Shown here piece after piece: positions 1 through 60,012 of a stretch of 60,012 nucleotides of DNA (within the stretch, counting starts at the first letter, position 1; each line of letters opens with the position of its first letter). A program made the position numbers and the translations under genes. The notes beneath the pieces are model-generated. The model had not been told where the DNA came from. It did no database searches and saw nothing but the letters and a program-made list of their open reading frames with translations. Source of the stretch: an uncultured Clostridia bacterium (GTDB taxonomy: Bacteria; Bacillota; Clostridia; Oscillospirales; Ruminococcaceae); NCBI GenBank assembly GCA_947627985.1, contig CANQYD010000009.1:1-60012 (forward strand), written 5' to 3'.

Positions 1-21
1 CTGAAAGCCGTGAATTTCCAT
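1..21 (-). CDS. Start of a leftward gene cut by the window edge, possibly the anaerobic ribonucleotide reductase activase
   Basis: Only seven codons lie inside the window and they read MEIHGFQ. The ATG at 19-21 is preceded on the minus strand by GAAAGGA about nine bases upstream and by a consensus promoter at 59-87, so a gene start here is well supported. An in-frame ATG lies three codons further upstream, but it abuts the ribosome binding site. The opening resembles that of NrdG-type radical-SAM activating enzymes of Clostridia, which often begin M-x-I-H-G-F-Q-K-L-T. Seven residues are too few to be sure, so the product call is an inference from a remembered family opening. Confidence 0.4.
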
Positions 22-58
22 ATTTTGCATTCCTTTCGGTGAAGATGAGGTTAAGGAT

Positions 59-87
59 ATTATACTGCTTTGGGAGCGGGTTGTCAA
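59..87 (-). promoter_or_regulatory. Sigma-A promoter of the left-edge gene
   Basis: On the minus strand there is TTGACA (82-87), a 17-bp spacer and TATAAT (59-64), both perfect consensus hexamers. The transcript would start near position 52 and run leftward into the gene at 1-21. Confidence 0.8.
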
Positions 88-262
88 GGGGTGGAGCACA
101 AGATTTTGGGGAGTGCGCGGGGTGGTGGTACAAGATTTGGGGGGTTATGATTTGTAGGATTGGAGGGAAGATGAAGGGGGCGACGACTAATGTACTATTT
201 GATATTTGGTTGGGGCGGTGGGGAGGGGGTCCGGTGCAAGACCGAACACCTTGGCAAAAGGT

Positions 263-304
263 ATATAAAATTCTCACGGGTGTGAGAATTTTATATGCTT
301 TTTT
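263..304 (+). terminator. 15-bp perfect hairpin followed by a T-run
   Basis: Arms 263-277 and 282-296 pair perfectly (ATATAAAATTCTCAC against its complement) around a GGGT loop, and TTTTTT follows at 299-304. The shape is that of an intrinsic terminator on the plus strand, but no plus-strand gene is seen upstream, so it may instead be an isolated inverted repeat. Confidence 0.5.
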
Positions 305-435
305 AAGCCCCCACCCCGGAGGAGTTTGTGCAGACTTATAAATTTGTGCAGCCCCTCCCTGAGGGAGGGGTCGGGGCTTGAGCTCAGGGCTGAGCGGCTT
401 TGGGCGGGGCCGGGTGGAAGATGCGGGGGAGTGCA

Positions 436-512
436 GGGCGAAGCCCGTGCGACGAAGTCGCACCGCCGACGCTTCGCGTCGGCGCGCTGCCTGCGGCAGC
501 GGGGCTTCGCCC
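436..512. repeat. Cloverleaf-type hairpin array, copy A
   Basis: An 11-bp outer stem GGGCGAAGCCC (436-446) and GGGCTTCGCCC (502-512) encloses three hairpins: GTGCGAC-gaa-GTCGCAC (447-463), GCCGACGC-ttc-GCGTCGGC (465-483) and GCTGCC-tgc-GGCAGC (486-500). Each outer arm is itself a small GGGC-triloop-GCCC hairpin, so the unit can fold either as five hairpins in line or as a four-way junction. Related copies lie at 2195-2281, 2437-2523 and 15879-15968. Confidence 0.8.
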
Positions 513-960
513 CGAGCCTTCAGCCCCTGTCAAGGTCCGGCAGGGGCACCAAGCCCTGCGCCAAGCCTTCTGCTTCTGTCAAGGCTCGGAAGTGGCACAC
601 AGCCCAGTACCAAGCCTCCCGCTTCTCCCAAAGTCCGATAGAAGCGCATACCCCGTTCACAATTTTCAAATTCTCCCAAGGGTCGGCAGAGGTACATAAC
701 CCCTTTTTCCAGCCTCCCTGCTTCCGCAAAGCCTTAGCAGAAGCACTTCACCCCCTCCTCCAAAGTCGGCAAATTATCTTCCGCCGTTTGAATTTATCGC
801 TGTAAATTTTTAAAGTAATGCCTTGCAAAAAACTCTCGGCGTTGTACATAAACACCGATTATGCAATGATATGCACCATCTCCCGAATATGACCTATCCA
901 AAGCCCCTGAATCCCCCGCAAAAAGCGTCGCCCCGAAATCCGACATCTTGCGCTCGGGAA

Positions 961-1079
961 TGTACAAATCGCCCTCATTGTTCTCACTGATTAAATCTGT
1001 CGCCAACGGCGACACCTTAAAATTCTGACAATCCGATATCTGACTTCTGTCCTCTTGATGCGGTCGCTTCGACCGCATC
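961..1079 (+). repeat. Promoter-linked ~120-bp repeat, copy 1
   Basis: The unit starts TGTACAAATCGCCCTCATT, contains hairpin 1 (GTCGCC-aac-GGCGAC, 999-1013), a pyrimidine-rich core TCTGACTTCTGTCCTCT, and hairpin 2 (GATGCGGTC-gcttc-GACCGCATC, 1057-1079). It ends 16 bp before the -35 box of the EamA-type transporter. Further copies are at 20535-20652, 32448-32528 (partial) and 32542-32661. Confidence 0.85.
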
Positions 1080-1095
1080 TTTGCGCTCCGGCACC

Positions 1096-1124
1096 TTGAC
1101 AACTCTCCCCTTTTCTGCTATACT
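1096..1124 (+). promoter_or_regulatory. Sigma-A promoter of the EamA-type transporter
   Basis: TTGACA (1096-1101), 17-bp spacer, TATACT (1119-1124). It lies directly downstream of repeat copy 1 and 33 bases upstream of the chosen start codon. Confidence 0.8.
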
Positions 1125-1156
1125 TATCGGCAGTGTCAAAAGAAAGGATCATGAAT

Positions 1157-2089
1157 ATGTGGCTTGTGTTTACGCTGCTGACCACCTTGCTCTGGGGGTT
1201 TGCGGATTTATTTTACAAAAAGGGCGCGCGAAAAGGCGAGGAGAAGTACAGTCACCTGCTGACCGGGATCACCGTAGGTCTTGTGATGGGCGCGCAGGCG
1301 ATTTTCACCCTGATCTTCGGCGACGTCGGATATAACCCGATAAATATCCTCATCTACCTCCCCGTCTCCCTCTTCTACATCATCTCGATGGTCGTCGGCT
1401 ATCTCGGTCTGAGATATCTGGAGCTGTCGATCAACTCGCCGATCGAAAATTCCTCGGGCGCCGTCGTCTGCATTCTCTGTCTGATTTTTCTCGGCGAGAG
1501 AATGGATCTGCTGTCCGCCGGGGCTGTCATCATCATCACGATCGGGATCATTTTCTTAGGCTGGCTTGAGCGCGACAAGACCGCCGACCTCTCGCCGGAG
1601 GACAAGAAATATTCTCGTAGCGTTTTTGCATTGATCTTCCCGCTGATCTACTGCGTTTTGGACGCGCTCGGGACATTTTTCGACGCGTATTATCTCGACG
1701 ATATCGCCACAACCCCGCTCGTCGGCGTCACCGAGGAGACGTTTGAGAACGTCGCGAACATCTCCTACGAGCTGACTTTTTTGATCGCGGCAGTGTTCAT
1801 GCTGATCTACATACTCGTCATCAAGCGGGACAAAATCGAGCTGCCGAAGCAGGGCGACAAGCTCTGTGCAGCGGTTTTCGAGACCGCCGGGCAGTATTTT
1901 TACGTCTTTGCGATGAGCGGGAACGCCGTCATCGCCGCGCCGACGATTTCGGCATACTGCGTTGTTTCGGCGGTTTTAGCGGCGATCTTCCTCAAAGAGA
2001 GGCTCAAGCCCGCGCAATATATTGCGATCGGAGCCGTCATCATCGGCATCGTCATGCTCGGGATTGCGGAAGGTCTTGCGGAGGCGTGA
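1157..2089 (+). CDS. EamA/DMT-superfamily membrane transporter
   Basis: An integral membrane protein of about 310 residues with roughly ten hydrophobic segments arranged as two halves, typical of the drug/metabolite transporter (EamA) superfamily. The substrate cannot be told from sequence. The opening MWLVFTLLTTLLWGFADLFYKKG is the usual first helix of this superfamily, and the second half repeats the pattern before ending with helices that carry the typical ERLKPAQY loop. AGAAAGGA at 1141-1148 is eight bases before the ATG at 1157 but only two before the ATG at 1151, so 1157 is preferred. The gene stands alone, with its own promoter and a terminator at 2113-2145. Family call confident, role unknown. 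Confidence 0.85.
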   Translation: MWLVFTLLTTLLWGFADLFYKKGARKGEEKYSHLLTGITVGLVMGAQAIFTLIFGDVGYNPINILIYLPVSLFYIISMVVGYLGLRYLELSINSPIENSSGAVVCILCLIFLGERMDLLSAGAVIIITIGIIFLGWLERDKTADLSPEDKKYSRSVFALIFPLIYCVLDALGTFFDAYYLDDIATTPLVGVTEETFENVANISYELTFLIAAVFMLIYILVIKRDKIELPKQGDKLCAAVFETAGQYFYVFAMSGNAVIAAPTISAYCVVSAVLAAIFLKERLKPAQYIAIGAVIIGIVMLGIAEGLAEA

Positions 2090-2112
2090 GGAAAAGTTTG
2101 GGAATATGTTGT

Positions 2113-2145
2113 GCCCCCCTTCGGCTGCGGAGGGGGCGATTTTTT
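2113..2145 (+). terminator. Terminator after the EamA-type gene
   Basis: A GC-rich stem built on GCCCCCC and GGAGGGGGC is followed by six T residues (2140-2145), 24 bases after the stop codon. Confidence 0.8.
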
Positions 2146-2194
2146 GGGGTATGGAGTATTCTATCGGGGTAAGTGCGAGAGGCAGGGTGGGAGC

Positions 2195-2281
2195 GGGGCG
2201 AAGCCCCGGCGCCGAAGGCGCCGACTGCCGCCGCTGCGCGGCGGCAGCGACCGCGCGCTTGCGCACGGTCGGGCTTCGCCC
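2195..2281. repeat. Cloverleaf-type hairpin array, copy B
   Basis: Outer stem GGGCGAAGCCC/GGGCTTCGCCC encloses GGCGCC-gaa-GGCGCC (2208-2222), a ten-bp arm CTGCCGCCGC closed by a TGC loop (2225-2247) and a ten-bp arm beginning GACCG (2249-2270) that has one mismatch. The roughly 60 bases downstream (GCTCCTACCCAA and AAGGCTGGGC) match those after copy C, so B and C are duplicates including their flank. Confidence 0.8.
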
Positions 2282-2436
2282 AAGCCTTATGCTCCTACCC
2301 AAGCCGTGTGGTGTGCAAAAGGCTGGGCGCAGGGTTGGGTGCTACTCAAAAGCCTTGAAAGAAGCAGGGGGGTAAAAGATCGGGCTCAGACCTCTGGCTT
2401 CTGACTTCTGTCCTCTGTGCGCCCAGCGGGAGCACC

Positions 2437-2523
2437 GGGCGAAGCCCCGGCGCCGAAGGCGCCGACTGCCGCCGCGAAGCGGCGGCAGTGACCGCGCGCT
2501 TCGCGCGCGGTCGGGCTTCGCCC
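2437..2523. repeat. Cloverleaf-type hairpin array, copy C
   Basis: Same outer stem and same three arms as copy B, but the second arm has a GAA loop instead of TGC, and the third arm is GACCGCGCGC paired perfectly around TTC. It lies between the convergent EamA-type and GH3 genes. A pyrimidine-rich TCTGACTTCTGTCCTCT string, the core of the promoter-linked repeat, lies just upstream at about 2399-2417. Confidence 0.8.
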
Positions 2524-2649
2524 GTACCCCCTGCTCCTACCCAAACCATGTAGCACGCACAAGGCTGGGCACAAGGTCGTGCACCACACCCACCCCCGAT
2601 AGAAACACCAGCCATAAAACCAGAATCTATCCCCTCCCTTCTACCCCAT

Positions 2650-2674
2650 AAAAAAGCCGCCCTCTCAGGCGGCT
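2650..2674 (-). terminator. Terminator of the GH3/oligosaccharide transport operon
   Basis: On the minus strand GCCGCC-TGAGAG-GGCGGC (2656-2673) is followed by TTTTTT. It is 22 bases beyond the GH3 stop codon and closes the six-gene leftward operon. Confidence 0.85.
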
Positions 2675-2694
2675 TCATCATTATCTATTCCCCG

Positions 2695-4962
2695 TCAATC
2701 CGAATTCAGCAGGTCAACGATCTGCCCGATGACCTCCGGTCCGACGGCTCCGGCGCTGAACATCACAATCCCCCTAAGCGGCATGTAGTTCATCATCGCG
2801 CGGTTCATATCGTCGCTGATAGCCTCCGAAGCGGTCTCGGAGCGGGTGTCGCCGGCGGTCGCGCCGAACGGATTCAGCTTCGAGATAAACGGCTGAATCT
2901 TCCTCATGGCGTCCGGGTCGGAGAAAATATCCATCAAAATCGAATTCTCGGTGTAGTGCCTCTTGATTTTGACGGTCGAGATGACCTTCAACTTCGCGCT
3001 CTGGCGGATATCCCGGGAGGACGCGCCGACCGACACCGTGAAGTCGCCGGTCTCGACGTACCAATCGTGTATCTCCTCGTTCCAGAATGCAAACGCACGC
3101 TTTGAAAGCTCGAAGCTCACCTGCTTCTCTTCGCCGGGTTCGAGATATATTTTCTCGAATCCTTTGAGCTCCCTGATCGGGCGGAATACGCTGCTCTCAT
3201 CGTCGCCGACATAGAGCTGCACAACCGCTTTACCTGCGCGCTTACCGACATTCTTGACGGTGACGGAAGCGGTAAGAATATCGTTATCGGTGATTTCCGA
3301 AGCGCTGAGTTTCAGGTCGCTGTACTCAAAATCGGTGTAGGAAAGCCCGTGACCGAACGGGAACAGCACCTCCATCTCCTTCTTGTCGTAGTAGCGGTAC
3401 CCGACAAAGACGCCCTCGCTGTAATCAGCCTCGTTGCCCTCGCCGCCGTAGCTTAAGTACGACGGGTTGTCGGCGAGTTTTTTCGGGAATGTCTCGGCAA
3501 GATGTCCCGAGGGATTGGCGTCGCCGAAGATTATCCGGACCTCGGCTATACCTACTCCCTGACCGCCCAAATATGCCTCTAAAACGGCAGGTACGCGGTC
3601 TATCCACGGCATCTCGACTGGCGAGCCGTTATGCAAAACGACCACCGTCTTGGGATTTGCGGCTGCCACGGCTTCGATGAGCCTGTTCTGGCATTCGGGA
3701 AGCCTCATGTGCGTGCGGTCATACCCCTCCGATTCATATGAATCCGGCAGACCCGCAAACACCACAGCCGCGGCTGAACTCTTTGCAAGCCCGACAGCCT
3801 CGGCGATCATCTCATCGTCCGTCATGTCCTTTTCGACGTCGTAGCCCTTTGCGTATGCGACATTGAGACCCTTTGCGGCGTCGCATGCAGATGTGATCTC
3901 GGAGCAGTTGAGATGGGACGAGCCGCCTCCCTGGAATCTCGGCTTCTCGGCAAATTCCCCGATAAAGGCAATTTTGTCATTTTTATCAAGAGGCAAAATA
4001 TCCTCATTCTTGAGAAGCACCATGCACTCCTCCGCGGCTTTTGCGGAGAATAAATGATCCGAATGGAGGTCCCAAGGGGTATCCGGCTTGGCGTTTTCAA
4101 GGTAGCGGTAATTGATCCTTAAAATTCTCTCGACAGCCTGATCCAGAAGCTTTTCATCAAGTTTTCCCGACCTCACGGCTTCCACGATCTTTTTATCGTT
4201 CACGCCTCCCGAGGACGGCATTTCAAGATCAAGACCCGCTTCAATACCCTTTACGCGGTCGCCGCAGGCGCCCCAGTCGGTCATCACATATCCCTCAAAT
4301 CCCCAGTCGTCGCGAAGGACTTCTGTCAGAAGCCAGTGATTTTCGGAGGATAAAGTGCCGTTGATGCGGTTGTAGGAGCACATGACCGTCCAGGGCTGGG
4401 ACTTTTTGACGGCGGTCTCAAACGGCGGGAAATATATTTCCCGAAGCGTTCTCTCGTCGGCGTTCGAGGAGGAGCTCATTCTGCGGTGCTCCTGATTGTT
4501 CGCCGCGAAGTGCTTGATGGATGTGCCCACCCCCTGAGACTGCACGCCGTTTATGTACGCGACTGCCATCTCGCCGGCGAGATAGGGGTCCTCCGAGAGA
4601 TATTCAAAATTGCGCCCGCACAAAGGCGATCTCTTGATGTTTACGGCGGGACCCAAGACCACGCTGACCTGCTCATGCTGACATGCCGAGCCGATCGCTT
4701 TTCCGATACTTCCTATCAGATCGCGGTCAAACGAAGCCGCGGTCGCGCAGGCGTTAGGCATGCATACCGCCTTGATGCTGTCGTTTATTCCGAGATGATC
4801 AGCCTCATCGTTCTGCTTTCTTAAGCCGTGGGGTCCGTCGGATACCATCACCGACGGAATCCCCAGCCTCTCGACGGGCTTTGTGTGCCAGAAGTCATAG
4901 CCCGAGCACAGCCCGGCTTTTTCTTCGAGCGTCATCTTTTCGATTAGCGATTTTATGTCCAT
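2695..4962 (-). CDS. Glycoside hydrolase family 3 beta-glucosidase
   Basis: A 755-residue family 3 glycosidase that releases terminal beta-linked sugars, most often glucose, by a retaining mechanism. The N-terminal TIM-barrel domain has the substrate-binding K150-H151 (IKHFAANNQE) and the nucleophile D229 in the signature YVMTDWGA. The (alpha/beta) sandwich domain follows, then a C-terminal fibronectin III-like domain of GH3 enzymes (about residues 560-650). No signal peptide is present, so it should work in the cytoplasm. It is the last gene of the transporter operon, 16 bases after the second ATPase gene, and probably cleaves the imported oligosaccharide. AAGGAGAATTTT precedes the ATG. The exact linkage cannot be read from sequence. 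Confidence 0.93.
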   Translation of the reverse strand: MDIKSLIEKMTLEEKAGLCSGYDFWHTKPVERLGIPSVMVSDGPHGLRKQNDEADHLGINDSIKAVCMPNACATAASFDRDLIGSIGKAIGSACQHEQVSVVLGPAVNIKRSPLCGRNFEYLSEDPYLAGEMAVAYINGVQSQGVGTSIKHFAANNQEHRRMSSSSNADERTLREIYFPPFETAVKKSQPWTVMCSYNRINGTLSSENHWLLTEVLRDDWGFEGYVMTDWGACGDRVKGIEAGLDLEMPSSGGVNDKKIVEAVRSGKLDEKLLDQAVERILRINYRYLENAKPDTPWDLHSDHLFSAKAAEECMVLLKNEDILPLDKNDKIAFIGEFAEKPRFQGGGSSHLNCSEITSACDAAKGLNVAYAKGYDVEKDMTDDEMIAEAVGLAKSSAAAVVFAGLPDSYESEGYDRTHMRLPECQNRLIEAVAAANPKTVVVLHNGSPVEMPWIDRVPAVLEAYLGGQGVGIAEVRIIFGDANPSGHLAETFPKKLADNPSYLSYGGEGNEADYSEGVFVGYRYYDKKEMEVLFPFGHGLSYTDFEYSDLKLSASEITDNDILTASVTVKNVGKRAGKAVVQLYVGDDESSVFRPIRELKGFEKIYLEPGEEKQVSFELSKRAFAFWNEEIHDWYVETGDFTVSVGASSRDIRQSAKLKVISTVKIKRHYTENSILMDIFSDPDAMRKIQPFISKLNPFGATAGDTRSETASEAISDDMNRAMMNYMPLRGIVMFSAGAVGPEVIGQIVDLLNSD

Positions 4963-4978
4963 AAAATTCTCCTTGATA

Positions 4979-5842
4979 TCAGGCGTCCTGCTTTAAATCG
5001 ACGGTCGAGAGGTCCCACTCCTCGTGGATTTTCGGGACGTCGCTTATCAGGCGCTTGGTATATGCCGCCTTCGGCTCCAAAATGACCTCGTCAGCCTTGC
5101 CGAACTCGACGAATTTGCCGTGCTCCATGATGTAGACGGTGTCCGAGATGTAGTAGGCGAGCCCGATGTCGTGGGTGATGAAGATGACGGTCATGCCGGT
5201 CTCATCTCTTAAATTGAGGAGCATGTCAAGTATCGTAGCCCTTGAGCATGCGTCAACCATCGACGTCGGCTCGTCGGCGAGCAAAATCTTCGGCTTTAAG
5301 AGGAAAATCCTCGCGATCATCAGCCTCTGCATCTGTCCGCCCGAGAGCTCGAAGGGGTACTTATTGGTAAGTTCTGCAAATTTTAAGTTTACGAAGTTGC
5401 AGGCTTCGGTCATCATGTCCGTCTTTTCCTGCTTTGAAAGGTGCTTGCCGCCTCTCATGTTGATGCAGTCAAGAAGTACGGCGTCGACCTTCTGGAAGGT
5501 GTTGAACGATGAAAACGGGTCCTGGAAAATAGCCTGAATGCCTTTCCAGTATTCCCTCTTTTTCCTGCCGGTGCCGATGTCTCTCGGTTTGCCCTGAAAG
5601 AGTATCTCCCCTTCCGTCTGATTGCTAAGACCTAAAAGCATCTTTGAGAGCGTAGTCTTTCCCGAGCCGGATTCACCGACTATCGAGACAAATTCACCCT
5701 CGTGAAAATCAAAATCGACATGATCTACGGCGACCGTTTTCTTGTCGCCGAAGCCGAAGACCTTGGTGACGCCTCTTCCCGAAAGGCAGAGAGGCTTATC
5801 GGAAAAATCGGTCTGTGCGCGTGCCTTTTCCATCTCACTCAC
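4979..5842 (-). CDS. Oligopeptide/oligosaccharide ABC transporter ATP-binding protein, OppF/DppF type
   Basis: One of two ATPases of a family 5 (Opp/Dpp-type) importer. Walker A GESGSGKT, the ABC signature LSGGQMQR and Walker B ILLADEP are all intact, followed by the TVIFITHD switch histidine region. The likely start is a GTG at 5842: it follows AAGGAGG by nine bases and overlaps the end of the preceding gene by eight bases (GTGAGTGA), the usual translational coupling of such operons. An ATG three codons later is the alternative. The upstream ATPase, two permeases and binding protein complete the importer. About 287 residues; family call is certain, substrate is inferred from the GH3 neighbour. 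Confidence 0.92.
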
Positions 5843-6842
5843 CTGAATACACCTCCTTGAGTTCGTCAACGCCCTTTAGGCAACGATACATTCTGCCGTC
5901 TCCGAACGGTTTTTCGGGGATCGAAGTATAGCGGCAGTCGGCGGTCGCATATTTGCATCTCTCGGCAAAGCGGCAGCCGTTCGGCGGCTTTTTGAGGTTC
6001 GGAGGAGCTCCGGGGATCGCCCCAAGCTTCTGTCCCCTCGTGCCCTCTTCCGGTACTAAGATGGAGCCCATCAAGCCGTGAGAATAGGGGTGAACGGGGT
6101 CGAATACCATCTCTTTGGCGGTGCCCTTTTCGACGATCTGACCGGCGTACATTACCATGATGTCGTCGGTGACGTTGTAAAGAAGGGGAAGCTCATGGGT
6201 GATGAAGAGCATCGACTTGATATAGCCCTTCTCCATCAGCTCGCGCATCATCTTGATGACCATCTTCTGGCTGGTGACGTCAAGAGCGGAAGAAGGCTCG
6301 TCTGCTATGAGTACCTTCGGGTTCAGGATGGTTGAGACCGCGATAACGGTCCTCTGCTTCATGCCTCCCGATAATTCAACCGCGTGCTTGTCAAGGGTGC
6401 CGGGCTGAAGTCCGAGCTCGGCAAAGCGCTGTTCAGCCATCGCCCTGATCTCTTTTTTGTCCTTTTTCGGCTGATGGGCTCTGACGACGTCCTCGATAAA
6501 GCGGATTATCTTCTGCGTCGGGTTCAGAGCGTTCATGGCAGCCTGCGGGATATAGGCGATCTCGGTGCCTAAAATTGTCTTTCTTACTTCATCGGGGTCA
6601 AGTCCCGAGATGTTTTTGCCGTCTATGATGATGTCTCCGCTCATGTAGTGAAGCGGCGGGAAGTAATATCCCATCATCGAAAGCGCGAGGGTGGATTTGC
6701 CGCAGCCCGATTCTCCTGCGATGCCGAGGCTCTTGCCCTCCTCGATCTTGAATGACACCCCGTCCACGGCATAGACGTCCTCGTGGAAGCGGGTGACGTA
6801 TTTTGTTTTGAGGTTTCTGACCTCAAGCATAACTTTTCCCAT
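5835..6842 (-). CDS. Oligopeptide/oligosaccharide ABC transporter ATP-binding protein, OppD/DppD type
   Basis: A 335-residue ATPase with Walker A GESGCGKS, signature LSGGMKQR, Walker [13 protein letters not shown] and the C-terminal extension typical of OppD/DppD, including the cysteine cluster [17 protein letters not shown] that in relatives can bind an iron-sulfur cluster. It pairs with the following OppF-type protein to power import. The ATG at 6842 has AGGAGG eight bases upstream. It lies 13 bases after the permease gene and overlaps the next gene. Confidence 0.92.
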
Positions 6843-6855
6843 ATAACCTGCCTCC

Positions 6856-8103
6856 TTAATCTCTCAGGGTCGGGTTGAAGACCTGATCAAGCCCGGTATT
6901 CATAAGGTTAAGCGAGAAGGAGATCAGCGTAATGATAAGAATTACCGGGAAGTAAGCCCACCAAGAGCCGTTGGTATGGGCTGAATAGAGCATCGCCCAG
7001 TTCATCATGAGTCCCAAGGTCGGGACCTGAGTGGTCTTCGGACCGAGACCTAAGAGCGAGAGCTGCGCCTCGGCAAGAATACCCGAGGAAACCTGCAAGA
7101 TGAACGCCATGACGACGTAGGAAGCGATGTAGGGAAGGATATCCATCACGACTATCCTGACGAGACTGTGCCCCGAGAGTTTAGATAGGTTGACGTGATC
7201 GCGGTTTCTTAAAGATATGACCTGCGAGCGAACGGAACGCGCGGTCCATGTCCAGCTCGTGAAGCCGATGACCGTCGCGACGACCGCGGCGCCTCTCTGC
7301 TCCTGACCTAATGAATAGGTGATGAGTATCAAAAGGACGAAGGAGGGAATGACGGTGAAGATGTTGGTGATGAACATGATGATGTCATCGAGCCAGCCGC
7401 CGACATATCCCGCCAAAAGACCGAAGGTAAGCCCGATGACGGTCGCGACTATACCCGCGATAAGACCGATCCTGATGGAAGTGCCCGTTGCAGATACGAG
7501 CTCTTTTAAGACATCGCGACCGAAGTTGTCGGTGCCCAAAGGCAAAGTCTTGACGTTGGCGACGTTTTTGGTGTTGACGTAGTCGGTATCAAGGATCGTC
7601 TTTGACTCCTCAAGGACGCCTTCGTCGTTATATTCGGCGATGGTGATGGTATCCGCGGCTCCGAGGTCCATGATGGCGTTGTTGAGCCTCTTATAGTAGT
7701 TGATCTTGGCGTTGGTCATTCCCTTGGGACGGGCTGTGGGATCATATGTCTCGTGCCAGAGCTCGATCATCGCGTCGGTGTCGGCGGTGTCAAGATCCGA
7801 AATATCGGCGCCCATAAGCGTGAACCACTCAACCATCGCGACCCGATCCTCATCGGTAAGAGCGGCTGCGATACGGTTGTCCGCGGCGTCGGGAAGGCGG
7901 AGGGTGTCCGTTTTAGTCCTTGCCGCGTCATAGAGAGATACATATGTGCCGGGCTTTGCAAATGTTCCGACGCCGATCTGCTCCAAGGGGTTTCCGGGGT
8001 TGAAGAGCGGGTAGATTATCATCATCAGAATAATCGCGACAAAGATCACGAAGCCCGCGACAAATTTGGAGGAATGGAAAACCTGACGTAAAGTATTTTT
8101 CAT
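6856..8103 (-). CDS. ABC transporter permease, OppC/DppC type, with enlarged N-terminal loop
   Basis: Membrane-spanning subunit of the importer. It has one N-terminal helix (about residues 14-35) and then a block of five or more helices from about residue 210, with the EAA-type ATPase-contact loop near [14 protein letters not shown] and the [11 protein letters not shown] motif just before the second helix. At 415 residues it is about 120 longer than a usual DppC. The extra length is a hydrophilic segment (about residues 40-185) between helices 1 and 2, which should lie outside the cell. AAGGAGG lies five bases before the ATG. It follows the partner permease by ten bases. Confidence 0.9.
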
Positions 8104-8113
8104 AGCTGCCTCC

Positions 8114-9121
8114 TTATTCGTACTGAGCCGCTTTGACGCGCGGGTCGATGAAGCCGTAGACGATGTCGAGTATGAATGTCACGACGAGGACCATCACGGT
8201 GATAATCAGCGTCGTAGCCGAGATCAGCGGATAGTCTGCGGCGGTGACAGCCGAGTACATCGCGCTTCCGAGACCCGGGTAGGAGAAGATGATCTCCGCG
8301 ACAAGCGCGCCGCCGATCATCGTGCCGATGGAAAGGGCAAGACCGGTGACCTGGGGAAGCATGGCGTTTCTAAACACATAACCGACGATCTTGCGGTCCT
8401 TGATGCCCAAAAATCTTGCGTATTTGACGTAGTCGGCGTTGAGCTCATATATCGACATCGAGCGCATGCCAACCGCCTGACCGCCGATCGATACCAAAAC
8501 GATCGACCAGAACGGCAGCTGATAGTGGCTGATGACCGACTTGATGAAGTCCCAGCTGAGGTGCGGGATCATGTCGAACGCATAACCTCCCGAGATCGGC
8601 GCGATCTTCAAATATACGCCGAACAGAACGAGCATGACGACCGCCATGCCGAACGCCGGGACGTTAGACAGGAACAGGGAGACCGGCAGCAGGACCTTGT
8701 CAAAGCCCTTTCTTATGTACGCCGCAAGGGCTCCGAGCAGGTTTCCGAGAAGCCAGCCGACGATGATCGCCGGGAACTGAAGCGCAATCGTCCAGACTAT
8801 CGCACTGCCGATGATATCGCTGACAGGTCGGGGGTACTGGCTGAACGACAAGCCGAAGTTGCCGTGAAGCGCGTTCTTTACAAAGAGGAAGAACTGCTGA
8901 TAAATCGGCTTGTTGGTGCCGAATTCTTCCTGATAGTGCTCATAGATTCGCTGGACTGCGGCTGCGTCGGTGGCGCCCGAGCCCGCGAGCTTGCCCGTGA
9001 TGGCTGCGACGGGGTCGGCAGGCATCAGTCGGGGAAGAATGAAGTTGAGTACGACGGCAACGATAAATGTGATGACGAACCACAGTATCTTCTTGCCGAA
9101 ATATTTGCGGTAGCCTTTCAT
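8114..9121 (-). CDS. ABC transporter permease, OppB/DppB type
   Basis: Membrane-spanning partner of the OppC-type subunit, with six predicted helices and the BPD_transp_1 region ending in the DPRVKAA motif typical of OppB proteins. The frame is open back to 9187, but those codons run into the terminator-like hairpin at 9171-9193. The start is therefore taken as the ATG at 9121 ([11 protein letters not shown]), which has AGGAAAGG about 12-15 bases upstream. About 335 residues. It is the first gene after the binding-protein gene, separated from it by the hairpin. Confidence 0.9.
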
Positions 9122-9157
9122 ATTTTTGGGATCATTCCTTTCCTCTGCGATTGCGGC

Positions 9158-9193
9158 TTTTTTAAACAAAGCGACCATGCCAAGCATGGTCGC
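9158..9193 (-). terminator. Intercistronic hairpin/attenuator between binding protein and permease genes
   Basis: GCGACCATGC and its complement (9171-9193) form a ten-bp stem with a three-base loop. On the minus strand it is followed by a T/A-rich stretch. In this position it probably ends most transcripts after the binding-protein gene, or protects its 3' end, so that the lipoprotein is made in excess of the membrane subunits. Confidence 0.65.
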
Positions 9194-9210
9194 TTCTTGT
9201 GATTCAAAAA

Positions 9211-11130
9211 TTATCCGACCAATTCAAGCTCGTAGAGAGCACGGATGCCGTAGCCGTCGGTGCAGTCTGCCGGAGGAATATTTCTGCCGTCGTCGGCAGG
9301 ATAGTTGGTCCAGACGGACTCGTTGACGGTGTGGAACATCGAAGGACGATACATGAGTGAGAAGGAAGGAACCTCGGTGAGGTAGATCTTAGTCAGCTCG
9401 GTGTAGAGTCTCTTGAGCTCGGTCTCATCGGTAGTCAGAGGAATCTGCTTGATAAGAGCGTCAGCCTCTTCGTTCTTGTACTGACCCCAGTTACCGGACC
9501 AGTTGTTCTGGATTCCGATGTAGTCCATACCCATGAACTGGTTTACACGGGTCCAAGGATTGGACGGAGTGGAAGCGTCGGGCGACCACATGAAGATGGC
9601 GTACTCGGTCTGATTAGGATCGACGAAGACGGTCTGATAGATATCATACTCAGGATAGAGAGTGGTGATCTCTACGCCGATCTTCTCGCCTGCGGCGGCA
9701 ACGATCTCCATGGAAGCCTGCCAGTCGGACCAACCGTTCGGGCAGACAGCATTGAGGGAAATCTTCTCGCCGTTGTACTCACGCCAGCCGTCGCCGTCGG
9801 TATCGACAAGACCCGCTTCATCAAGAAGAGCCTTGGCGCCTTCGACGTCGTTGCCTGCAAACTGAAGGTCTGCAACTTCGGACTGGTTGTAAAGAGCCTG
9901 CTCACCGGCAGTCGGGTTCATGAGGGAACGCGGTACCTCGGAGAAGGAAGGAGACTGGTTGGTCATGGCGTTTGCGATGATGGAGTCATAGTCGACAGCC
10001 ATCGCGATAGCTCTTCTCAGAGCGGCATTCTCGCCGATGACGGGGATGTTCATGTTGAACCAAGCGGTAGGCATGGTCAGGCAGATGCCGTAAGGAGCCT
10101 CATCATAGTAGGTCGAGATCGGGAGACCGTCTTCGAGCCAGAGGTTCTGTACGTTGCCGATGAACTGCTGGCAAACATCGACCTCGCCGGCTTTGAGGGC
10201 AACTTCGCCCGCAGCGTTGTCGGCGTAGATGTTATGAGCCAGATACTTCGGAACAGGGAGGGAACCCCACATGGATGCGTCCTGACCCCAGTAGTTGTCG
10301 TCGCGGACGAGGACAACCTTCTGATCGTCGGAGTAGTACTTGGTGTACGGACCGCTCCAGACAACGTCGTCGCCGGCGTCGTTGAGGATAGCGGTGGCGT
10401 CGCCGTTATTCCTGTCGTAGCAGGTGTTGATCCAGTTCTCCTGAGCGATAGCCTGGAGTACGAGGAAGTCGAGGATCTTCAGCGGGTTGACGGGCTGACC
10501 GGCGTCATTGAGCTTAGCGTTGATGGTGACGGTGTTGCCGTCCGCATCGATGCTGTCGATGTAAGCGCCGTAGGAACCTGCAACGCCGTTGCCGATCTCG
10601 ATACCGATATCAAAGGTTTTCTTGACATCGGCAGCGGTGACGGCGGTACCGTCGGACCACTTGGCAGCGTCCTTGATGGTGAAGGTGAGCTGAGTCATGT
10701 CGTCGTTCCATGCGTAATCGTCGTTGGCGAGAAGTCCGTAGAGCTTGCCGTCGAGAGCGTTCCACATGTAAAGGGTCTCGAACATAGTCTCTCTCCAGCC
10801 TACACCGGAGGCGATAGCCATGGCGTTATTCTGGTTGGTGCCGATGGGGTTCCATGAGTTGACGGCGCCCCACTGCTGTCCGGCGAAGTAAAGTGTCTCG
10901 TTGCGCGGCAGGACTACGTCTTCGCCGTCTGCGGGAGCAGGAGCAGGATCCTCGACGACATCCGCGGGTTCCTCGGCAGGCGTCTCTTCGTCGCCGGGAG
11001 CTGCGTCGGGAGCTGCGGGCTCGCCGGCCTGATCAGTGCCGGGCGTGACGTCGGAATTCCCGGAATCGCCGCAGGCGACCAGCGAGAAGACCATGACCAG
11101 CGCCAACAGCAGCGCAATAATCTTCTTCAT
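9211..11130 (-). CDS. Extracellular solute-binding lipoprotein, family 5 (OppA-like)
   Basis: A 639-residue substrate-binding protein. The start [20 protein letters not shown] is a lipoprotein signal peptide with lipobox L-V-A-C, so the mature protein begins at Cys20 and is tethered to the outer membrane face. A Pro/Ala/Glu-rich linker (about 25-75) leads to the SBP_bac_5 domain, which shows the usual [20 protein letters not shown] segment. It captures peptides or oligosaccharides and hands them to the permeases encoded downstream. The GH3 gene at the operon end suggests a beta-linked oligosaccharide, as in Opp-type cellobiose importers of other bacteria. TAGGAGG lies in front of the ATG. It is the promoter-proximal gene of the operon. 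Confidence 0.92.
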
Positions 11131-11186
11131 AATTGTTGACCTCCTAATAAGTGTCTTTTTTTCATAGCTGACGCTATAACTTCCGA

Positions 11187-11205
11187 TTGATATATTCTAT
11201 ATCAA
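11187..11205 (-). promoter_or_regulatory. Perfect palindromic operator at the start of the transport operon
   Basis: TTGATATA-ttc-TATATCAA is a perfect inverted repeat. It lies just downstream of the -10 box, at about +4 to +22 of the transcript, the classic position for a repressor. The regulator is not identified in this window. Confidence 0.65.
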
Positions 11206-11215
11206 ATCTAACAAA

Positions 11216-11244
11216 ATTATATCACCCCTCTTTTACCTTGTCAA
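11216..11244 (-). promoter_or_regulatory. Sigma-A promoter of the oligosaccharide transport operon
   Basis: On the minus strand TTGACA (11239-11244), 17-bp spacer, TATAAT (11216-11221), both perfect consensus. Confidence 0.85.
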
Positions 11245-11399
11245 CACTTTTAGACAAACATTAACCACTTTGCACACAAAAATCTTTCCTGATTTGTATA
11301 AAATACCTATTTTGAGCAAGAATGGGGTTGGAGTGCGGGAGGGTATGGGGAGAACCTGTGCAAGGAGATTTATGGGGAGAGCCCTTTATAAAAGGGTTC

Positions 11400-11526
11400 T
11401 CCCCTGCCCCTCTCCTAACCCAACCCCTCCCCTAAAGGGAAAGAGGGTCCGCTTTACTATAAGTCTGTGCAGACTTAGACGGGGAGGGTGGTCTGCTTAA
11501 AATAGCATGAGTTCATTTTCCGGCGG
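11400..11526. repeat. Dispersed ~125-bp repeat, copy 1
   Basis: The segment ending TAGCATGAGTTCATTTTCC (to about 11520) is almost the same as 28263-28298, including the GTCTGCTT lead-in. Further upstream both copies have a purine-rich AGGG block followed by CGCTTTA. A shorter echo, GTGCAGACTTA near 327-340, adjoins similar C/G-rich sequence. Confidence 0.6.
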
Positions 11527-11742
11527 AAGACGAAAATGTACAGAAGATTTTCAAAACATTCAGGACGAAGCTGCTGAAAGATTTGCCGAATGAAAGCGAA
11601 ACAGCTGACGAGGGGTGATATACCCTTTGCTTTTTGCCTGCCTCCTGCTTTGTAAGGTGTGCATATACACAAAAATCTTTTCTCGGGGCACCCCCGCAGC
11701 AGCAACACCGGCTTTCATCGGATTCATTCCCTTAAAATGAGT

Positions 11743-11779
11743 ACCCAAACCGCAAAAACGGTTTGGGTGCTTTTAATTT
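11743..11779 (+). terminator. Terminator-like hairpin upstream of pstS
   Basis: ACCCAAACC (11743-11751) pairs with GGTTTGGGT (11760-11768), followed by GCTTTTAATTT. It would insulate pstS from upstream plus-strand transcription. Confidence 0.65.
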
Positions 11780-11789
11780 CGCCCAAAAT

Positions 11790-11829
11790 TTTACCCCGAT
11801 TTTACATTTCCCCGATAGAAAATTTGACA
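11790..11829 (+). promoter_or_regulatory. Putative Pho box and -35 of the pst operon
   Basis: Hexamers TTTACC (11790), TTTACA (11801), CCGATA (11812) and TTTGAC (11823) recur every 11 bases. This matches the spacing of PhoB/PhoP-binding direct repeats; the third is degenerate. TTGACA at 11824-11829 may be the -35, and the matching -10 position holds only AATTGT, as expected of an activator-dependent promoter. PhoB/PhoR are encoded just downstream. Confidence 0.6.
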
Positions 11830-11885
11830 TTCCTGAGCTATCATTGAATTGTACCTCGGGGCAAAAAATTTAAGGAGAAATGAAA

Positions 11886-12689
11886 ATGAAAAAAATAATT
11901 TTAATCATGCTTGCAGTAATTTTTGCGACATCTATTCTTACTGCCTGCTCATCGCAAAACAGCGCCACCGTTTCCACCGACGGCTCCACCTCGATGGAGG
12001 AAGTCATCGGCATTTTGGGTGAGGCGTTTGAGGAAAATTACGGCATTTCATTCACCTATAACCCCACCGGCTCGGGTTCGGGGATTCAGGCGGTCAAGGA
12101 GGGGCGGTGCGACATCGGGCTTTCGAGCCGAAGTCTTAAAGCCGAGGAAAAGGCTGACGGTCTTTCGGAAACCGTTTTGGCGAACGACGGAATCGCTGTC
12201 ATCGTCAATCCGCAAAATTCGGTCAGCGATCTCGACGTGGGAACAATCGCGAAAATCTACACCGGCGAAATCGCAAATTGGTCGCAGGTCGGCGGGAACA
12301 ACGCCGAAATCGTCGTCATCGGGCGCGAAGCGGGCAGCGGCACACGGGACGGTTTTGAATCGATCACCGGCACAGAGGACGGCTGCAAATACCGCCAGGA
12401 GCTGACCTCGACCGGCGACGTGATTACGACCGTTTCGCAGAATCCCGACGCGATTGGTTATGCCTCCCTCGCGGCTGTCGGCGAAGGCGTCAAGGCTCTT
12501 TCGGTGGGCGGCGTTCTGCCGAGCGAAGATACCGTCAAAGACGGCAGCTATGTTATTCAGCGCCCGTTCGTGCTGGTAACAAAGGACGGCGTGGAGCTGT
12601 CCGAAGCGGCTCAAAAATTCTTCGATTTTGCGACATCTGCCGACGCGGCTCAGTATATTTCGCAGGCGGGCGCTGTGCCTGTAAATTGA
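11886..12689 (+). CDS. pstS: Phosphate-binding lipoprotein PstS
   Basis: High-affinity phosphate-binding subunit of the Pst importer. The start MKKIILIMLAVIFATSILTAC is a lipoprotein signal with lipobox L-T-A-C. The mature protein carries phosphate-binding loops S-T-S-M-E near residue 37 and G-S-G-S-G near 62, and G-R-E-A-G-S-G-T-R, all typical of PstS. An ATG two codons earlier (11880) is too close to AAGGAG at 11872-11877; 11886 has the proper eight-base spacing. About 267 residues. It leads the pstSCAB-phoU cluster. Confidence 0.95.
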   Translation: MKKIILIMLAVIFATSILTACSSQNSATVSTDGSTSMEEVIGILGEAFEENYGISFTYNPTGSGSGIQAVKEGRCDIGLSSRSLKAEEKADGLSETVLANDGIAVIVNPQNSVSDLDVGTIAKIYTGEIANWSQVGGNNAEIVVIGREAGSGTRDGFESITGTEDGCKYRQELTSTGDVITTVSQNPDAIGYASLAAVGEGVKALSVGGVLPSEDTVKDGSYVIQRPFVLVTKDGVELSEAAQKFFDFATSADAAQYISQAGAVPVN

Positions 12690-12699
12690 GGGGTGCGGC

Positions 12700-13578
12700 A
12701 TGAAAAATCCTCAAGCGTTTGAACAAAATCTTATTGAAACGATCGTCTACGTCATTTTCCTGTTTTTGGGACTTGTAACAGTCGGCTTTGTGCTGCTGAT
12801 AACGGTCTATCTCGTCATCGCGGGAATCCCCGCGATCCGCGAAATCGGCATTTTGAACTTCCTGTTCAATACAAAATGGGCGTCAACCGCGAGCGCGCCG
12901 TCCTACGGAATTTTGCCGTTCATTCTCACGAGCGTTTACGGCACTGCCGGGGCAATCGTTTTGGGCGTGCCTGTCGGCTTTCTGACATCGGTTTATCTTG
13001 CAAAGCTTGCTCCCGAAAAAATACGGACAATCGTATCGGGCGCAGTCAGCCTTTTGGCGGGAATCCCGTCGGTCGTTTACGGGCTTGTGGGCATGATGGT
13101 GCTTGTCCCGGGCATTCGCCGGCTGTTTCACATTCCCGACGGAGCAAGCCTTTTCGCGGCTATAATTGTGCTTGCAATCATGATTTTGCCGTCAATCATA
13201 AATGTGTCTATAACGGCTCTGGAAGCCGTTCCGCGGGAATATGAGGACGCTTCCCTCGCCCTCGGAGCAACGCCTGTCGAAACATATTTCAGGGTGTCCG
13301 TCCCCGCGGCAAAAAGCGGAATCGCGGCTGCGGTCGTGCTCGGGGTCGGGCGGGCGATCGGCGAAGCTATGGCGGTCATGATGGTGTCGGGCAACGCGCC
13401 GAATATGCCTGAGCTTTTCGGGAGCGTGCGCTTTCTGACGACGGCGGTCGCAAGCGAAATGTCCTATTCAAGCGGCTTGCAGCGGCAGGCGCTGTTCTCA
13501 ATCGCCCTTGTTCTGTTTTTATTTATCATGTTAATAAACGCAGCTCTGAATTTCTTTTTGAAGCGCAGTAAGGAGTGA
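12700..13578 (+). CDS. pstC: Phosphate ABC transporter permease PstC
   Basis: A 292-residue membrane subunit with six predicted helices and the ATPase-contact loop around EVPREYEDASLALGATPVE, a hallmark of PstC/PstA. It follows pstS by ten bases and overlaps the first bases of the next gene region. It forms the phosphate channel with PstA. Confidence 0.95.
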   Translation: MKNPQAFEQNLIETIVYVIFLFLGLVTVGFVLLITVYLVIAGIPAIREIGILNFLFNTKWASTASAPSYGILPFILTSVYGTAGAIVLGVPVGFLTSVYLAKLAPEKIRTIVSGAVSLLAGIPSVVYGLVGMMVLVPGIRRLFHIPDGASLFAAIIVLAIMILPSIINVSITALEAVPREYEDASLALGATPVETYFRVSVPAAKSGIAAAVVLGVGRAIGEAMAVMMVSGNAPNMPELFGSVRFLTTAVASEMSYSSGLQRQALFSIALVLFLFIMLINAALNFFLKRSKE

Positions 13579-13583
13579 CGGCG

Positions 13584-14429
13584 ATGAAACGAAAAATCAA
13601 AATCGCGCTTCTGCGGGCGCTCTGCATAATCAGCGCAGCATTCACCTGTGCGCTCGTGCTGTTCCTCCTCGTCTACATACTTGCAAAGGGCGTTCCGAAC
13701 ATTTCTTGGCAGCTGTTGAGCGAAAAACCGAGCTATCTTTCGGGCAGAATCGGCATTCTCCCCGACATTCTGAACACGGTTTACATCATCGTCGCCACGC
13801 TCATTTTCGTGCTGCCGCTCGGCGTCGGGGCGGCGGTCTATCTCACGGAATACGCCAAAAACAGGCGGCTTGTCGCCGTCATCGAATACGCCGCCGAAAC
13901 GCTCTCGGGCATTCCGTCGATAATCTACGGCTTGGTGGGAATGCTGTTTTTATGCCAATTTTTAGGTATGCAGACCTCGCTTCTGGCAGGCGCGCTGACC
14001 CTCGTCATCATGAACCTGCCGACCGTCATGCGCACTACTCAGGAAAGTTTGAAAACCGTTCCGCAGTCCTACCGCGAGGGCGCGTTCGGGCTTGGAGCCG
14101 GCAAATGGCGGGTGATTCGCACGGTTGTTCTGCCCGGCTGTATCGACGGCGTTATCACGGGCTGCATTCTGTCCGTCGGGCGGATTTTGGGAGAATCGGC
14201 GGCGCTGCTTTTCACGGCGGGATTTGCTCACACGCTTAACGGATTTTTCTCGGGGCTTGGGAGCGCGGGAGCAACGCTGACCGTTTCGCTCTATGTTTAT
14301 GCGAAGGAGCAGGGCGAATTTGGGGTGGCTTTTGCGATAGCGGCGATCCTGATGGTGCTGACGCTCGCGGTAAATCTCCTTGCCATGCTCGTGGGTCGGT
14401 GGTTCAAAAGGAGGCGGAACTATGAATGA
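13584..14429 (+). CDS. pstA: Phosphate ABC transporter permease PstA
   Basis: A 281-residue partner of PstC with six helices and the corresponding contact loop [19 protein letters not shown]. The ATG at 13584 has AAGGAG (13570-13575) eight bases upstream. A GTG at 13575 in the same frame lies inside that ribosome binding site and is rejected. It overlaps pstB by eight bases. Confidence 0.95.
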
Positions 14430-15177
14430 AATAATTAAGGTAACTGACTTAAATCTTTGGTACGGAGCTGCGCAGGCTCTCCACCATGTCAATCTGAATA
14501 TCCCGGAAAAGGCGATAACAGCGCTGATCGGTCCCTCGGGCTGCGGGAAATCTACGTTTCTGAAAACGCTTAACCGCATGAACGACCTTATCCCGAATGT
14601 CAGAATTTCGGGCGAGATTTTATACAAGGGGCAGGACATTTTCGCCCGCGACGTCGACGTAAACACGCTTCGAAAGGAGATCGGCATGGTGTTTCAGAAG
14701 CCGAATCCGTTCCCGATGTCGGTCTACGACAACATCGCCTACGGTCCGCGAACGCACGGGATAAAAAGCCGCGCAAAGCTTGATAATATAGTCGAGCAGT
14801 CGCTTCGGGACGCGGCGATTTGGGACGAGGTCAAGGACAGACTGAAGAAAAACGCGCTCGGACTGTCGGGCGGTCAGCAGCAGCGGCTCTGTATTGCCCG
14901 CGCGCTTGCGGTCGAGCCGCAGGTGCTTTTGATGGACGAACCGACGTCGGCGCTCGACCCGATCTCGACCTCAAAAATCGAGGAATTATGTATGCAGCTT
15001 AAAGAAAAATACACGATAATCACAGTCACGCACAACATGCAGCAGGCGGTGCGAATATCCGATAAAACGGCGTTTTTCCTGCTCGGCGAGCTTGTCGAGT
15101 TCGGCGATACCGAGAAGATTTTCTCGCAGCCGGAGGACAAGCGCACCGAGGATTACATCACGGGGAGGTTTGGTTGA
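14422..15177 (+). CDS. pstB: Phosphate ABC transporter ATP-binding protein PstB
   Basis: A 251-residue ATPase with Walker [10 protein letters not shown], the PstB-specific LNRMNDL segment, signature [15 protein letters not shown], Walker [14 protein letters not shown] and switch [14 protein letters not shown] lies just upstream of the ATG at 14422, which is embedded in the last codons of pstA (ATGAATGA). The frame is open back to 14380 but nothing supports an earlier start. It drives phosphate import through PstCA. Confidence 0.96.
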
Positions 15178-15827
15178 TGAGGACAAATTTTGATAATCAG
15201 CTTAAGGATTTGCACCGCGAGCTTACCGCCATGGGAGCAATGTGCGAAAACGCGATAGCGCTCTCGGCAAAGGCGATAAACGGCGGCGAAAAGCCCGAAA
15301 ACGTGACCGCACTCGCCGTGAAAATCGACGAAAAAGAGCGGGACATCGAGGGAATGTGCATGAAGCTTCTTTTACAGCAGCAGCCCGTGGCGCGGGACTT
15401 GCGGGTGATTTCCTCCGCGCTGAAAATGGTGACGGACATGGAGCGCATCGGCGACAACTCGGGCGACATCGCGGAAATCGTGTCGCTCGGGCATATCACC
15501 CCCGCGCACGACAAGTTAGACATCGACAGCATGGCGCACGCGACAGTTAAGATGGTTACGGATTCTATCGACGCTTTTGTCAAAGGCGACGAGGCTCTGG
15601 CGCGGTCGGTTATCGCCTATGACGACGTGGTCGACGGTCATTTCAACCGCATAAAAACCGCGCTGATAGCCGCTTTGCAGGGCGTTCATGCGGACGGAGA
15701 ATACGCGCTCGACCTTTTGATGATAGCTAAATATTTTGAACGAATGGCGGACCACGCGGCAAACATCGCGGGGTGGGTCATCTACGCGCTGACAGGCAAA
15801 AAGGCTGATGGGCAAGGTGCGGGGTGA
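15177..15827 (+). CDS. phoU: Phosphate signalling regulator PhoU
   Basis: A 216-residue protein made of two three-helix PhoU domains. Each has the metal-site helix pattern (E-R-I-G-D-N in the first, E-R-M-A-D-H in the second). PhoU links the Pst transporter to the PhoR kinase and damps phosphate import. Its ATG at 15177 overlaps the pstB stop (TGATG), so the two are co-translated. It is the last gene of the pst cluster; the cloverleaf copy D and a new promoter follow. Confidence 0.95.
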   Translation: MRTNFDNQLKDLHRELTAMGAMCENAIALSAKAINGGEKPENVTALAVKIDEKERDIEGMCMKLLLQQQPVARDLRVISSALKMVTDMERIGDNSGDIAEIVSLGHITPAHDKLDIDSMAHATVKMVTDSIDAFVKGDEALARSVIAYDDVVDGHFNRIKTALIAALQGVHADGEYALDLLMIAKYFERMADHAANIAGWVIYALTGKKADGQGAG

Positions 15828-15878
15828 CTGACTTTTCCCTATGTGCGTTTAAGGAGAGGGACTGCGGGAGGAGGGATT

Positions 15879-15968
15879 GGGGCGAAGCCCCGACGGTCGC
15901 TTCGCGACCGTCCCTCGGCTCCTTCGGAGCCGAGCGGTGCGCCCTTTAGGCGCACCGGGGCTTCGCCC
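15879..15968. repeat. Cloverleaf-type hairpin array, copy D
   Basis: Outer stem GGGGCGAAGCCCC (15879-15891) and GGGGCTTCGCCC (15957-15968) encloses GACGGTCGC-ttc-GCGACCGTC (15892-15912), CTCGGCTCC-ttc with its complement (15914-15934) and CGGTGCGCC (15935-15943) paired around CTTTA with 15949-15957. Arm sequences differ from copies A-C but pairing is perfect. It lies between phoU and the phoB promoter. Confidence 0.85.
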
Positions 15969-15994
15969 GAGCCCGCTTTTTCCGCACTTTCCCC

Positions 15995-16023
15995 TTGATT
16001 TTCCCGCGCCCGCAAGGTATAAT
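15995..16023 (+). promoter_or_regulatory. Sigma-A promoter of phoB-phoR
   Basis: TTGATT (15995-16000), 17-bp spacer, TATAAT (16018-16023), 19 bases before the phoB start. It shows that phoBR can be transcribed apart from the pst genes. Confidence 0.75.
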
Positions 16024-16042
16024 ATAGTACAGAGGTGATTTT

Positions 16043-16717
16043 ATGATTTACTGCGTTGAAGATGACGGCGGAATCCGCGATTTGATGATATACGCCCTGA
16101 CCTCGGCGGGGTTCGAGGCAAAGGGGTTCGAGCGCGGCTCGGAGCTGTTCGATGCCCTAAAAACCGCGCTTCCCGAGCTTATCATGCTTGACATCATGCT
16201 CCCAGGCGAGGACGGAATCGAGATACTCAAAAAGCTGCGCGAAAGCCCTAAAACCGCCGAAATTCCGATAATCATGGCGACCGCGAAAGGCACCGAGTAC
16301 GACAAAGTGATCGGGCTTGACCTCGGCGCGGACGACTACCTCGCGAAGCCTTTCGGCATGATGGAGATGGTTTCCCGCGTTCGGGCGGTGCTTCGTCGTT
16401 CGGGCAAAAAGGAGCAAACCGCGACGCTTCGACTCGGAGGCATTGCCATGAACACCGCCGAACATACCGTGACCGCTGACGGCGGGCGGGTTATCCTGAC
16501 CCTCAAAGAGTATGATTTGCTTAAACTGTTTATGGAAAATATCGGCAAGGTTTTCACCCGTGAGCAGCTTCTTTCAGCAGTCTGGGGTGGCGATTTTTAC
16601 GGCGAAACACGCACGGTCGACGTCCACATAAACACCCTGCGCGCGAAGTTGGGCGACTGCGGCGGTATGATTCAAACGGTTCGCGGGGTCGGCTACAAAA
16701 TGGAGGAAAAACGATGA
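16043..16717 (+). CDS. phoB: PhoB-type response regulator
   Basis: A 224-residue OmpR/PhoB-class regulator. The receiver domain has acidic residues E6-D7-D8, phospho-acceptor D50 in LIMLDIMLPGEDG, a T-A switch and K in YLAKPF. The C-terminal winged helix includes L-T-L-K-E-Y-D-L-L and R-T-V-D-V-H-I-N-T-L-R-A-K. GAGGTG lies eight bases before the ATG. It overlaps the kinase gene by four bases. Position next to pst/phoU indicates control of phosphate starvation genes, presumably through the hexamers at 11790-11829. Confidence 0.92.
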   Translation: MIYCVEDDGGIRDLMIYALTSAGFEAKGFERGSELFDALKTALPELIMLDIMLPGEDGIEILKKLRESPKTAEIPIIMATAKGTEYDKVIGLDLGADDYLAKPFGMMEMVSRVRAVLRRSGKKEQTATLRLGGIAMNTAEHTVTADGGRVILTLKEYDLLKLFMENIGKVFTREQLLSAVWGGDFYGETRTVDVHINTLRAKLGDCGGMIQTVRGVGYKMEEKR

Positions 16718-18375
16718 CAAAGCGAATTTTCCGATCGATTTTTCTCGTCGCGATGGCGGTTTTTGCGGCTTCGGTGCTGCTCTTTTCGATTATGCTGTAT
16801 AACTATTTTTCGGAGGTCCGGCAGGAGCAGCTTCGGGTTCAGACCGAGCTTGCCGCCAAAGCCGTAGCCGCCGAGGGGGTCGCATATTTTGACGGTTTGG
16901 ACCCGCGCGAGTACCGAATCACCCTCATCGCGCCTGATGGCAAGGTAATTTTTGACAGCCGCTCGGACACCGGTGAAATGGAGAATCATCTTGAGCGCGA
17001 GGAGATCAAAAAAGCCCTTGAAACGGGCTTCGGCGAGAGTTCAAGGTATTCGGTCACGCTCATGGAGAGGGCGTTATATTGCGCCGAAAGGCTCCCCGAC
17101 GGCTCGGTCCTGCGAATGTCGGTCAGCCAAAACACTCTGCTGACCCTGCTTTTCGGCATGTCCCAGCCGCTCGCCGCGATAATCCTTATCGCAGTCGCGC
17201 TGTCGATGTTTTTGGCGTACCGACTGTCAAAACAAATCGTCAAGCCGCTTAACAGTCTCAATCTCGACGACCCGCTCTCAAACGGGCAATACGACGAGCT
17301 CGCGCCGCTTTTGCACCGCATCGACAGTCAGCAGCGGCAGATCAAAAAGCAGGCTGACGAGCTGCGGAAGCGGCAGGAGGAGTTTGCCGCCGTCACCGAA
17401 AATATGGCGGAGGGGATCGTCGTTCTCGGCACGTCGGGCGAGATTTTGAGCATAAATCCCGCCGCGGCAAGGCTTTTTGACGCTTCGGGAGATGTCGTCG
17501 GGCAGCATATGCTGACCCTGAACCGCAGTCCCGAGGTTTCCGAGCTGCTTTCGGCGATGGAAAAGGGCGTCCATGCCGAGAAATTTCTTGATTTAAAGGG
17601 CAGAAAATTTCAGCTCGACATCAGTCCCGTTTCGGACGGCGAAAAGGCGTCGGGCGGGGTGTTGCTGGTGCTCGACGTGACTGAAAAGGAGCGCGCAGAG
17701 CAGCTTCGGCGGGAGTTCACCGCGAACGTTTCGCATGAGCTGAAAACCCCGCTGCAAACGATTTCGGGTGCGGCAGAGCTCCTAAAAAACGGGCTTGTAA
17801 AAGAGCTTGATAAGCAGGAATTTTATGCGCGGATTCACGGCGAATCCCAAAGAATGATTAGCTTAGTTGAAGATATAATCCGCCTGTCGCACCTTGACGA
17901 GGGTGCGCAGGACATGCAACGTGAGCGTGTGGATTTGTTTGAGCTTGCACAGGAGACGGCGAAGCAGCTCATGCCCGAAGCGGAGGCGGCAAAAATAGCC
18001 CTCGAAGTCAGCGGTAAGCCGACCGAGATCAGCGGAATCCCGCAGCTTTTGAGTAGTATAATCTATAACTTGATTGATAATGCTATTAAATATAATCATG
18101 AGGGCGGGCGGGTTGCCGTAAGCGTGAGAAATGCCGATAATATGGCAATTTTAGCGGTCGAGGATACGGGCATCGGCATTCCGAAAGAGCATCAGGAACG
18201 CATTTTCGAACGGTTCTACCGCGTTGACAAAAGCCGCTCCAAATCCCTCGGCGGCACGGGTCTCGGGCTGTCGATTGTCAAGCACGCCGCCATGATTCAT
18301 GGGGCGAGGATTGAGGTCGAGAGCGAGGTCGGGAAGGGAACGAGGGTGGAGGTTGTTTTCCCGATTGAGGAGTAG
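16714..18375 (+). CDS. phoR: PhoR-type sensor histidine kinase
   Basis: A 553-residue membrane kinase. A first helix (about residues 7-29), an extracytoplasmic segment of about 115 residues and a second helix (about 145-168) are followed by a short linker, a PAS domain (about 225-320), the phospho-acceptor H341 in FTANVSHELKTPLQ and the catalytic domain with N box NLIDNAIKYN, G1 DTGIGIP and G2 GGTGLGLS. The start codon overlaps phoB (ATGA). Together with PhoU it should sense Pst activity. It converges on the flippase gene. Confidence 0.93.
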   Translation: MTKRIFRSIFLVAMAVFAASVLLFSIMLYNYFSEVRQEQLRVQTELAAKAVAAEGVAYFDGLDPREYRITLIAPDGKVIFDSRSDTGEMENHLEREEIKKALETGFGESSRYSVTLMERALYCAERLPDGSVLRMSVSQNTLLTLLFGMSQPLAAIILIAVALSMFLAYRLSKQIVKPLNSLNLDDPLSNGQYDELAPLLHRIDSQQRQIKKQADELRKRQEEFAAVTENMAEGIVVLGTSGEILSINPAAARLFDASGDVVGQHMLTLNRSPEVSELLSAMEKGVHAEKFLDLKGRKFQLDISPVSDGEKASGGVLLVLDVTEKERAEQLRREFTANVSHELKTPLQTISGAAELLKNGLVKELDKQEFYARIHGESQRMISLVEDIIRLSHLDEGAQDMQRERVDLFELAQETAKQLMPEAEAAKIALEVSGKPTEISGIPQLLSSIIYNLIDNAIKYNHEGGRVAVSVRNADNMAILAVEDTGIGIPKEHQERIFERFYRVDKSRSKSLGGTGLGLSIVKHAAMIHGARIEVESEVGKGTRVEVVFPIEE

Positions 18376-18394
18376 CTTTTGGGCATGGAAAACC

Positions 18395-18438
18395 GTCCAT
18401 TTCCAAATGGCTGAGCGTTTCAGCCGCAGGAAATGGGC
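18395..18438. repeat. Compound hairpin between convergent phoR and flippase genes
   Basis: CCATTTCC (18397-18404) pairs with GGAAATGG (18429-18436), and inside it GGCTGA (18409-18414) pairs with TCAGCC (18420-18425). There is no U-run, but the place between two converging genes suggests a shared transcription end. Confidence 0.5.
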
Positions 18439-18541
18439 GATTTGTGGTTGGAGTTCTGATTGATTGCGCTGAATGGTTGTCATGCTTTATGAGTAGTTGG
18501 CATTATACAAATTTTTGAACGGAACAAAATCACTCAATCCT

Positions 18542-19807
18542 TTATCCGTAGGTTTTTAATTCGCCTGAAACTCCGCTCATTTTCTTTCCGCATATCACGC
18601 TCCACAAAAGGGTGCATCCTTCCGCCAAAAGTGTTGTAAATGCGGCCGCATTCTCCTGCCACTTCGGAATAAGTAAAATATTAAGTACCAGATTTAATAC
18701 CGCGCTGACCAAAGTGACTTTAAAAACCTCACTCTCTTTCTTCATCGGAACAAGTATGCACTGACCCCAAAACCATGCTGCCATACACATAAACAGCGCT
18801 ACACCAAGTATTGCCAAAGAAGATGACGCCTCGGCGTATTCGGGACCGGAAATAAGCAAAACGATCGGTTTGCTTAAAATAATAATTCCTGTGATGGCGG
18901 GCAGCACAGCCGTGATCAGCGTGCTGTAAATATCATTTGCCGTTTTCCTGAATTCCTCAAGTCTTCCCGTTCCGAACTGCGCTGACAGTCGAGGTATAGA
19001 TACTATCAGGATTGTCGAAAGCAAGCTTTTTACAATGGAATATATTTTGGTGGAAACAGAGTAAATGCCGACCCTTTCATCGCCGCAAAGTATTCCCAGC
19101 ACCGTTATATCCGAGCTGACATAAATCGTTACGGTCAGAGACATAGCAAACATTATCATTATCGGGCGCATATGTCTCTTCCAATCGACTTTCTTTGTAA
19201 GCCTCAGATTTACATATTTTCGAGCATGAATATAATTGAGAATGCTTGAACCCGCATTTGCCAATACCGTGATCAAAGCATATATGTTTAAATCCTCAGC
19301 AGTATGCACAAAGCAAAAGAGCATTATAAGGGAAAGGATCTGAAATGCAATTCCTCTAACTGTTATATAAAGATAATCTTCATAAATAGAGTATATCCAA
19401 TCTATACCGATAGTTTTCAGAATCACCTGGAACGACAGGATAATCAGCAGTGTCCAATATGCCTTCATTCCGGGAAACACAAGCATTACCGCAATCAACA
19501 GCACATATGAAATTACGGTCGACAGCATGTTGATAGTGAACATTTCATTGGCATACCGGTTGAGCTCACTCTTGCTTTCACGGAATGCCGCACCGTCTCT
19601 GATTGCATAACTGCCAATCCCCAGTCCGGACAATAATAGAAAATAACTGATGATCGAATTTGCGTAGTTATATCGTCCAATATTTTCAACGCCGAGAATT
19701 CTGGAAACATAGGGGAATGTAATCAATGGAAACAAAACGGATAACACGCCGCGAGCGGCGTTTAAAACCATATTCACCTTCAACGACTTTTTCTGTTCTA
19801 TCGACAT
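18542..19807 (-). CDS. Polysaccharide flippase (Wzx/RfbX-like, MOP superfamily)
   Basis: A 421-residue multi-pass protein with about 12-14 hydrophobic segments and the N-terminal NAARGVLSVLFPLITFPYVSRILG pattern of oligosaccharide flippases; such proteins move lipid-linked sugar repeat units across the membrane for capsule or exopolysaccharide. The frame is open to 19834, but AAGGAAA lies close before the ATG at 19807 (MSIEQKK), which is chosen. It is more AT-rich than the phosphate genes. Upstream in the same direction is only the wreck of a glycosyltransferase, so the original polysaccharide locus has mostly been lost. Confidence 0.88.
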   Translation of the reverse strand: MSIEQKKSLKVNMVLNAARGVLSVLFPLITFPYVSRILGVENIGRYNYANSIISYFLLLSGLGIGSYAIRDGAAFRESKSELNRYANEMFTINMLSTVISYVLLIAVMLVFPGMKAYWTLLIILSFQVILKTIGIDWIYSIYEDYLYITVRGIAFQILSLIMLFCFVHTAEDLNIYALITVLANAGSSILNYIHARKYVNLRLTKKVDWKRHMRPIMIMFAMSLTVTIYVSSDITVLGILCGDERVGIYSVSTKIYSIVKSLLSTILIVSIPRLSAQFGTGRLEEFRKTANDIYSTLITAVLPAITGIIILSKPIVLLISGPEYAEASSSLAILGVALFMCMAAWFWGQCILVPMKKESEVFKVTLVSAVLNLVLNILLIPKWQENAAAFTTLLAEGCTLLWSVICGKKMSGVSGELKTYG

Positions 19808-19808
19808 T

Positions 19809-20350
19809 TTATTTTCCTTTTTTATTTTTAACAAGGCTCATCGGAGAAATGCCTTTTTTGCTTACTTTCATTTCTATGTATTTCTTATACTCATACACTT
19901 CATCGCGGCTTTTCTTGAAAACTTCTGCGGCAAAACTGACATAGGATAAGCCCGCTATAATACCGTCGCATTTGGATATGTCTGCCAATATTTCCTACTA
20001 CGAAATTATCTTTTATTCCGTATTTTTCCCTTATAAGTACTCTATCTTGCTCATTGAAATGAAACCTTTCGCAATCTATCCCATTATAGATAACCTTGAA
20101 ATTATCTTTTTTGACTGCCTTTTTTCCAAACAACCACTCGCCCGCCTCTTTAGAACACGCGAATAAATAATCTGCTTGATGCCGCAGCGGGAACTGCATA
20201 ACCTTTTTCACCAAAGATGCAAATCCTGAACCGTTGGAAGTGCTATGACTATGAACAATAGTTTTCAGTCCGCGCTTTTTAGCTACCCTACCCATTAGAG
20301 CGCCTCTCAGCTCAGATTTTCCCCGATTTCCGACACATATTGCAACAGTA
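19809..20350 (-). pseudogene. Glycosyltransferase family 4 fragment fused to unrelated coding debris
   Basis: One frame (start-independent, about 20345 down to 19900) encodes the end of a GT4 N-terminal domain: KTIVHSHSTSNGSG, then YLFACSKEAGEWLFG, then VIYNGIDCERFHF and NFVVGNIGR. Complete family members are about 360 residues; here both the first ~80 residues and the whole donor-binding domain are missing. After GNIGR the similarity stops. A second frame of about 58 codons ending at 19809 (ADISKCDGIIAG... ending KNKKGK) runs straight into the flippase ribosome binding site and looks like the tail of another, unidentified gene. The piece probably arose by an internal deletion joining two genes. 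Confidence 0.7.
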
Positions 20351-20352
20351 AA

Positions 20353-20500
20353 TCAGCCTTGCCTGCGCTTTGAAATGTAACTCGGACAATCCACCACAAC
20401 AGCCTTAAAACTCTGCTTGCAGTCGCGGGCGCATTTCTTGCATAGCGGGTTGTACTTTCGCCTGCCGGCCGAGTCTAAGAACATATTTGTATGGATTCAT
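20353..20500 (-). pseudogene. Frameshifted Cys-rich mini-protein
   Basis: With AAAGGAG five bases upstream, the ATG at 20500 opens MNPYKYVLRLGRQAK; after that one extra base shifts the frame, and the next frame continues YNPLCKKCARDCKQSF and AVVVDCPSY to a stop at 20353. The total of 148 bases is 49 codons plus one. The C-x-x-C-x-x-x-C pattern plus a later Cys suggests a small zinc-binding protein of about 48 residues, of a kind I associate with Clostridia mobile elements. The extra base could also be a sequencing error. Function unknown. Confidence 0.5.
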
Positions 20501-20534
20501 AAGTCTCCTTTCTGAACATTAATTTTCGTGGGGA

Positions 20535-20652
20535 GTGTACAAATCGCCCTCATTATTCTCACTAATTAAATCTGTCACCAACGGTGACGCCTTGAAATTC
20601 TGACAATCTGACTTCTGCCCTCTGCACTCTTGATGTGGTCGTTTTGACCACA
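20535..20652 (+). repeat. Promoter-linked ~120-bp repeat, copy 2
   Basis: Same layout as copy 1. Hairpin 1 is GTCACC-aac-GGTGAC (20574-20588) and hairpin 2 is GTGGTC-gtttt-GACCAC (within 20632-20652); both arms changed together relative to copy 1. It ends 18 bp before the -35 box of the toxin-antitoxin operon. Confidence 0.85.
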
Positions 20653-20670
20653 CCTTTTTCGTGTGTTATG

Positions 20671-20699
20671 TTGACATTATGCGCATAATATGTTATAAT
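20671..20699 (+). promoter_or_regulatory. Promoter and operator of the RelB/YafQ-type operon
   Basis: TTGACA (20671-20676), 17-bp spacer, TATAAT (20694-20699), both perfect. A perfect palindrome ATTATGC-GCATAAT (20676-20689) fills the spacer, the usual place for autorepression by the antitoxin. Confidence 0.85.
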
Positions 20700-20728
20700 C
20701 ATCATAGAATAATTACAGGGGTGATTTT

Positions 20729-21001
20729 ATGGAAAGCACAAATCTCAACATTCGCACCGATAAAGCGGTGAAAGCCGCTGCCGAGAAGATTTTTGAAGAA
20801 CTCGGAATGAATATGACCACGGCTGTCAACATCTTTTTGCGCCAAACCATTCGTGAAAACGGGATACCGTTTGAGCTTAAACTGTCTGTTCCGAACGAAA
20901 CCACCGCTGCGGCAATCGAGGAGGGCAGGCGCATCGCTCATGACACAAATGTCAAGGGATATAATAGCATCGACGAGCTTAAGGCGGCGCTTGACGTATG
21001 A
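20729..21001 (+). CDS. RelB/DinJ-family antitoxin
   Basis: A 90-residue type II antitoxin. The N-terminal ribbon-helix-helix has the family pattern NLNIRTDKAVKAAAEKIFEELG followed by MTTAVNIFLRQTIRENGIPFE, which dimerises and binds operator DNA; the C-terminal part wraps and blocks the toxin. GGGGTG lies seven bases before the ATG. Its stop overlaps the toxin start (ATGA). Autoregulation through the palindrome in its promoter is likely. Confidence 0.93.
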   Translation: MESTNLNIRTDKAVKAAAEKIFEELGMNMTTAVNIFLRQTIRENGIPFELKLSVPNETTAAAIEEGRRIAHDTNVKGYNSIDELKAALDV

Positions 21002-21276
21002 AGTACGAAATCAGGTTTACGGGGCAGTTTAAAAAAGATTTGAAGCTCGCGAAAAAGCAGGGCAAGAATCTTGATAAGCTGTTTGATGTCGTGGAGAGAT
21101 TGGCAAACGGCGAAGTGCTTGAAGCAAAGTACCATGACCACGACCTTTCGGGGGATTACAAAGGCTGTCGAGAATGTCATATTGACCCTGATTGGCTGCT
21201 GATCTATGAGATTTTCGACGGTGTTCTCGTTCTGCTTCTCAACCGCGTTGGGAGCCATTCCGAACTGTTCAAGTAA
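20998..21276 (+). CDS. YafQ-family mRNA interferase toxin
   Basis: A 92-residue RelE-superfamily toxin of the YafQ type, expected to cut mRNA on the ribosome. Residues matching the YafQ active site are present: H48, H61, D65-W66 (HIDPDWLLIY), H87 in GSHSELF and F91. It overlaps the antitoxin by four bases and shares its promoter. A bidirectional terminator follows at once. All key residues are intact, so the toxin should be active. Confidence 0.92.
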   Translation: MKYEIRFTGQFKKDLKLAKKQGKNLDKLFDVVERLANGEVLEAKYHDHDLSGDYKGCRECHIDPDWLLIYEIFDGVLVLLLNRVGSHSELFK

Positions 21277-21280
21277 AACT

Positions 21281-21307
21281 AAGCCTGCGAATTTTCGCAG
21301 GCTTTTT
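21281..21307. terminator. Bidirectional terminator between toxin and initiator genes
   Basis: AAGCCTGCGAA (21281-21291) pairs with TTCGCAGGCTT (21294-21304), followed by T residues on the plus strand. The stop codon of the convergent gene overlaps its end. Confidence 0.8.
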
Positions 21308-22148
21308 ACAGATTCAAGTCGTGGCTGACGAGAGCGGAGTAGTAACTGTCCATCGTCGCGGGAGCGTTATATAGCGCGGTCAGAAAATATGCCCTAATGT
21401 TCCTGATTTCGGGTTTTGACCTTTCCATTGCGAAGATAACATACTCGATATGCTCGCTGTCAAGCTGTAAGAACCGCTCCATGACTGCTGCTTTTGGAAT
21501 ATCTGTGCCGTTGATACGAACAGTGGCAGACGGCAAGCAGATAGCGTCAAGCATAAGAGTTACAATCTCGTCAATCTGCCGCTTGTCGTTCTGCTTATTT
21601 GCGATGATGATGTCGTAGTCAATGTTGGTCTTGATTTCATCTTCCAACTCGCTGCGATTTTTCATCTCATCTGCCCTATCGCCCTTAGATGGGTGATTGA
21701 TTGAATCAGTATTTGATTTTTTAGTATTTGTTTTATAAGTATTTGATTGTCCCGGATTTTCCCCGTGTGGATTTTCCACAGGTGGATTATCCACGTCGGG
21801 ATTATCCACAACCGGATTTTCCATGTGTGGGTTTTCCTCATGTGGAGCGGCGGCTTGAGGCTTCTCATAAATCTCAAATGCCATGCAAGTCATTCTGCCT
21901 TTTTCGTCGCGCTGACGGTGGCGGGCGAGATAGCCGTGCTGTTCAAGCTCCTTGAGTGCCGATTGAATCGCGTCGGGACCCTCTTTGCAGATTGCCGCCA
22001 ATCCCTCGGTTGAGAATTTCCAACCGTCGGGGAACGAGAGCATCTTCGTAAGCAATCCTACCGCTTTGAGCGATATTGTTATATCCTGCAAGTGGTAGTT
22101 CGCCATGACCGTGAAGCCTTTTGTCTTGTTTACTCTGTAAACTGCCAT
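21306..22148 (-). CDS. Winged-helix replication initiator-like protein of integrative elements (DUF6017-type)
   Basis: About 280 residues. The N-terminal part (VYRVNKTKGFTVMANYHLQD ... SLKAVGLLTKMLSFPDGW ... LKELEQHGYLARHRQRD) is a winged-helix DNA-binding domain found in Clostridia mobile-element proteins. A middle segment (about 100-140) is a run of N-P repeats (ENPHMENPVVDNPDVDNP...), followed by T/K/S-rich repeats and a C-terminal helical domain like DUF6017. Such proteins sit next to relaxase and recombinase genes and are thought to act in element replication. The start is set at 22148 because AGGAG lies nine bases upstream; the open frame upstream overlaps a hairpin. Element function cannot be proven from sequence. 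Confidence 0.78.
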   Translation of the reverse strand: MAVYRVNKTKGFTVMANYHLQDITISLKAVGLLTKMLSFPDGWKFSTEGLAAICKEGPDAIQSALKELEQHGYLARHRQRDEKGRMTCMAFEIYEKPQAAAPHEENPHMENPVVDNPDVDNPPVENPHGENPGQSNTYKTNTKKSNTDSINHPSKGDRADEMKNRSELEDEIKTNIDYDIIIANKQNDKRQIDEIVTLMLDAICLPSATVRINGTDIPKAAVMERFLQLDSEHIEYVIFAMERSKPEIRNIRAYFLTALYNAPATMDSYYSALVSHDLNL

Positions 22149-22173
22149 AATTTCATCTCCTAAAATACAAAAA

Positions 22174-22213
22174 GGGCTCGTTATCACTCCATAGTGGAAG
22201 TAATAACGAACCC
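22174..22213 (-). promoter_or_regulatory. Leader hairpin of the initiator-like gene
   Basis: GGGCTCGTTATCACT pairs, with two mismatches, with AGTAATAACGAACCC around a ten-base loop. It lies 26 bases before the initiator start and could be an attenuator or element-encoded terminator. Confidence 0.6.
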
Positions 22214-22668
22214 TATTTTTTATTAAATTCTTGAGCAAAAGCTGTAGAACTTGCCAATTGGCATGAACGTATTTTGAGCAGAAAAATGCTCCCCCAAACC
22301 TCCTTTCGGCAGGGGAGCGGTCGTGTCCGCTTTAGGTCAAAAAGAAGGACTAAGCCCTGAAAGCCCCTATTTTCGGGGCCTTTCTGATTTAGTCCTATTA
22401 TACCACAAGCATCTTTTGTCACGACGCAGTTTACTTTCCCTGCTTCAATATCAGACATCATTCGCTGAAAGGCTAGGCGCTCGAAGTTTGTCCCGCTCCA
22501 ACCGTCATCGACGTATTCGTCATAAACGATCAGACCATTTTCCTGCGCGAATTTCTGTAAGACTATTCGCTGCGTTTCTATGGAAATACTGTCCCCGAAA
22601 TTCTCGTCATCTCTGGAAAGACGCATGTAAAGAGCAGTGCTATATTTTGCATTGTTAGGTGATTTCAT
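22213..22668 (-). pseudogene. Truncated large serine recombinase (TndX/Tn4451-like N-terminus)
   Basis: The first ~87 residues are a normal catalytic domain start: ALYMRLSRDDENFGDSISIE with the nucleophile serine context, then DEYVDDGWSGTNFERLAFQR and VNCVVTKD. Full-length relatives are about 500-560 residues; here the homology ends at V-T-K-D (near 22408) and unrelated codons follow to 22213. A good ribosome binding site (TGGAGG) and promoter remain. The catalytic arginine helix, recombinase and zinc domains are gone, so the element cannot excise with this protein. Confidence 0.85.
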
Positions 22669-22699
22669 TTATAACCTCCATTTCATAAACACCCACGCT

Positions 22700-22742
22700 T
22701 ACAATACAAGAGTATTGTATCATAAACGCAGGACAATTTCAA
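22700..22742 (-). promoter_or_regulatory. Promoter and palindrome of the truncated recombinase
   Basis: TTGAAA (22737-22742), 17-bp spacer, TACAAT (22714-22719) on the minus strand. The -10 is part of a perfect palindrome TACAATAC-tctt-GTATTGTA (22700-22719), a likely operator. Confidence 0.65.
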
Positions 22743-22745
22743 GCT

Positions 22746-23003
22746 TTAAAGTGATGATTTTGCGGAATATTTTATGACATCTTCGAGCAAATCTTCTAAT
22801 GGCTTACCGTCTTTGGCAAAATGCTCCGACACCTTTATTTTGGAATTACCGACGTAAAAGTACATTTCGCCGTCAGGTTCAGTCACATAGTACGGTTCGG
22901 GTAATGGCTCGTTCTCGTATTTCCACGCCTTCAAAATCTCCTTAGATGGGAAGTCTAATGGTTCGTAGCATTCGCAAAGGTCGGTGCGGTTGTGATTATT
23001 CAT
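22746..23003 (-). CDS. Small TnpW-like mobile-element protein
   Basis: About 85 residues from the ATG at 23003 (MNNHNRTDLCECYEPL). The C-terminal half (EPDGEMYFYVGNSKIKVSE then GKPLEDLLEDVIKYSA) resembles the small TnpW proteins that accompany Tn4451-type recombinases: a beta-hairpin followed by a helix with an E-D-L-L-E-D core. The ribosome binding site is weak. The frame is open further upstream to 23081 without support. It precedes the recombinase fragment in the same direction, which fits the assignment. Function unknown. Confidence 0.5.
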   Translation of the reverse strand: MNNHNRTDLCECYEPLDFPSKEILKAWKYENEPLPEPYYVTEPDGEMYFYVGNSKIKVSEHFAKDGKPLEDLLEDVIKYSAKSSL

Positions 23004-23233
23004 TTTTCTGCTTATCACATTTGCCGGCAGCTGACGGGAGCGACCCGGAGCAGCGGACAGGGCCGCTCTGATTGATGACAAATCGCCGGGGCGTTTTTAT
23101 TCGAGACGGGCAGAAACTTCGTGAAAATTCGATTAACCGTCTTAACGGGCAGTAGATTTCTTCACATTTTGGTGGTATAATGCTAAGTGTCGAGTGGGCG
23201 ACCGTTCGACAAATCAGATTTTGGGGGACTCTA

Positions 23234-23728
23234 ATGATGAAGTTGATTGAACCCGCAATAGAATATGACAAACAAATCCAAGCGTATCGAAAAGAGTTTC
23301 TCGATTGCGGCGATTCCATGGATGGCACAGCGCATCTCAGAAGATTTGAAAATCCACAAGATTGGATCAATCATGTAAGCAGTCATAATGACTCACAGTA
23401 TATGCTCGTGCGGGAAGAAGATCAAAAGATCGTTGGAATGATCCAAATCAGGCATTTATCCAACACTTATCTGAAACAGTATGGAGGCCATATTGGTTAT
23501 TCTGTTGCTCCAAGTGAACGCCGCAAAGGATATGCAACGCAGATGCTGAAAATGGCATTACCGAAATGCAGGGCGTTGGGAATTGATAAAGTGCTGATCA
23601 CCTGTATCAGCGGCAATGAAGGCAGCAAAAAAACAATTTTGAAAAACGGCGGAACTTTCGAGGCTGTTGTCTATGAACCAAATGAAGGAGTAAATGTGGA
23701 GAGATATTGGATTGATCTCTCTGAGTGA
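23234..23728 (+). CDS. GNAT-family N-acetyltransferase
   Basis: About 164 residues. The acetyl-CoA-binding motif A is clear: HIGYSVAPSERRKGYATQML, with the R/Q-x-x-G-x-G/A pattern, followed by C-R-A-L-G-I-D-K-V-L and N-E-G-S-K-K-T-I-L-K-N-G-G-T, typical of acetyltransferases acting on small molecules or antibiotics. The substrate cannot be told. GGGGGA lies seven bases upstream of the first of two adjacent ATG codons at 23234. It stands alone on the plus strand, opposite to the element genes, and is AT-rich like the surrounding island. Confidence 0.85.
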   Translation: MMKLIEPAIEYDKQIQAYRKEFLDCGDSMDGTAHLRRFENPQDWINHVSSHNDSQYMLVREEDQKIVGMIQIRHLSNTYLKQYGGHIGYSVAPSERRKGYATQMLKMALPKCRALGIDKVLITCISGNEGSKKTILKNGGTFEAVVYEPNEGVNVERYWIDLSE

Positions 23729-24054
23729 CAAATTCCCGTTTGTTGAGAAGTTGCAAAACCCTTTAGGAACTAAAGGGCGCATTTCTGTACTACGAACCGA
23801 CAGCCGACACGCAGGGCTTCAAGTGGCGAAACATCTCTAATTTGTAAGCTGTTAATGACATGGTGACAATGGATATTTCCGCTGCGGTTGTGACCGTCGG
23901 TGTGGGTGCAGACAATCGCCTGATGTCCTGCAAAATACGGCAAATTTTTTCAACCACCGGTTTAGTCAATTCGCCGAACAGTTTGTTGACTTTTCATGAA
24001 AAATGCTCTAAAATGACGGCAGAAGATCTTCAAAACGTTAAAAGGAGTATTTTT

Positions 24055-24798
24055 ATGGAAAAAACTATTTCGCAAAAAATTATCGGGCTTCGCAAGGCGG
24101 CGGGGCTGACTCAGGAGCAGCTCGGCGATAAGTTGGGGATTTCGGGGCAGGCCGTTTCAAAATGGGAGCGCGGCGAGGCGATGCCCGACATACTGATTCT
24201 GTCGGATTTGTGCGACGCGCTCGGCACTACGCTCGACTCGCTTCTGAGAGGCAAGCACGCCGAAAGCCCGCAGATCATAGGGGATTTCTGTGAATTTGCG
24301 ATGAAAAACGGCCGCGCAGAAACGGTTCGGCAGGCGATTTCGCGAATGATGAATCGGGATATCGTTGTGTCAAGGAATGACAAACTCAGTATCTGCCTCG
24401 AAAACGGCAAAAATGTCCTTGTTTCCGACCCGCTCGGCATGGGTTTTGTGATGTCGGGAACCGATTTTGCGGACTATTGCCTGAAAATGGACAGCGCGCG
24501 GATCAATAATCTGCTTAAGCTTTTTGCAGATGAAACCGTGTTTGCTGTCATCAAAATCATCGCGAAAAATCCGGCGACGGTTGACGAAATCTGCGCCGAA
24601 ATGGGTTTAGAAAAGGTTAAAATTCAGAAAATTCTTTTAGAGCTTTCAAACTTTGCAGTGATAGCATACGGTCGCGACAAAAACGGCAAGGAGGGCTACT
24701 GCCCCGCGTCGGGCATGGTCGCCGTGTGGATGGTGCTCGCGGGGTGCAGCCTGTTTGACCTTGGGGGCGTCCGCGGCAGCTCGTGGGTGTCGGTGTGA
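24055..24798 (+). CDS. XRE-family regulator with C-terminal domain of unknown function
   Basis: About 247 residues. Residues 5-60 are a helix-turn-helix of the XRE/Cro type: IIGLRKAAGLTQEQLGDKLG, ISGQAVSKWERGEAMPDI and LSDLCDALGTTLD. The rest (about 80-247) includes a second helical segment that looks like a small winged helix (ATVDEICAEMGLEKVKIQKI) and a C-terminal hydrophobic stretch with a Gly-rich end. AAAGGAG seven bases before the ATG at 24055 fixes the start; the open frame further upstream is not supported. A strong terminator follows 24 bases after the stop. Targets are unknown. Confidence 0.85.
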   Translation: MEKTISQKIIGLRKAAGLTQEQLGDKLGISGQAVSKWERGEAMPDILILSDLCDALGTTLDSLLRGKHAESPQIIGDFCEFAMKNGRAETVRQAISRMMNRDIVVSRNDKLSICLENGKNVLVSDPLGMGFVMSGTDFADYCLKMDSARINNLLKLFADETVFAVIKIIAKNPATVDEICAEMGLEKVKIQKILLELSNFAVIAYGRDKNGKEGYCPASGMVAVWMVLAGCSLFDLGGVRGSSWVSV

Positions 24799-24821
24799 TG
24801 CAGAAGAGCGGCATGAACACA

Positions 24822-24861
24822 TTAAAAATCGTCAATGCGGATATGCATTGGCGATTTTTAA
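24822..24861. terminator. Strong bidirectional terminator
   Basis: TTAAAAATCG-t-CAATGC pairs with GCATTG-g-CGATTTTTAA around GGATAT: a 17-bp stem with one mismatch and A/T tracts on both sides. Confidence 0.85.
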
Positions 24862-25099
24862 TAGATGCAGTGTTTTGGAAAAGTAACTTCCCGGAAAGAT
24901 TCCGCGCAGACAAATTTGTGCTTCAATCCAAATTTGGTCCCGCGCTAAAATCTTGCTCTAAAAATCATTCTAACCTAAAATCTCAAACTTTGCGGCTTCC
25001 CAAATCCGAATTATAATCAAAATAAATATTTTCTATTCTATTGCTTTTGCATGGCGCGTCATGTATAATTATACTGATACGTTTTCAATAAATTCGTCT
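24862..25099. other. AT-rich non-coding stretch upstream of the frameshifted HTH gene
   Basis: No gene is seen. TATAAT-like sequence occurs around 25062-25075, in TGTATAATTATACT, a near palindrome that may be the promoter of the following genes. Confidence 0.4.
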
Positions 25100-25346
25100 A
25101 TGAAATATATTTCTTGTGCCGAAGCTGCGAGAAAATTGGGCATTTCACAAAGGCGGGTACAAAACTTTGCGGGGGGGAAAACCGTATACCGGGAAGTTTG
25201 GGAGTGCGTGGCTGATACCAAAGGACGCGGAAAAACCGACCGATAAACGAAAGAAAAGTAATTTTCAGAATTTCATATTGGTACAACATAGATATGATAT
25301 GTTATACCGAGGAGGTGGAAGAAATGGCAAAAATTATGATGGTTGA
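25100..25346 (+). pseudogene. Frameshifted small helix-turn-helix (excisionase-like) protein
   Basis: The ATG at 25100 opens MKYISCAEAARKLGISQRRVQNF, a MerR/excisionase-type DNA-binding helix-turn-helix. Directly after it is a run of seven G residues (about 25170-25177). The reading then continues in another frame as PYTGKFGSAWLIPKDAEKPTDKRKK, the usual second half of this mini-protein family. A one-base change in the homopolymer therefore splits the gene. It could be a true mutation, phase variation at the G-run or a sequencing error. The shifted frame overlaps the start of the response regulator gene that follows. Confidence 0.65.
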
Positions 25347-26015
25347 AGATAATAAGGGAACCAAAAGGCTATATGTGAGTATATGAAAACAGCAGGACAC
25401 ACACTTGTTTCTGCTTACGACGGAGCAGACGCAATAAAACACTTTCGTGAGGACGAATTGGATCTGATCGTCCTTGACATTATGCTTCCGTTAATGTCCG
25501 GAATGGCAGTATTACATGAAATCCGAAAAAGCAGTAATATTCCCGTGATCATGCTTACAGCTATTGAAGATGAATATACCCAATCTAACAGTTTTGATGA
25601 ATTAGCTGACGACTATATAACCAAACCCTTTTCTATGCTTTTATTGGGAAAGAGAATAAATGCTTTGCTTCGCAGGAGCTGCAATAAAGCAGCTTTGAAT
25701 AAAATACAATTAGGCGGGGTTTGTATAGATTTTTCCGGTTTTACAGCTTTTGACGAGGACGGAAAAATTGATATTACACCGAAAGAACTTGAAATATTGA
25801 AATTGCTGATTGAAAATAAGGGACTGGTATTATCGCGCGCTCAGATACTTGATGATATATGGGGTTATGACTGTGCAATTATAGATCGGACAATAGACGC
25901 TTATATTCGCAATTTGAGAAAAAAACTGAAACTAAATTGTATAACAACCGTCAAGGGAGTAGGATATAAATTTGAAACGTGGGGTATTGTAAATGAAGCT
26001 AAAAATATTTCCTAA
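25324..26015 (+). pseudogene. OmpR-class response regulator with an N-terminal frameshift
   Basis: GGAGG precedes the ATG at 25324, which reads MAKIMMVEDNKG; the frame then goes wrong and stops at 25381. The frame beginning upstream of 25383 continues ICEYMKTAGHTLVSAYDGADAI, with phospho-acceptor D in LIVLDIMLPLMSG, the unusual SFDELADDYITKPFS loop and a winged-helix ending VKGVGYKFE. Loss of one base near 25354-25358 explains both pieces and gives the right spacing. As it stands only a protein starting at 25383, lacking the acidic pocket, could be made. Together with the kinase it resembles VncR-type systems. Confidence 0.8.
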
Positions 26016-27111
26016 AGTATTTCTGTTTACATTCAGCATGATGTTAATAATCACGCTTTTTGCACATTGCTTAATATTCTATATTGCCCCTACGCAGGAT
26101 GTGCTTATCACGTCAAATTATGTCACGAATGTTGGCGCAGTGTCTTATTCCGAGGTTGATATGCAGCAGCTCATTACAAATACAATATTGCAGTCTTTCC
26201 CCATTTCATTTTTGGGCTGTTTTGTAATATCTTTCATATTTTCCTTTTTGTTTTCTAAAAGGCTGACGTCTCCTATTCTTTCGATTGCAAAGACCGTAAA
26301 AGAAATGACTGAATTAAATACTGACGCAAAAATAGAAATTACTTCAAAAGACGAAATGGGATTTTTGGCTGATGATATAAATCAGCTATACCGTTCTCTT
26401 ATCTCTGCCATTCAACATTTAGAGATTGAAAAAGAAAATGTCAGCAAAGCCGAACAAGAGAAATTAGATTTTTTGCGCATTGCTTCCCATGAATTGAAAA
26501 CGCCGGTTACGGAGTTAAATGCAACGCTGGAAAATATGATACTCGGTATCGGAGAATATGCAGATTATGACGTATATCTTCCAAAATGCAAAGAAGCGGT
26601 AGAACAGCTTGGCAAAATGATTAAGGATATATTGAGTATGTCGCGCTTGCATTCAGACGGGGCAAATGATTGCGAGCAGGATATTTCCCTCAAAAAAGTA
26701 ATTTCCGAGATGTGTGAACCGTTTAAGTTAATAGCAGAAACAAAAGCAATACGGTTTGTTGTTATGCTTGAAAACGATATATCGCTTCACATATCGGAAC
26801 AACTGCTAAAAAAGGCATTGTCTAATATTCTGCTTAATGCTGTCAATTATACAGAAGCCGGGAAGAATATAACCGTTTCGATCAGCGGGCGATCGTTATC
26901 GGTTATAAATGAATGTACCCCGATACCGCCGGAACATTTGAAACATATCTTTGAGCCGTTTTACCGTACGGATTATTCAAGAAATCACGATACAGGCGGC
27001 AACGGATTAGGATTATATATTGTAGATACAATTCTTAAAAAATTAAAATTAAAATATCGGTTTTTCCCTTTAAGCACTGACAACGGAATGTGCTTTACCA
27101 TTCAATTCTAA
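25993..27111 (+). CDS. Sensor histidine kinase (VncS-like)
   Basis: A 372-residue membrane kinase. Helix 1 (about 10-32), a short external loop of about 45 residues, helix 2 (about 70-90) and a HAMP domain (about 92-145) precede the phospho-acceptor H166 in LRIASHELKTPVTE. The catalytic domain has the N box LSNILLNAVNYT and the G2 box GGNGLGLYIV; the G1 region is short and replaced by N-E-C-T-P-I-P. It overlaps the regulator by 23 bases. It is intact although its cognate regulator carries a frameshift. A terminator follows at 27118-27147. Confidence 0.88.
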   Translation: MKLKIFPKVFLFTFSMMLIITLFAHCLIFYIAPTQDVLITSNYVTNVGAVSYSEVDMQQLITNTILQSFPISFLGCFVISFIFSFLFSKRLTSPILSIAKTVKEMTELNTDAKIEITSKDEMGFLADDINQLYRSLISAIQHLEIEKENVSKAEQEKLDFLRIASHELKTPVTELNATLENMILGIGEYADYDVYLPKCKEAVEQLGKMIKDILSMSRLHSDGANDCEQDISLKKVISEMCEPFKLIAETKAIRFVVMLENDISLHISEQLLKKALSNILLNAVNYTEAGKNITVSISGRSLSVINECTPIPPEHLKHIFEPFYRTDYSRNHDTGGNGLGLYIVDTILKKLKLKYRFFPLSTDNGMCFTIQF

Positions 27112-27117
27112 AAGTCG

Positions 27118-27147
27118 CTGCCTTGCATTTCAGCAAGGCAGTTTTTG
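27118..27147 (+). terminator. Terminator after the VncS-like kinase
   Basis: CTGCCTTGC-atttca-GCAAGGCAG followed by TTTTT. Confidence 0.85.
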
Positions 27148-27254
27148 TTCATTCAACATATATTCAACATCGGCTTTATACCGATACAACTTTGGCAGCC
27201 TATACTGCGGAATGTAAGGATGCCACGGAAAACATTCAATAAAGGAGGCAGCCT

Positions 27255-27857
27255 ATGAAAGGCAAAATTTTATCTTTGGCAGCATTACTCTTGATTAGCG
27301 GCAGTTTAACCGGTTTTGCAAGCTCTGCTGATACTCCCGATATCTTTACAGAGCAATCTGCGCCTGCGCAGCTATCCGCCGTTATGATCAGGCAGGATGA
27401 AGATGCTTTAACATCAAGCTATGACGGTGGAAACACATGGAACCCTTTTTCTTATGAGGAAACACATGATTTTTACAGCCATAATGAGTTTTCCTCATGG
27501 ATCAAGGAACAGGAAGCTGAAATATCAGCGTTAGTGGAAGCCGGGGAATGGACGCAGGAAAACGCTGACGCGGTTATACAGCACTACTATGAACTACTGG
27601 AAAGATCAGATGACGGTTTGCTTATAGGAAAAAGAGAAAGCGATACTGATGAACAGTATTTCGTAAGTTATCCCAATGCTGCTCATACAGAGGGGTTTCA
27701 GACAGTGATTTATACCGAAAACGGATATGAATTTATCGGCGCCTATGATACGGAAAAGGAACTGTATGAGGCATTGGAAGCATACACCGAGCTTCAAGTG
27801 GAAGCAGGAAACATGACCGCTGACGAAGCGAAAACAATTTTGAAAAAATATGAATAG
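27255..27857 (+). CDS. Secreted protein of unknown function beside the two-component system
   Basis: A 200-residue protein with a signal peptide MKGKILSLAALLLISGSLTGFASSA, probably cleaved after the A-S-S-A. The mature part contains two similar helical segments of about 35 residues: EFSSWIKEQEAEISALVEAG with WTQENADAVIQHYY, and ELYEALEAYTELQVEAGNMT with ADEAKTILKKY. No catalytic motif is recognised. AAAGGAGG precedes the ATG. It follows the kinase gene and its terminator, with its own AT-rich leader, so it may be a target or partner of that system. This is inference only. Confidence 0.75.
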   Translation: MKGKILSLAALLLISGSLTGFASSADTPDIFTEQSAPAQLSAVMIRQDEDALTSSYDGGNTWNPFSYEETHDFYSHNEFSSWIKEQEAEISALVEAGEWTQENADAVIQHYYELLERSDDGLLIGKRESDTDEQYFVSYPNAAHTEGFQTVIYTENGYEFIGAYDTEKELYEALEAYTELQVEAGNMTADEAKTILKKYE

Positions 27858-27863
27858 TTAACG

Positions 27864-27971
27864 GTTTGCCGTGCGACGGCAAAAGAAAAAAAGCCGTCGT
27901 ACAGCAAATGTCCTTTCATGTGCCTATTCTTACACGGCGGCTTTTGGGAAATCAAAGCCGCCGGTTTTTTT
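27864..27971 (+). terminator. Tandem terminators after the secreted protein gene
   Basis: A short hairpin TTGCCGT-gcg-ACGGCAA (about 27868-27884) is followed by a stronger one, CGGCGGCTTT (27935-27944) paired with AAAGCCGCCG (27954-27963), and by seven T residues (27965-27971). Confidence 0.8.
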
Positions 27972-28174
27972 ATCCAATCGAGACAAAGGATTTTCCCGAT
28001 AGATACGGCGTGTAAATGGAGGTGTGCGGTATAAAAACAAATTTCATGCGGGAAGAGGGCTTTATATTTGAGGAAACGACACTTGTTGCTTTATGAATGG
28101 CAAGGGTTGGTGGGGGATAAAGCATTGTTATATTGTAAGCGGGGGGAATGGGTTGCAGGTCTCTAAGTATGTGG

Positions 28175-28298
28175 AACCCCCACCCCCAGACCCCCTCCCC
28201 CTTTTAGGGGGAGGGGGTTACGCTTTATTTATAGCTTTGAATAAGGTGTGCCGGGGGTGGGGGTCTGCTTTAAATAGCATGAGTTCTTTTTCCAGCGG
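28175..28298. repeat. Dispersed ~125-bp repeat, copy 2
   Basis: Begins with C-rich sequence (CCCCCACCCCCAGACC) facing GGGGGAGGGGG, then CGCTTTATTTATAG and GGGGGTGGGGGTCTGC, and ends TAGCATGAGTTCTTTTTCC, the block shared with 11491-11526. C-rich left and G-rich right parts pair, so the unit is an inverted repeat of miniature-element size. Confidence 0.6.
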
Positions 28299-28469
28299 GA
28301 AAATGAACGAATACCTTTTTTCTAAGGGTCGGGTAGGGCGGGAATTTCCGTTTTATAATTAAGCTGTAGTTTAATTCCTTTTGATGCCACTATACTGTGT
28401 TGGGGACAACCCTTGCAGGGTTTTCCCCATGCCCCTTTCCTAATGTGGGGCACCGTTTCCCCACACCCC

Positions 28470-28625
28470 TCCGGCTTCGGGCGACTTCGTCGCCCTCTTT
28501 TGAACGATAAAAGCAAAAAGGACAGCATTCGCTGTCCTTTTTGCGAAGATTTCGCCCGTTGCGACGGGCGACGAGGGGCTCTGCCCCTCGACCCCGCAAG
28601 CCCTTTAAAAAGGGCTTGACCCTAA
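28470..28625. repeat. Array of perfect hairpins
   Basis: In order: GGGCGAC-ttc-GTCGCCC (about 28478-28494), AAAAAGGACAGC-attc with its complement (about 28513-28541), CGCCCGT-tgc-GACGGGCG (about 28551-28569), GAGGGGC-tct-GCCCCTC (about 28573-28589) and AAGCCCTTT-aa-AAAGGGCTT (about 28598-28617). Triloops TTC and TGC are the same as in the cloverleaf arrays, but the enclosing stem is absent. The second hairpin could act as a terminator in both directions. Confidence 0.7.
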
Positions 28626-28765
28626 ACTTGCCCTGTCCCAACTAAACCTCGGCGCATACTTCTAACCTCTAACCTTCTAACTTCTACCCTCTGAAAGCCC
28701 TCTTTCACGCAGATACCCCTATCCCCCGCCTCTGACCTCCGACATCTGCCAGTCTGCCTTCTGTC

Positions 28766-28794
28766 TTGACCTTTCCCAAACTTCGTAGTATAAT
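28766..28794 (+). promoter_or_regulatory. Sigma-A promoter of the MATE gene
   Basis: TTGACC (28766-28771), 17-bp spacer, TATAAT (28789-28794). Confidence 0.8.
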
Positions 28795-28822
28795 AATATC
28801 AAAATCCCGAAAGAGTGGTCAG

Positions 28823-30190
28823 ATGGAAGATACTCAAAAAACGCTGCTTTTTGAAAGCATGCCGATCCCGAAAGCCGTCATGAAGCTCGCGATCCCGACG
28901 ATCCTGAGCTCGCTCGTGATGGTCCTATACAACCTCGCAGACACCTACTTCGTCGCTCAGCTCAACGACTCAATCCAAAACTCCGCCGTCACCCTTGCGG
29001 CTCCGGTGCTTTTGGCTTTTAATGCGATAAATAACCTCTTCGGCGTCGGCGCGTCGAGCATGATGAGCCGAGCGCTCGGTCGCAAGGACTACGGGACAGT
29101 CTACGAAAGCTCGGCTGTCGGATTTTACTGCGCGCTCTTTTCGGCGATGATTTTTTCGGTATTTTATACGCTTCTCCGCTCGCCTTTTCTCGTGATTTTG
29201 GGGGCTGATTCATCCACCTCCGCGGCGACTTCGGAATATCTGAAATGGACCGTTACCTGCGGCGCCGTGCCCTCGATTTTAAACGTCGTGATGGCATATC
29301 TTGTGCGAAGCGAGGGCGCCTCGCTCCATGCAAGCGTCGGTACGATGAGCGGCTGCATTTTAAACATAATCCTCGACCCGATCTTCATTCTCCCTTGGGG
29401 TCTCGGCATGGGTGCCGCCGGAGCCGGTCTTGCGACGTTTATATCAAACTGCGCCGCGTGCTGCTACTTCTTCGTCCTGCTTTATATCAAGCGGGGGAAG
29501 ACGTACGTCTGCATAAATCCGAAAAAACTGCGGTTCCGCCGCTCGATAATAATGGGGATTTGCGCAGTCGGCATACCCGCGTCTATCCAAAATCTTCTGA
29601 ACGTCACCGGAATGACGGTCCTGAACAATTTTACGGCGGATTTCAGTTCCGAAGCCGTCGCAGCGATGGGTATCTCCCAAAAGCTCAACATGATCCCGGT
29701 GCAGATCGCCCTCGGCTTCTCGCAGGGAATTATGCCGCTCGTCGGCTACAACTACGCCTCGGGGGACGTCGGCAGAATGAAGCGCTCGATCCTCTTCGCC
29801 GGAAAGATCATCGCCGGGTTTATGATCGCGGTGACGGCGCTCTACTACGTCTTTGCGGGTCAGCTTTCGGCGCTGTTCATGGAGAATCCGACGGTCGTCG
29901 CATACGGCACAAAATTCCTGCGCGGGCTCTGCCTTGCCATGCCGTTTTTGTGCATGGATTTTCTGGGCGTCGGGGTATTTCAGTCCTGCGGGCTCGGAAA
30001 AAATGCGCTCGTTTTCGCGGTCCTGAGAAAGATCGTCCTCGAGATACCCGCGCTGTTTATTTTAAATCGTTTAGTCCCCCTCTACGGGCTCGCTTACGCG
30101 CAGTCTTCGGCTGAGATCGTCCTCGCCATAGCCGCTGTCGCGACGATGTGGGGGATCATAAGGAAAATGGAGACAGAGAGGGGGAGGTAG
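28823..30190 (+). CDS. MATE-family efflux protein
   Basis: A 455-residue integral membrane protein with about 12 helices in two MatE halves. The family pattern is clear in KLAIPTILSSLVMVLYNLAD, in NNLFGVGASSMMSRALG of the first half, and in MGISQKLNMIPVQIALGFSQG with GYNYASGD of the second. Such proteins expel cationic drugs or metabolites in exchange for sodium or protons. Although an open frame begins at 28766, that codon is the -35 box; the ATG at 28823 after AAAGAGTGG is used. It converges with the toxin gene, with only eight bases between the stops. Confidence 0.92.
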   Translation: MEDTQKTLLFESMPIPKAVMKLAIPTILSSLVMVLYNLADTYFVAQLNDSIQNSAVTLAAPVLLAFNAINNLFGVGASSMMSRALGRKDYGTVYESSAVGFYCALFSAMIFSVFYTLLRSPFLVILGADSSTSAATSEYLKWTVTCGAVPSILNVVMAYLVRSEGASLHASVGTMSGCILNIILDPIFILPWGLGMGAAGAGLATFISNCAACCYFFVLLYIKRGKTYVCINPKKLRFRRSIIMGICAVGIPASIQNLLNVTGMTVLNNFTADFSSEAVAAMGISQKLNMIPVQIALGFSQGIMPLVGYNYASGDVGRMKRSILFAGKIIAGFMIAVTALYYVFAGQLSALFMENPTVVAYGTKFLRGLCLAMPFLCMDFLGVGVFQSCGLGKNALVFAVLRKIVLEIPALFILNRLVPLYGLAYAQSSAEIVLAIAAVATMWGIIRKMETERGR

Positions 30191-30198
30191 ATCAAGGG

Positions 30199-30525
30199 TC
30201 AATCCGAGATCATATTTTCAAGCATTTTTGCCTGATCCGACCTGCCGTAAACAACGCCGGCGACGACTACCGAATCGCCTTGGACATAATAATATACCAA
30301 AAAATTTTTTACGGACATTTTGCGATATCCAAATTCCCGCCACGGCTCAATTTCCACAAGAGGATTGCGTTCCGGCATGATGTCGAGATTTTCTATCCCC
30401 TTTTTCAGGGCTGTAAGCGTATTGATCGCAGCCTGACGAGAGCCGAGTGAATATTCAATATAGTTACTTATTCCGCGGAGCAGCCTCTCTGCGTTTTCGG
30501 TCACGACGATATTATAAGTCTCCAT
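30199..30525 (-). CDS. RelE/ParE-family toxin
   Basis: A 108-residue type II toxin with the ParE/RelE fold signature: TENAERLLRGISNYIEYSLG, then WREFGYRKMSVKNFLVYYYV and VVVAGVVYGRSD. Conserved Arg residues in the R-x-x-x-V-x-N-F-L-V-Y-Y stretch are intact. It overlaps the antitoxin gene by 14 bases and is co-transcribed with it. Whether it cuts mRNA (RelE) or poisons gyrase (ParE) cannot be decided from the sequence. Confidence 0.9.
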   Translation of the reverse strand: METYNIVVTENAERLLRGISNYIEYSLGSRQAAINTLTALKKGIENLDIMPERNPLVEIEPWREFGYRKMSVKNFLVYYYVQGDSVVVAGVVYGRSDQAKMLENMISD

Positions 30526-30835
30526 GCTCGCTAAGCTCCCCGATTATTCTGTCAAAAACCTCGTCCAAGGGCTTCACCCTCCCGGCTCTTGCGTCCTCCA
30601 TGCCGAGCCTCATCATCTCCTTGAACTCCTCCTCGGTCATCTCGTCGAGGGCTTTCGGGACCTTGACCTTGGGCACGCTGGTCGGGAAGGGTATGCTGCG
30701 GGTCATAATGATCTGCCTGTAGAGCATGTTGATGACGACCGAGACCGGCACGCCGAGCTGCGCCATGATCGCCTCCGCCTCGCTTTTTACCTCCGGCTCC
30801 ACCCGCGCAAGTACGTTTGCTGTTTTCGATGCCAT
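30512..30835 (-). CDS. RelB/DinJ-family antitoxin
   Basis: A 107-residue antitoxin with a ribbon-helix-helix N-terminus (ANVLARVEPEVKSEAEAIMA, then LGVPVSVVINMLYRQIIMT and RSIPF, the DinJ motif) and an acidic C-terminal region (DEMTEEEFKEMMRLGMEDA) that should cap the toxin. GGAGG lies seven to eight bases before the ATG. The promoter-embedded palindrome indicates autorepression. It is only distantly similar to the antitoxin at 20729, so the two modules are not a recent duplication. Confidence 0.9.
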   Translation of the reverse strand: MASKTANVLARVEPEVKSEAEAIMAQLGVPVSVVINMLYRQIIMTRSIPFPTSVPKVKVPKALDEMTEEEFKEMMRLGMEDARAGRVKPLDEVFDRIIGELSEHGDL

Positions 30836-30864
30836 TGTAATTACCTCCGATATTTTTTTATTAT

Positions 30865-30897
30865 ATTATAGCATGATGTATTGCGGAATGCAATACA
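30865..30897 (-). promoter_or_regulatory. Promoter and operator of the RelE/ParE operon
   Basis: On the minus strand TTGCAT (30888-30893), 17-bp spacer, TATAAT (30865-30870). A perfect inverted repeat TGTATTGC-ggaat-GCAATACA (30877-30897) covers the -35 box. Confidence 0.8.
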
Positions 30898-30975
30898 TTT
30901 TTTAAATTTGGGAGAGAATTTTTGGGGTGGAGGGGGGAAAGCCTTGAGGGAGGGGTAAGGCTTTTACTCTAAACT

Positions 30976-31455
30976 TTAATGATTCTTGGTAACTTTGTGC
31001 TGATGATTAGCGTAGGCGCTATTATATTCCGGTGTTCCGTTTGCAATTGTAAGTCTATGCTCATCGGCACTGTAAATGATGGTTTTTCCGTATATAATCT
31101 CTAAATTGAGGTTAGTAAAGACTGACACATTAAACATATTAACATCTATTATGCCAAGAGAATATCCCTCAAATTCCTCAATATTTGTCAATTCTGCAGA
31201 TTCAGCAGTTATATCCCATTCTTTAAATGTAAACGGTTGATTATTTACAAGAATATGGAGGTTTTTCTTTACCTCTTCAAGCTCATCGGTTTTAATCAAT
31301 ACTCCTATTCTTGTTGTATCATTAGAGTATACGCCGCATAGAATGGACTCTCTATCATTAAATTGGTCGCTGATATATATGCCGGGTTTATTATCATGTG
31401 TTGATATATTATTTATATAGAATAATTTACTATATTTGCAAGATGCCGCTTGCAC
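30976..31455 (-). CDS. Hypothetical protein, possibly a remnant
   Basis: A 159-codon AT-rich frame. The translation is rich in beta-type segments (e.g. IGVLIKTDELEEVKKNLHIL and YSLGIIDVNMFNVSVFTNLN) and has no signal peptide, helix-turn-helix or catalytic motif that I recognise. No ribosome binding site is seen before the first Met, and the composition switches abruptly from AT-rich to GC-rich at about 31440, right at its 5' end. It may be the 3' part of a larger gene cut by a rearrangement. Confidence 0.45.
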   Translation of the reverse strand: MQAASCKYSKLFYINNISTHDNKPGIYISDQFNDRESILCGVYSNDTTRIGVLIKTDELEEVKKNLHILVNNQPFTFKEWDITAESAELTNIEEFEGYSLGIIDVNMFNVSVFTNLNLEIIYGKTIIYSADEHRLTIANGTPEYNSAYANHQHKVTKNH

Positions 31456-31501
31456 CGCACGCCGCAGACGTCCGCGTCGGTCATCCGGTCGCCGCGGAGG
31501 G

Positions 31502-31783
31502 TCAGAGCTCTCGGCGCGGGATAGCTGAAGACGGGGCTGACCCGATTGTCATACCGCCTGCCGTAGAAATTCTGTCCCTTTTAACTTTTACTTCAACATA
31601 AGCATTTCCGCCGCCGAGAGGATTTTCGACAGTGAGTGACAGCTTTTCTTTGTTAATGATACTAACCTTCGGCGTCGGGACATCGCCCGGCTTCGGAGCC
31701 GGCTTCACCGCGACATTTTCAAGCCCGTAGTAGCCCAAAGTATCGACCCGATCCGCGGTTTTATTGACCGCCGCGAGAAGCAC
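31502..31783 (-). pseudogene. Fragment of a possible secreted or carbohydrate-binding protein
   Basis: Open frame of 93 codons without a ribosome binding site. The part VDTLGYYGLENVAVKPAPKP then VSIINKEKLSLTVENPLGGG looks like the linker and beta-sandwich edge of an extracellular protein, while the C-terminal residues (SAPSSAIPRREL) look out of frame. It joins abruptly to the AT-rich frame at 30976-31455. I regard it as debris. Confidence 0.35.
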
Positions 31784-31795
31784 TATTGGTATTGA

Positions 31796-31835
31796 AAAAA
31801 TGAGTACCTGCCTTTGAGGGGCGGGTACTCATTTG
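31796..31835 (-). terminator. Terminator of the membrane-protein gene
   Basis: ATGAGTACC (31800-31808) and GGTACTCAT (31824-31832) pair; on the minus strand TTTTTT follows. It lies 55 bases beyond the stop at 31890. Confidence 0.75.
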
Positions 31836-31889
31836 TGAGGGAAGAATCCAAGGCATATCAATCGCCGAAGCAGTAATTCAACCGGCAAT

Positions 31890-32324
31890 TTATATTTCCC
31901 TTTTAGCCTTCCGGATATAAATTGCCGTCGTAATAATAACCGTTAAAATGAGAATATGCAAAATTGTATGATAAACATCGGGAATATATCTTCCGTCGAT
32001 TTCAAGCCACTTCAGAGTCCGCGAAAAAAACTTTATCTTCCCCTCAAGCGAGCCCATAATCCCTTTGCCAAAAATTGTATACCATTCGTGACATAAGAAT
32101 TGAATCACAAACCACATTGCCGTCCATACCGCAGCAACCCATTTTCCTAAATTTTCCTTAAACATGAATAATATCACCGCCGCTAAATAAATGAGGAAAA
32201 ATATTCCGTCCTCTTTATATGAGCAGGTGACTAAATATGCATTACCGAAACGGGCGCCTGTCATATCAAGGAAAAACCGGGGCAGAAGCAATATCTGAGG
32301 TATTATGCAGTATTTTTTCTTCAT
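31890..32324 (-). CDS. Conserved-type small membrane protein, function unknown
   Basis: A 144-residue protein with about four hydrophobic segments (near 5-20, 38-55, 60-78 and 118-137) and a central FLCHEWYTIFGKG stretch between helices 3 and 4. I recognise the overall type from Clostridia genomes but know no function. The gene is AT-rich and stands alone with its own terminator; the sequence upstream holds the promoter-linked repeats in the opposite orientation. Confidence 0.65.
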   Translation of the reverse strand: MKKKYCIIPQILLLPRFFLDMTGARFGNAYLVTCSYKEDGIFFLIYLAAVILFMFKENLGKWVAAVWTAMWFVIQFLCHEWYTIFGKGIMGSLEGKIKFFSRTLKWLEIDGRYIPDVYHTILHILILTVIITTAIYIRKAKREI

Positions 32325-32447
32325 TATTTACCGCCTGACTTCCGAGTTATTTTATATGTAAATTGTATCAAGCGAATAAGAAAATGTCAATAATATTCAT
32401 TCCACGGGAGTGTCCATTCCGCACACATTATTCACTACTTTTAAAAT

Positions 32448-32528
32448 GTCGCTGCAAGCGACGCCTTGAAATTCTGACAATCCGATATCCGACCTCTGTC
32501 CTCTTGATGTGACCGCTTCGATCACATA
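32448..32528 (+). repeat. Promoter-linked repeat, copy 3 (partial)
   Basis: Lacks the TGTACAAATCGCC beginning. Hairpin 1 is GTCGCT-gca-AGCGAC (32448-32462), again a paired change from copies 1 and 4. Hairpin 2 (GATGTGACC-gcttc-GATCACATA) has mismatches. It is followed at once by copy 4. Confidence 0.8.
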
Positions 32529-32541
32529 TCTCATCTTGAGA

Positions 32542-32661
32542 GTGTACAAATCGCCCTCATTATCCTCACTAATTAAATCTGTCGCCACCGGCGACGCCTT
32601 GAAATTCTGACAATCCGATATCTGACTTCTGTCCTCTTGATGTGGTCTCTTTGACCACATC
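32542..32661 (+). repeat. Promoter-linked ~120-bp repeat, copy 4
   Basis: Complete unit: GTGTACAAATCGCC start, hairpin 1 GTCGCC-acc-GGCGAC (32581-32595), core TCTGACTTCTGTCCTCT, hairpin 2 GATGTGGTC-tcttt-GACCACATC (32639-32661). It ends 17 bp before the -35 of the GPH symporter gene. Confidence 0.85.
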
Positions 32662-32678
32662 TCTCATCTTATCCCCCC

Positions 32679-32707
32679 TTGACATTCCCCGCAAAATATA
32701 GTACAAT
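32679..32707 (+). promoter_or_regulatory. Sigma-A promoter of the GPH symporter gene
   Basis: TTGACA (32679-32684), 17-bp spacer, TACAAT (32702-32707). Confidence 0.8.
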
Positions 32708-32740
32708 ATATCCGAAAACTTTTCGCATCGGAGGGTAAAT

Positions 32741-34108
32741 ATGAAAAAAATCACAAACAAAATTCTCTGGATCTTCGCCGTCGGGCAATTCGGCTGGAGC
32801 CTTCTGTCGGGCGTCGTCACCAACTGGCTGGTCTACTACTACACCGACGAAACCGCCGGGATTTTCGGCAAAAACATCACCACCGGCACGCTTTTCCTGA
32901 GCATCACGCTCTTCGGCTTGATCACGATGGTCGGGCGCATCTTCGACGCCGTCACCGACCCGCTCATTGCCAGCTGGTCCGACCGCTCAAACTACAAAGG
33001 CGGGCGCAGAATCCCGTTCATGAAGGCGATCGCGATCCCCTTCGCGGCAATCACCGCATGCGTCTTTATCATGCCGCAGACGGGCAGCAAGATAGTTAAT
33101 GACATTATCGTTTTCGTGACTTTAATGCTCTTCTATCTCTTCATGACGATCTACTGCACTCCCTACAACGCGCTGATCTCCGAGCTCGGAAACGATCAGA
33201 AAAACCGCATAAACGTCTCTACATACATCTCATTTACATACATCGCAGGTCTGTCGGTCTCCTATTTGATCCCGAATATCGCGGGCATTTTCGAGCCCTC
33301 GCTCGGCAGGGACAACTCGGTCAGGGTCGCGATCTCGATCATGTGCGTAATCGCGGCGATCGCCATGCTGATCCCCTCGCTTCTCATCAAGGAGAGGGAT
33401 TATATCGATTCAAAACCCGTCGAGACACCGGCGTTCAGCTCGCTCTTCAAGAGCTTCAAAAACGCACAATTTGCGCGGTTTGTGATATCCGACGTCATCT
33501 ACTTCTTTGCGGTCACGCTGTTCCAGACGGGTCTGCTGTTTTATGAAACCAAGTTAATGAATGTGCCGGACACGATGACCTTCACCCTGACGGTCATCAT
33601 GACGGTCTGCTCGCTCGCGCTCTACCCGGTCATCAACAAACTCGCCCCGAAGCTCGGCAAGAAAAAGATCATCATCACCGGATTTTTCGCCTATGCGTTC
33701 GTGTTCCTGCTTGCGTCGGTTTGCGGCGAGGGGGTCGTCTGGGGGATCGTGATCGCGGTCTGCGCAGGCGTTCCGATGGCGATTTTGGGGATTCTGCCGC
33801 AGGCGGTCGTCGCGGATATTGCCGAGGCGGACGCGTTTGACTCCGGCGAGGAGCGAAGCGGCATGTTCTTCGCGGCAAGGACGTTTGCAATGAAGATGGG
33901 TCAGGCGATCTCGATGCTGATTTTCACCTCGGTCATCTCGGCGTTCACCACCGAAGCCGCCTCCGGCAGCACCACCGACCCGTTCGGCTATCGGCTGACG
34001 GCGATCATCGCGACGGTCTGCTGCCTCATCGGCGCCGTCCTGTTCTTCTTCTATAATGAGCGGATGATCATGGCAAAACTCAGGAAGAAAAACGGCTCGG
34101 AGGGCTGA
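32741..34108 (+). CDS. GPH-family glycoside/uronide:cation symporter
   Basis: A 455-residue, 12-helix transporter of the glycoside-pentoside-hexuronide family (MelB/XylP/UidB type). Characteristic elements are the first-helix W-L-V-Y-Y-Y-T-D region, the R-I-F-D-A-V-T-D-P-L cation-site helix and the S-D-R-S-N-Y-K-G-G-R-R-I-P-F loop. It should import a glycoside or uronic-acid-containing oligosaccharide with sodium or protons. GGAGG lies eight bases before the ATG. Neighbouring lyase, GH88 and uronate enzymes make a uronide the most probable cargo. A terminator follows at 34121-34151. Confidence 0.9.
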   Translation: MKKITNKILWIFAVGQFGWSLLSGVVTNWLVYYYTDETAGIFGKNITTGTLFLSITLFGLITMVGRIFDAVTDPLIASWSDRSNYKGGRRIPFMKAIAIPFAAITACVFIMPQTGSKIVNDIIVFVTLMLFYLFMTIYCTPYNALISELGNDQKNRINVSTYISFTYIAGLSVSYLIPNIAGIFEPSLGRDNSVRVAISIMCVIAAIAMLIPSLLIKERDYIDSKPVETPAFSSLFKSFKNAQFARFVISDVIYFFAVTLFQTGLLFYETKLMNVPDTMTFTLTVIMTVCSLALYPVINKLAPKLGKKKIIITGFFAYAFVFLLASVCGEGVVWGIVIAVCAGVPMAILGILPQAVVADIAEADAFDSGEERSGMFFAARTFAMKMGQAISMLIFTSVISAFTTEAASGSTTDPFGYRLTAIIATVCCLIGAVLFFFYNERMIMAKLRKKNGSEG

Positions 34109-34120
34109 TTTTTAATGATA

Positions 34121-34151
34121 AAGACCGGGGCACGCGCTCCGGTCTTTTTTT
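34121..34151 (+). terminator. Terminator of the symporter gene
   Basis: AAGACCGG (34121-34128) pairs with CCGGTCTT (34139-34146), followed by T residues to 34151. The convergent lyase gene ends in the same place. Confidence 0.85.
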
Positions 34152-35919
34152 ATGTTGTGAAAATTCTGAGCTCGAACTTTATGCGGCTCGTACTTTCTCT
34201 TGGGGTGAAATCGATGATGTGAATCCGCCTCAAATCATGTGGCTTCGAGGGATTTTGCTCGGTGACGGCGACGTCAAATTCTTTAGCGGAATAGCACATC
34301 ACAGCGTCACCGTTTTTACCGTGGAGTATGATTTTGCCGCTGCAAAATTCGGGCTTTGAGAAGCTGATGAAGCGTTCAGTAACATTGAAGTGATCTGAGG
34401 ATAAATCAATCTCATCAATAAGAGTCATGTTCCCCATTGATTGATCAAAACTCACATTTCTGACGAGCCTTTTTAGGCTATCGATACCGTATGCCGGGGC
34501 AATATCCATCGTGATTCCGTGCTCGGTGATCTCAACATTTGCGGCATGAAATTCCCTGCCGGGCTTTTGAAAATGACCGTCGATGATCGGGAGATTGTGT
34601 CCTTGCGAGCCGCATTCAAACCGCTCGTAACGACCCTCGCCGAAGTAGTCGCGGTCGTAAATTCCGCTGCCGTAATCGATCAGAACCTCGTCGCCGTTGA
34701 GATAGAATTCGACCTGTCCGACGTCGTTGTGATTGTGGCTTTCGTCGTTATGACCGGCTTTTACGGCTATACCCGATTGGCTGGCGCCGCTCGAAATATA
34801 CCACTGCGCGTCTGAAAATATGTAAGTATGAAAACTATTTTGATTAGCCCGATTATCAATACTCCAGACAAGGTCTCGGAGGATTCCGACCCAGCGATAG
34901 CACGGGTCGCTGTCGAAGCTCGGGAGAAGAGATTTCGGCAAAAATTCGACATCATCGAAGTGAGATTTTATATATGACGTCAGACCCCACCAGCGTGAAA
35001 CGTCGCCGTCGGAGCAGTCGCCGAATTTAACCATTCCTCCGAACGGGAAGTATGCTTTTTGTTGGAATAGCGCAATATTTTTAACGCGCAAATCTGAGAA
35101 TAAATCAATTTTTCCGCCGCTCATTCTATGAAGCATTTCAGAGTATGCCGTGAAAAATGTAAAGCCGTAGGACCAGTAGGAGACGCCTTCGGTGCCGGCG
35201 CCGTCGGAGGGAAAGCCGGAAATGTAGCTCTCCACGGCAGTTTGCAGCTTGAAAATGATATCTGACAATTCATCAATCTCGCAGAGATACATCGCAGCGA
35301 TTCCGACTGCGCCACCGCAGACCGCTGACCAGTTGTTCTGCAAATGCTCCCAGTTGAAATCATTGTGTAAATATCTATCAATAACGCGTTTGCGGATATT
35401 TTCCCTCGCTCGTTTTACTACCGCAGGTGATAGGAAATTTTCATTCAGAGCACAAATATCGGCAAGGGCTGACGCGGTCTCAGCTGAGAATAAATCAATA
35501 GTCGGGGTTTGCTCTTCATTGAAATCACCCCAAATATGCGCGGGAAGTGCCCATGTGTATTCGTCGCAAATCGCCCAAATTATGTCCTCAAGAGCCGAAA
35601 TATCTTCCTGATTCTGCCATAACCAGACCGCCAGCGCAAGGCATGCAAGCCGCCCGCGGCGGTCAAAATAGCTCGCCTGATAGGTCTCGCGGTCGCCCGT
35701 CTCCGAGAACAGCCGAAACTCCGAGAACTTCAATGCCCCGATCGGCTCGCTTCGGTACTTTGTCGCTTTAATGCGAATCTCTTCAAGATAATCTGCATAA
35801 ACCTTGCGCGAAAGCATCTCCTCCCGCTTCTCTTCAAGACTCTTTTCGAGACCCTGCGGCAACTTGCATTTCGGCATATTTAACAAACTTTCCTTGATTT
35901 TTTGTCTACTATATACCAT
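34150..35919 (-). CDS. Heparinase II/III-family polysaccharide lyase
   Basis: A 589-residue protein. The N-terminal two-thirds is an alpha/alpha-toroid-like helical region (e.g. RYLHNDFNWEHLQNNWSAVC and SYWSYGFTFF), and the C-terminal part is a heparinase II/III-like beta-sandwich with the signature GHNDESHNHNDVGQVEF and VLIDYGSGIYDRDYF. These enzymes cleave uronic-acid-containing polymers such as heparan, chondroitin or alginate by beta-elimination. There is no signal peptide, so it should act on imported oligosaccharides. GGGAGG seven bases before the ATG at 35919 supports this start over an internal Met at 35877. It is divergent from the GH88 gene. Confidence 0.85.
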   Translation of the reverse strand: MVYSRQKIKESLLNMPKCKLPQGLEKSLEEKREEMLSRKVYADYLEEIRIKATKYRSEPIGALKFSEFRLFSETGDRETYQASYFDRRGRLACLALAVWLWQNQEDISALEDIIWAICDEYTWALPAHIWGDFNEEQTPTIDLFSAETASALADICALNENFLSPAVVKRARENIRKRVIDRYLHNDFNWEHLQNNWSAVCGGAVGIAAMYLCEIDELSDIIFKLQTAVESYISGFPSDGAGTEGVSYWSYGFTFFTAYSEMLHRMSGGKIDLFSDLRVKNIALFQQKAYFPFGGMVKFGDCSDGDVSRWWGLTSYIKSHFDDVEFLPKSLLPSFDSDPCYRWVGILRDLVWSIDNRANQNSFHTYIFSDAQWYISSGASQSGIAVKAGHNDESHNHNDVGQVEFYLNGDEVLIDYGSGIYDRDYFGEGRYERFECGSQGHNLPIIDGHFQKPGREFHAANVEITEHGITMDIAPAYGIDSLKRLVRNVSFDQSMGNMTLIDEIDLSSDHFNVTERFISFSKPEFCSGKIILHGKNGDAVMCYSAKEFDVAVTEQNPSKPHDLRRIHIIDFTPRESTSRIKFELRIFTT

Positions 35920-35942
35920 ACCCTCGCCTCCCTATACATTAT

Positions 35943-36009
35943 ATAATATCAAATTTAACACAAAAAATCAAGAAAATCTATTGAAAATGTCAAGGATTTA
36001 TGGTAAAAT
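35943..36009. promoter_or_regulatory. Divergent promoters of the lyase and GH88 genes
   Basis: Leftward: TTGATT (35966-35971), 17-bp spacer, TATTAT (35943-35948). Rightward: TTGAAA (35981-35986), 17-bp spacer, TAAAAT (36004-36009). The two -35 boxes are only nine bases apart, so one regulator could control both directions. Confidence 0.7.
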
Positions 36010-36037
36010 TTCATCATAAAGTGCGGGAGGAGTAGGT

Positions 36038-37141
36038 ATGGACGGAAATTACTGGAAAGAAGCAGCAGAGAAAATCTACCAAAAAACTGAAAAAGTGGCA
36101 GAAAAGAGCGGCTGCAAGATTCCATATTCAACCAATAACGGCGTTTTTGACGACCAAACCGGCAACATTTCGTGGTGGGCGAACGGCTTTTGGGCTGGTC
36201 AGCTCTGGCAGCTTTACGGCTCGTTTGGCGGCGAAAACTTGCGCGAAATCGCCGAGAAAATCGAGGTAAAATTGGACCGCGTCTTCCTCCAAAGCCGGGG
36301 CATGGACCACGACAGCGGCTTTCGGTGGCTGATGAGCGCCGGCGCGAATTTTCGGCTGACCGGCTCGGAAACGTCAAAAAACAGGCTGATTCTGGCAGCC
36401 TGCGACCTCGCAGGGAGGTTCAATATTGCAGGAAAATTTATCCGGGCTTGGAATGATTCGGGAGACGGATCGAAAGCCGGCTGGGCGATCATCGACTGCA
36501 TGATGAACCTGCCGCTGCTTTATTTAGTTAGTGAGATTATCAATGACCCGCGCTTTTCGCAGATCGCCGAAGCCCACGCGGATACCGCTGCAAAGGCGTT
36601 TGTGAGGCAGGACGGCTCGGTCTGCCACATCGTCGAATTCGATCCCAAAACCGGCAAACGGCTGAGAAGTCACGGCGGGCAGGGCTATGCCCACGGCTCG
36701 TCGTGGACCCGTGGACAGGCTTGGGGTCTGTACGGGTTCACGCTTTCATACATTCATGCAAAAAAGCGCGAATACCTCGAAACCGCGCAGAGAATCGCGG
36801 ACAGATTTGTCGGACGAATACCCGAAAACGGCTTCATTCCGGTCGATTTCGACCAGCCCGCGGAGCCTTGGTATGAGGACTCGACCGCCGCTGCGATCGC
36901 TTCCTGCGGGCTTTTGGAGCTGTCGAAATTTGCGGGGGATAAGTATCGCGAGGCTGCCGAGACGCTCCTTAAAAAGCTGCTTGAAAACCGCTGCCGGTTC
37001 GATCTCGGGTGCGACAACATCCTCGAAAAATGCACCGCCGCCTACCACGATTCATGGCATGAGGGCGCGATAATTTACGGCGACTACTTCCTCACCGAAG
37101 CCGTGCTGAAGCTGTGCGGGAGGGAGACGTTTTTATGGTGA
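36038..37141 (+). CDS. ugl: GH88 unsaturated glucuronyl hydrolase
   Basis: A 367-residue (alpha/alpha)6-barrel hydrolase that removes the 4,5-unsaturated uronic acid left at the non-reducing end by polysaccharide lyases. The two catalytic-site aspartates of the family can be placed at D92 (in DHDSGF) and D153 (in WAIIDCMMNLPLL). Motifs HGGQGYAHGSSWTRGQAWG and YHDSWHEGAIIYGDYF are also typical. GGGAGGAG precedes the ATG. No signal peptide, so it is cytoplasmic. It starts the rightward operon that continues with the dehydrogenase, isomerase and GH2 genes. Confidence 0.93.
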   Translation: MDGNYWKEAAEKIYQKTEKVAEKSGCKIPYSTNNGVFDDQTGNISWWANGFWAGQLWQLYGSFGGENLREIAEKIEVKLDRVFLQSRGMDHDSGFRWLMSAGANFRLTGSETSKNRLILAACDLAGRFNIAGKFIRAWNDSGDGSKAGWAIIDCMMNLPLLYLVSEIINDPRFSQIAEAHADTAAKAFVRQDGSVCHIVEFDPKTGKRLRSHGGQGYAHGSSWTRGQAWGLYGFTLSYIHAKKREYLETAQRIADRFVGRIPENGFIPVDFDQPAEPWYEDSTAAAIASCGLLELSKFAGDKYREAAETLLKKLLENRCRFDLGCDNILEKCTAAYHDSWHEGAIIYGDYFLTEAVLKLCGRETFLW

Positions 37142-37244
37142 CGACCCGTTCCGATTGGCTTGGGTGCATGAGGAGACATTATTTACATCGCATAAAAATC
37201 CGGTCGGGCGAGGACGTACCCGCCGACCGCGCGGAGGACTGAAC

Positions 37245-38036
37245 ATGGACATCATCGAACTTTTTTCACTCAAAGGCAGAACCGCTCTGGTGACGGGAGC
37301 CGCGTACGGGATCGGTTTTGCGATCGCCGAGGCGCTTGCCGGTGCCGGCGCCGAAATCGCCTTCTGCTGCCGCTCGGAGGAGCACTTAAAGACCGCTCTT
37401 GCGGATTATTCGGCTCGGGGGATATCGGTTCGCGGGTTTATCTGCGACGTGACCGACGAGGCTCAGGTCGTTAATATGATTAAGAAAATAGGCGGGGTGG
37501 ATATTTTGGTAAATAACGCCGGGATCATCAAGAGAATCCCGATGACGGATATGTCTGCCGAGGATTTTCGGGAGGTTACAGATATCGATCTCGTCGCCCC
37601 CTTTATCTGCGCAAAAGCCGCAATTCCGGGAATGATCGAGCGGGGCGGCGGGAAGATCGTCAACATCTGCTCAATGATGTCGGAGCTCGGGCGGGAGACG
37701 GTCTCGGCGTACGCTTCGGCGAAAGGCGGGCTGAAAATGCTCACCAAAAACATCGCCTCGGAGTACGGTCGGTTCAATATTCAGTGCAACGGAATCGGTC
37801 CCGGCTACATCGCGACGCCCCAGACCGAGCCGCTTCGCAGGGTTCAGCCCGACGGCACCCGCCACCCGTTCGATCGGTTCATAATCTCGAAAACTCCCGC
37901 CGGAAGATGGGGAGAGCCGCATGATCTTTCGGGCGCGGCAATTTTTCTTGCGTCGCATGCCTCGGACTTTGTGAACGGGCAGATTTTGTACGTTGACGGG
38001 GGCATTTTGGCATATATAGGAAAACAGCCCGAATAG
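37245..38036 (+). CDS. KduD/DhuD-like short-chain dehydrogenase
   Basis: A 263-residue SDR enzyme with the cofactor motif VTGAAYGIGFA, the N-N-A-G element and the catalytic Y-x-x-x-K in SAYASAKGG. Overall it resembles gluconate 5-dehydrogenase/2-deoxy-D-gluconate 3-dehydrogenase-type proteins. In this setting it should reduce 3-deoxy-D-glycero-2,5-hexodiulosonate to 2-keto-3-deoxygluconate, the KduD/DhuD step that follows release of unsaturated uronic acid. GGAGG seven bases before the ATG at 37245 fixes the start; the frame is open further upstream to 37155 without support. Confidence 0.88.
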   Translation: MDIIELFSLKGRTALVTGAAYGIGFAIAEALAGAGAEIAFCCRSEEHLKTALADYSARGISVRGFICDVTDEAQVVNMIKKIGGVDILVNNAGIIKRIPMTDMSAEDFREVTDIDLVAPFICAKAAIPGMIERGGGKIVNICSMMSELGRETVSAYASAKGGLKMLTKNIASEYGRFNIQCNGIGPGYIATPQTEPLRRVQPDGTRHPFDRFIISKTPAGRWGEPHDLSGAAIFLASHASDFVNGQILYVDGGILAYIGKQPE

Positions 38037-38078
38037 AAGTCAGAGGTCAGAAATCAGAAATCAGAAATCAGATATCGG
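38037..38078. repeat. TCAGAAA tandem repeat related to the promoter-linked repeat core
   Basis: AGTCAGAGGTCAGAAATCAG and three tandem TCAGAAA-type heptads, ending GATATCGG. Read on the minus strand it gives CCGATATCTGATTTCTG, matching the core of the ~120-bp repeat (CCGATATCTGACTTCTG). It sits between the dehydrogenase and isomerase genes. Confidence 0.6.
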
Positions 38079-38100
38079 AATATTGAAAGGATGTATAATT

Positions 38101-38739
38101 ATGAAAATCGCACTGATCGCGGAAAACAGCCAAGCCTCGAAGAACGAGATCATCGAAAAAGCCCTGAAAAAGGCGGTCGAGCCGATGGGTCACGAGGTCA
38201 GAAACTACGGCATGCGAAGCCCCGATGACGCGCAGCTGACCTATGTTCAGATCGGGATTTTGGCTGCGGTGCTCCTGAACAGCGGCGCCGCGGACTATGT
38301 CATCACCGGCTGCGGCACCGGCGAAGGCGCCATGCTCGCCTGCAACAGCTTCCCCGGGGTGATCTGCGGGCATGTCGAGGACCCGCTCGACGCCTACACT
38401 TTCGCGCAGATAAACGACGGCAACGCGATCGCAATCCCCTTTGCAAAGGGCTTCGGCTGGGGCGGGGAGCTGAATTTGGAGTACATTTTCGAGAAGCTTT
38501 TCTCGGAGCCGTCGGGGCAGGGATATCCCCGCGAGCGAGCCGAGCCGGAGCAGCGCAACAAGCGGATTTTGGACGGCGTCCGAGCCGTCGCGTTCAAGCC
38601 TTTGGAGGATATTTTACGCGCCCTCGATCGGGAACTCGTGCGCTCGGCACTCGACCGCGAGAGCGTGAGGGAGCTTTTCTTTGAGGACTGCAAGAGCGGC
38701 AACATCAAAAATTTAGTGTCCGAAATTTTGGACAGTTAG
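38101..38739 (+). CDS. DhuI-like uronate isomerase of the RpiB/LacA/LacB family
   Basis: About 212 residues, longer than RpiB (about 150) because of a C-terminal helical extension. The RpiB/LacAB pattern is clear: MKIALIAENSQASKNEI, a V-R-N-Y-G-M segment, and the phosphate-loop-like ITGCGTGEGAMLACNSFPG. RpiB-family isomerases next to GH88 and an SDR enzyme are known from streptococci as DhuI, which converts 4-deoxy-L-threo-5-hexosulose uronate to the KduD/DhuD substrate. GAAAGGA lies nine bases upstream of the ATG at 38101. The functional call rests on this gene order. Confidence 0.82.
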   Translation: MKIALIAENSQASKNEIIEKALKKAVEPMGHEVRNYGMRSPDDAQLTYVQIGILAAVLLNSGAADYVITGCGTGEGAMLACNSFPGVICGHVEDPLDAYTFAQINDGNAIAIPFAKGFGWGGELNLEYIFEKLFSEPSGQGYPRERAEPEQRNKRILDGVRAVAFKPLEDILRALDRELVRSALDRESVRELFFEDCKSGNIKNLVSEILDS

Positions 38740-38754
38740 CTTAGGAGGACATCT

Positions 38755-40470
38755 ATGAGCATACCTCGACCCGAGCACCCGAACCCGCAGTTCATGCGAA
38801 AAAATTGGCAGAATCTGAACGGGCTCTGGGAATTTGAAATCGACAATTCCAAAAGCGGGATTGATAAAAAGTTATATTTAAAGGATCATCTTGCCTCCCG
38901 CATAACCGTGCCTTTTTGTCCCGAGAGCGAGCTTTCGGGAATAGGCAACAAAGATTTCATGAATGCGGTATGGTATCGCAAAACCTTTATTTTAGATGAT
39001 CTACAGCTCTCCGGGCATATCATTTTGCACATCGGTGCGGCGGATTATGAGACCATTGTATGGATAAACGGAGCCGAGGTCGGCAGGCATATCGGGGGTT
39101 ATACGCCGTTTGAGTTTGACATATCTTCATATGCACATGCCGGGGAAAATACGGTCACAATCTGCGTTTACGATGATGTCAGGGCTCCGTATCAGCCTCG
39201 CGGCAAGCAGTCGGAACTCTATTACTCGCATGACTGCGACTACACCCGAACCACCGGAATCTGGCAGACGGTCTGGCTGGAATTCCTGCCAAAAAATTAC
39301 ATCGGGGGTCTGAAAATCCTCCCCGATCCCGATAACCAAAAGGTCACGCTGAGCGCGTATTTATGCGGCTCCGGGACGCTTTTTGCGGAGGTCACATACG
39401 GCGGGAAAACCGTCGGAGAAGGGCGCGGAGATACATCGGGCGGGGTCCTGTCACTGGAAATTCCTCTCAGCGAAAAGCACCTCTGGGAGCCGGGAAAAGG
39501 CGGGCTGTACGGCATCCTCCTGAAATTCGGCGAGGACGAGGTCGAGAGCTATTTCGGGCTTCGGAGTCTGCGAATCGACGGTAAAAAATTCCTGATAAAC
39601 GGAAAATCCGTCTTTCAGCGGCTCGTTCTGGATCAGGGATTTTACCCCGACGGGGTCTACACCGCGCCCTCGGAAGACGCGCTGATCCGCGATATCGAGC
39701 TTGCGACGGCGCTCGGATTCAACGGCGCGAGGCTGCACCAAAAGGTCTTTGAGCCGCGGTTTTTGTACCAATGTGACCGCCTCGGTTACATCGTCTGGGG
39801 TGAGTACGCGAACTGGGGGTTCGATCATTCCGACCCAGCAAATCTTGTCAATTTCTTGAACGAATGGAAAGAAGCGGTCGATAGAGACTTCAACCACCCC
39901 TCCATCGTCGGCTGGTGCCCCTTCAACGAGACCTGGGATTACCGCGGAAAGCCGCAGGACGGGTGCATTTTGGAAACGGTTTACCGCTTTACCAAGCTGC
40001 TTGACCCCACGCGACCCTGTATCGACACGAGCGGGCATTTCCACGTCGCGACGGATATTTTTGATATTCACGACTATGAGCAGGACCCCGAAATTTTCCA
40101 AAAAAAGTTAGATAACTTTCCTAACGGTGATGAGCGCGCATGGAATCCTTTTTCGGATAGGCAGCATTATGCGGGTGAGCCGATGTTTGTCAGCGAGTAC
40201 GGGGGCATGCGGTGGGACAAGTCCAAAAATTCGGACTCTTGGGGATACGGCGACGCGCCCGGGACGGAGGAGGAATTCATTAGCCGCCTTAAAGGTCTGA
40301 CCGACGCGATAATGGATAATCCGGACATTTTCGGGCTCTGCTACACCCAGCTTTATGATGTGGAGCAGGAGGCGAACGGGCTGTATACTTACAGGAGGGA
40401 GCCGAAGTTCGGGGTGGAGGGGATGGAGAGGATCGGGGGGATTTTTGGGAGGAAGGCGGGGATAGAGTAA
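38755..40470 (+). CDS. Glycoside hydrolase family 2 (beta-glucuronidase/beta-galactosidase type)
   Basis: A 571-residue GH2 enzyme. A sugar-binding jelly-roll (about 15-180) and an immunoglobulin-like domain (about 185-270) precede the TIM barrel with acid/base E392 in WCPFNETW and nucleophile E481 in FVSEYGG. It hydrolyses a terminal beta-glycoside. Neighbours suggest a uronide or the amino sugar partner. The N-x-K carboxylate clamp of known beta-glucuronidases is not obvious at the expected place (LYTYRREPKFG), so beta-galactosidase-like specificity is possible. No signal peptide. TAGGAGG precedes the ATG; it is the last enzyme of the operon. Confidence 0.9.
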   Translation: MSIPRPEHPNPQFMRKNWQNLNGLWEFEIDNSKSGIDKKLYLKDHLASRITVPFCPESELSGIGNKDFMNAVWYRKTFILDDLQLSGHIILHIGAADYETIVWINGAEVGRHIGGYTPFEFDISSYAHAGENTVTICVYDDVRAPYQPRGKQSELYYSHDCDYTRTTGIWQTVWLEFLPKNYIGGLKILPDPDNQKVTLSAYLCGSGTLFAEVTYGGKTVGEGRGDTSGGVLSLEIPLSEKHLWEPGKGGLYGILLKFGEDEVESYFGLRSLRIDGKKFLINGKSVFQRLVLDQGFYPDGVYTAPSEDALIRDIELATALGFNGARLHQKVFEPRFLYQCDRLGYIVWGEYANWGFDHSDPANLVNFLNEWKEAVDRDFNHPSIVGWCPFNETWDYRGKPQDGCILETVYRFTKLLDPTRPCIDTSGHFHVATDIFDIHDYEQDPEIFQKKLDNFPNGDERAWNPFSDRQHYAGEPMFVSEYGGMRWDKSKNSDSWGYGDAPGTEEEFISRLKGLTDAIMDNPDIFGLCYTQLYDVEQEANGLYTYRREPKFGVEGMERIGGIFGRKAGIE

Positions 40471-40621
40471 AAAATGCCGAGGCGGAGTTCGGGCTGAATG
40501 TTTAAATTTTATAAAAAAGGAGGTCAGCACAGCAGCGAAAGACTGATCTATTCGGACGACGGCAGGATATATTCCATTACAGACACTTTGAACAGCTTTA
40601 CTGAGCGGAAAGGAGCAGAAA

Positions 40622-40726
40622 ATGGATACCGAAATGATCATGAAGGCAAAAAGGGCAAAATCGGCTGACGAGCTTGTGAAGATAGCCGAGGAAAACGGGC
40701 TTTCGCTGTCGCTTAACGCTGAATAA
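40622..40726 (+). CDS. 34-residue peptide resembling a truncated Nif11-type leader
   Basis: GGAAAGGAG (40607-40615) six bases before the ATG is one of the best ribosome binding sites in the window. The peptide reads MDTEMIMKAKRAKSADELVK, then IAEENGLSLSLNAE. The pattern of a first helix, A-K-S-A-D-E-L, then A-x-E-N-G-L/I resembles the start of Nif11-type leader peptides common in Ruminococcaceae, but it stops where those continue with E-E-A and a double-Gly cleavage site. It may be a truncated leader, an independent small protein or a remnant. No modifying enzyme is encoded nearby. Confidence 0.5.
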   Translation: MDTEMIMKAKRAKSADELVKIAEENGLSLSLNAE

Positions 40727-40769
40727 AATCGCGGGTGAGCAGAAGGTTTGAGTGAAGATGTATATAAAT

Positions 40770-40810
40770 CCCCGCCCGGGCTTTATAATAAGCTCGGGCG
40801 GGGGTTTTGT
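40770..40810 (+). terminator. Terminator of the uronide operon and small peptide gene
   Basis: CCCGCCCG-g-GCTT (40771-40783) pairs with AAGC-t-CGGGCGGG (40790-40802), followed by GGTTTTGTG and a T-rich run. Confidence 0.8.
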
Positions 40811-40843
40811 GATTTTTGGAAAATTTTCGGGGCTGTGTAAAAA

Positions 40844-41485
40844 TTACTCCCATGCACCCTTAGTATAATTCTCATCAACCATATCGCTGATGCCGGCAAG
40901 GAGCATGATTATGCCCTGAACGCTTTGAGACCGTACGATGTAACGTCCCCTGCCGTCGCCGTCGGTTTTCTCGGCGATGACGTCGGCGGCAAGAAGCGGC
41001 TTCATGTGGTGATACGCCTGACCGGTCGACCCGAGACCGCAGACCTCGGTCAGCTCGGCGACGGTTTTCGGACTTTTGAGAAGTTCTACAAGTATTTTCA
41101 ACTTTGTCGCATTCCCGAGGCACGCCAAAACCTTGCTCGCCATGCCGCTTTCCGCAAGACTCATCAGGTCGTCGCAGGAAGCTGCTTTTTTGATCCAGTT
41201 TGACTGTCTGCCGCCGGAAGAAAATACTCCCAAGTAGGTTATCCTGCCGCTTGAGTCCTCCGCGTCGGCTGTTTCGCAGAGCTCCTCCATCATCTCCGAA
41301 AGCCGCTTGTCGGGGTGCATATTGTGCATGACGCGGACATTCTCCCGCCCCTCGGTATAGGGCTCGCGCCCGGCTTCTCTTGCATTCTCATGCCGCTCGG
41401 GTTCAAAGTTTTGGTCATTGATCGCTGCCCTCAACGCGGCGATCTCTTCCCACAGCTCGTCAATTTCCTTTTCGTAATCTCTCAT
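40844..41485 (-). CDS. ArsR-like winged-helix regulator with N-terminal coiled coil
   Basis: A 213-residue protein. Residues 3-22 (EKEIDELWEEIAALRAAIND) form a short coiled coil, and a charged linker follows. Residues about 110-190 are a winged helix of the ArsR/HxlR kind: ASKVLACLGNATKLKILVELL, SPKTVAELTEVCGLGSTGQA, YHHMKPLLAADVI. Effector binding residues are not apparent; there is no Cys metal site. Its own promoter is overlaid by palindromes (41511-41520 and 41579-41600), which suggests autoregulation. Whether it controls the uronide operon that converges on it is open. Confidence 0.8.
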   Translation of the reverse strand: MRDYEKEIDELWEEIAALRAAINDQNFEPERHENAREAGREPYTEGRENVRVMHNMHPDKRLSEMMEELCETADAEDSSGRITYLGVFSSGGRQSNWIKKAASCDDLMSLAESGMASKVLACLGNATKLKILVELLKSPKTVAELTEVCGLGSTGQAYHHMKPLLAADVIAEKTDGDGRGRYIVRSQSVQGIIMLLAGISDMVDENYTKGAWE

Positions 41486-41510
41486 AAGATACCTCCTGAT
41501 TATGGTTTTT

Positions 41511-41556
41511 CGGAATTCCGTAATTTTATAATAGCATATCTTCGGCAGATTGTCAA
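41511..41556 (-). promoter_or_regulatory. Promoter and start-site operator of the winged-helix regulator
   Basis: On the minus strand TTGACA (41551-41556), 17-bp spacer, TATTAT (41528-41533). Directly after the -10 comes AAAATTACGGAA running into the palindrome CGGAATTCCG (41511-41520). Confidence 0.75.
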
Positions 41557-41578
41557 TAGCTTTTTCAAAAAAATTTTA

Positions 41579-41600
41579 AAATTACGGAAAAGCGTAATTT
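41579..41600. promoter_or_regulatory. Upstream operator-like inverted repeat
   Basis: AAATTACG-gaaaag-CGTAATTT is a perfect eight-bp inverted repeat upstream of the -35 box. Its plus strand reads AAAATTACGGAA, exactly the 12-mer found at the other site on the minus strand. Confidence 0.65.
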
Positions 41601-41759
41601 AGTAGACATATCGGTGAAAGCGGAATCAAGCTCGTGGTTTATATGTTTAAATGATGTCACTTCCGGGTTGACAAACTTCCTTCCCGGCGATGTAGACATG
41701 CGGGGGTCATGCATGGTAAAATATAATCACCGCGGGAAAAATTTTTTGGAGGAATCATT
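41601..41759. other. Upstream region of the XRE gene
   Basis: TTGACA occurs at about 41670 with TGTAGA 17 bases later, and TATAAT at about 41722. A clear promoter pair cannot be assigned. GCATGT and ACATGC-like halves around 41695-41715 may form an operator. Confidence 0.3.
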
Positions 41760-42776
41760 ATGACACTTGGAAACAGAATCTTGGAATTGCGGGCTCGGTC
41801 GGGACTTTCTCAGGAGGATTTCGGGGAGATTTTCGGCGCTACCCGGCAGACCGTTTCGCGCTGGGAGTTGGATCTTGCAATCCCGGAAATCCAGAAAATC
41901 GTGCAGATGGCAAGGGTGTTCGGGGTCACGACCGACTCCATCATCTCGGACGGAATTTCGACCTTCGACGCCGATTTCAAGCGCTTTGTCTGCGGCATTT
42001 ATCGCAAAAAGGACATGCTGATCGCCGAGACCGAAAGGATTGCGATGATCTTCATCGACATGGGCGACGACCTTCGCGCCGAGCTCTATGAGGGAATGCA
42101 GGAGAACAAGTCGCTCAGAGCTTGGGCAGAGATAAATATCCATACAAAAAAGGCAAAATATGCCTATTGCGACGACGTGGGAAAGATCACGTCAAACCTT
42201 GACGGGGGCGGCGACATCGGCAAAAAATTTGACCGAAAGCAACTCGATAAGATGCAGAGGATCGAGACGTTTTTTGTGGACCGCAGCAAAAATCCCCTGC
42301 CGACAGTGCCCGAAGCCGGGTTCAAAACCTGCCTCACGAAGTGGCGCACCGGTACGAGATTTTACTGCCGTGACGGCGTGATATTCGCGTGCATTTACAT
42401 TAACGGCTTCGAGTACGTGTTCCATATGGTGCCCGGAAATCAGGAAAATATTTACTGCTCCGTCATCACAAACGAGGCGTTTGAGCTCGGAAATTGCGTG
42501 GGCAGACAGTATTTCAGGCTCCGGAATTTCGGCGATAACTCCGGCGATTTTGCGGTGAGCTTTTCGCGCCTAAACGACGAATTTAAGCGGGTGCGCCTGC
42601 CCTCCGGAGAGGACGGGATTGACTTTTCGGGGCAGAATAAAGTCTGCGACAATACCGCCGTAAAGCTCGAAAGGGTCAAGCGGTACACCGACACCCGGAT
42701 AACCGTCTCAAACTGCGGAGACGAGCTTAATTATTTCCGCGACGACGGGGACATGATCGAGAGGTTTGGAGGGTAA
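41760..42776 (+). CDS. XRE-family regulator with large C-terminal domain of unknown function
   Basis: A 338-residue protein. Residues 5-60 are a classical XRE helix-turn-helix (ILELRARSGLSQEDFGEIFG, then ATRQTVSRWELDLAIPEIQK). The remaining ~270 residues contain no domain that I recognise; they are mixed alpha/beta with many Arg, Asp and Phe (e.g. RTGTRFYCRDGVIFACIYIN, NFGDNSGDFAVSFSRLND) and could sense a small molecule. GGAGG lies seven bases before the ATG. It is divergent from the winged-helix regulator and converges on the giant surface protein gene. Confidence 0.82.
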   Translation: MTLGNRILELRARSGLSQEDFGEIFGATRQTVSRWELDLAIPEIQKIVQMARVFGVTTDSIISDGISTFDADFKRFVCGIYRKKDMLIAETERIAMIFIDMGDDLRAELYEGMQENKSLRAWAEINIHTKKAKYAYCDDVGKITSNLDGGGDIGKKFDRKQLDKMQRIETFFVDRSKNPLPTVPEAGFKTCLTKWRTGTRFYCRDGVIFACIYINGFEYVFHMVPGNQENIYCSVITNEAFELGNCVGRQYFRLRNFGDNSGDFAVSFSRLNDEFKRVRLPSGEDGIDFSGQNKVCDNTAVKLERVKRYTDTRITVSNCGDELNYFRDDGDMIERFGG

Positions 42777-42870
42777 TCAGGGGGGTTCCTGCATTAAAAT
42801 CCGGCGCCGGCACATATAGTTTAAAATGCAAACGGGAGTGAGCGTATGACGGAACTCCCGGCAATAAAGC

Positions 42871-42901
42871 GCGCACAACTCTCCGGCAGAGAGCTGTGCG
42901 C
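42871..42901. terminator. Shared terminator of the XRE and giant surface-protein genes
   Basis: GCGCACAACTCTC (42871-42883) pairs with GAGAGCTGTGCGC (42889-42901) with one mismatch around CGGCA. T-rich sequence follows in the plus direction, and CGCTTTATT in the minus direction. Confidence 0.75.
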
Positions 42902-42921
42902 ATTTGCATTATTTGATTGGT

Positions 42922-45900
42922 CTATCTGCGCTTTCGCTCAAGGAGAACCGTTAAAGCCGCAGCCGAGATCAGCGTCAAAATCGGGATGAATACCGCGGAG
43001 AAGCCGTTTTGGCCGCCACTTACATCGACATCATCAAACAGCTCGTCGGTCCTTGCCGGCTCGAACGGGTGATCGACCGTCTCCACAGGCAGGTTCACAA
43101 ACGACGCGACCTCCTCGCCTCCTGCCGAGACGGTTCCGCTGTCGCCGGTCGGCATCGAAATATAATCCTCCGTCGGCGTCTCGGAGACGGTGTAGCTCGT
43201 GCCCGCCGGAATTCCGCAGATCGTGACGCTCTCGCCGTCCTTTAAGAGCACCGATCCGCCGTTCGGAATGCTGCCGCTGTGCGATCCCGAGTAGCTGAAA
43301 CTTCCCGAGATTTCCCGACCGCGCGCGTCGAAGAATCTGACGGTGAAGGAGAACTCGCGGGCTTTATCGCCGCCGTCTCCGACGGTCTTCCAAACCGTCA
43401 GCCTGCCGTCGGGAACGCCGGGCTGATAGACGTTTCTGACGTTGACAAAGTCGGCTAAGGACTCATAATCTGCGGCGATTTCTCCGACGTCTCCGCTCGA
43501 TTTCACCGTGTGCCCGCGGCTGTCGGTCTCCGTGATCCGATAGCGCGTCCCGGTCGGAATATCCTCGATCGTGACGGTCTCGCCGTGCCCGATCGCGACC
43601 GTATCGCCGCTCTTGAGCTCACCCGAAATGCTGCCGCTGTAACGGTAGCTTTCGGCAAGCGGCTTGCCGTCGGGACCCGTAAGATCGATCCTGAATTCAA
43701 AGTCGCCGACGGTATCTCCCGCGTTTCCGCCGACCGTCTTTCTAAGGGTCAGACTGCCGAATTTTTTCTCGATCTCAACCTCGTTAGAAGGCGTATCTTC
43801 GGGATTATCCGGGTCTTCGGGAGGTCTGTGGGAAGCGGTTGCCATGTTCTTCCAGCTCTTTCCTGCTTCGGGAACAGTGACCTTAAAGCTCACCGTCTTC
43901 GAGGCGCCCTTAGCCATATCGCCGAGCTGCCATGTGATAATGCCGTCCGCCATGGTCCCGCCGTCTGAAATGCTGTCCTCGACAAGCTCAAGCCCCGCAG
44001 GAATCTCATCTTTGACCGTGACATCAACAGCCACCGAATCCTCCTCTCCGTCGCTCGTGACCGTGAGATAATATGTGACCTCGTCGCCGGGCTTGACTTC
44101 AAGCTTTTCCTTCGTGCGGCTGCCTTCTCCCACGCTCTGCTCTTTTTCGATTGAAATATGAGGCACGAATTCCTCAATTTCAACCTCGTTGGACGGGATA
44201 TCCTTTTCCGGCTCGCCGGGTTCATCGGGATTATCCGGATTGTTGGAATAATGCGTCGAAGCGCCGTTTATCCACTCCGTGTGCTCGGAAACCTGCGGGA
44301 CTGTGACGGTGAAATGTACAGTTGTGGATTTTCCGACATCAAGATCGCCGATTTTCCAAGTGATCGTAACGCCGTCTGAGCCGAGGCTTCCACCGTCGGA
44401 AATGCTGTCGGCAATAAGGCTGAGCCCATCGGGTATTTTGTCTGTTATCACAACATCTCTCGACGTGGTCTCGCCGTCGCTCGTGACGGTGAGATAATAT
44501 GTCACCTCGTCGCCGGGTTTGACCTCGAGCTTTTCCTTTGTTATATCGCCGCCGCTGACCTGCTGGGTTTTATCAATTGTGACATGGGGCACGGAAGGCG
44601 CAAGCTCATTCTCAAATGTCGGATCATCAGTAGTGTCGTCAAACTCATAAACGGAGGTTACAGAAAGCTCGCCCTTTGCGGGGTCTTCAACAACATCAAA
44701 CCGAACAGTGAGAGTTCTTTGATCGTAAATAACCTTCCCGCCGTTGTCGTCTTCCTTGACGGTGACGCTGTAGCTGCCGGCTTTGGTGAAGGCGATATTT
44801 CCAAACCGAGCGGTGCGAAGCGGTTCGGAAGCCTTCGCCGTCTTATTTTCGGGAAGGATCATTCCGCCGCCGGGATTATCTGCCTCGGTCATCGTGAAGC
44901 TGAAATCATACCCCGTCAGAGGTATCTCCTCGCCGTCTTTATAAAGCTTCTTGCCGACCGTGACCGCGTATTCGGTGCCTACGGGTGTATAGACGTTTTC
45001 AAAGACCGGTTCGCCGACATACTCGACGGAAATCTCCAAAACCCCGTCGTTATTATCATCGGTGACGTCGACGGTCGCCTTATGAGTCGCAGACGTGCTC
45101 TTAACGCCGTTTGCGTCATATTTTTTCTCGGCGACGGTGTAGCCGAATTTTCCTGTTTTGCCGAAGCTCATCTTGGGGAACGCGATCTTCCCGCCGTCTC
45201 CCGCTTTGACGGTATACACGCCGTCTACTGAGCCTTCAGGCATCGGGAAATCTTTTGAATCGGGGGTGAGGGTGAATTCATATCTTCCCGAATCTATCTT
45301 GTCGTCCCATTTTCTGCCGCCGCTTATTGTCTTTAGAGCCTCGATTTTTGCCTCGACCGGCTCGGGGGTATAGACATTCGTGAAGGTCGGCTTATCTTCG
45401 GAATATACGCCGTTTGCATAGGAATATGTGACCTCGGCGTGCAGAGCCTCATCTACAACGACCCTGACCTTCGCGGCGTTTTTGTCGGGGCTGAGTCTGT
45501 CTGCGGCGCCGCCTGTTTCTTTGATCTCATATTCATATGTGCCGGCTTTTTCGTAGGATATCGCCGGGAATGTGAACATGCCGCTCTTGCCGTCCGAAGC
45601 CGTAACGGCTTTTGCGATTACCGGTTCGGCATTTGAAGCCGCAGGCATGGGCGCGCCGTTTTTAGGCGTGAGGGTGAATTCGTATTTTCCGCTGTCCGAA
45701 GATGTCCATGCGCGACCGGAAATCGCCTTATTGCCGCCGATGATCGCAGTCCCGGGCGTGAATTTATTGACAAACCCGGCGCTGTTCTTATCGCCGTATT
45801 TGACGGAAGCCCGGAGCGCTCCTTCATCATCGGTCACGATGAAGATAACCGCGATACTGTTTTGATCTTTGGATATTCCGTGGATATTTTCGGGTATACC

Positions 45901-48900
45901 GTCCTCATAAAGGCTGTAGTAATAGTTGCCGGGTTCGGTGAACCCGATATCCTCAAAATTCACGTCTCCGCCGGTGCCGCCGCTGTTTGTGACCGCCTTT
46001 GCAGTCAGCTTATCCACGCCTGTCGGGAGAATTCCCTTTTTGCCGTTCTTATCCTGAATATCGGGGTCCGCGGGCTTTAAGATGAAGCCGTAAACGCCGT
46101 TATCAGCAGCTTTCCAGTCTCTTCCTTCGACGGTCTTGGACGCTTTTGCCGAAGCTTTCACAGGAGTGGGAACATACTTATTCTCAAACTCCGGCATATT
46201 TTCCGTGAACGCTTTGCCGTCCTTTGTGATCGCAACTTCGTCTTCAAGCGTGCCGTCGGAAGCTGCCGTCACGGTGACGGTCACGGTATAGACCGACCCG
46301 TCGTATTTAATGTGATCACCGTTTCCGGGGATCTCACGGATTTCGTAGACATACTCGCCTTCCTCAACATATTTTTCATTGAGAACGGTTATGCTGTCGC
46401 CCGTCTTTGAGGCTCCGAGACCGGTTACGGATACAGACCCCGATTTCCGATTTTCTTCGGGGATATTCCTGCCCGCAGCTTTTGTCTGCGTGACCGTGAA
46501 GGTGAAATCATAGGTCTTATCTTTGGGGATAGGACCGCTCAGGGTCTTCTTGGCGTTAAGGATCACGCTTGCAACTTTAGGATCAAAGGTGTTGTCGAAG
46601 ACAATCTTTTGAACCGATTCATTTCCGGATTTTTTGATTTCCGGGTCGCCGACCGTCTCAAGAGCGCCGTTATTATCTTCAACCGCAAATTTAACGGTGT
46701 ATGAATTGCTGCCGTAATGCACCGCCGGGAGGTTCGCGGAGGTATCCTCCGAAATCCTGAATTCATAGGTGCCCGCGGCTTTGAAAGTGAACCCGAACTT
46801 GCCGTCTTTTGTGACGGAAGTCTCCCCAAGCTTCGTCGTGAATGAGACTTCCGCGGTCTTATCATACTCGACCGCCGCAGCCTTCGTCGCGTCTGTAAGC
46901 TCGGCTTTGAAGCTGAATGTGTAGTTTCCGTCTCTCAGCTCCGGATCGCCGGTCAGATTCTTGGTAAAGCCGATTTCGTCTTTGACAGGCTCCGGCGTGT
47001 AGATATTTTCAAACTGAGCCGCCTTTGCATTGACCCCGATCTTGCCGGAATCGCCCGTGACCTTGCCCTTTTCATACTTTGCGCCGGTGGGGATATTTTC
47101 GGTTATCACATAATCCGCACCTGTCGGAAGATTTGTTATCTCTGCGGTCTCGCCCGGACTGAGCGTAAAGGTATATGTCCCGGAATTATCCGCCGTCATT
47201 TCCCTTTCCTCATTTCCGACCTTGTAGGGATAGCTGCCTCTGAGGGTCGCCTTTGATTCTTCGGGAAGGGTCAGCTTGAGAGTGAATTTAAACTCGGTCT
47301 TATCATCGACCGTCTTGCCCAAGAGATCGACGTACTTTTTGGTGACGCTGAGCTTGCCCGGGTCGGACTCTATCTCGTCGGAGGGTTCGTCGGGTTTGCC
47401 GGGGGTTGTGACTGCGTTTTTCCATACCTTGCTCTCGGCGATGTTTTTATCAACTGTCGCGGTGATTTTTACCTTTACTGTTTCGCCGCTTTTAAGCCTC
47501 GGGATCGTCCAACTGTACTTCACAAAGCCCGTCTCGGTTTCGTCCTTATTTTCGGTTACGCCTTTATCGGCGGGAGTGATTTCGGTTTTGTCTGCATTCA
47601 GCCATGTGGGTATTTTATCCTCAAAGCTGATATTTTCGCTGACCGAGCCTTCGTCGCCGGTGCCTGTAACGGTTACGGTGTATGTCACGCTCTCGCCGGG
47701 TTTCACGAAGATAAGCTTTCCGGTGTCGCCCGCGCCGAGGACCTTGGAGATGGCGTAGTCCGGTTTGAGGACGGTGTTGGTATACGCGACTGTTGATGTT
47801 TGACCCGCTTCGACCGTCCCGGTGCTGCTTGGGCAGCTCTGACTGTAATTATCAAAATCTTCCTCTGTCACCGTGTACTCGGTACCGAACGGGAGCTCAA
47901 AGACCGCTTTCTCATCGGCGTGAAGCTGAATTCTTCCCTCGCCGTCTTTGAGAATAACGCTCATATTTTGCTTTGAAGAGCCGCTCTTTTCCACTGCGTA
48001 ATTATAATCGCCCTCAAGATTTTTCGTGCCGATCTTAAATGAGAGCTTAAACGTGAATAAATCGGTCGCGTTTGCGGATGCGGCAGGCTCGACCTTCTTG
48101 GAAATTTCGAGCGTGCCTGTCTTTCTGGTGTTGGCGACGGTTGCTTCTGCCTCGAGGTTTTCAATGATGTTTCCGCTCGGATTTTCATACTTTGGTTCGT
48201 AATTTCCCGCGTTGATTTCTTCTATTTTGTATACCGCGCCGTTGGGAATGCCGCTTATTGTGACGGCTTCGTTTGGAGCAATATTCAAAAGATATGTTCC
48301 GTCAGCCTCGGAAGAAATCTGTCCGCCGGAGCCTGTGTAGGTAAGCGGTTTGGTGATCCTTTCACCGTCGGCGTCGGTCAGGGTCAGCTTAACGCTGAAT
48401 GCCGCGGGGTCGCCGTCATACGGATTTAAAATCTTTTTGGATATCTTCAATGAACCCACGCCGCGGGTGTTTGCAGCGGTCACAGATGATGATCCCGTGC
48501 TGACAGTACCTGTTGAGCCCGAAATTTCAGACTTATATCCGTTGATATAGCCGCTTGCGTCCACGCCATTTTCGGCGACGGTGTACGACGTGCCGTAAGG
48601 AAGCCCGGTGAATGTTGCATTCTCCCCTCCCCTGAGCTTGAATGTCGCCGTGAGAGCTCCGCTTGTATTATGTCCCCAAGTGACGATATTTGCAGGCACG
48701 GTGACATCATATTCATTTGCCAAAGTTACCCCCTCGGGGCTTGAGAACACGACGGTAAACTCAAACTGATCCGTCTCATCCCTGCCATCTCCGTCGATAA
48801 CCTTTGCAACGGTGAGTTTGCCGGTTTTAAGGGTGTTGGTTGCTGTCACTTCTACGGCTGCGCCGCCCGAAACCGTACCTTTTTCTGCTCCGGGAGCCTC

Positions 48901-51900
48901 GCCGAATGTCACATCATAATCGGTCGTATCCTCGGTTATTTCATATCCCGTTCCCGCAGGAAGACCGCTTACCGTCACGCTGCCGCCCGCCTTGACCTTT
49001 ACCGTCAAGACGTTGCCTTCTGCCGTAACATTTTTCTTATCGATGTCGACCGATACTGTCTCGGCAATATTTGTTAATGCCTTAAGATATGCGTCGACAT
49101 CAGCGTTGCCCGAATCGGGATTGGTCGGAGGCGTGAAGGTGATCTTAAATTCAAAATCACCTGCGGCATCGTCGGTAATTCCTTCAACTTTTTTACTGAG
49201 AGTAAGCTTGCCGGTCGGGTAATTGTAAAGCTCATACTCGCCCAAAACCTTATCGCCGCTGATATATTCGGCTGTGCCGCCGTGAGACACCAGAATGCCG
49301 ACATAATCGCCGTCTTTTTCCTTGACGCTCAGCTCTGTTCCCGTCGGAAGCCCGTAGATGACAAGTTTATCGCCGCTCCGCAGCGTTTTTGTGAATGTTT
49401 CGCCGACGGCAGCGTTGAGATTTATGCTCGGACCGCTTTGAATCTCGCCGGAGGTATAGACCCTCGCGACTGCGGTAACGCTGCCTTTGACCCATTTGGG
49501 AAGCTTTTGTATTGTCACCGTAACGTCAAAGCTTTCGTCCGAGAGAGACGCGCCGACTGCGCGCTTTGTCAGGGAAAATTCGGGGGATATAAAGTTAGTT
49601 ACAGTTGCGGTTGCGGGACTGTCGCCGTCGGCTGTGATCTTGCCCGTCCCGTTTTCCGCAAATGAGCCGTATGTCAGCGAATTGATCTCCGCCCCGTTTA
49701 CCGTTCCTCCCTGCTCGGCAACGGTGTAGCTTGCGCCGACGGGAAGCCCCGAGACCGTGACGGATTCGCCGGGCTTAATATTTACATATCCTATACCTTT
49801 TTTGTCAAATGTAACCTTTTCGGATTTAGCGGTATCGAATGTGCCCGAGACGGGAGTACCGGCGGAATTTTTAAGCTCGATGCGGAATCTGAACACCGCA
49901 TTCTCAAAGCTTTCCGCCCCCCGGACCTTCTTTTCGATCTTTAGCTTGCCTTCGGGGACCGTATTAACAAATTCAAGCGAAGCCCCGTCTTCGGTTACAT
50001 TTACCGTGCGGCCGTAATATGTTCCGCCGCTTGCGGGATATTCGGTGAGCTTATCATTGCCTACCGTGATATCGATATAACCGTCTGCGGGCTTGAACTC
50101 GCCGATATAGACCTGCGCGCCGATGGGAAGCTCATTTATAGTGACGGTATAACCGTGCTTGATACCGCTGATGACCCCTCCGCTTCTGACTTTGCCGGTT
50201 ATATCGGCACCGCCCGTCTTTACGGTATACGGATACTCCCCCGAAAGCTCTTTGCCGCTGTTATCCTTGATTGTAACGATAAAGTCAAAGGTCTTTTCGG
50301 GATTATCGCCCTCGGCGGGAGAAATCGTCTTTTTGAAGCTGACCTGCGAGATCATGACATTCTCATAATCCACCTTCAGGGTCTTTTTGCTGTTGACGGA
50401 TATTGCCCCCGTTTTCGATTCGTCCTTGGGCTTGATATTTTTTTGCTGATTCGCGCTGAGATTTTCCTTAACGGTGTAGATAGTCCCGTCGGGAAGATCG
50501 GTAAAGGAAATCTTATACCCGACTTTGAGTTTTACGGTTTCTTTCCATGTGTCTCCGGGCTTGATATCGGTGATGGTTCCCGAATCACCGGAAAGAAGTC
50601 TCGGTGCGCGGATATTGCGAATCTTGGGAAGACTTGCAAACGTGTTGAACGCAGAATCCGTCTCCACCTTCCAGCTGACGGTCAACGGGTCTTTTTTGAA
50701 GCTTTCCGACTCATCATATTGTTTGGCGATATAAACTGTACCGTCCTTTTCAACCGTATCAACGCCCTTTGAAGGGAATTTCAGGGTTATTGTGAAGTCA
50801 AACGCTTCAGACGGGCTGACGTTCATGGTCTTGAGTATCTCAAGATTGCCGAGCTTGGAGGGCTCGGGCTGTTTGGTATCGGCAAACTTAGCAGTTACAA
50901 CTACGCCGTCCGCGCCGCGAGATATCTTCACAAAACCGATATTGTCGATTTTGTAACCCTTGGGTGCGGTGATTTCCTTGATATAATACTCGCCTTCGGT
51001 GAGCCCGGTTATCGTTACAGTGCCGTCGGCATTGGTAGTCACCGTATCATAGAGATACAGTGACTTGCCGTCGTATGTCACAGGCTCGCCATCTTTACTC
51101 TCGCGCAGGGTGTATATCTCAAATTCTGCGCCCGAAAGTCCCGCGCCGGTGTCCGCGTCAGTCTTGACGATTGCGGCTTGCCATGTCTTGACGCTGTTCA
51201 CAGCCTTTATCGTGACGTCGGCTTCCTGATTGTAGATAAAGTCAAACTGCGCGTCATCAGCATTTCCGAAGCCTGCGAATGCGGTATCCGGGTCGTCTGC
51301 GATCTCGACGACATGATAATCCTTTATGTTGCTCAGATTAGTCTCCCATGTGAATTCATCCGCTCCTGCTTCATATTTATCATCATTCCACTCGGCAACC
51401 ATGGCATTTTCGAGCAGATATGTGCCGGAGGATTTACCTTTGCCAACGGTCACCGTGGCGACGGTAACATCTGTAATACCTTCACCTACAAGTGCATCAT
51501 GAATTCCCGACTCGGTGAAGTCGGTTATATTTACTCTATCATTGTTTTTATAAATGATAAATTTGAATGTCTTTTCCTCGGAAAGCTCATAGGGCTTGTC
51601 ACTGTCGTCTGTCACGACCTTTTCGATCGTAGGAGCCGACGGGAACTGAATGCCGACTATGGAAGGCTGGGAGGTGAGCTCATGTTCCGTGCCGCCTGTT
51701 CCGCCGCCTGAGCTGTCGGTATATTTATACCTGTAACCGAAGTTGTTCCAAGCGATCTGTCCCGGTGCAGCGGTGGGGTTGACAACAGCGTCGAATTCGA
51801 CGATGATTCGGCGTGTATGATTCTCTTCACCGGTATTGAGATACGTCTTGGCGTCAGTGCCGTTGATTATGATTCTGATAGAGCGATCGCTTTCCGGATC

Positions 51901-54900
51901 AAATTTATCGTCCCATCTATCATATGTATCAGTACCGTGCAAGCCGTCATTATCCAATTCATCTCTATCATAACTGGTACTATACTCGACAGTATACGAC
52001 GAATTCGGGATATCATGACGACTGCCGGAAACCTCTGCTCCCTTTTCATCGACATCGTAATAGTAAACCTTTATACCAAGCGTATCCGCAAAATTAACCG
52101 GAAATTCACTGTGCCGCTCGCTCGATGAGCTGAGGGCAAGAGTATCCCTAATATAGGGAAGCGGGTCGACGAGAACAAGCTCGTTGAGCACTTTGCCTTC
52201 ATCGGGGTTAAGATTGTCGAAGATAAGGCGGTAGGTGAACACGCTATCCTTGTTGTTAAGGAAAATCTTGTTGTTTTGGGGGTCTGTGGATATGCCGCTG
52301 TTGTGTTCTTCGTTACCCTTCTCAAAGATTTCCTGATAGGAAGACGTCGGGAATCCGGTGTGGACGTTTACCGTCGCGGAGGATTCAACGCCTTTTACTC
52401 CCTCTCGGTCGAAGTCGCTGCCGTGGGTGACATATCCCGCGTCAAAACCGTCGACGGGCAAAACTCTCGCGGTGTTATAGAAAATACCGGAGGCTGCTTT
52501 CGTGTCCAGCCCTTTCTGCATTTCGGATAAAACCGTCATGTCGACATGCCCGCCTGCGGGGATCGCAAGGGAGTAGGGCATGGGTCTTGAGCCGTTTTCA
52601 TCGATACACGCCTTTGAGAATTCTACTCTGAGCGTCAGGTCGCCGTCGGCGTTTTTGGCAAGGTAGACGGGGACGAAATATGTGAATGTACTTTGACCGA
52701 AATATGACGCTGTTTCACTTTTGGCGTCATTAAAAACTGTAGCAAGATTAAGTTTTACACAGTGGGAACTGACTTGAGTCCAATCTGCTCCGGCTTTTTT
52801 GTACAGACTTCCGTTAACATATAATTTGTATTCATTGATTTCAGAACTTGTACTGTGAGTTTTTATTATCGCAAATTCCCCTTCGCTATTATCGGAACCC
52901 CATTCAGTGAAATCAAACAAATAATCTTTTCCTTTATTTTTATCTGCCGTGGCATTGAGCAAGCGCCCGTTTATATCATCCTTATTGTCTGTATAAATAC
53001 CCCTTGAACCCGCGTAAAGCTCATAAGTCATCTTGCCCTTAAAACGCAGGGGATATTGAATCGCGTCCTCAAAATCAAAGGGCATGGCAGCGTCGCCGTC
53101 GTTGAACAGCGTAAGTTTCCACTTAATACTATCGGTATCATCATTATACTCCCTCGTCGCCGCTTCGCCTTCGTTAAGAGTTTTCTGGATTCCGGGAATG
53201 ATTTCGCCGGGGATAACATTCACGCTCGAAGCGAGGAAAACGGGGTCATCGTTATGGGTCTTAAGATCGGTGACGCCGGTCGACTCGGCTTCCTCCTTGC
53301 TCCAGAGCTTTCTGTCGCCGTCGTTGGCGGAAAGGTTATTTCTGGTAGAAACGGTTACTCCTGACTCTGTGTCAACTTCAACGTTTGCGTCGGAAAGACC
53401 GGGGACATAGTATTCCATGAAGGCGCTGTTTTCGGCATATGCGGCATTTGCAAGGTCTTCTTTTGAGCCTGTAACGGCTGTAAAGACGATCTGGGTATAT
53501 TCGCCCTCGTTGAGGTATACTCCGTTATCATCGTGATCCATATCCTTGGCGTGAGTTCCGGTGCTTGGAGAAGAAAATGAAAATGTTACCGTATTGCCGT
53601 TCGTTGTTGCTTTAATCGTTGCATTCCTGAATTTGGAGTAGTCTTTTTTTTGATACTCCGTATCCTCTGTTGCCCATGCAACGAGATAATCAAGTCCTCC
53701 CTCACTTGCACTGATTGTGCTGTTGGGCGTTCCTAATCCTCCGACGGAATAGCCGGGAAAGTGAGACATATACCATGCTTCGGCGCTCCACTTTCTTCCG
53801 GCAGACCCTCTCAGCGAAAGGAATTCAAAGCCCTCGGGCAGAACGTCATAGACGTCGGTGAGATACAGTTTCCCCTCCCCGGTGTTCTCGATGAAGATAT
53901 AATAGGTCACGGTGTTGAGCTGGATTTTCTGTTGTTCCAAAGTGCCTTCGGTATTGTAGGAATAGTGCGTGCGGTCGTGACCGATATAGTAATCGTAGAA
54001 TGTTCTGTCTGCGGGATTGGCTACGTTATATGTACCGATCTCGTAAACGCCTTTTTGCAGGAGCGCCTTGCCGGGGTTGACAAGCGTATGCTCGACGCGG
54101 TCTTCCATGCCGTAGACAAAGAGCGAATTCTCGACCGCCTTGTCTTCGCCGTCTCCGCCTGTGACATCGCTGTGATACTTATCCCAATCTTCTCCTGTCG
54201 GGAATGTCAGAGTGACATAGAAGTATATGCTCTGCTGCGGCGCAAACCTGAAATGAAGATCGTTTTCAAACTCGATTTTGTATCGAATGTCAGCCGAAGT
54301 GCCGGACGATGTAATATGCCAAGGCTCATTCAGAACGTCGTTTACGTACATTTTCCCGTCTTTGATTTCGACTTCGTCGCCGCCATAGGTAATCTCAAGG
54401 TTAGGGGAATCTTCAACCCATTCCAGAGACACATTGTCGGTCGACCATGTGAATTGACCGTAGGTCTGCGGCAGGAGATCGTAAATCTGAGAACCGGAAA
54501 GATTAACCGTCTCCGTCCTGCTGTTGTTATAAAGGTGCATGCGGTAGAGGACGGTGTTCTTTTCCTCGGTGATCGCAGAGCTGTCGGCGACCTTGTCAAG
54601 AGCGGGCACGCCTCCCCTTTCGAGGGAGATTTTCTTCTCGAATTTCAGCAGCGTGCCGTCGTGGATAAGATTTTCGGTGATACGTCTTCCGGGAACATCG
54701 TTGACCCAGACTGCGTTGTTGAGGCTCCACTTTTCAAGACTGCCGGCGTCTTTTCCGAGACAGATTTCGCGGTTGGTCGTGATCTTGTACTGAATGACCT
54801 GCTCGTATTCAAGCGGCAGGGTGTCGACGAAGTAGAAGTATAAAAGGGTGTCGAAGCCGGTTCTGACGTCTCCCTCTTTTGTTTCGGCGACTTCGATTCG

Positions 54901-57900
54901 GTCGGCATAGTATTTATCAAACTGAACGCCTTTGTAGATATATCTTCCGCTTACGCCGTTGAGGTTGAGGGCATAGTACGCCCTTCCGTCGACGTAGTGA
55001 AGCGAAGTATGGGGAATCCACTCGGCGCCCTTGTTGAGATCGGCGGGAGCAAGCACTACCTGCAAGCCGTTCATGTGATCGACTACCGGCAGGGTGTCAT
55101 AGGTGCCGGTACCCCAGTGCTTGAGCCTGAGAACGTAGTCCATATCCATGTCGAGGCGGAGTTTTTCGGTTATCCTCTCGTTGCCGCCGTCCTGCGTGCC
55201 GTATTCGGTGCCGTCGATGATGGCGTCTTTGATGATGTCGAGGTCGTTTTTGATGTAAAATGCCTCAACAGGCTGATAAACCTTGTCATGCTCTTCCTTG
55301 TCTTTTAAGGCTGCTATATTCTCGGCTTTAAAATCCTGACCGGATTGTCCGTACCATATATTGGTCGCCCACTCGTGTGTTGCCTCACTGTTCCAGCCGG
55401 CGCGATAGTGGTGATCGACGTCCATTTCAGAGTTGCCGCCTTCAACCACTTTGCCGTCAAGCATCATGAAAGAGTCCTTAATGCGGGCATTTACTCTTAT
55501 ATTTACCTCATCGCCGGGAGCATAGATAATCCCTTTGTCTAAAGTATACCATTTTAACATATACTTTGTACTGTTGCCGACATACATTTTCAGGTCTTTC
55601 ATAGCCTCGGCAACCGTTGTATAGTCGCCGCCGACGCCGATTTTTTTGGTAATGCCGTCATATGAAAGTTTTATTTGTTTATTCTCCGTATCAAATGTAT
55701 ATGTTACCGTTTTCTTTGTACCGTTGAATCTTTTATATCGTTTCTCGGTGTTTTTAGTCTGACCGGTGACAGGGTCTACCGCATCTTTATCATAAACAGT
55801 ATAATCGTCAAGGGTGTTTACGGTTGAATCGAGATACGAAGGCGTGCCGACGGTTTCCCCGTCAACAGCGGTAAACTGCTCGGTGGGAATTGTTTCCCCG
55901 CTATTGAGAAAATAAGCGTCGGTAACAGTGATTTCGAGATACTTTCCGTAATCTTCCTCAAAGAACAGGCGCTCAATTTCTTCGGGTTCAAGATAGCTGT
56001 TCTCGTCGGTAAGCCAATCCCAAATATTCCACATTCCGGCGTCATAGGCGCTCTCATTCCATATCCTGATGTTATAGGTCACGGGTTCGTTCATTCTTGT
56101 CGGTTTGCCGCCAACAAGAGTTTTTGACATTTTAAGCTCGCCTTCGCCCGCTTTCACCCTGTCCTCAGCGGAATCCGCATGAAGTTCGCTTCTATCGCCA
56201 TGAGTGAAGTTTACGGTCGAGTCTATATGATTTTTAACAGCATAGCCTTCCGCGGGAGCAGGCACGGCGGTATCCTGAATGATAATATCCCCGCCGAACG
56301 AAATCATCGCGCTGCTTGAATTTATGCTGATCTCGGAGGGAGTGCCGCTTAAGCTCGAATTCTCGACGTCCCAGACGACGCTCAGCTCGTTCCCGGTTTT
56401 TTCAAGCCTGATGTCGGTGATATTTCCCGCAACTCCTCCGAAGCCGCTGACCTGCGCGACGAGATATTCCTTCCCGTCGATTTTTGCATAAACCGAAGCC
56501 GAATTCCCGGTCACATTCTTGGTGACGCTGTCGGCAGCGATATTATCCCGCCACTTAAGACCCTCGGGGAGCTTGAATGTATCCTTAAACTCGACGGTTT
56601 TTACATAATCCGCACCGTATTCTGTCTCGGAACCGACAGAGCTTCCGGTGGAGGAGATGAGCCCGAGTTTATATGCAACGGGCTTTAGGGCAATCAAGCC
56701 GTCGGTCGAGGATTTTTGGAATCCGAGAGGATAGGCGACGTCGTTTTTAAGCCTCTCTTTTGAAAGGGTGAACTCTTTATGCTCAGTCGTCCAAACGAAT
56801 TTTATATACTCCGGCGAGACGTAAACGCCGTCGCCATAGACATTTACATCTCTATTGGGGTAATATACCGCTGCGTCGCCGGGATTATCCTTGCTAAGCG
56901 CCGCGCCCCAGACATATGCGGACGTGCCGGAAGGGGTGGGATAATTCTTTGTGGTGACGGTTATTGCGGTATTTATGGTTGAGCCGTCCCTGACCGGGAT
57001 AAAATCAAAGTACCAGATATTTTCCCCGGGGACCTGCGTCGGTCCTTCAATGGTGTATTGTTCTTTATCGGTGGCGGTCAGCTTCGGAGCCGTGAACCAT
57101 CTCGGATCGTCAGCCATCACATATATGCGGTATCTTTCCCACTCATAGTTTGAAGCGTTGATGGTGACGCTGCCGGTCTCTCCGGTGAGAAGATCGGTTT
57201 TATCTGTAGAGGCTTTAATGCCGTTTACATTAGTACCGTATTTAGCCTCCGTGCTGTTGCTTTCGGCAGACTCGGTGAGATCGTCGGCGGGATTTTTCCT
57301 GTCGGCAAAAGTGATATTTGTCTCCAAAAATGCGGCGTCGGGAATCGCAGAGGAGTTGGCAAAGAGCGCCTTGATTGCGCCGGCTTCGGTTTTACCGTTT
57401 ACGGAGGCAAGCTGATGCGCGCCGGTGAACGCAAAGTCGGAAAGGGACACATTACCGGGATTTTCAAACGTCACCGACTGCGCCGCTCCCTCTTCAAAAG
57501 CATAGGAAGCGACCGAAGTGACGGGCAATCCCCCGACATTTTCGGGAACAGTAATTTCCGCAAGGGACTTTACCGCATGAACAAGAGAAAGTCCGCCATT
57601 TTCAAGAAGATAGAGATTTCCGGCTCCGTCGGTATAATATATCTGCTCGCCGGTGCCGTCTCCGAAGATTCCGCCGACCGGATCGCCTGCGGGAAGCGTA
57701 AGAACGGCATTTGCAGGGAAGATGATGTCTGAAGTGTGACCGTTTGCGGCGATGAGAAAATCTCTGTTAAGGGTGGTGACGGTATCCGCGACAGTCAGGG
57801 TCATACCGTTTACATTGTTAAATATATTTTTGCTGCATTCGGCAATATTCGCTTTAAGCGTGAGATTGCGAAGGCTCGTCATATTGCCAAAGGCGTTGGA

Positions 57901-59502
57901 GTTTATCTTTGTTACCGTCGAGGGAATGGTTAGCTCGGAAATGGAGGAGCAGCCGTTGAAGGAATCCGTTTCGATGGTCTTGAGATTAACGAATTTTTCA
58001 AGATCGACAGACCTTAGCGACGAACAGCCGTCAAATGCTCCGTAGGCGGTTTTGTCCGAGAGGACGTCTTTTTTGAACTCTATTGTTTCAAGGGAAGAGC
58101 AGCCTTCAAGATGTACTCCGCCGGACGTTTCAAGGTCTGAATCAAATATCAGATGCTTTACGGGCGATTTCTCTTCATCGAAGTATTCAAGCTCATAGAG
58201 AGGAGAGAGGTCGAGGCTTTCTATGGCTGTTCCGTTGGTAGTATTTGCTAATGCTTTTATATTGGGGTTCGGTGCAAAAATCAGCTCCCTGAGCGAGGAA
58301 CAGCCGCTGCATAAGCTGTCTACATTTTTATATGTGGTTGCCGAATCCATTATAGATGAGAAATTTGACGGAATATAGAGAGTTTCGAGAGAGATGCAGT
58401 CACTGAACATGTGGCTGCTGGTTTTATCGAAATAAATATAAACAGTATCTGCCTTGAGATTTTCAAGGTTGATGTTCTTTAATCCTTTCATCTTGTAAAA
58501 CTTCGGAGCATTAGTGAGGACGGTATTCTCCTCAAAATAAACAGTTTCAAGATTGTCCGAATTACTAAATGCATTTTCGCTGAAGCTGCTTACCTTTGAC
58601 GGAATCGTCAGAGTCTTTATAGCGGTATTGCCGCAAAAGCTGTCACCGATGGTTTCAAGAGATATAAGATTTTCAATATCAACGGAAGTCAAGGCAGGAC
58701 AATTTGCAAAACAGTTTTGCGGCAGCTCTGTTATGTAAGGGTTGACGCCCTGAAAATCTACGGCGATAAGTCCCGGGAAATTGTAAAACGCCGAAATTCC
58801 GAGCTCCCGCACGCTGTCGTTTACAACGATTACGTTCACGGAACCCGCATAATTTATGCCGTCGATTTTGAGCATGCTTTTGAGCTCGGAATTGGTCGGT
58901 ACCCTCGTGCCGTTGAATGTCAGAGTATACCCGCCGCTGCCGTTCAGTGAGAGAATGAAGTCGCAGCCGTCGGGGCTTGACTCCTCATGGACGACCGACA
59001 TTGTCATTATCCCGAACTGCTCCGGGGCATAGCAAAGCTCAGTGTGCATATGCTCCTCTACTCCGCAGATGAGCTCGCCGAGCGGGTTGTAGCACGCCTC
59101 GCCGTGGGTGTGCTCCGGCATGCCGCAGAAATATATGTCTTCGGCGGGCTCGGTGATTTCGGTGAAATTCTTGCCAAGTTCGGGCAGAGCCGCGTCGGTT
59201 TCGGTAACTGTCCCAGCAGGCGCTTCGGTTGCGGGGAGAGAGTCAGCCGAAAGCTCGGAAGAAGGCAGCGTGGCAGCGCCGTCATCATCTTCCGAAACCG
59301 CCGTCACGGCAGGTTCAGAGGTCTCGGGCATGGCAGAACCCTCCGTCACTGACGTCGTTTCCGCGACATCTTCGGGAGCCGCAGTCACTTCGCCCGGCTC
59401 GTCAACATCCGCCGAAAAAGCGGTTATCGCCGACGAATCCGCCACTGCTGACAGGGTCATGACGACAGCCAGAAGCATTGATATAACTCTTGTGAATTTC
59501 AT
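42922..59502 (-). CDS. Giant multi-domain surface adhesin (about 5,526 residues)
   Basis: One uninterrupted frame of 16.6 kb. In order (residues counted from an upstream Met at 59511): signal peptide to about 33, Thr/Glu/Pro-rich segment to 124, two Cys/His modules (128-161), BspA-type leucine-rich repeats (about 205-740), a long region of beta-sandwich-like domains that I only partly recognise (about 780-2620), a SpaA domain (about 2776-2870), eight DUF5979-like repeats (2887-3910), a DUF11-like domain, a ninth DUF5979-like repeat (4048), six FctA/Spy0128-like pilin domains (4174-4970), two near-identical DUF11-like domains (4972-5250), two more DUF5979-like repeats and a C-terminal helix with the tail ERKRR. 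Many domains keep the Lys and Glu needed for internal isopeptide bonds, so the chain should form a stiff stalk exposing the N-terminal repeats. GAGAGG nine bases upstream selects the ATG at 59502. No LPXTG or sortase gene is visible. Confidence 0.93.
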   Translation of the reverse strand: MKFTRVISMLLAVVMTLSAVADSSAITAFSADVDEPGEVTAAPEDVAETTSVTEGSAMPETSEPAVTAVSEDDDGAATLPSSELSADSLPATEAPAGTVTETDAALPELGKNFTEITEPAEDIYFCGMPEHTHGEACYNPLGELICGVEEHMHTELCYAPEQFGIMTMSVVHEESSPDGCDFILSLNGSGGYTLTFNGTRVPTNSELKSMLKIDGINYAGSVNVIVVNDSVRELGISAFYNFPGLIAVDFQGVNPYITELPQNCFANCPALTSVDIENLISLETIGDSFCGNTAIKTLTIPSKVSSFSENAFSNSDNLETVYFEENTVLTNAPKFYKMKGLKNINLENLKADTVYIYFDKTSSHMFSDCISLETLYIPSNFSSIMDSATTYKNVDSLCSGCSSLRELIFAPNPNIKALANTTNGTAIESLDLSPLYELEYFDEEKSPVKHLIFDSDLETSGGVHLEGCSSLETIEFKKDVLSDKTAYGAFDGCSSLRSVDLEKFVNLKTIETDSFNGCSSISELTIPSTVTKINSNAFGNMTSLRNLTLKANIAECSKNIFNNVNGMTLTVADTVTTLNRDFLIAANGHTSDIIFPANAVLTLPAGDPVGGIFGDGTGEQIYYTDGAGNLYLLENGGLSLVHAVKSLAEITVPENVGGLPVTSVASYAFEEGAAQSVTFENPGNVSLSDFAFTGAHQLASVNGKTEAGAIKALFANSSAIPDAAFLETNITFADRKNPADDLTESAESNSTEAKYGTNVNGIKASTDKTDLLTGETGSVTINASNYEWERYRIYVMADDPRWFTAPKLTATDKEQYTIEGPTQVPGENIWYFDFIPVRDGSTINTAITVTTKNYPTPSGTSAYVWGAALSKDNPGDAAVYYPNRDVNVYGDGVYVSPEYIKFVWTTEHKEFTLSKERLKNDVAYPLGFQKSSTDGLIALKPVAYKLGLISSTGSSVGSETEYGADYVKTVEFKDTFKLPEGLKWRDNIAADSVTKNVTGNSASVYAKIDGKEYLVAQVSGFGGVAGNITDIRLEKTGNELSVVWDVENSSLSGTPSEISINSSSAMISFGGDIIIQDTAVPAPAEGYAVKNHIDSTVNFTHGDRSELHADSAEDRVKAGEGELKMSKTLVGGKPTRMNEPVTYNIRIWNESAYDAGMWNIWDWLTDENSYLEPEEIERLFFEEDYGKYLEITVTDAYFLNSGETIPTEQFTAVDGETVGTPSYLDSTVNTLDDYTVYDKDAVDPVTGQTKNTEKRYKRFNGTKKTVTYTFDTENKQIKLSYDGITKKIGVGGDYTTVAEAMKDLKMYVGNSTKYMLKWYTLDKGIIYAPGDEVNIRVNARIKDSFMMLDGKVVEGGNSEMDVDHHYRAGWNSEATHEWATNIWYGQSGQDFKAENIAALKDKEEHDKVYQPVEAFYIKNDLDIIKDAIIDGTEYGTQDGGNERITEKLRLDMDMDYVLRLKHWGTGTYDTLPVVDHMNGLQVVLAPADLNKGAEWIPHTSLHYVDGRAYYALNLNGVSGRYIYKGVQFDKYYADRIEVAETKEGDVRTGFDTLLYFYFVDTLPLEYEQVIQYKITTNREICLGKDAGSLEKWSLNNAVWVNDVPGRRITENLIHDGTLLKFEKKISLERGGVPALDKVADSSAITEEKNTVLYRMHLYNNSRTETVNLSGSQIYDLLPQTYGQFTWSTDNVSLEWVEDSPNLEITYGGDEVEIKDGKMYVNDVLNEPWHITSSGTSADIRYKIEFENDLHFRFAPQQSIYFYVTLTFPTGEDWDKYHSDVTGGDGEDKAVENSLFVYGMEDRVEHTLVNPGKALLQKGVYEIGTYNVANPADRTFYDYYIGHDRTHYSYNTEGTLEQQKIQLNTVTYYIFIENTGEGKLYLTDVYDVLPEGFEFLSLRGSAGRKWSAEAWYMSHFPGYSVGGLGTPNSTISASEGGLDYLVAWATEDTEYQKKDYSKFRNATIKATTNGNTVTFSFSSPSTGTHAKDMDHDDNGVYLNEGEYTQIVFTAVTGSKEDLANAAYAENSAFMEYYVPGLSDANVEVDTESGVTVSTRNNLSANDGDRKLWSKEEAESTGVTDLKTHNDDPVFLASSVNVIPGEIIPGIQKTLNEGEAATREYNDDTDSIKWKLTLFNDGDAAMPFDFEDAIQYPLRFKGKMTYELYAGSRGIYTDNKDDINGRLLNATADKNKGKDYLFDFTEWGSDNSEGEFAIIKTHSTSSEINEYKLYVNGSLYKKAGADWTQVSSHCVKLNLATVFNDAKSETASYFGQSTFTYFVPVYLAKNADGDLTLRVEFSKACIDENGSRPMPYSLAIPAGGHVDMTVLSEMQKGLDTKAASGIFYNTARVLPVDGFDAGYVTHGSDFDREGVKGVESSATVNVHTGFPTSSYQEIFEKGNEEHNSGISTDPQNNKIFLNNKDSVFTYRLIFDNLNPDEGKVLNELVLVDPLPYIRDTLALSSSSERHSEFPVNFADTLGIKVYYYDVDEKGAEVSGSRHDIPNSSYTVEYSTSYDRDELDNDGLHGTDTYDRWDDKFDPESDRSIRIIINGTDAKTYLNTGEENHTRRIIVEFDAVVNPTAAPGQIAWNNFGYRYKYTDSSGGGTGGTEHELTSQPSIVGIQFPSAPTIEKVVTDDSDKPYELSEEKTFKFIIYKNNDRVNITDFTESGIHDALVGEGITDVTVATVTVGKGKSSGTYLLENAMVAEWNDDKYEAGADEFTWETNLSNIKDYHVVEIADDPDTAFAGFGNADDAQFDFIYNQEADVTIKAVNSVKTWQAAIVKTDADTGAGLSGAEFEIYTLRESKDGEPVTYDGKSLYLYDTVTTNADGTVTITGLTEGEYYIKEITAPKGYKIDNIGFVKISRGADGVVVTAKFADTKQPEPSKLGNLEILKTMNVSPSEAFDFTITLKFPSKGVDTVEKDGTVYIAKQYDESESFKKDPLTVSWKVETDSAFNTFASLPKIRNIRAPRLLSGDSGTITDIKPGDTWKETVKLKVGYKISFTDLPDGTIYTVKENLSANQQKNIKPKDESKTGAISVNSKKTLKVDYENVMISQVSFKKTISPAEGDNPEKTFDFIVTIKDNSGKELSGEYPYTVKTGGADITGKVRSGGVISGIKHGYTVTINELPIGAQVYIGEFKPADGYIDITVGNDKLTEYPASGGTYYGRTVNVTEDGASLEFVNTVPEGKLKIEKKVRGAESFENAVFRFRIELKNSAGTPVSGTFDTAKSEKVTFDKKGIGYVNIKPGESVTVSGLPVGASYTVAEQGGTVNGAEINSLTYGSFAENGTGKITADGDSPATATVTNFISPEFSLTKRAVGASLSDESFDVTVTIQKLPKWVKGSVTAVARVYTSGEIQSGPSINLNAAVGETFTKTLRSGDKLVIYGLPTGTELSVKEKDGDYVGILVSHGGTAEYISGDKVLGEYELYNYPTGKLTLSKKVEGITDDAAGDFEFKITFTPPTNPDSGNADVDAYLKALTNIAETVSVDIDKKNVTAEGNVLTVKVKAGGSVTVSGLPAGTGYEITEDTTDYDVTFGEAPGAEKGTVSGGAAVEVTATNTLKTGKLTVAKVIDGDGRDETDQFEFTVVFSSPEGVTLANEYDVTVPANIVTWGHNTSGALTATFKLRGGENATFTGLPYGTSYTVAENGVDASGYINGYKSEISGSTGTVSTGSSSVTAANTRGVGSLKISKKILNPYDGDPAAFSVKLTLTDADGERITKPLTYTGSGGQISSEADGTYLLNIAPNEAVTISGIPNGAVYKIEEINAGNYEPKYENPSGNIIENLEAEATVANTRKTGTLEISKKVEPAASANATDLFTFKLSFKIGTKNLEGDYNYAVEKSGSSKQNMSVILKDGEGRIQLHADEKAVFELPFGTEYTVTEEDFDNYSQSCPSSTGTVEAGQTSTVAYTNTVLKPDYAISKVLGAGDTGKLIFVKPGESVTYTVTVTGTGDEGSVSENISFEDKIPTWLNADKTEITPADKGVTENKDETETGFVKYSWTIPRLKSGETVKVKITATVDKNIAESKVWKNAVTTPGKPDEPSDEIESDPGKLSVTKKYVDLLGKTVDDKTEFKFTLKLTLPEESKATLRGSYPYKVGNEEREMTADNSGTYTFTLSPGETAEITNLPTGADYVITENIPTGAKYEKGKVTGDSGKIGVNAKAAQFENIYTPEPVKDEIGFTKNLTGDPELRDGNYTFSFKAELTDATKAAAVEYDKTAEVSFTTKLGETSVTKDGKFGFTFKAAGTYEFRISEDTSANLPAVHYGSNSYTVKFAVEDNNGALETVGDPEIKKSGNESVQKIVFDNTFDPKVASVILNAKKTLSGPIPKDKTYDFTFTVTQTKAAGRNIPEENRKSGSVSVTGLGASKTGDSITVLNEKYVEEGEYVYEIREIPGNGDHIKYDGSVYTVTVTVTAASDGTLEDEVAITKDGKAFTENMPEFENKYVPTPVKASAKASKTVEGRDWKAADNGVYGFILKPADPDIQDKNGKKGILPTGVDKLTAKAVTNSGGTGGDVNFEDIGFTEPGNYYYSLYEDGIPENIHGISKDQNSIAVIFIVTDDEGALRASVKYGDKNSAGFVNKFTPGTAIIGGNKAISGRAWTSSDSGKYEFTLTPKNGAPMPAASNAEPVIAKAVTASDGKSGMFTFPAISYEKAGTYEYEIKETGGAADRLSPDKNAAKVRVVVDEALHAEVTYSYANGVYSEDKPTFTNVYTPEPVEAKIEALKTISGGRKWDDKIDSGRYEFTLTPDSKDFPMPEGSVDGVYTVKAGDGGKIAFPKMSFGKTGKFGYTVAEKKYDANGVKSTSATHKATVDVTDDNNDGVLEISVEYVGEPVFENVYTPVGTEYAVTVGKKLYKDGEEIPLTGYDFSFTMTEADNPGGGMILPENKTAKASEPLRTARFGNIAFTKAGSYSVTVKEDDNGGKVIYDQRTLTVRFDVVEDPAKGELSVTSVYEFDDTTDDPTFENELAPSVPHVTIDKTQQVSGGDITKEKLEVKPGDEVTYYLTVTSDGETTSRDVVITDKIPDGLSLIADSISDGGSLGSDGVTITWKIGDLDVGKSTTVHFTVTVPQVSEHTEWINGASTHYSNNPDNPDEPGEPEKDIPSNEVEIEEFVPHISIEKEQSVGEGSRTKEKLEVKPGDEVTYYLTVTSDGEEDSVAVDVTVKDEIPAGLELVEDSISDGGTMADGIITWQLGDMAKGASKTVSFKVTVPEAGKSWKNMATASHRPPEDPDNPEDTPSNEVEIEKKFGSLTLRKTVGGNAGDTVGDFEFRIDLTGPDGKPLAESYRYSGSISGELKSGDTVAIGHGETVTIEDIPTGTRYRITETDSRGHTVKSSGDVGEIAADYESLADFVNVRNVYQPGVPDGRLTVWKTVGDGGDKAREFSFTVRFFDARGREISGSFSYSGSHSGSIPNGGSVLLKDGESVTICGIPAGTSYTVSETPTEDYISMPTGDSGTVSAGGEEVASFVNLPVETVDHPFEPARTDELFDDVDVSGGQNGFSAVFIPILTLISAAALTVLLERKRR
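42925..43005 (-). other. C-terminal membrane anchor of the giant protein
   Basis: The last 30 residues are a G-G-Q-N-G stretch, a hydrophobic helix (FSAVFIPILTLISAAALTVL) and the basic tail ERKRR. This is the layout of a sortase signal, but the residues before the helix (EPARTDELFDDVDVSGGQNG) contain no LPXTG-like pentapeptide. Confidence 0.8.
43090..43765 (-). other. Two C-terminal DUF5979-like repeats of the giant protein
   Basis: Repeats starting GSLTLRKTVGG and GRLTVWKTVGD, each with a first-strand Lys, an F-x-F-x-V/I strand and the ending G-x-x-V-T-I-x-x-I-P-x-G-T-x-Y that recurs through the protein. Confidence 0.7.
43770..44595 (-). other. Pair of near-identical DUF11-like domains in the giant protein
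   Basis: Both copies share KEKLEVKPGDEVTYYLTVTS and a D-x-I-P-x-G-L-x-L segment followed by DSISDGG. The DNA is also nearly the same (about 44060-44118 against 44474-44540), so the duplication is recent. Confidence 0.75.
44600..46990 (-). other. Six FctA/Spy0128-like pilin domains of the giant protein
   Basis: Repeats begin near 46990, 46580, 46175, 45755, 45365 and 44990. Each has an early K (e.g. ASKTVEGRDW, GNKAISGRAW), a [Y/F]-x-F-x-L/F-T strand, and ends with a glutamate strand such as YEFRISED, YVYEIREI, YYYSLYED, YEYEIKET, FGYTVAEK or YSVTVKED. The Lys and Glu are those of the isopeptide-forming pilin fold. Confidence 0.75.
47370..47772 (-). other. DUF11-like domain of the giant protein
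   Basis: Starts YAISKVLGAGDTGKLIFVKP and has V-K-P-G-E-S-V-T-Y-T-V-T-V then FEDKIPTWL, the standard DUF11 pattern. It separates the long DUF5979-like block from the ninth DUF5979-like repeat (about 47000-47370). Confidence 0.65.
47775..50865 (-). other. Block of eight DUF5979-like repeats in the giant protein
   Basis: Repeat starts: GNLEILKTM, ISQVSFKKT, GKLKIEKKV, EFSLTKRAV, GKLTLSKKV, GKLTVAKVI, GSLKISKKI and GTLEISKKV, spaced about 115-165 residues. Each ends with a variant of V-T-I-x-G-L-P-x-G-T-x-Y-x-V-x-E. Sequences have diverged, so the block is old compared with the DUF11 pair. Confidence 0.7.
50890..51190 (-). other. SpaA-type (prealbumin-like) domain of the giant protein
   Basis: AAIVKTDADTGAGLSGAEFE at the start and TGLTEGEYYIKEITAPKGY at the end are the standard SpaA motif, with isopeptide Lys in I-V-K-T-D and catalytic Glu in K-E-I-T-A-P-K-G-Y. 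Confidence 0.9.
57300..58900 (-). other. BspA-type leucine-rich repeats of the giant protein
   Basis: About 20 repeats of the L-x-x-I-x-I-P-x-x-V-x-x-I-x-x-x-A-F-x-x-C-x-x-L kind, e.g. LTIPSKVSSFSENAFSNSDN and LTIPSTVTKINSNAFGNMTS. This LRR_5 type is common in surface proteins of gut and oral bacteria that bind host or bacterial partners. Confidence 0.9.
59029..59130 (-). other. Two Cys/His modules of the giant protein
   Basis: C-G-M-P-E-H-T-H-G-E-A-C-Y and C-G-V-E-E-H-M-H-T-E-L-C-Y, exactly 20 residues apart. The C-x4-H-x-H-x3-C arrangement could bind metal or form disulfides. The same module is seen near the N-terminus of other very large Firmicutes surface proteins. Confidence 0.8.
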
Positions 59503-59805
59503 CAATATCATCCTCTCAAATTATTTCGCAGGATTTGTTGCAATAACGTGTACATTTTTGCAGACCAAAATTTGGTGAAATTTTTCAGCAAAACAGCCAA
59601 AAACTCGCGCGTTGAATATTGACTTTTTTACATAAATGTGATAATATAACTATAAATGCTTTGACAGTATTTGATGCAAAAAAGTACACATTGTTGTAAA
59701 AACAAATGACTAATTATGTAATAAATTCAAAATTAAGGCATGTGCGGTTTGCAAGCATGCTTTAGAAATGATGATATGATGCACAGTATTAAAAAGATGT
59801 CGTGA

Positions 59806-59858
59806 TCCCCAAAGAAATCCGCAGGACGATGCGGATTCGGGAGAGAGACCCTTATTGA
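59806..59858 (+). pseudogene. Relic of an AbrB/SpoVT-type DNA-binding domain
   Basis: The plus strand reads DVVIPKEIRRTMRIRERDPY and then a stop. V-I-P-K-E-I-R-R-T-x-R-I-R-E-x-D-P is the hallmark of the SpoVT/AbrB swapped-hairpin DNA-binding domain. There is a stop codon directly before the lysine preceding this stretch and none of the rest of the protein is present, so only about 17 codons remain of a gene normally about 180 long. Confidence 0.6.
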
Positions 59859-59944
59859 CAACATTGACATCGCGGCAGAGGGTGTGCGGAGCAGTGATCG
59901 GGATTGCAGAGAGAACAAAAGATACATAAATTTGCAATAACCAT

Positions 59945-59989
59945 CCCCCGGCAGAGCCGGGGGTATTTCAATAATCGCCCCATAGGGGC
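59945..59989. repeat. Paired hairpins at the right edge
   Basis: CCCCCGGC-aga-GCCGGGGG (59945-59963) followed by GCCCC-ata-GGGGC (59977-59989). The first is followed by a T-rich stretch. They may be a terminator of a gene beyond the edge, or the end of an insertion element that extends past the window. Confidence 0.5.
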
Positions 59990-60012
59990 TCAGATTACAA
60001 GCCACGCCTTGA

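Follow-up and report, generated by a model that had tools for sequence, protein, structure and literature searches.

A short non-autonomous element upstream of promoters in an uncultured Clostridia genome and its probable IS1-type partner

Aiming at positions upstream of promoters has previously been described in bacteria for transposases of the Mutator superfamily. TnGBS and related insertion sequences insert 15–17 bp upstream of the -35 box, and the paper describing them ties orientation to unequal inverted repeats and proposes a contact with RNA polymerase (Guerillot et al. 2014, PMC3942029). Here, we describe a repeat of ~125 bp, named MITE-A, which takes up a comparable position in an uncultured Clostridia bacterium. 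What is new is an IS1-type system with promoter-upstream target choice; a literature search, conducted without ISfinder and most subscription papers, found no report of such targeting by IS1-type elements. In the following sections, we summarize the copies of the repeat, their position relative to promoters, their hairpins and probable partner, and the mechanism that we propose.

Copies of the repeat and evidence of insertion

The window (the whole stretch of 60,012 nucleotides that was analysed) carries four copies of the repeat, all on the + strand (Table 1). The ends of the element are sharp, with GGGAGTGTACAAATCGCC typically on the left and GACCACATCT or GACCGCATCT on the right. All four copies had been recognized in the original prediction, but the one described there as partial (32448-32528) is a diverged full-length unit. 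The additional "core fragments" listed there are not copies of the element: the match at 38035-38068 is marginal (E = 0.0088), and the other two (2399-2417, 28650-28765) are TTCTGAC-like tracts rich in pyrimidines. Such tracts resembling the core also occur elsewhere outside the element (in the window and in L036), sometimes directly before promoters, and may be a short repeat in their own right, expanding by slippage. No match to any Rfam family was found in the window at gathering thresholds. Other features of the window include an unrelated pair of 47-base repeats with 87% identity (11480-11526 and 28252-28298), paired G+C-rich palindromic repeats of ~150 bases shortly 3' of the EamA gene (2183-2335 and 2424-2577), and, on the - strand, a 5529-codon open reading frame (42922-59511).

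Table 1. MITE-A copies, target duplications, hairpins and neighbouring promoters in the window
Feature	Position	Strand	Context	Evidence
MITE-A copy 1	956..1080	+	5' of EamA-family transporter	nhmmer E 4.2e-40; alignment; Pfam EamA
Target duplication of copy 1, TTGCGCTC	left 948..955, right 1081..1088			
Hairpin 1 of copy 1	998..1014	+		
Hairpin 2 of copy 1	1057..1079	+	at right terminus	
Host promoter TTGACA-17-TATACT	1096..1124	+	15 bp from copy 1 end	
MITE-A copy 2	20531..20655	+	5' of RelB/YafQ operon	nhmmer E 3.9e-39; Pfam RelB, YafQ_toxin; empty site in related species
Target duplication of copy 2, TTTTCGTG	left 20523..20530, right 20656..20663			
Host promoter TTGACA-17-TATAAT	20671..20699	+	15 bp from copy 2 end	
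Divergent promoter TTGACA-17-TACAAT	32362..32390	-	15 bp from copy 3 left end	
MITE-A copy 3	32406..32529	+	diverged; unit 1 of tandem pair; no target duplication	nhmmer E 1.7e-30
Target duplication CTCATCTT	32530..32537		between copies 3 and 4 (tandem pair)	
MITE-A copy 4	32538..32662	+	5' of MFS_2-type sugar symporter	nhmmer E 3.6e-40; Pfam MFS_2
Right target duplication of copy 4, CTCATCTT	32663..32670			
Host promoter TTGACA-17-TACAAT	32679..32707	+	16 bp from copy 4 end	

Searches of the genome to which the window belongs, a draft assembly of 2.16 Mb in 72 contigs, showed that the repeat is widespread. At least 43 matches to copy 1 were found with 40 of 115 candidates scored, and a 19-base core occurs at 60 sites when up to three mismatches are allowed, compared with none for the reversed pattern. 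A profile search of stretches fetched from this genome returned 66 matches at E <1e-13, 52 of them full length; this count omits the truncated copy L079 and the fragment L077, so the MITE-A total is a lower bound. MITE-A is thus a short, multicopy element with a 125-bp model and no transposase gene.

Several observations identify the copies as insertions. The flanks of 30 of the 52 full-length copies contain an exact duplication of 7-9 bp (a junction shift of up to three bases was allowed), whereas shuffling flanks between copies (200 shuffles) gave a mean of 0.33 duplications and a maximum of 2. In tandem arrangements, one 7-9 bp target sequence lies between the units, in the window as well as in L030, L050, and L128. 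In addition, a related genome (G010) provides an empty site. Its RelB/YafQ operon is 92% identical from the last base of the MITE onward and its left flank 79% identical over 38 bases; the element is absent and the promoter is present. The RelB/YafQ promoter therefore exists without the element; it is a feature of the host site and not part of MITE-A. Taken together, the target duplications and the empty site identify the ~125-bp repeat as a non-autonomous transposable element (MITE). At one locus (L023:1539-1663), the right end has, by eye, seemingly recombined with an end of a second family described below, MITE-B (TTTGGGACGCTC).

Position relative to promoters

Among 60 copies in this genome that have an intact right end, 42 are followed by a promoter of score ≥10 within 90 bp outward of that end. 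The -35 box lies at 15 bp in 20 copies, at 16 bp in 15, and at 13 bp in three, one of which (L019 right) is an artefact, where a neighbouring insertion sequence had its end scored as a promoter. The share at 15-16 bp (35/42) is far above that expected for a uniform distribution over 0-89 bp (binomial 3e-51), and random window positions had any promoter in 5% of cases and one at 13-19 bp in 0.3%. Promoters pointing towards the element were found in 7 of 58 flanks, none with a -35 box nearer than 60 bp. Left ends were accompanied by a promoter in 10 of 56 copies, five of them at 13-16 bp; these five include L047 (L047:85), where an insertion-sequence end was again scored as a promoter.

These results modify the earlier description of the window. 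Distances of 16, 18, and 17 bp had been reported for copies 1, 2, and 4; their constancy is borne out, but the values from the element end are those given in Table 1 (15, 15, and 16 bp), the earlier figures having probably been counted from the hairpin. The 17-bp spacer is present at all three promoters, as had been stated. The claim that the element always precedes a promoter is correct for these three loci and does not extend to the genome, where 42 of 60 right ends have one of sufficient score.

Orientation is best assessed in copies that retain a target duplication. For 33 full-length copies of this genome with a duplication of at least 6 bp, the promoter is on the right only in 20 (19 without the L019 artefact), on the left in none, and on neither side in 13, which means that no promoter of score ≥10 lies at 13-17 bp. 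The latter 13 copies count against a reading based on promoter targeting; five of them face another unit of the family by eye (L028, L030, L031, L050, and L057), and eight are unexplained. All five copies with a left-end promoter (four without L047) lack a target duplication. In the four (L027, L043:1645, L048:3653, and copy 3 of the window at 32406), the left end lies 15-16 bp from the promoter, an arrangement that could have arisen by intramolecular transposition or by copies recombining with each other.

The picture was similar in a replication sample from the genus, in which 40 stretches of eight further species contained 44 full-length copies. A promoter at 14-16 bp was found for 23 of the 44 copies, in six of the eight species, and a duplication of at least 7 bp for 24 of 44, versus 0.135 in shuffles. 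When the 30 copies with a duplication of at least 6 bp were considered, the promoter was on the right in 18, on the left in three, and on neither side in nine. The three left-end cases (L107, L113, and L133), with duplications of 6-9 bp, are rare reversed insertions, so orientation is strongly preferred and not absolute. Within the genus, 12 of 31 genomes, including the one studied here, carry MITE-A, which was found in none of the 29 genomes searched outside it. With this larger set of copies, the preferred position relative to promoters, the preferred orientation and the paired changes in the hairpins, all proposed from the window, were found again throughout the genome and in other species.

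Hairpins and the insertion-sequence partner

Each copy contains two hairpins whose arms had been proposed to change together, and the alignment of the 52 full-length copies confirms this. Standard pairs make up 95.1% of paired cells, 7 of 16 pairs show double-sided changes, and the covariation score (0.164) exceeds that of shuffles (0.110; 0 of 500 as high); sliding the hairpin partners abolishes the covariation. At its main variable pair, hairpin 1 is an unpaired hybrid in 7 of 52 copies and hairpin 2 in 12 of 52. When a plain sub-family origin was tested by crossing the hairpins at these main variable pairs, they assorted freely, so descent from a few source copies does not easily explain the paired changes. 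A change in hairpin 2 between species, from GGTC/GACC to GGCC/GGCC, again preserves the pairing (by eye), and two copies fold more stably than shuffled sequences (z-scores of -3.66 and -3.28). We conclude that the pairing is maintained. By eye, the outer ten bases of the right end are complementary to the inner ones, forming the palindrome recognized as hairpin 2. The likeliest reason for keeping the pairing is that the palindromic right end is important for transposition; template switching at palindromes is a possible alternative source of paired changes.

Several MITE copies adjoin the ends of a longer element (GGGNGTGTMCAANCCGCCCACA). The same genome contains an insertion sequence of 905-906 bp (nine complete copies examined) with two reading frames and with ends resembling GGGAGTGTACAAACCGCCCACA. 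With 6.4e-8, ORF A passes the cut-off of the InsA zinc-ribbon model of Pfam (PF03811). Against the NCBIfam IS1 model (NF033558), ORF A scores 1.6e-16 and ORF B 2.5e-7, both below the cut-off when the frames are scanned apart. The match of ORF B to Pfam DDE_Tnp_IS1 (PF03400) is likewise below the cut-off (1.4e-3 in L019), and one copy of the insertion sequence reaches 24.3 bits against a Pfam IS1 cut-off of 24.1, with the other scored copies below it. ORF B lies in the +1 frame relative to ORF A, at an A7 run (L019:1975-1991). A -1 frameshift at an A6C motif is not known from every listed IS1 member; as ORF B is at +1 and not -1, we name the partner IS1-type and not a canonical IS1 element. Searches of the class detected the partner transposase in 2 of 391 genomes and Pfam DDE_Tnp_IS1 in 2 of 391, own genome included in both cases.

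The insertion sequence shows the same choice of target. Three of the nine complete copies have a target duplication of 8-9 bp, with the promoter at the left end in L012 (16 bp) and L151 (15 bp) and at the right end in L149 (15 bp). Overall, 4 of 13 left ends and 6 of 14 right ends face a promoter at 14-17 bp. In L012, the insertion sequence cut inside the outermost bases of an older MITE and now lies 16 bp from the -35 box, which indicates that the distance is kept relative to the promoter and not to the element. A second family, MITE-B, is ~105 bp long and matches the insertion-sequence ends at both of its own ends; a promoter lies at 14-17 bp from 7 of 21 of its ends. MITE-B loci are L064, L065, L066, L068, L071, L073, L074, and L028. 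Several ends of insertion sequences and MITE-B that lack a promoter abut a second element (by eye).

The left end of MITE-A matches the inverted repeat of the insertion sequence. Its right end shares only an inner motif with this repeat and differs in the outer ten bases (by eye); the inner arm of hairpin 2 (CGACCGCATC) resembles, also by eye, the inner part of the inverted repeat (CGNCCACAT). The shared ends suggest that the partner IS1-type transposase probably moves MITE-A in trans.

Proposed mechanism and comparison with known systems

We propose with high confidence that an IS1-type insertion sequence mobilizes MITE-A by making a staggered cut at a set position 5' of promoters of the sigma-A type. 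The 905-906-bp element would supply the transposase, acting on MITE-A in trans and making the 8-9 bp staggered cut 5' of the promoter. The right end usually lies at a distance of 15-16 bp from the -35 box, which places it near -51 from the transcription start, and the core promoter is left intact. The C-terminal domain of the alpha subunit usually contacts DNA near -51, and the site may be found through promoter-bound RNA polymerase or through the promoter DNA. The palindromic right end would serve as a recognition structure for the transposase, hence the retained pairing, and the unequal ends of MITE-A would bias its orientation. Consistent with the latter, MITE-A with its unequal ends is inserted mostly one way (19:0 in this genome, 18:3 in other species), and the near-equal-ended insertion sequence both ways. 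A bolder version, which we advance tentatively and with slightly less than an even chance of being right, is that an IS1-type transposase independently evolved docking on promoter-bound RNA polymerase and that its MITEs built palindromic, orientation-biasing right ends, and that many species of the genus were then seeded with elements that lie 5' of active promoters, mostly in one orientation.

Recognition could instead involve DNA alone, with the transposase directly reading the sequence or shape around the -35 box without RNA polymerase. We consider this a real possibility, albeit a rather doubtful one. A C directly precedes the -35 box of 30 out of 38 targeted promoters (the 38 include the L019 artefact), which hints at a sequence preference, but the 17 exact 8-bp target duplications have no clear consensus. 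The spacer is 17 bp in all 37 element-associated promoters of score ≥12 (L019 included), compared with 14 of 19 other promoters in the window (p = 0.003, with a small control set); this hints, and only hints, that a complete promoter is sensed. A distant relative in an Angelakisella bin (L170) carries TTGACA 16 bp beyond its end, on the right of the transposase gene. No -10 box accompanies it, and the surrounding DNA looks like coding sequence. This arrangement would sooner point to the -35 sequence being read directly, or to coincidence.

It is improbable that the repeat is a host regulatory cassette or insulator, selected at promoters and with hairpins acting in transcription. Constant distance, preferred orientation, hairpin covariation within and between species, and the fold z-score of -3.66 would all agree with such a role, but the insertion itself explains the distance. 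Furthermore, the target duplications, the empty site, the ends in common with an insertion sequence, the tandem units split by one target sequence, the unrelated downstream genes and the lack of any match in the 29 genomes outside the genus all speak against it. The original prediction had suggested a regulatory cassette, an insulator-terminator that comes with a promoter, or a small RNA gene. As the copies are insertions and the promoter is present at the empty site, the small RNA gene, the intrinsic terminator, and the regulatory cassette were set aside; the bases after hairpin 2 are a variable target duplication without a T run, and the structure is thus not a standard intrinsic terminator.

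Near-random intergenic insertion, with survival of only those insertions that spare the promoter, is very unlikely. Harmful insertions would presumably be lost, and some target-duplicated copies lack a nearby promoter, but survival alone predicts a minimum distance and not a window of 1-2 bp that holds 35 of 42 copies. The earlier argument that random insertion cannot produce this constancy is therefore sound, but targeted insertion does produce it. Equally remote is movement of MITE-A by a Mutator-superfamily transposase of the ISLre2/TnGBS type: a target distance of 15-17 bp is reported for that group in PMC3942029, but the left end matches an IS1-type insertion sequence that itself has the same target choice, and Pfam Transposase_mut has no match in the genome (a draft; controls were detected in 6 of 14).

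The dozens of mapped insertions, with equal- and unequal-ended elements side by side, provide a natural set for questions of orientation and distance, and they form a map of promoters once in use in uncultured Clostridia. Among known elements, MITE-A resembles Correia elements in being small, non-autonomous, and located upstream of genes. It differs in that its promoter belongs to the host site, whereas Correia subtypes carry promoters of their own, according to PMC10969869. The partner is similar to IS1 of E. coli in its length of less than 1 kb, its InsA-like zinc-ribbon first frame and putative IS1-type DDE second frame, and its target duplication of 8-9 bp (the length for IS1 is taken from PMC12428005). 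Unlike E. coli IS1, it has a divergent sequence and targets positions at a fixed distance upstream of promoters, and its second frame is at +1 at an A7 run, as opposed to the -1 arrangement at an A6C motif given in the same paper. With regard to targeting, the closest counterparts are TnGBS/ISLre2 (p-MULT 3) and the ISKra4 group of p-MULT 4, which likewise insert 15-17 bp upstream of a sigma-A -35 box. According to PMC3942029, one given end is mostly on the promoter side, and both orientations occur when the inverted repeats are nearly identical. Their transposases belong to the Mutator superfamily, whereas the partner described here matches IS1-family models. That an IS1-type system uses this distance as well, with a comparable rule for orientation, points to convergent use of one landing place at the promoter complex.
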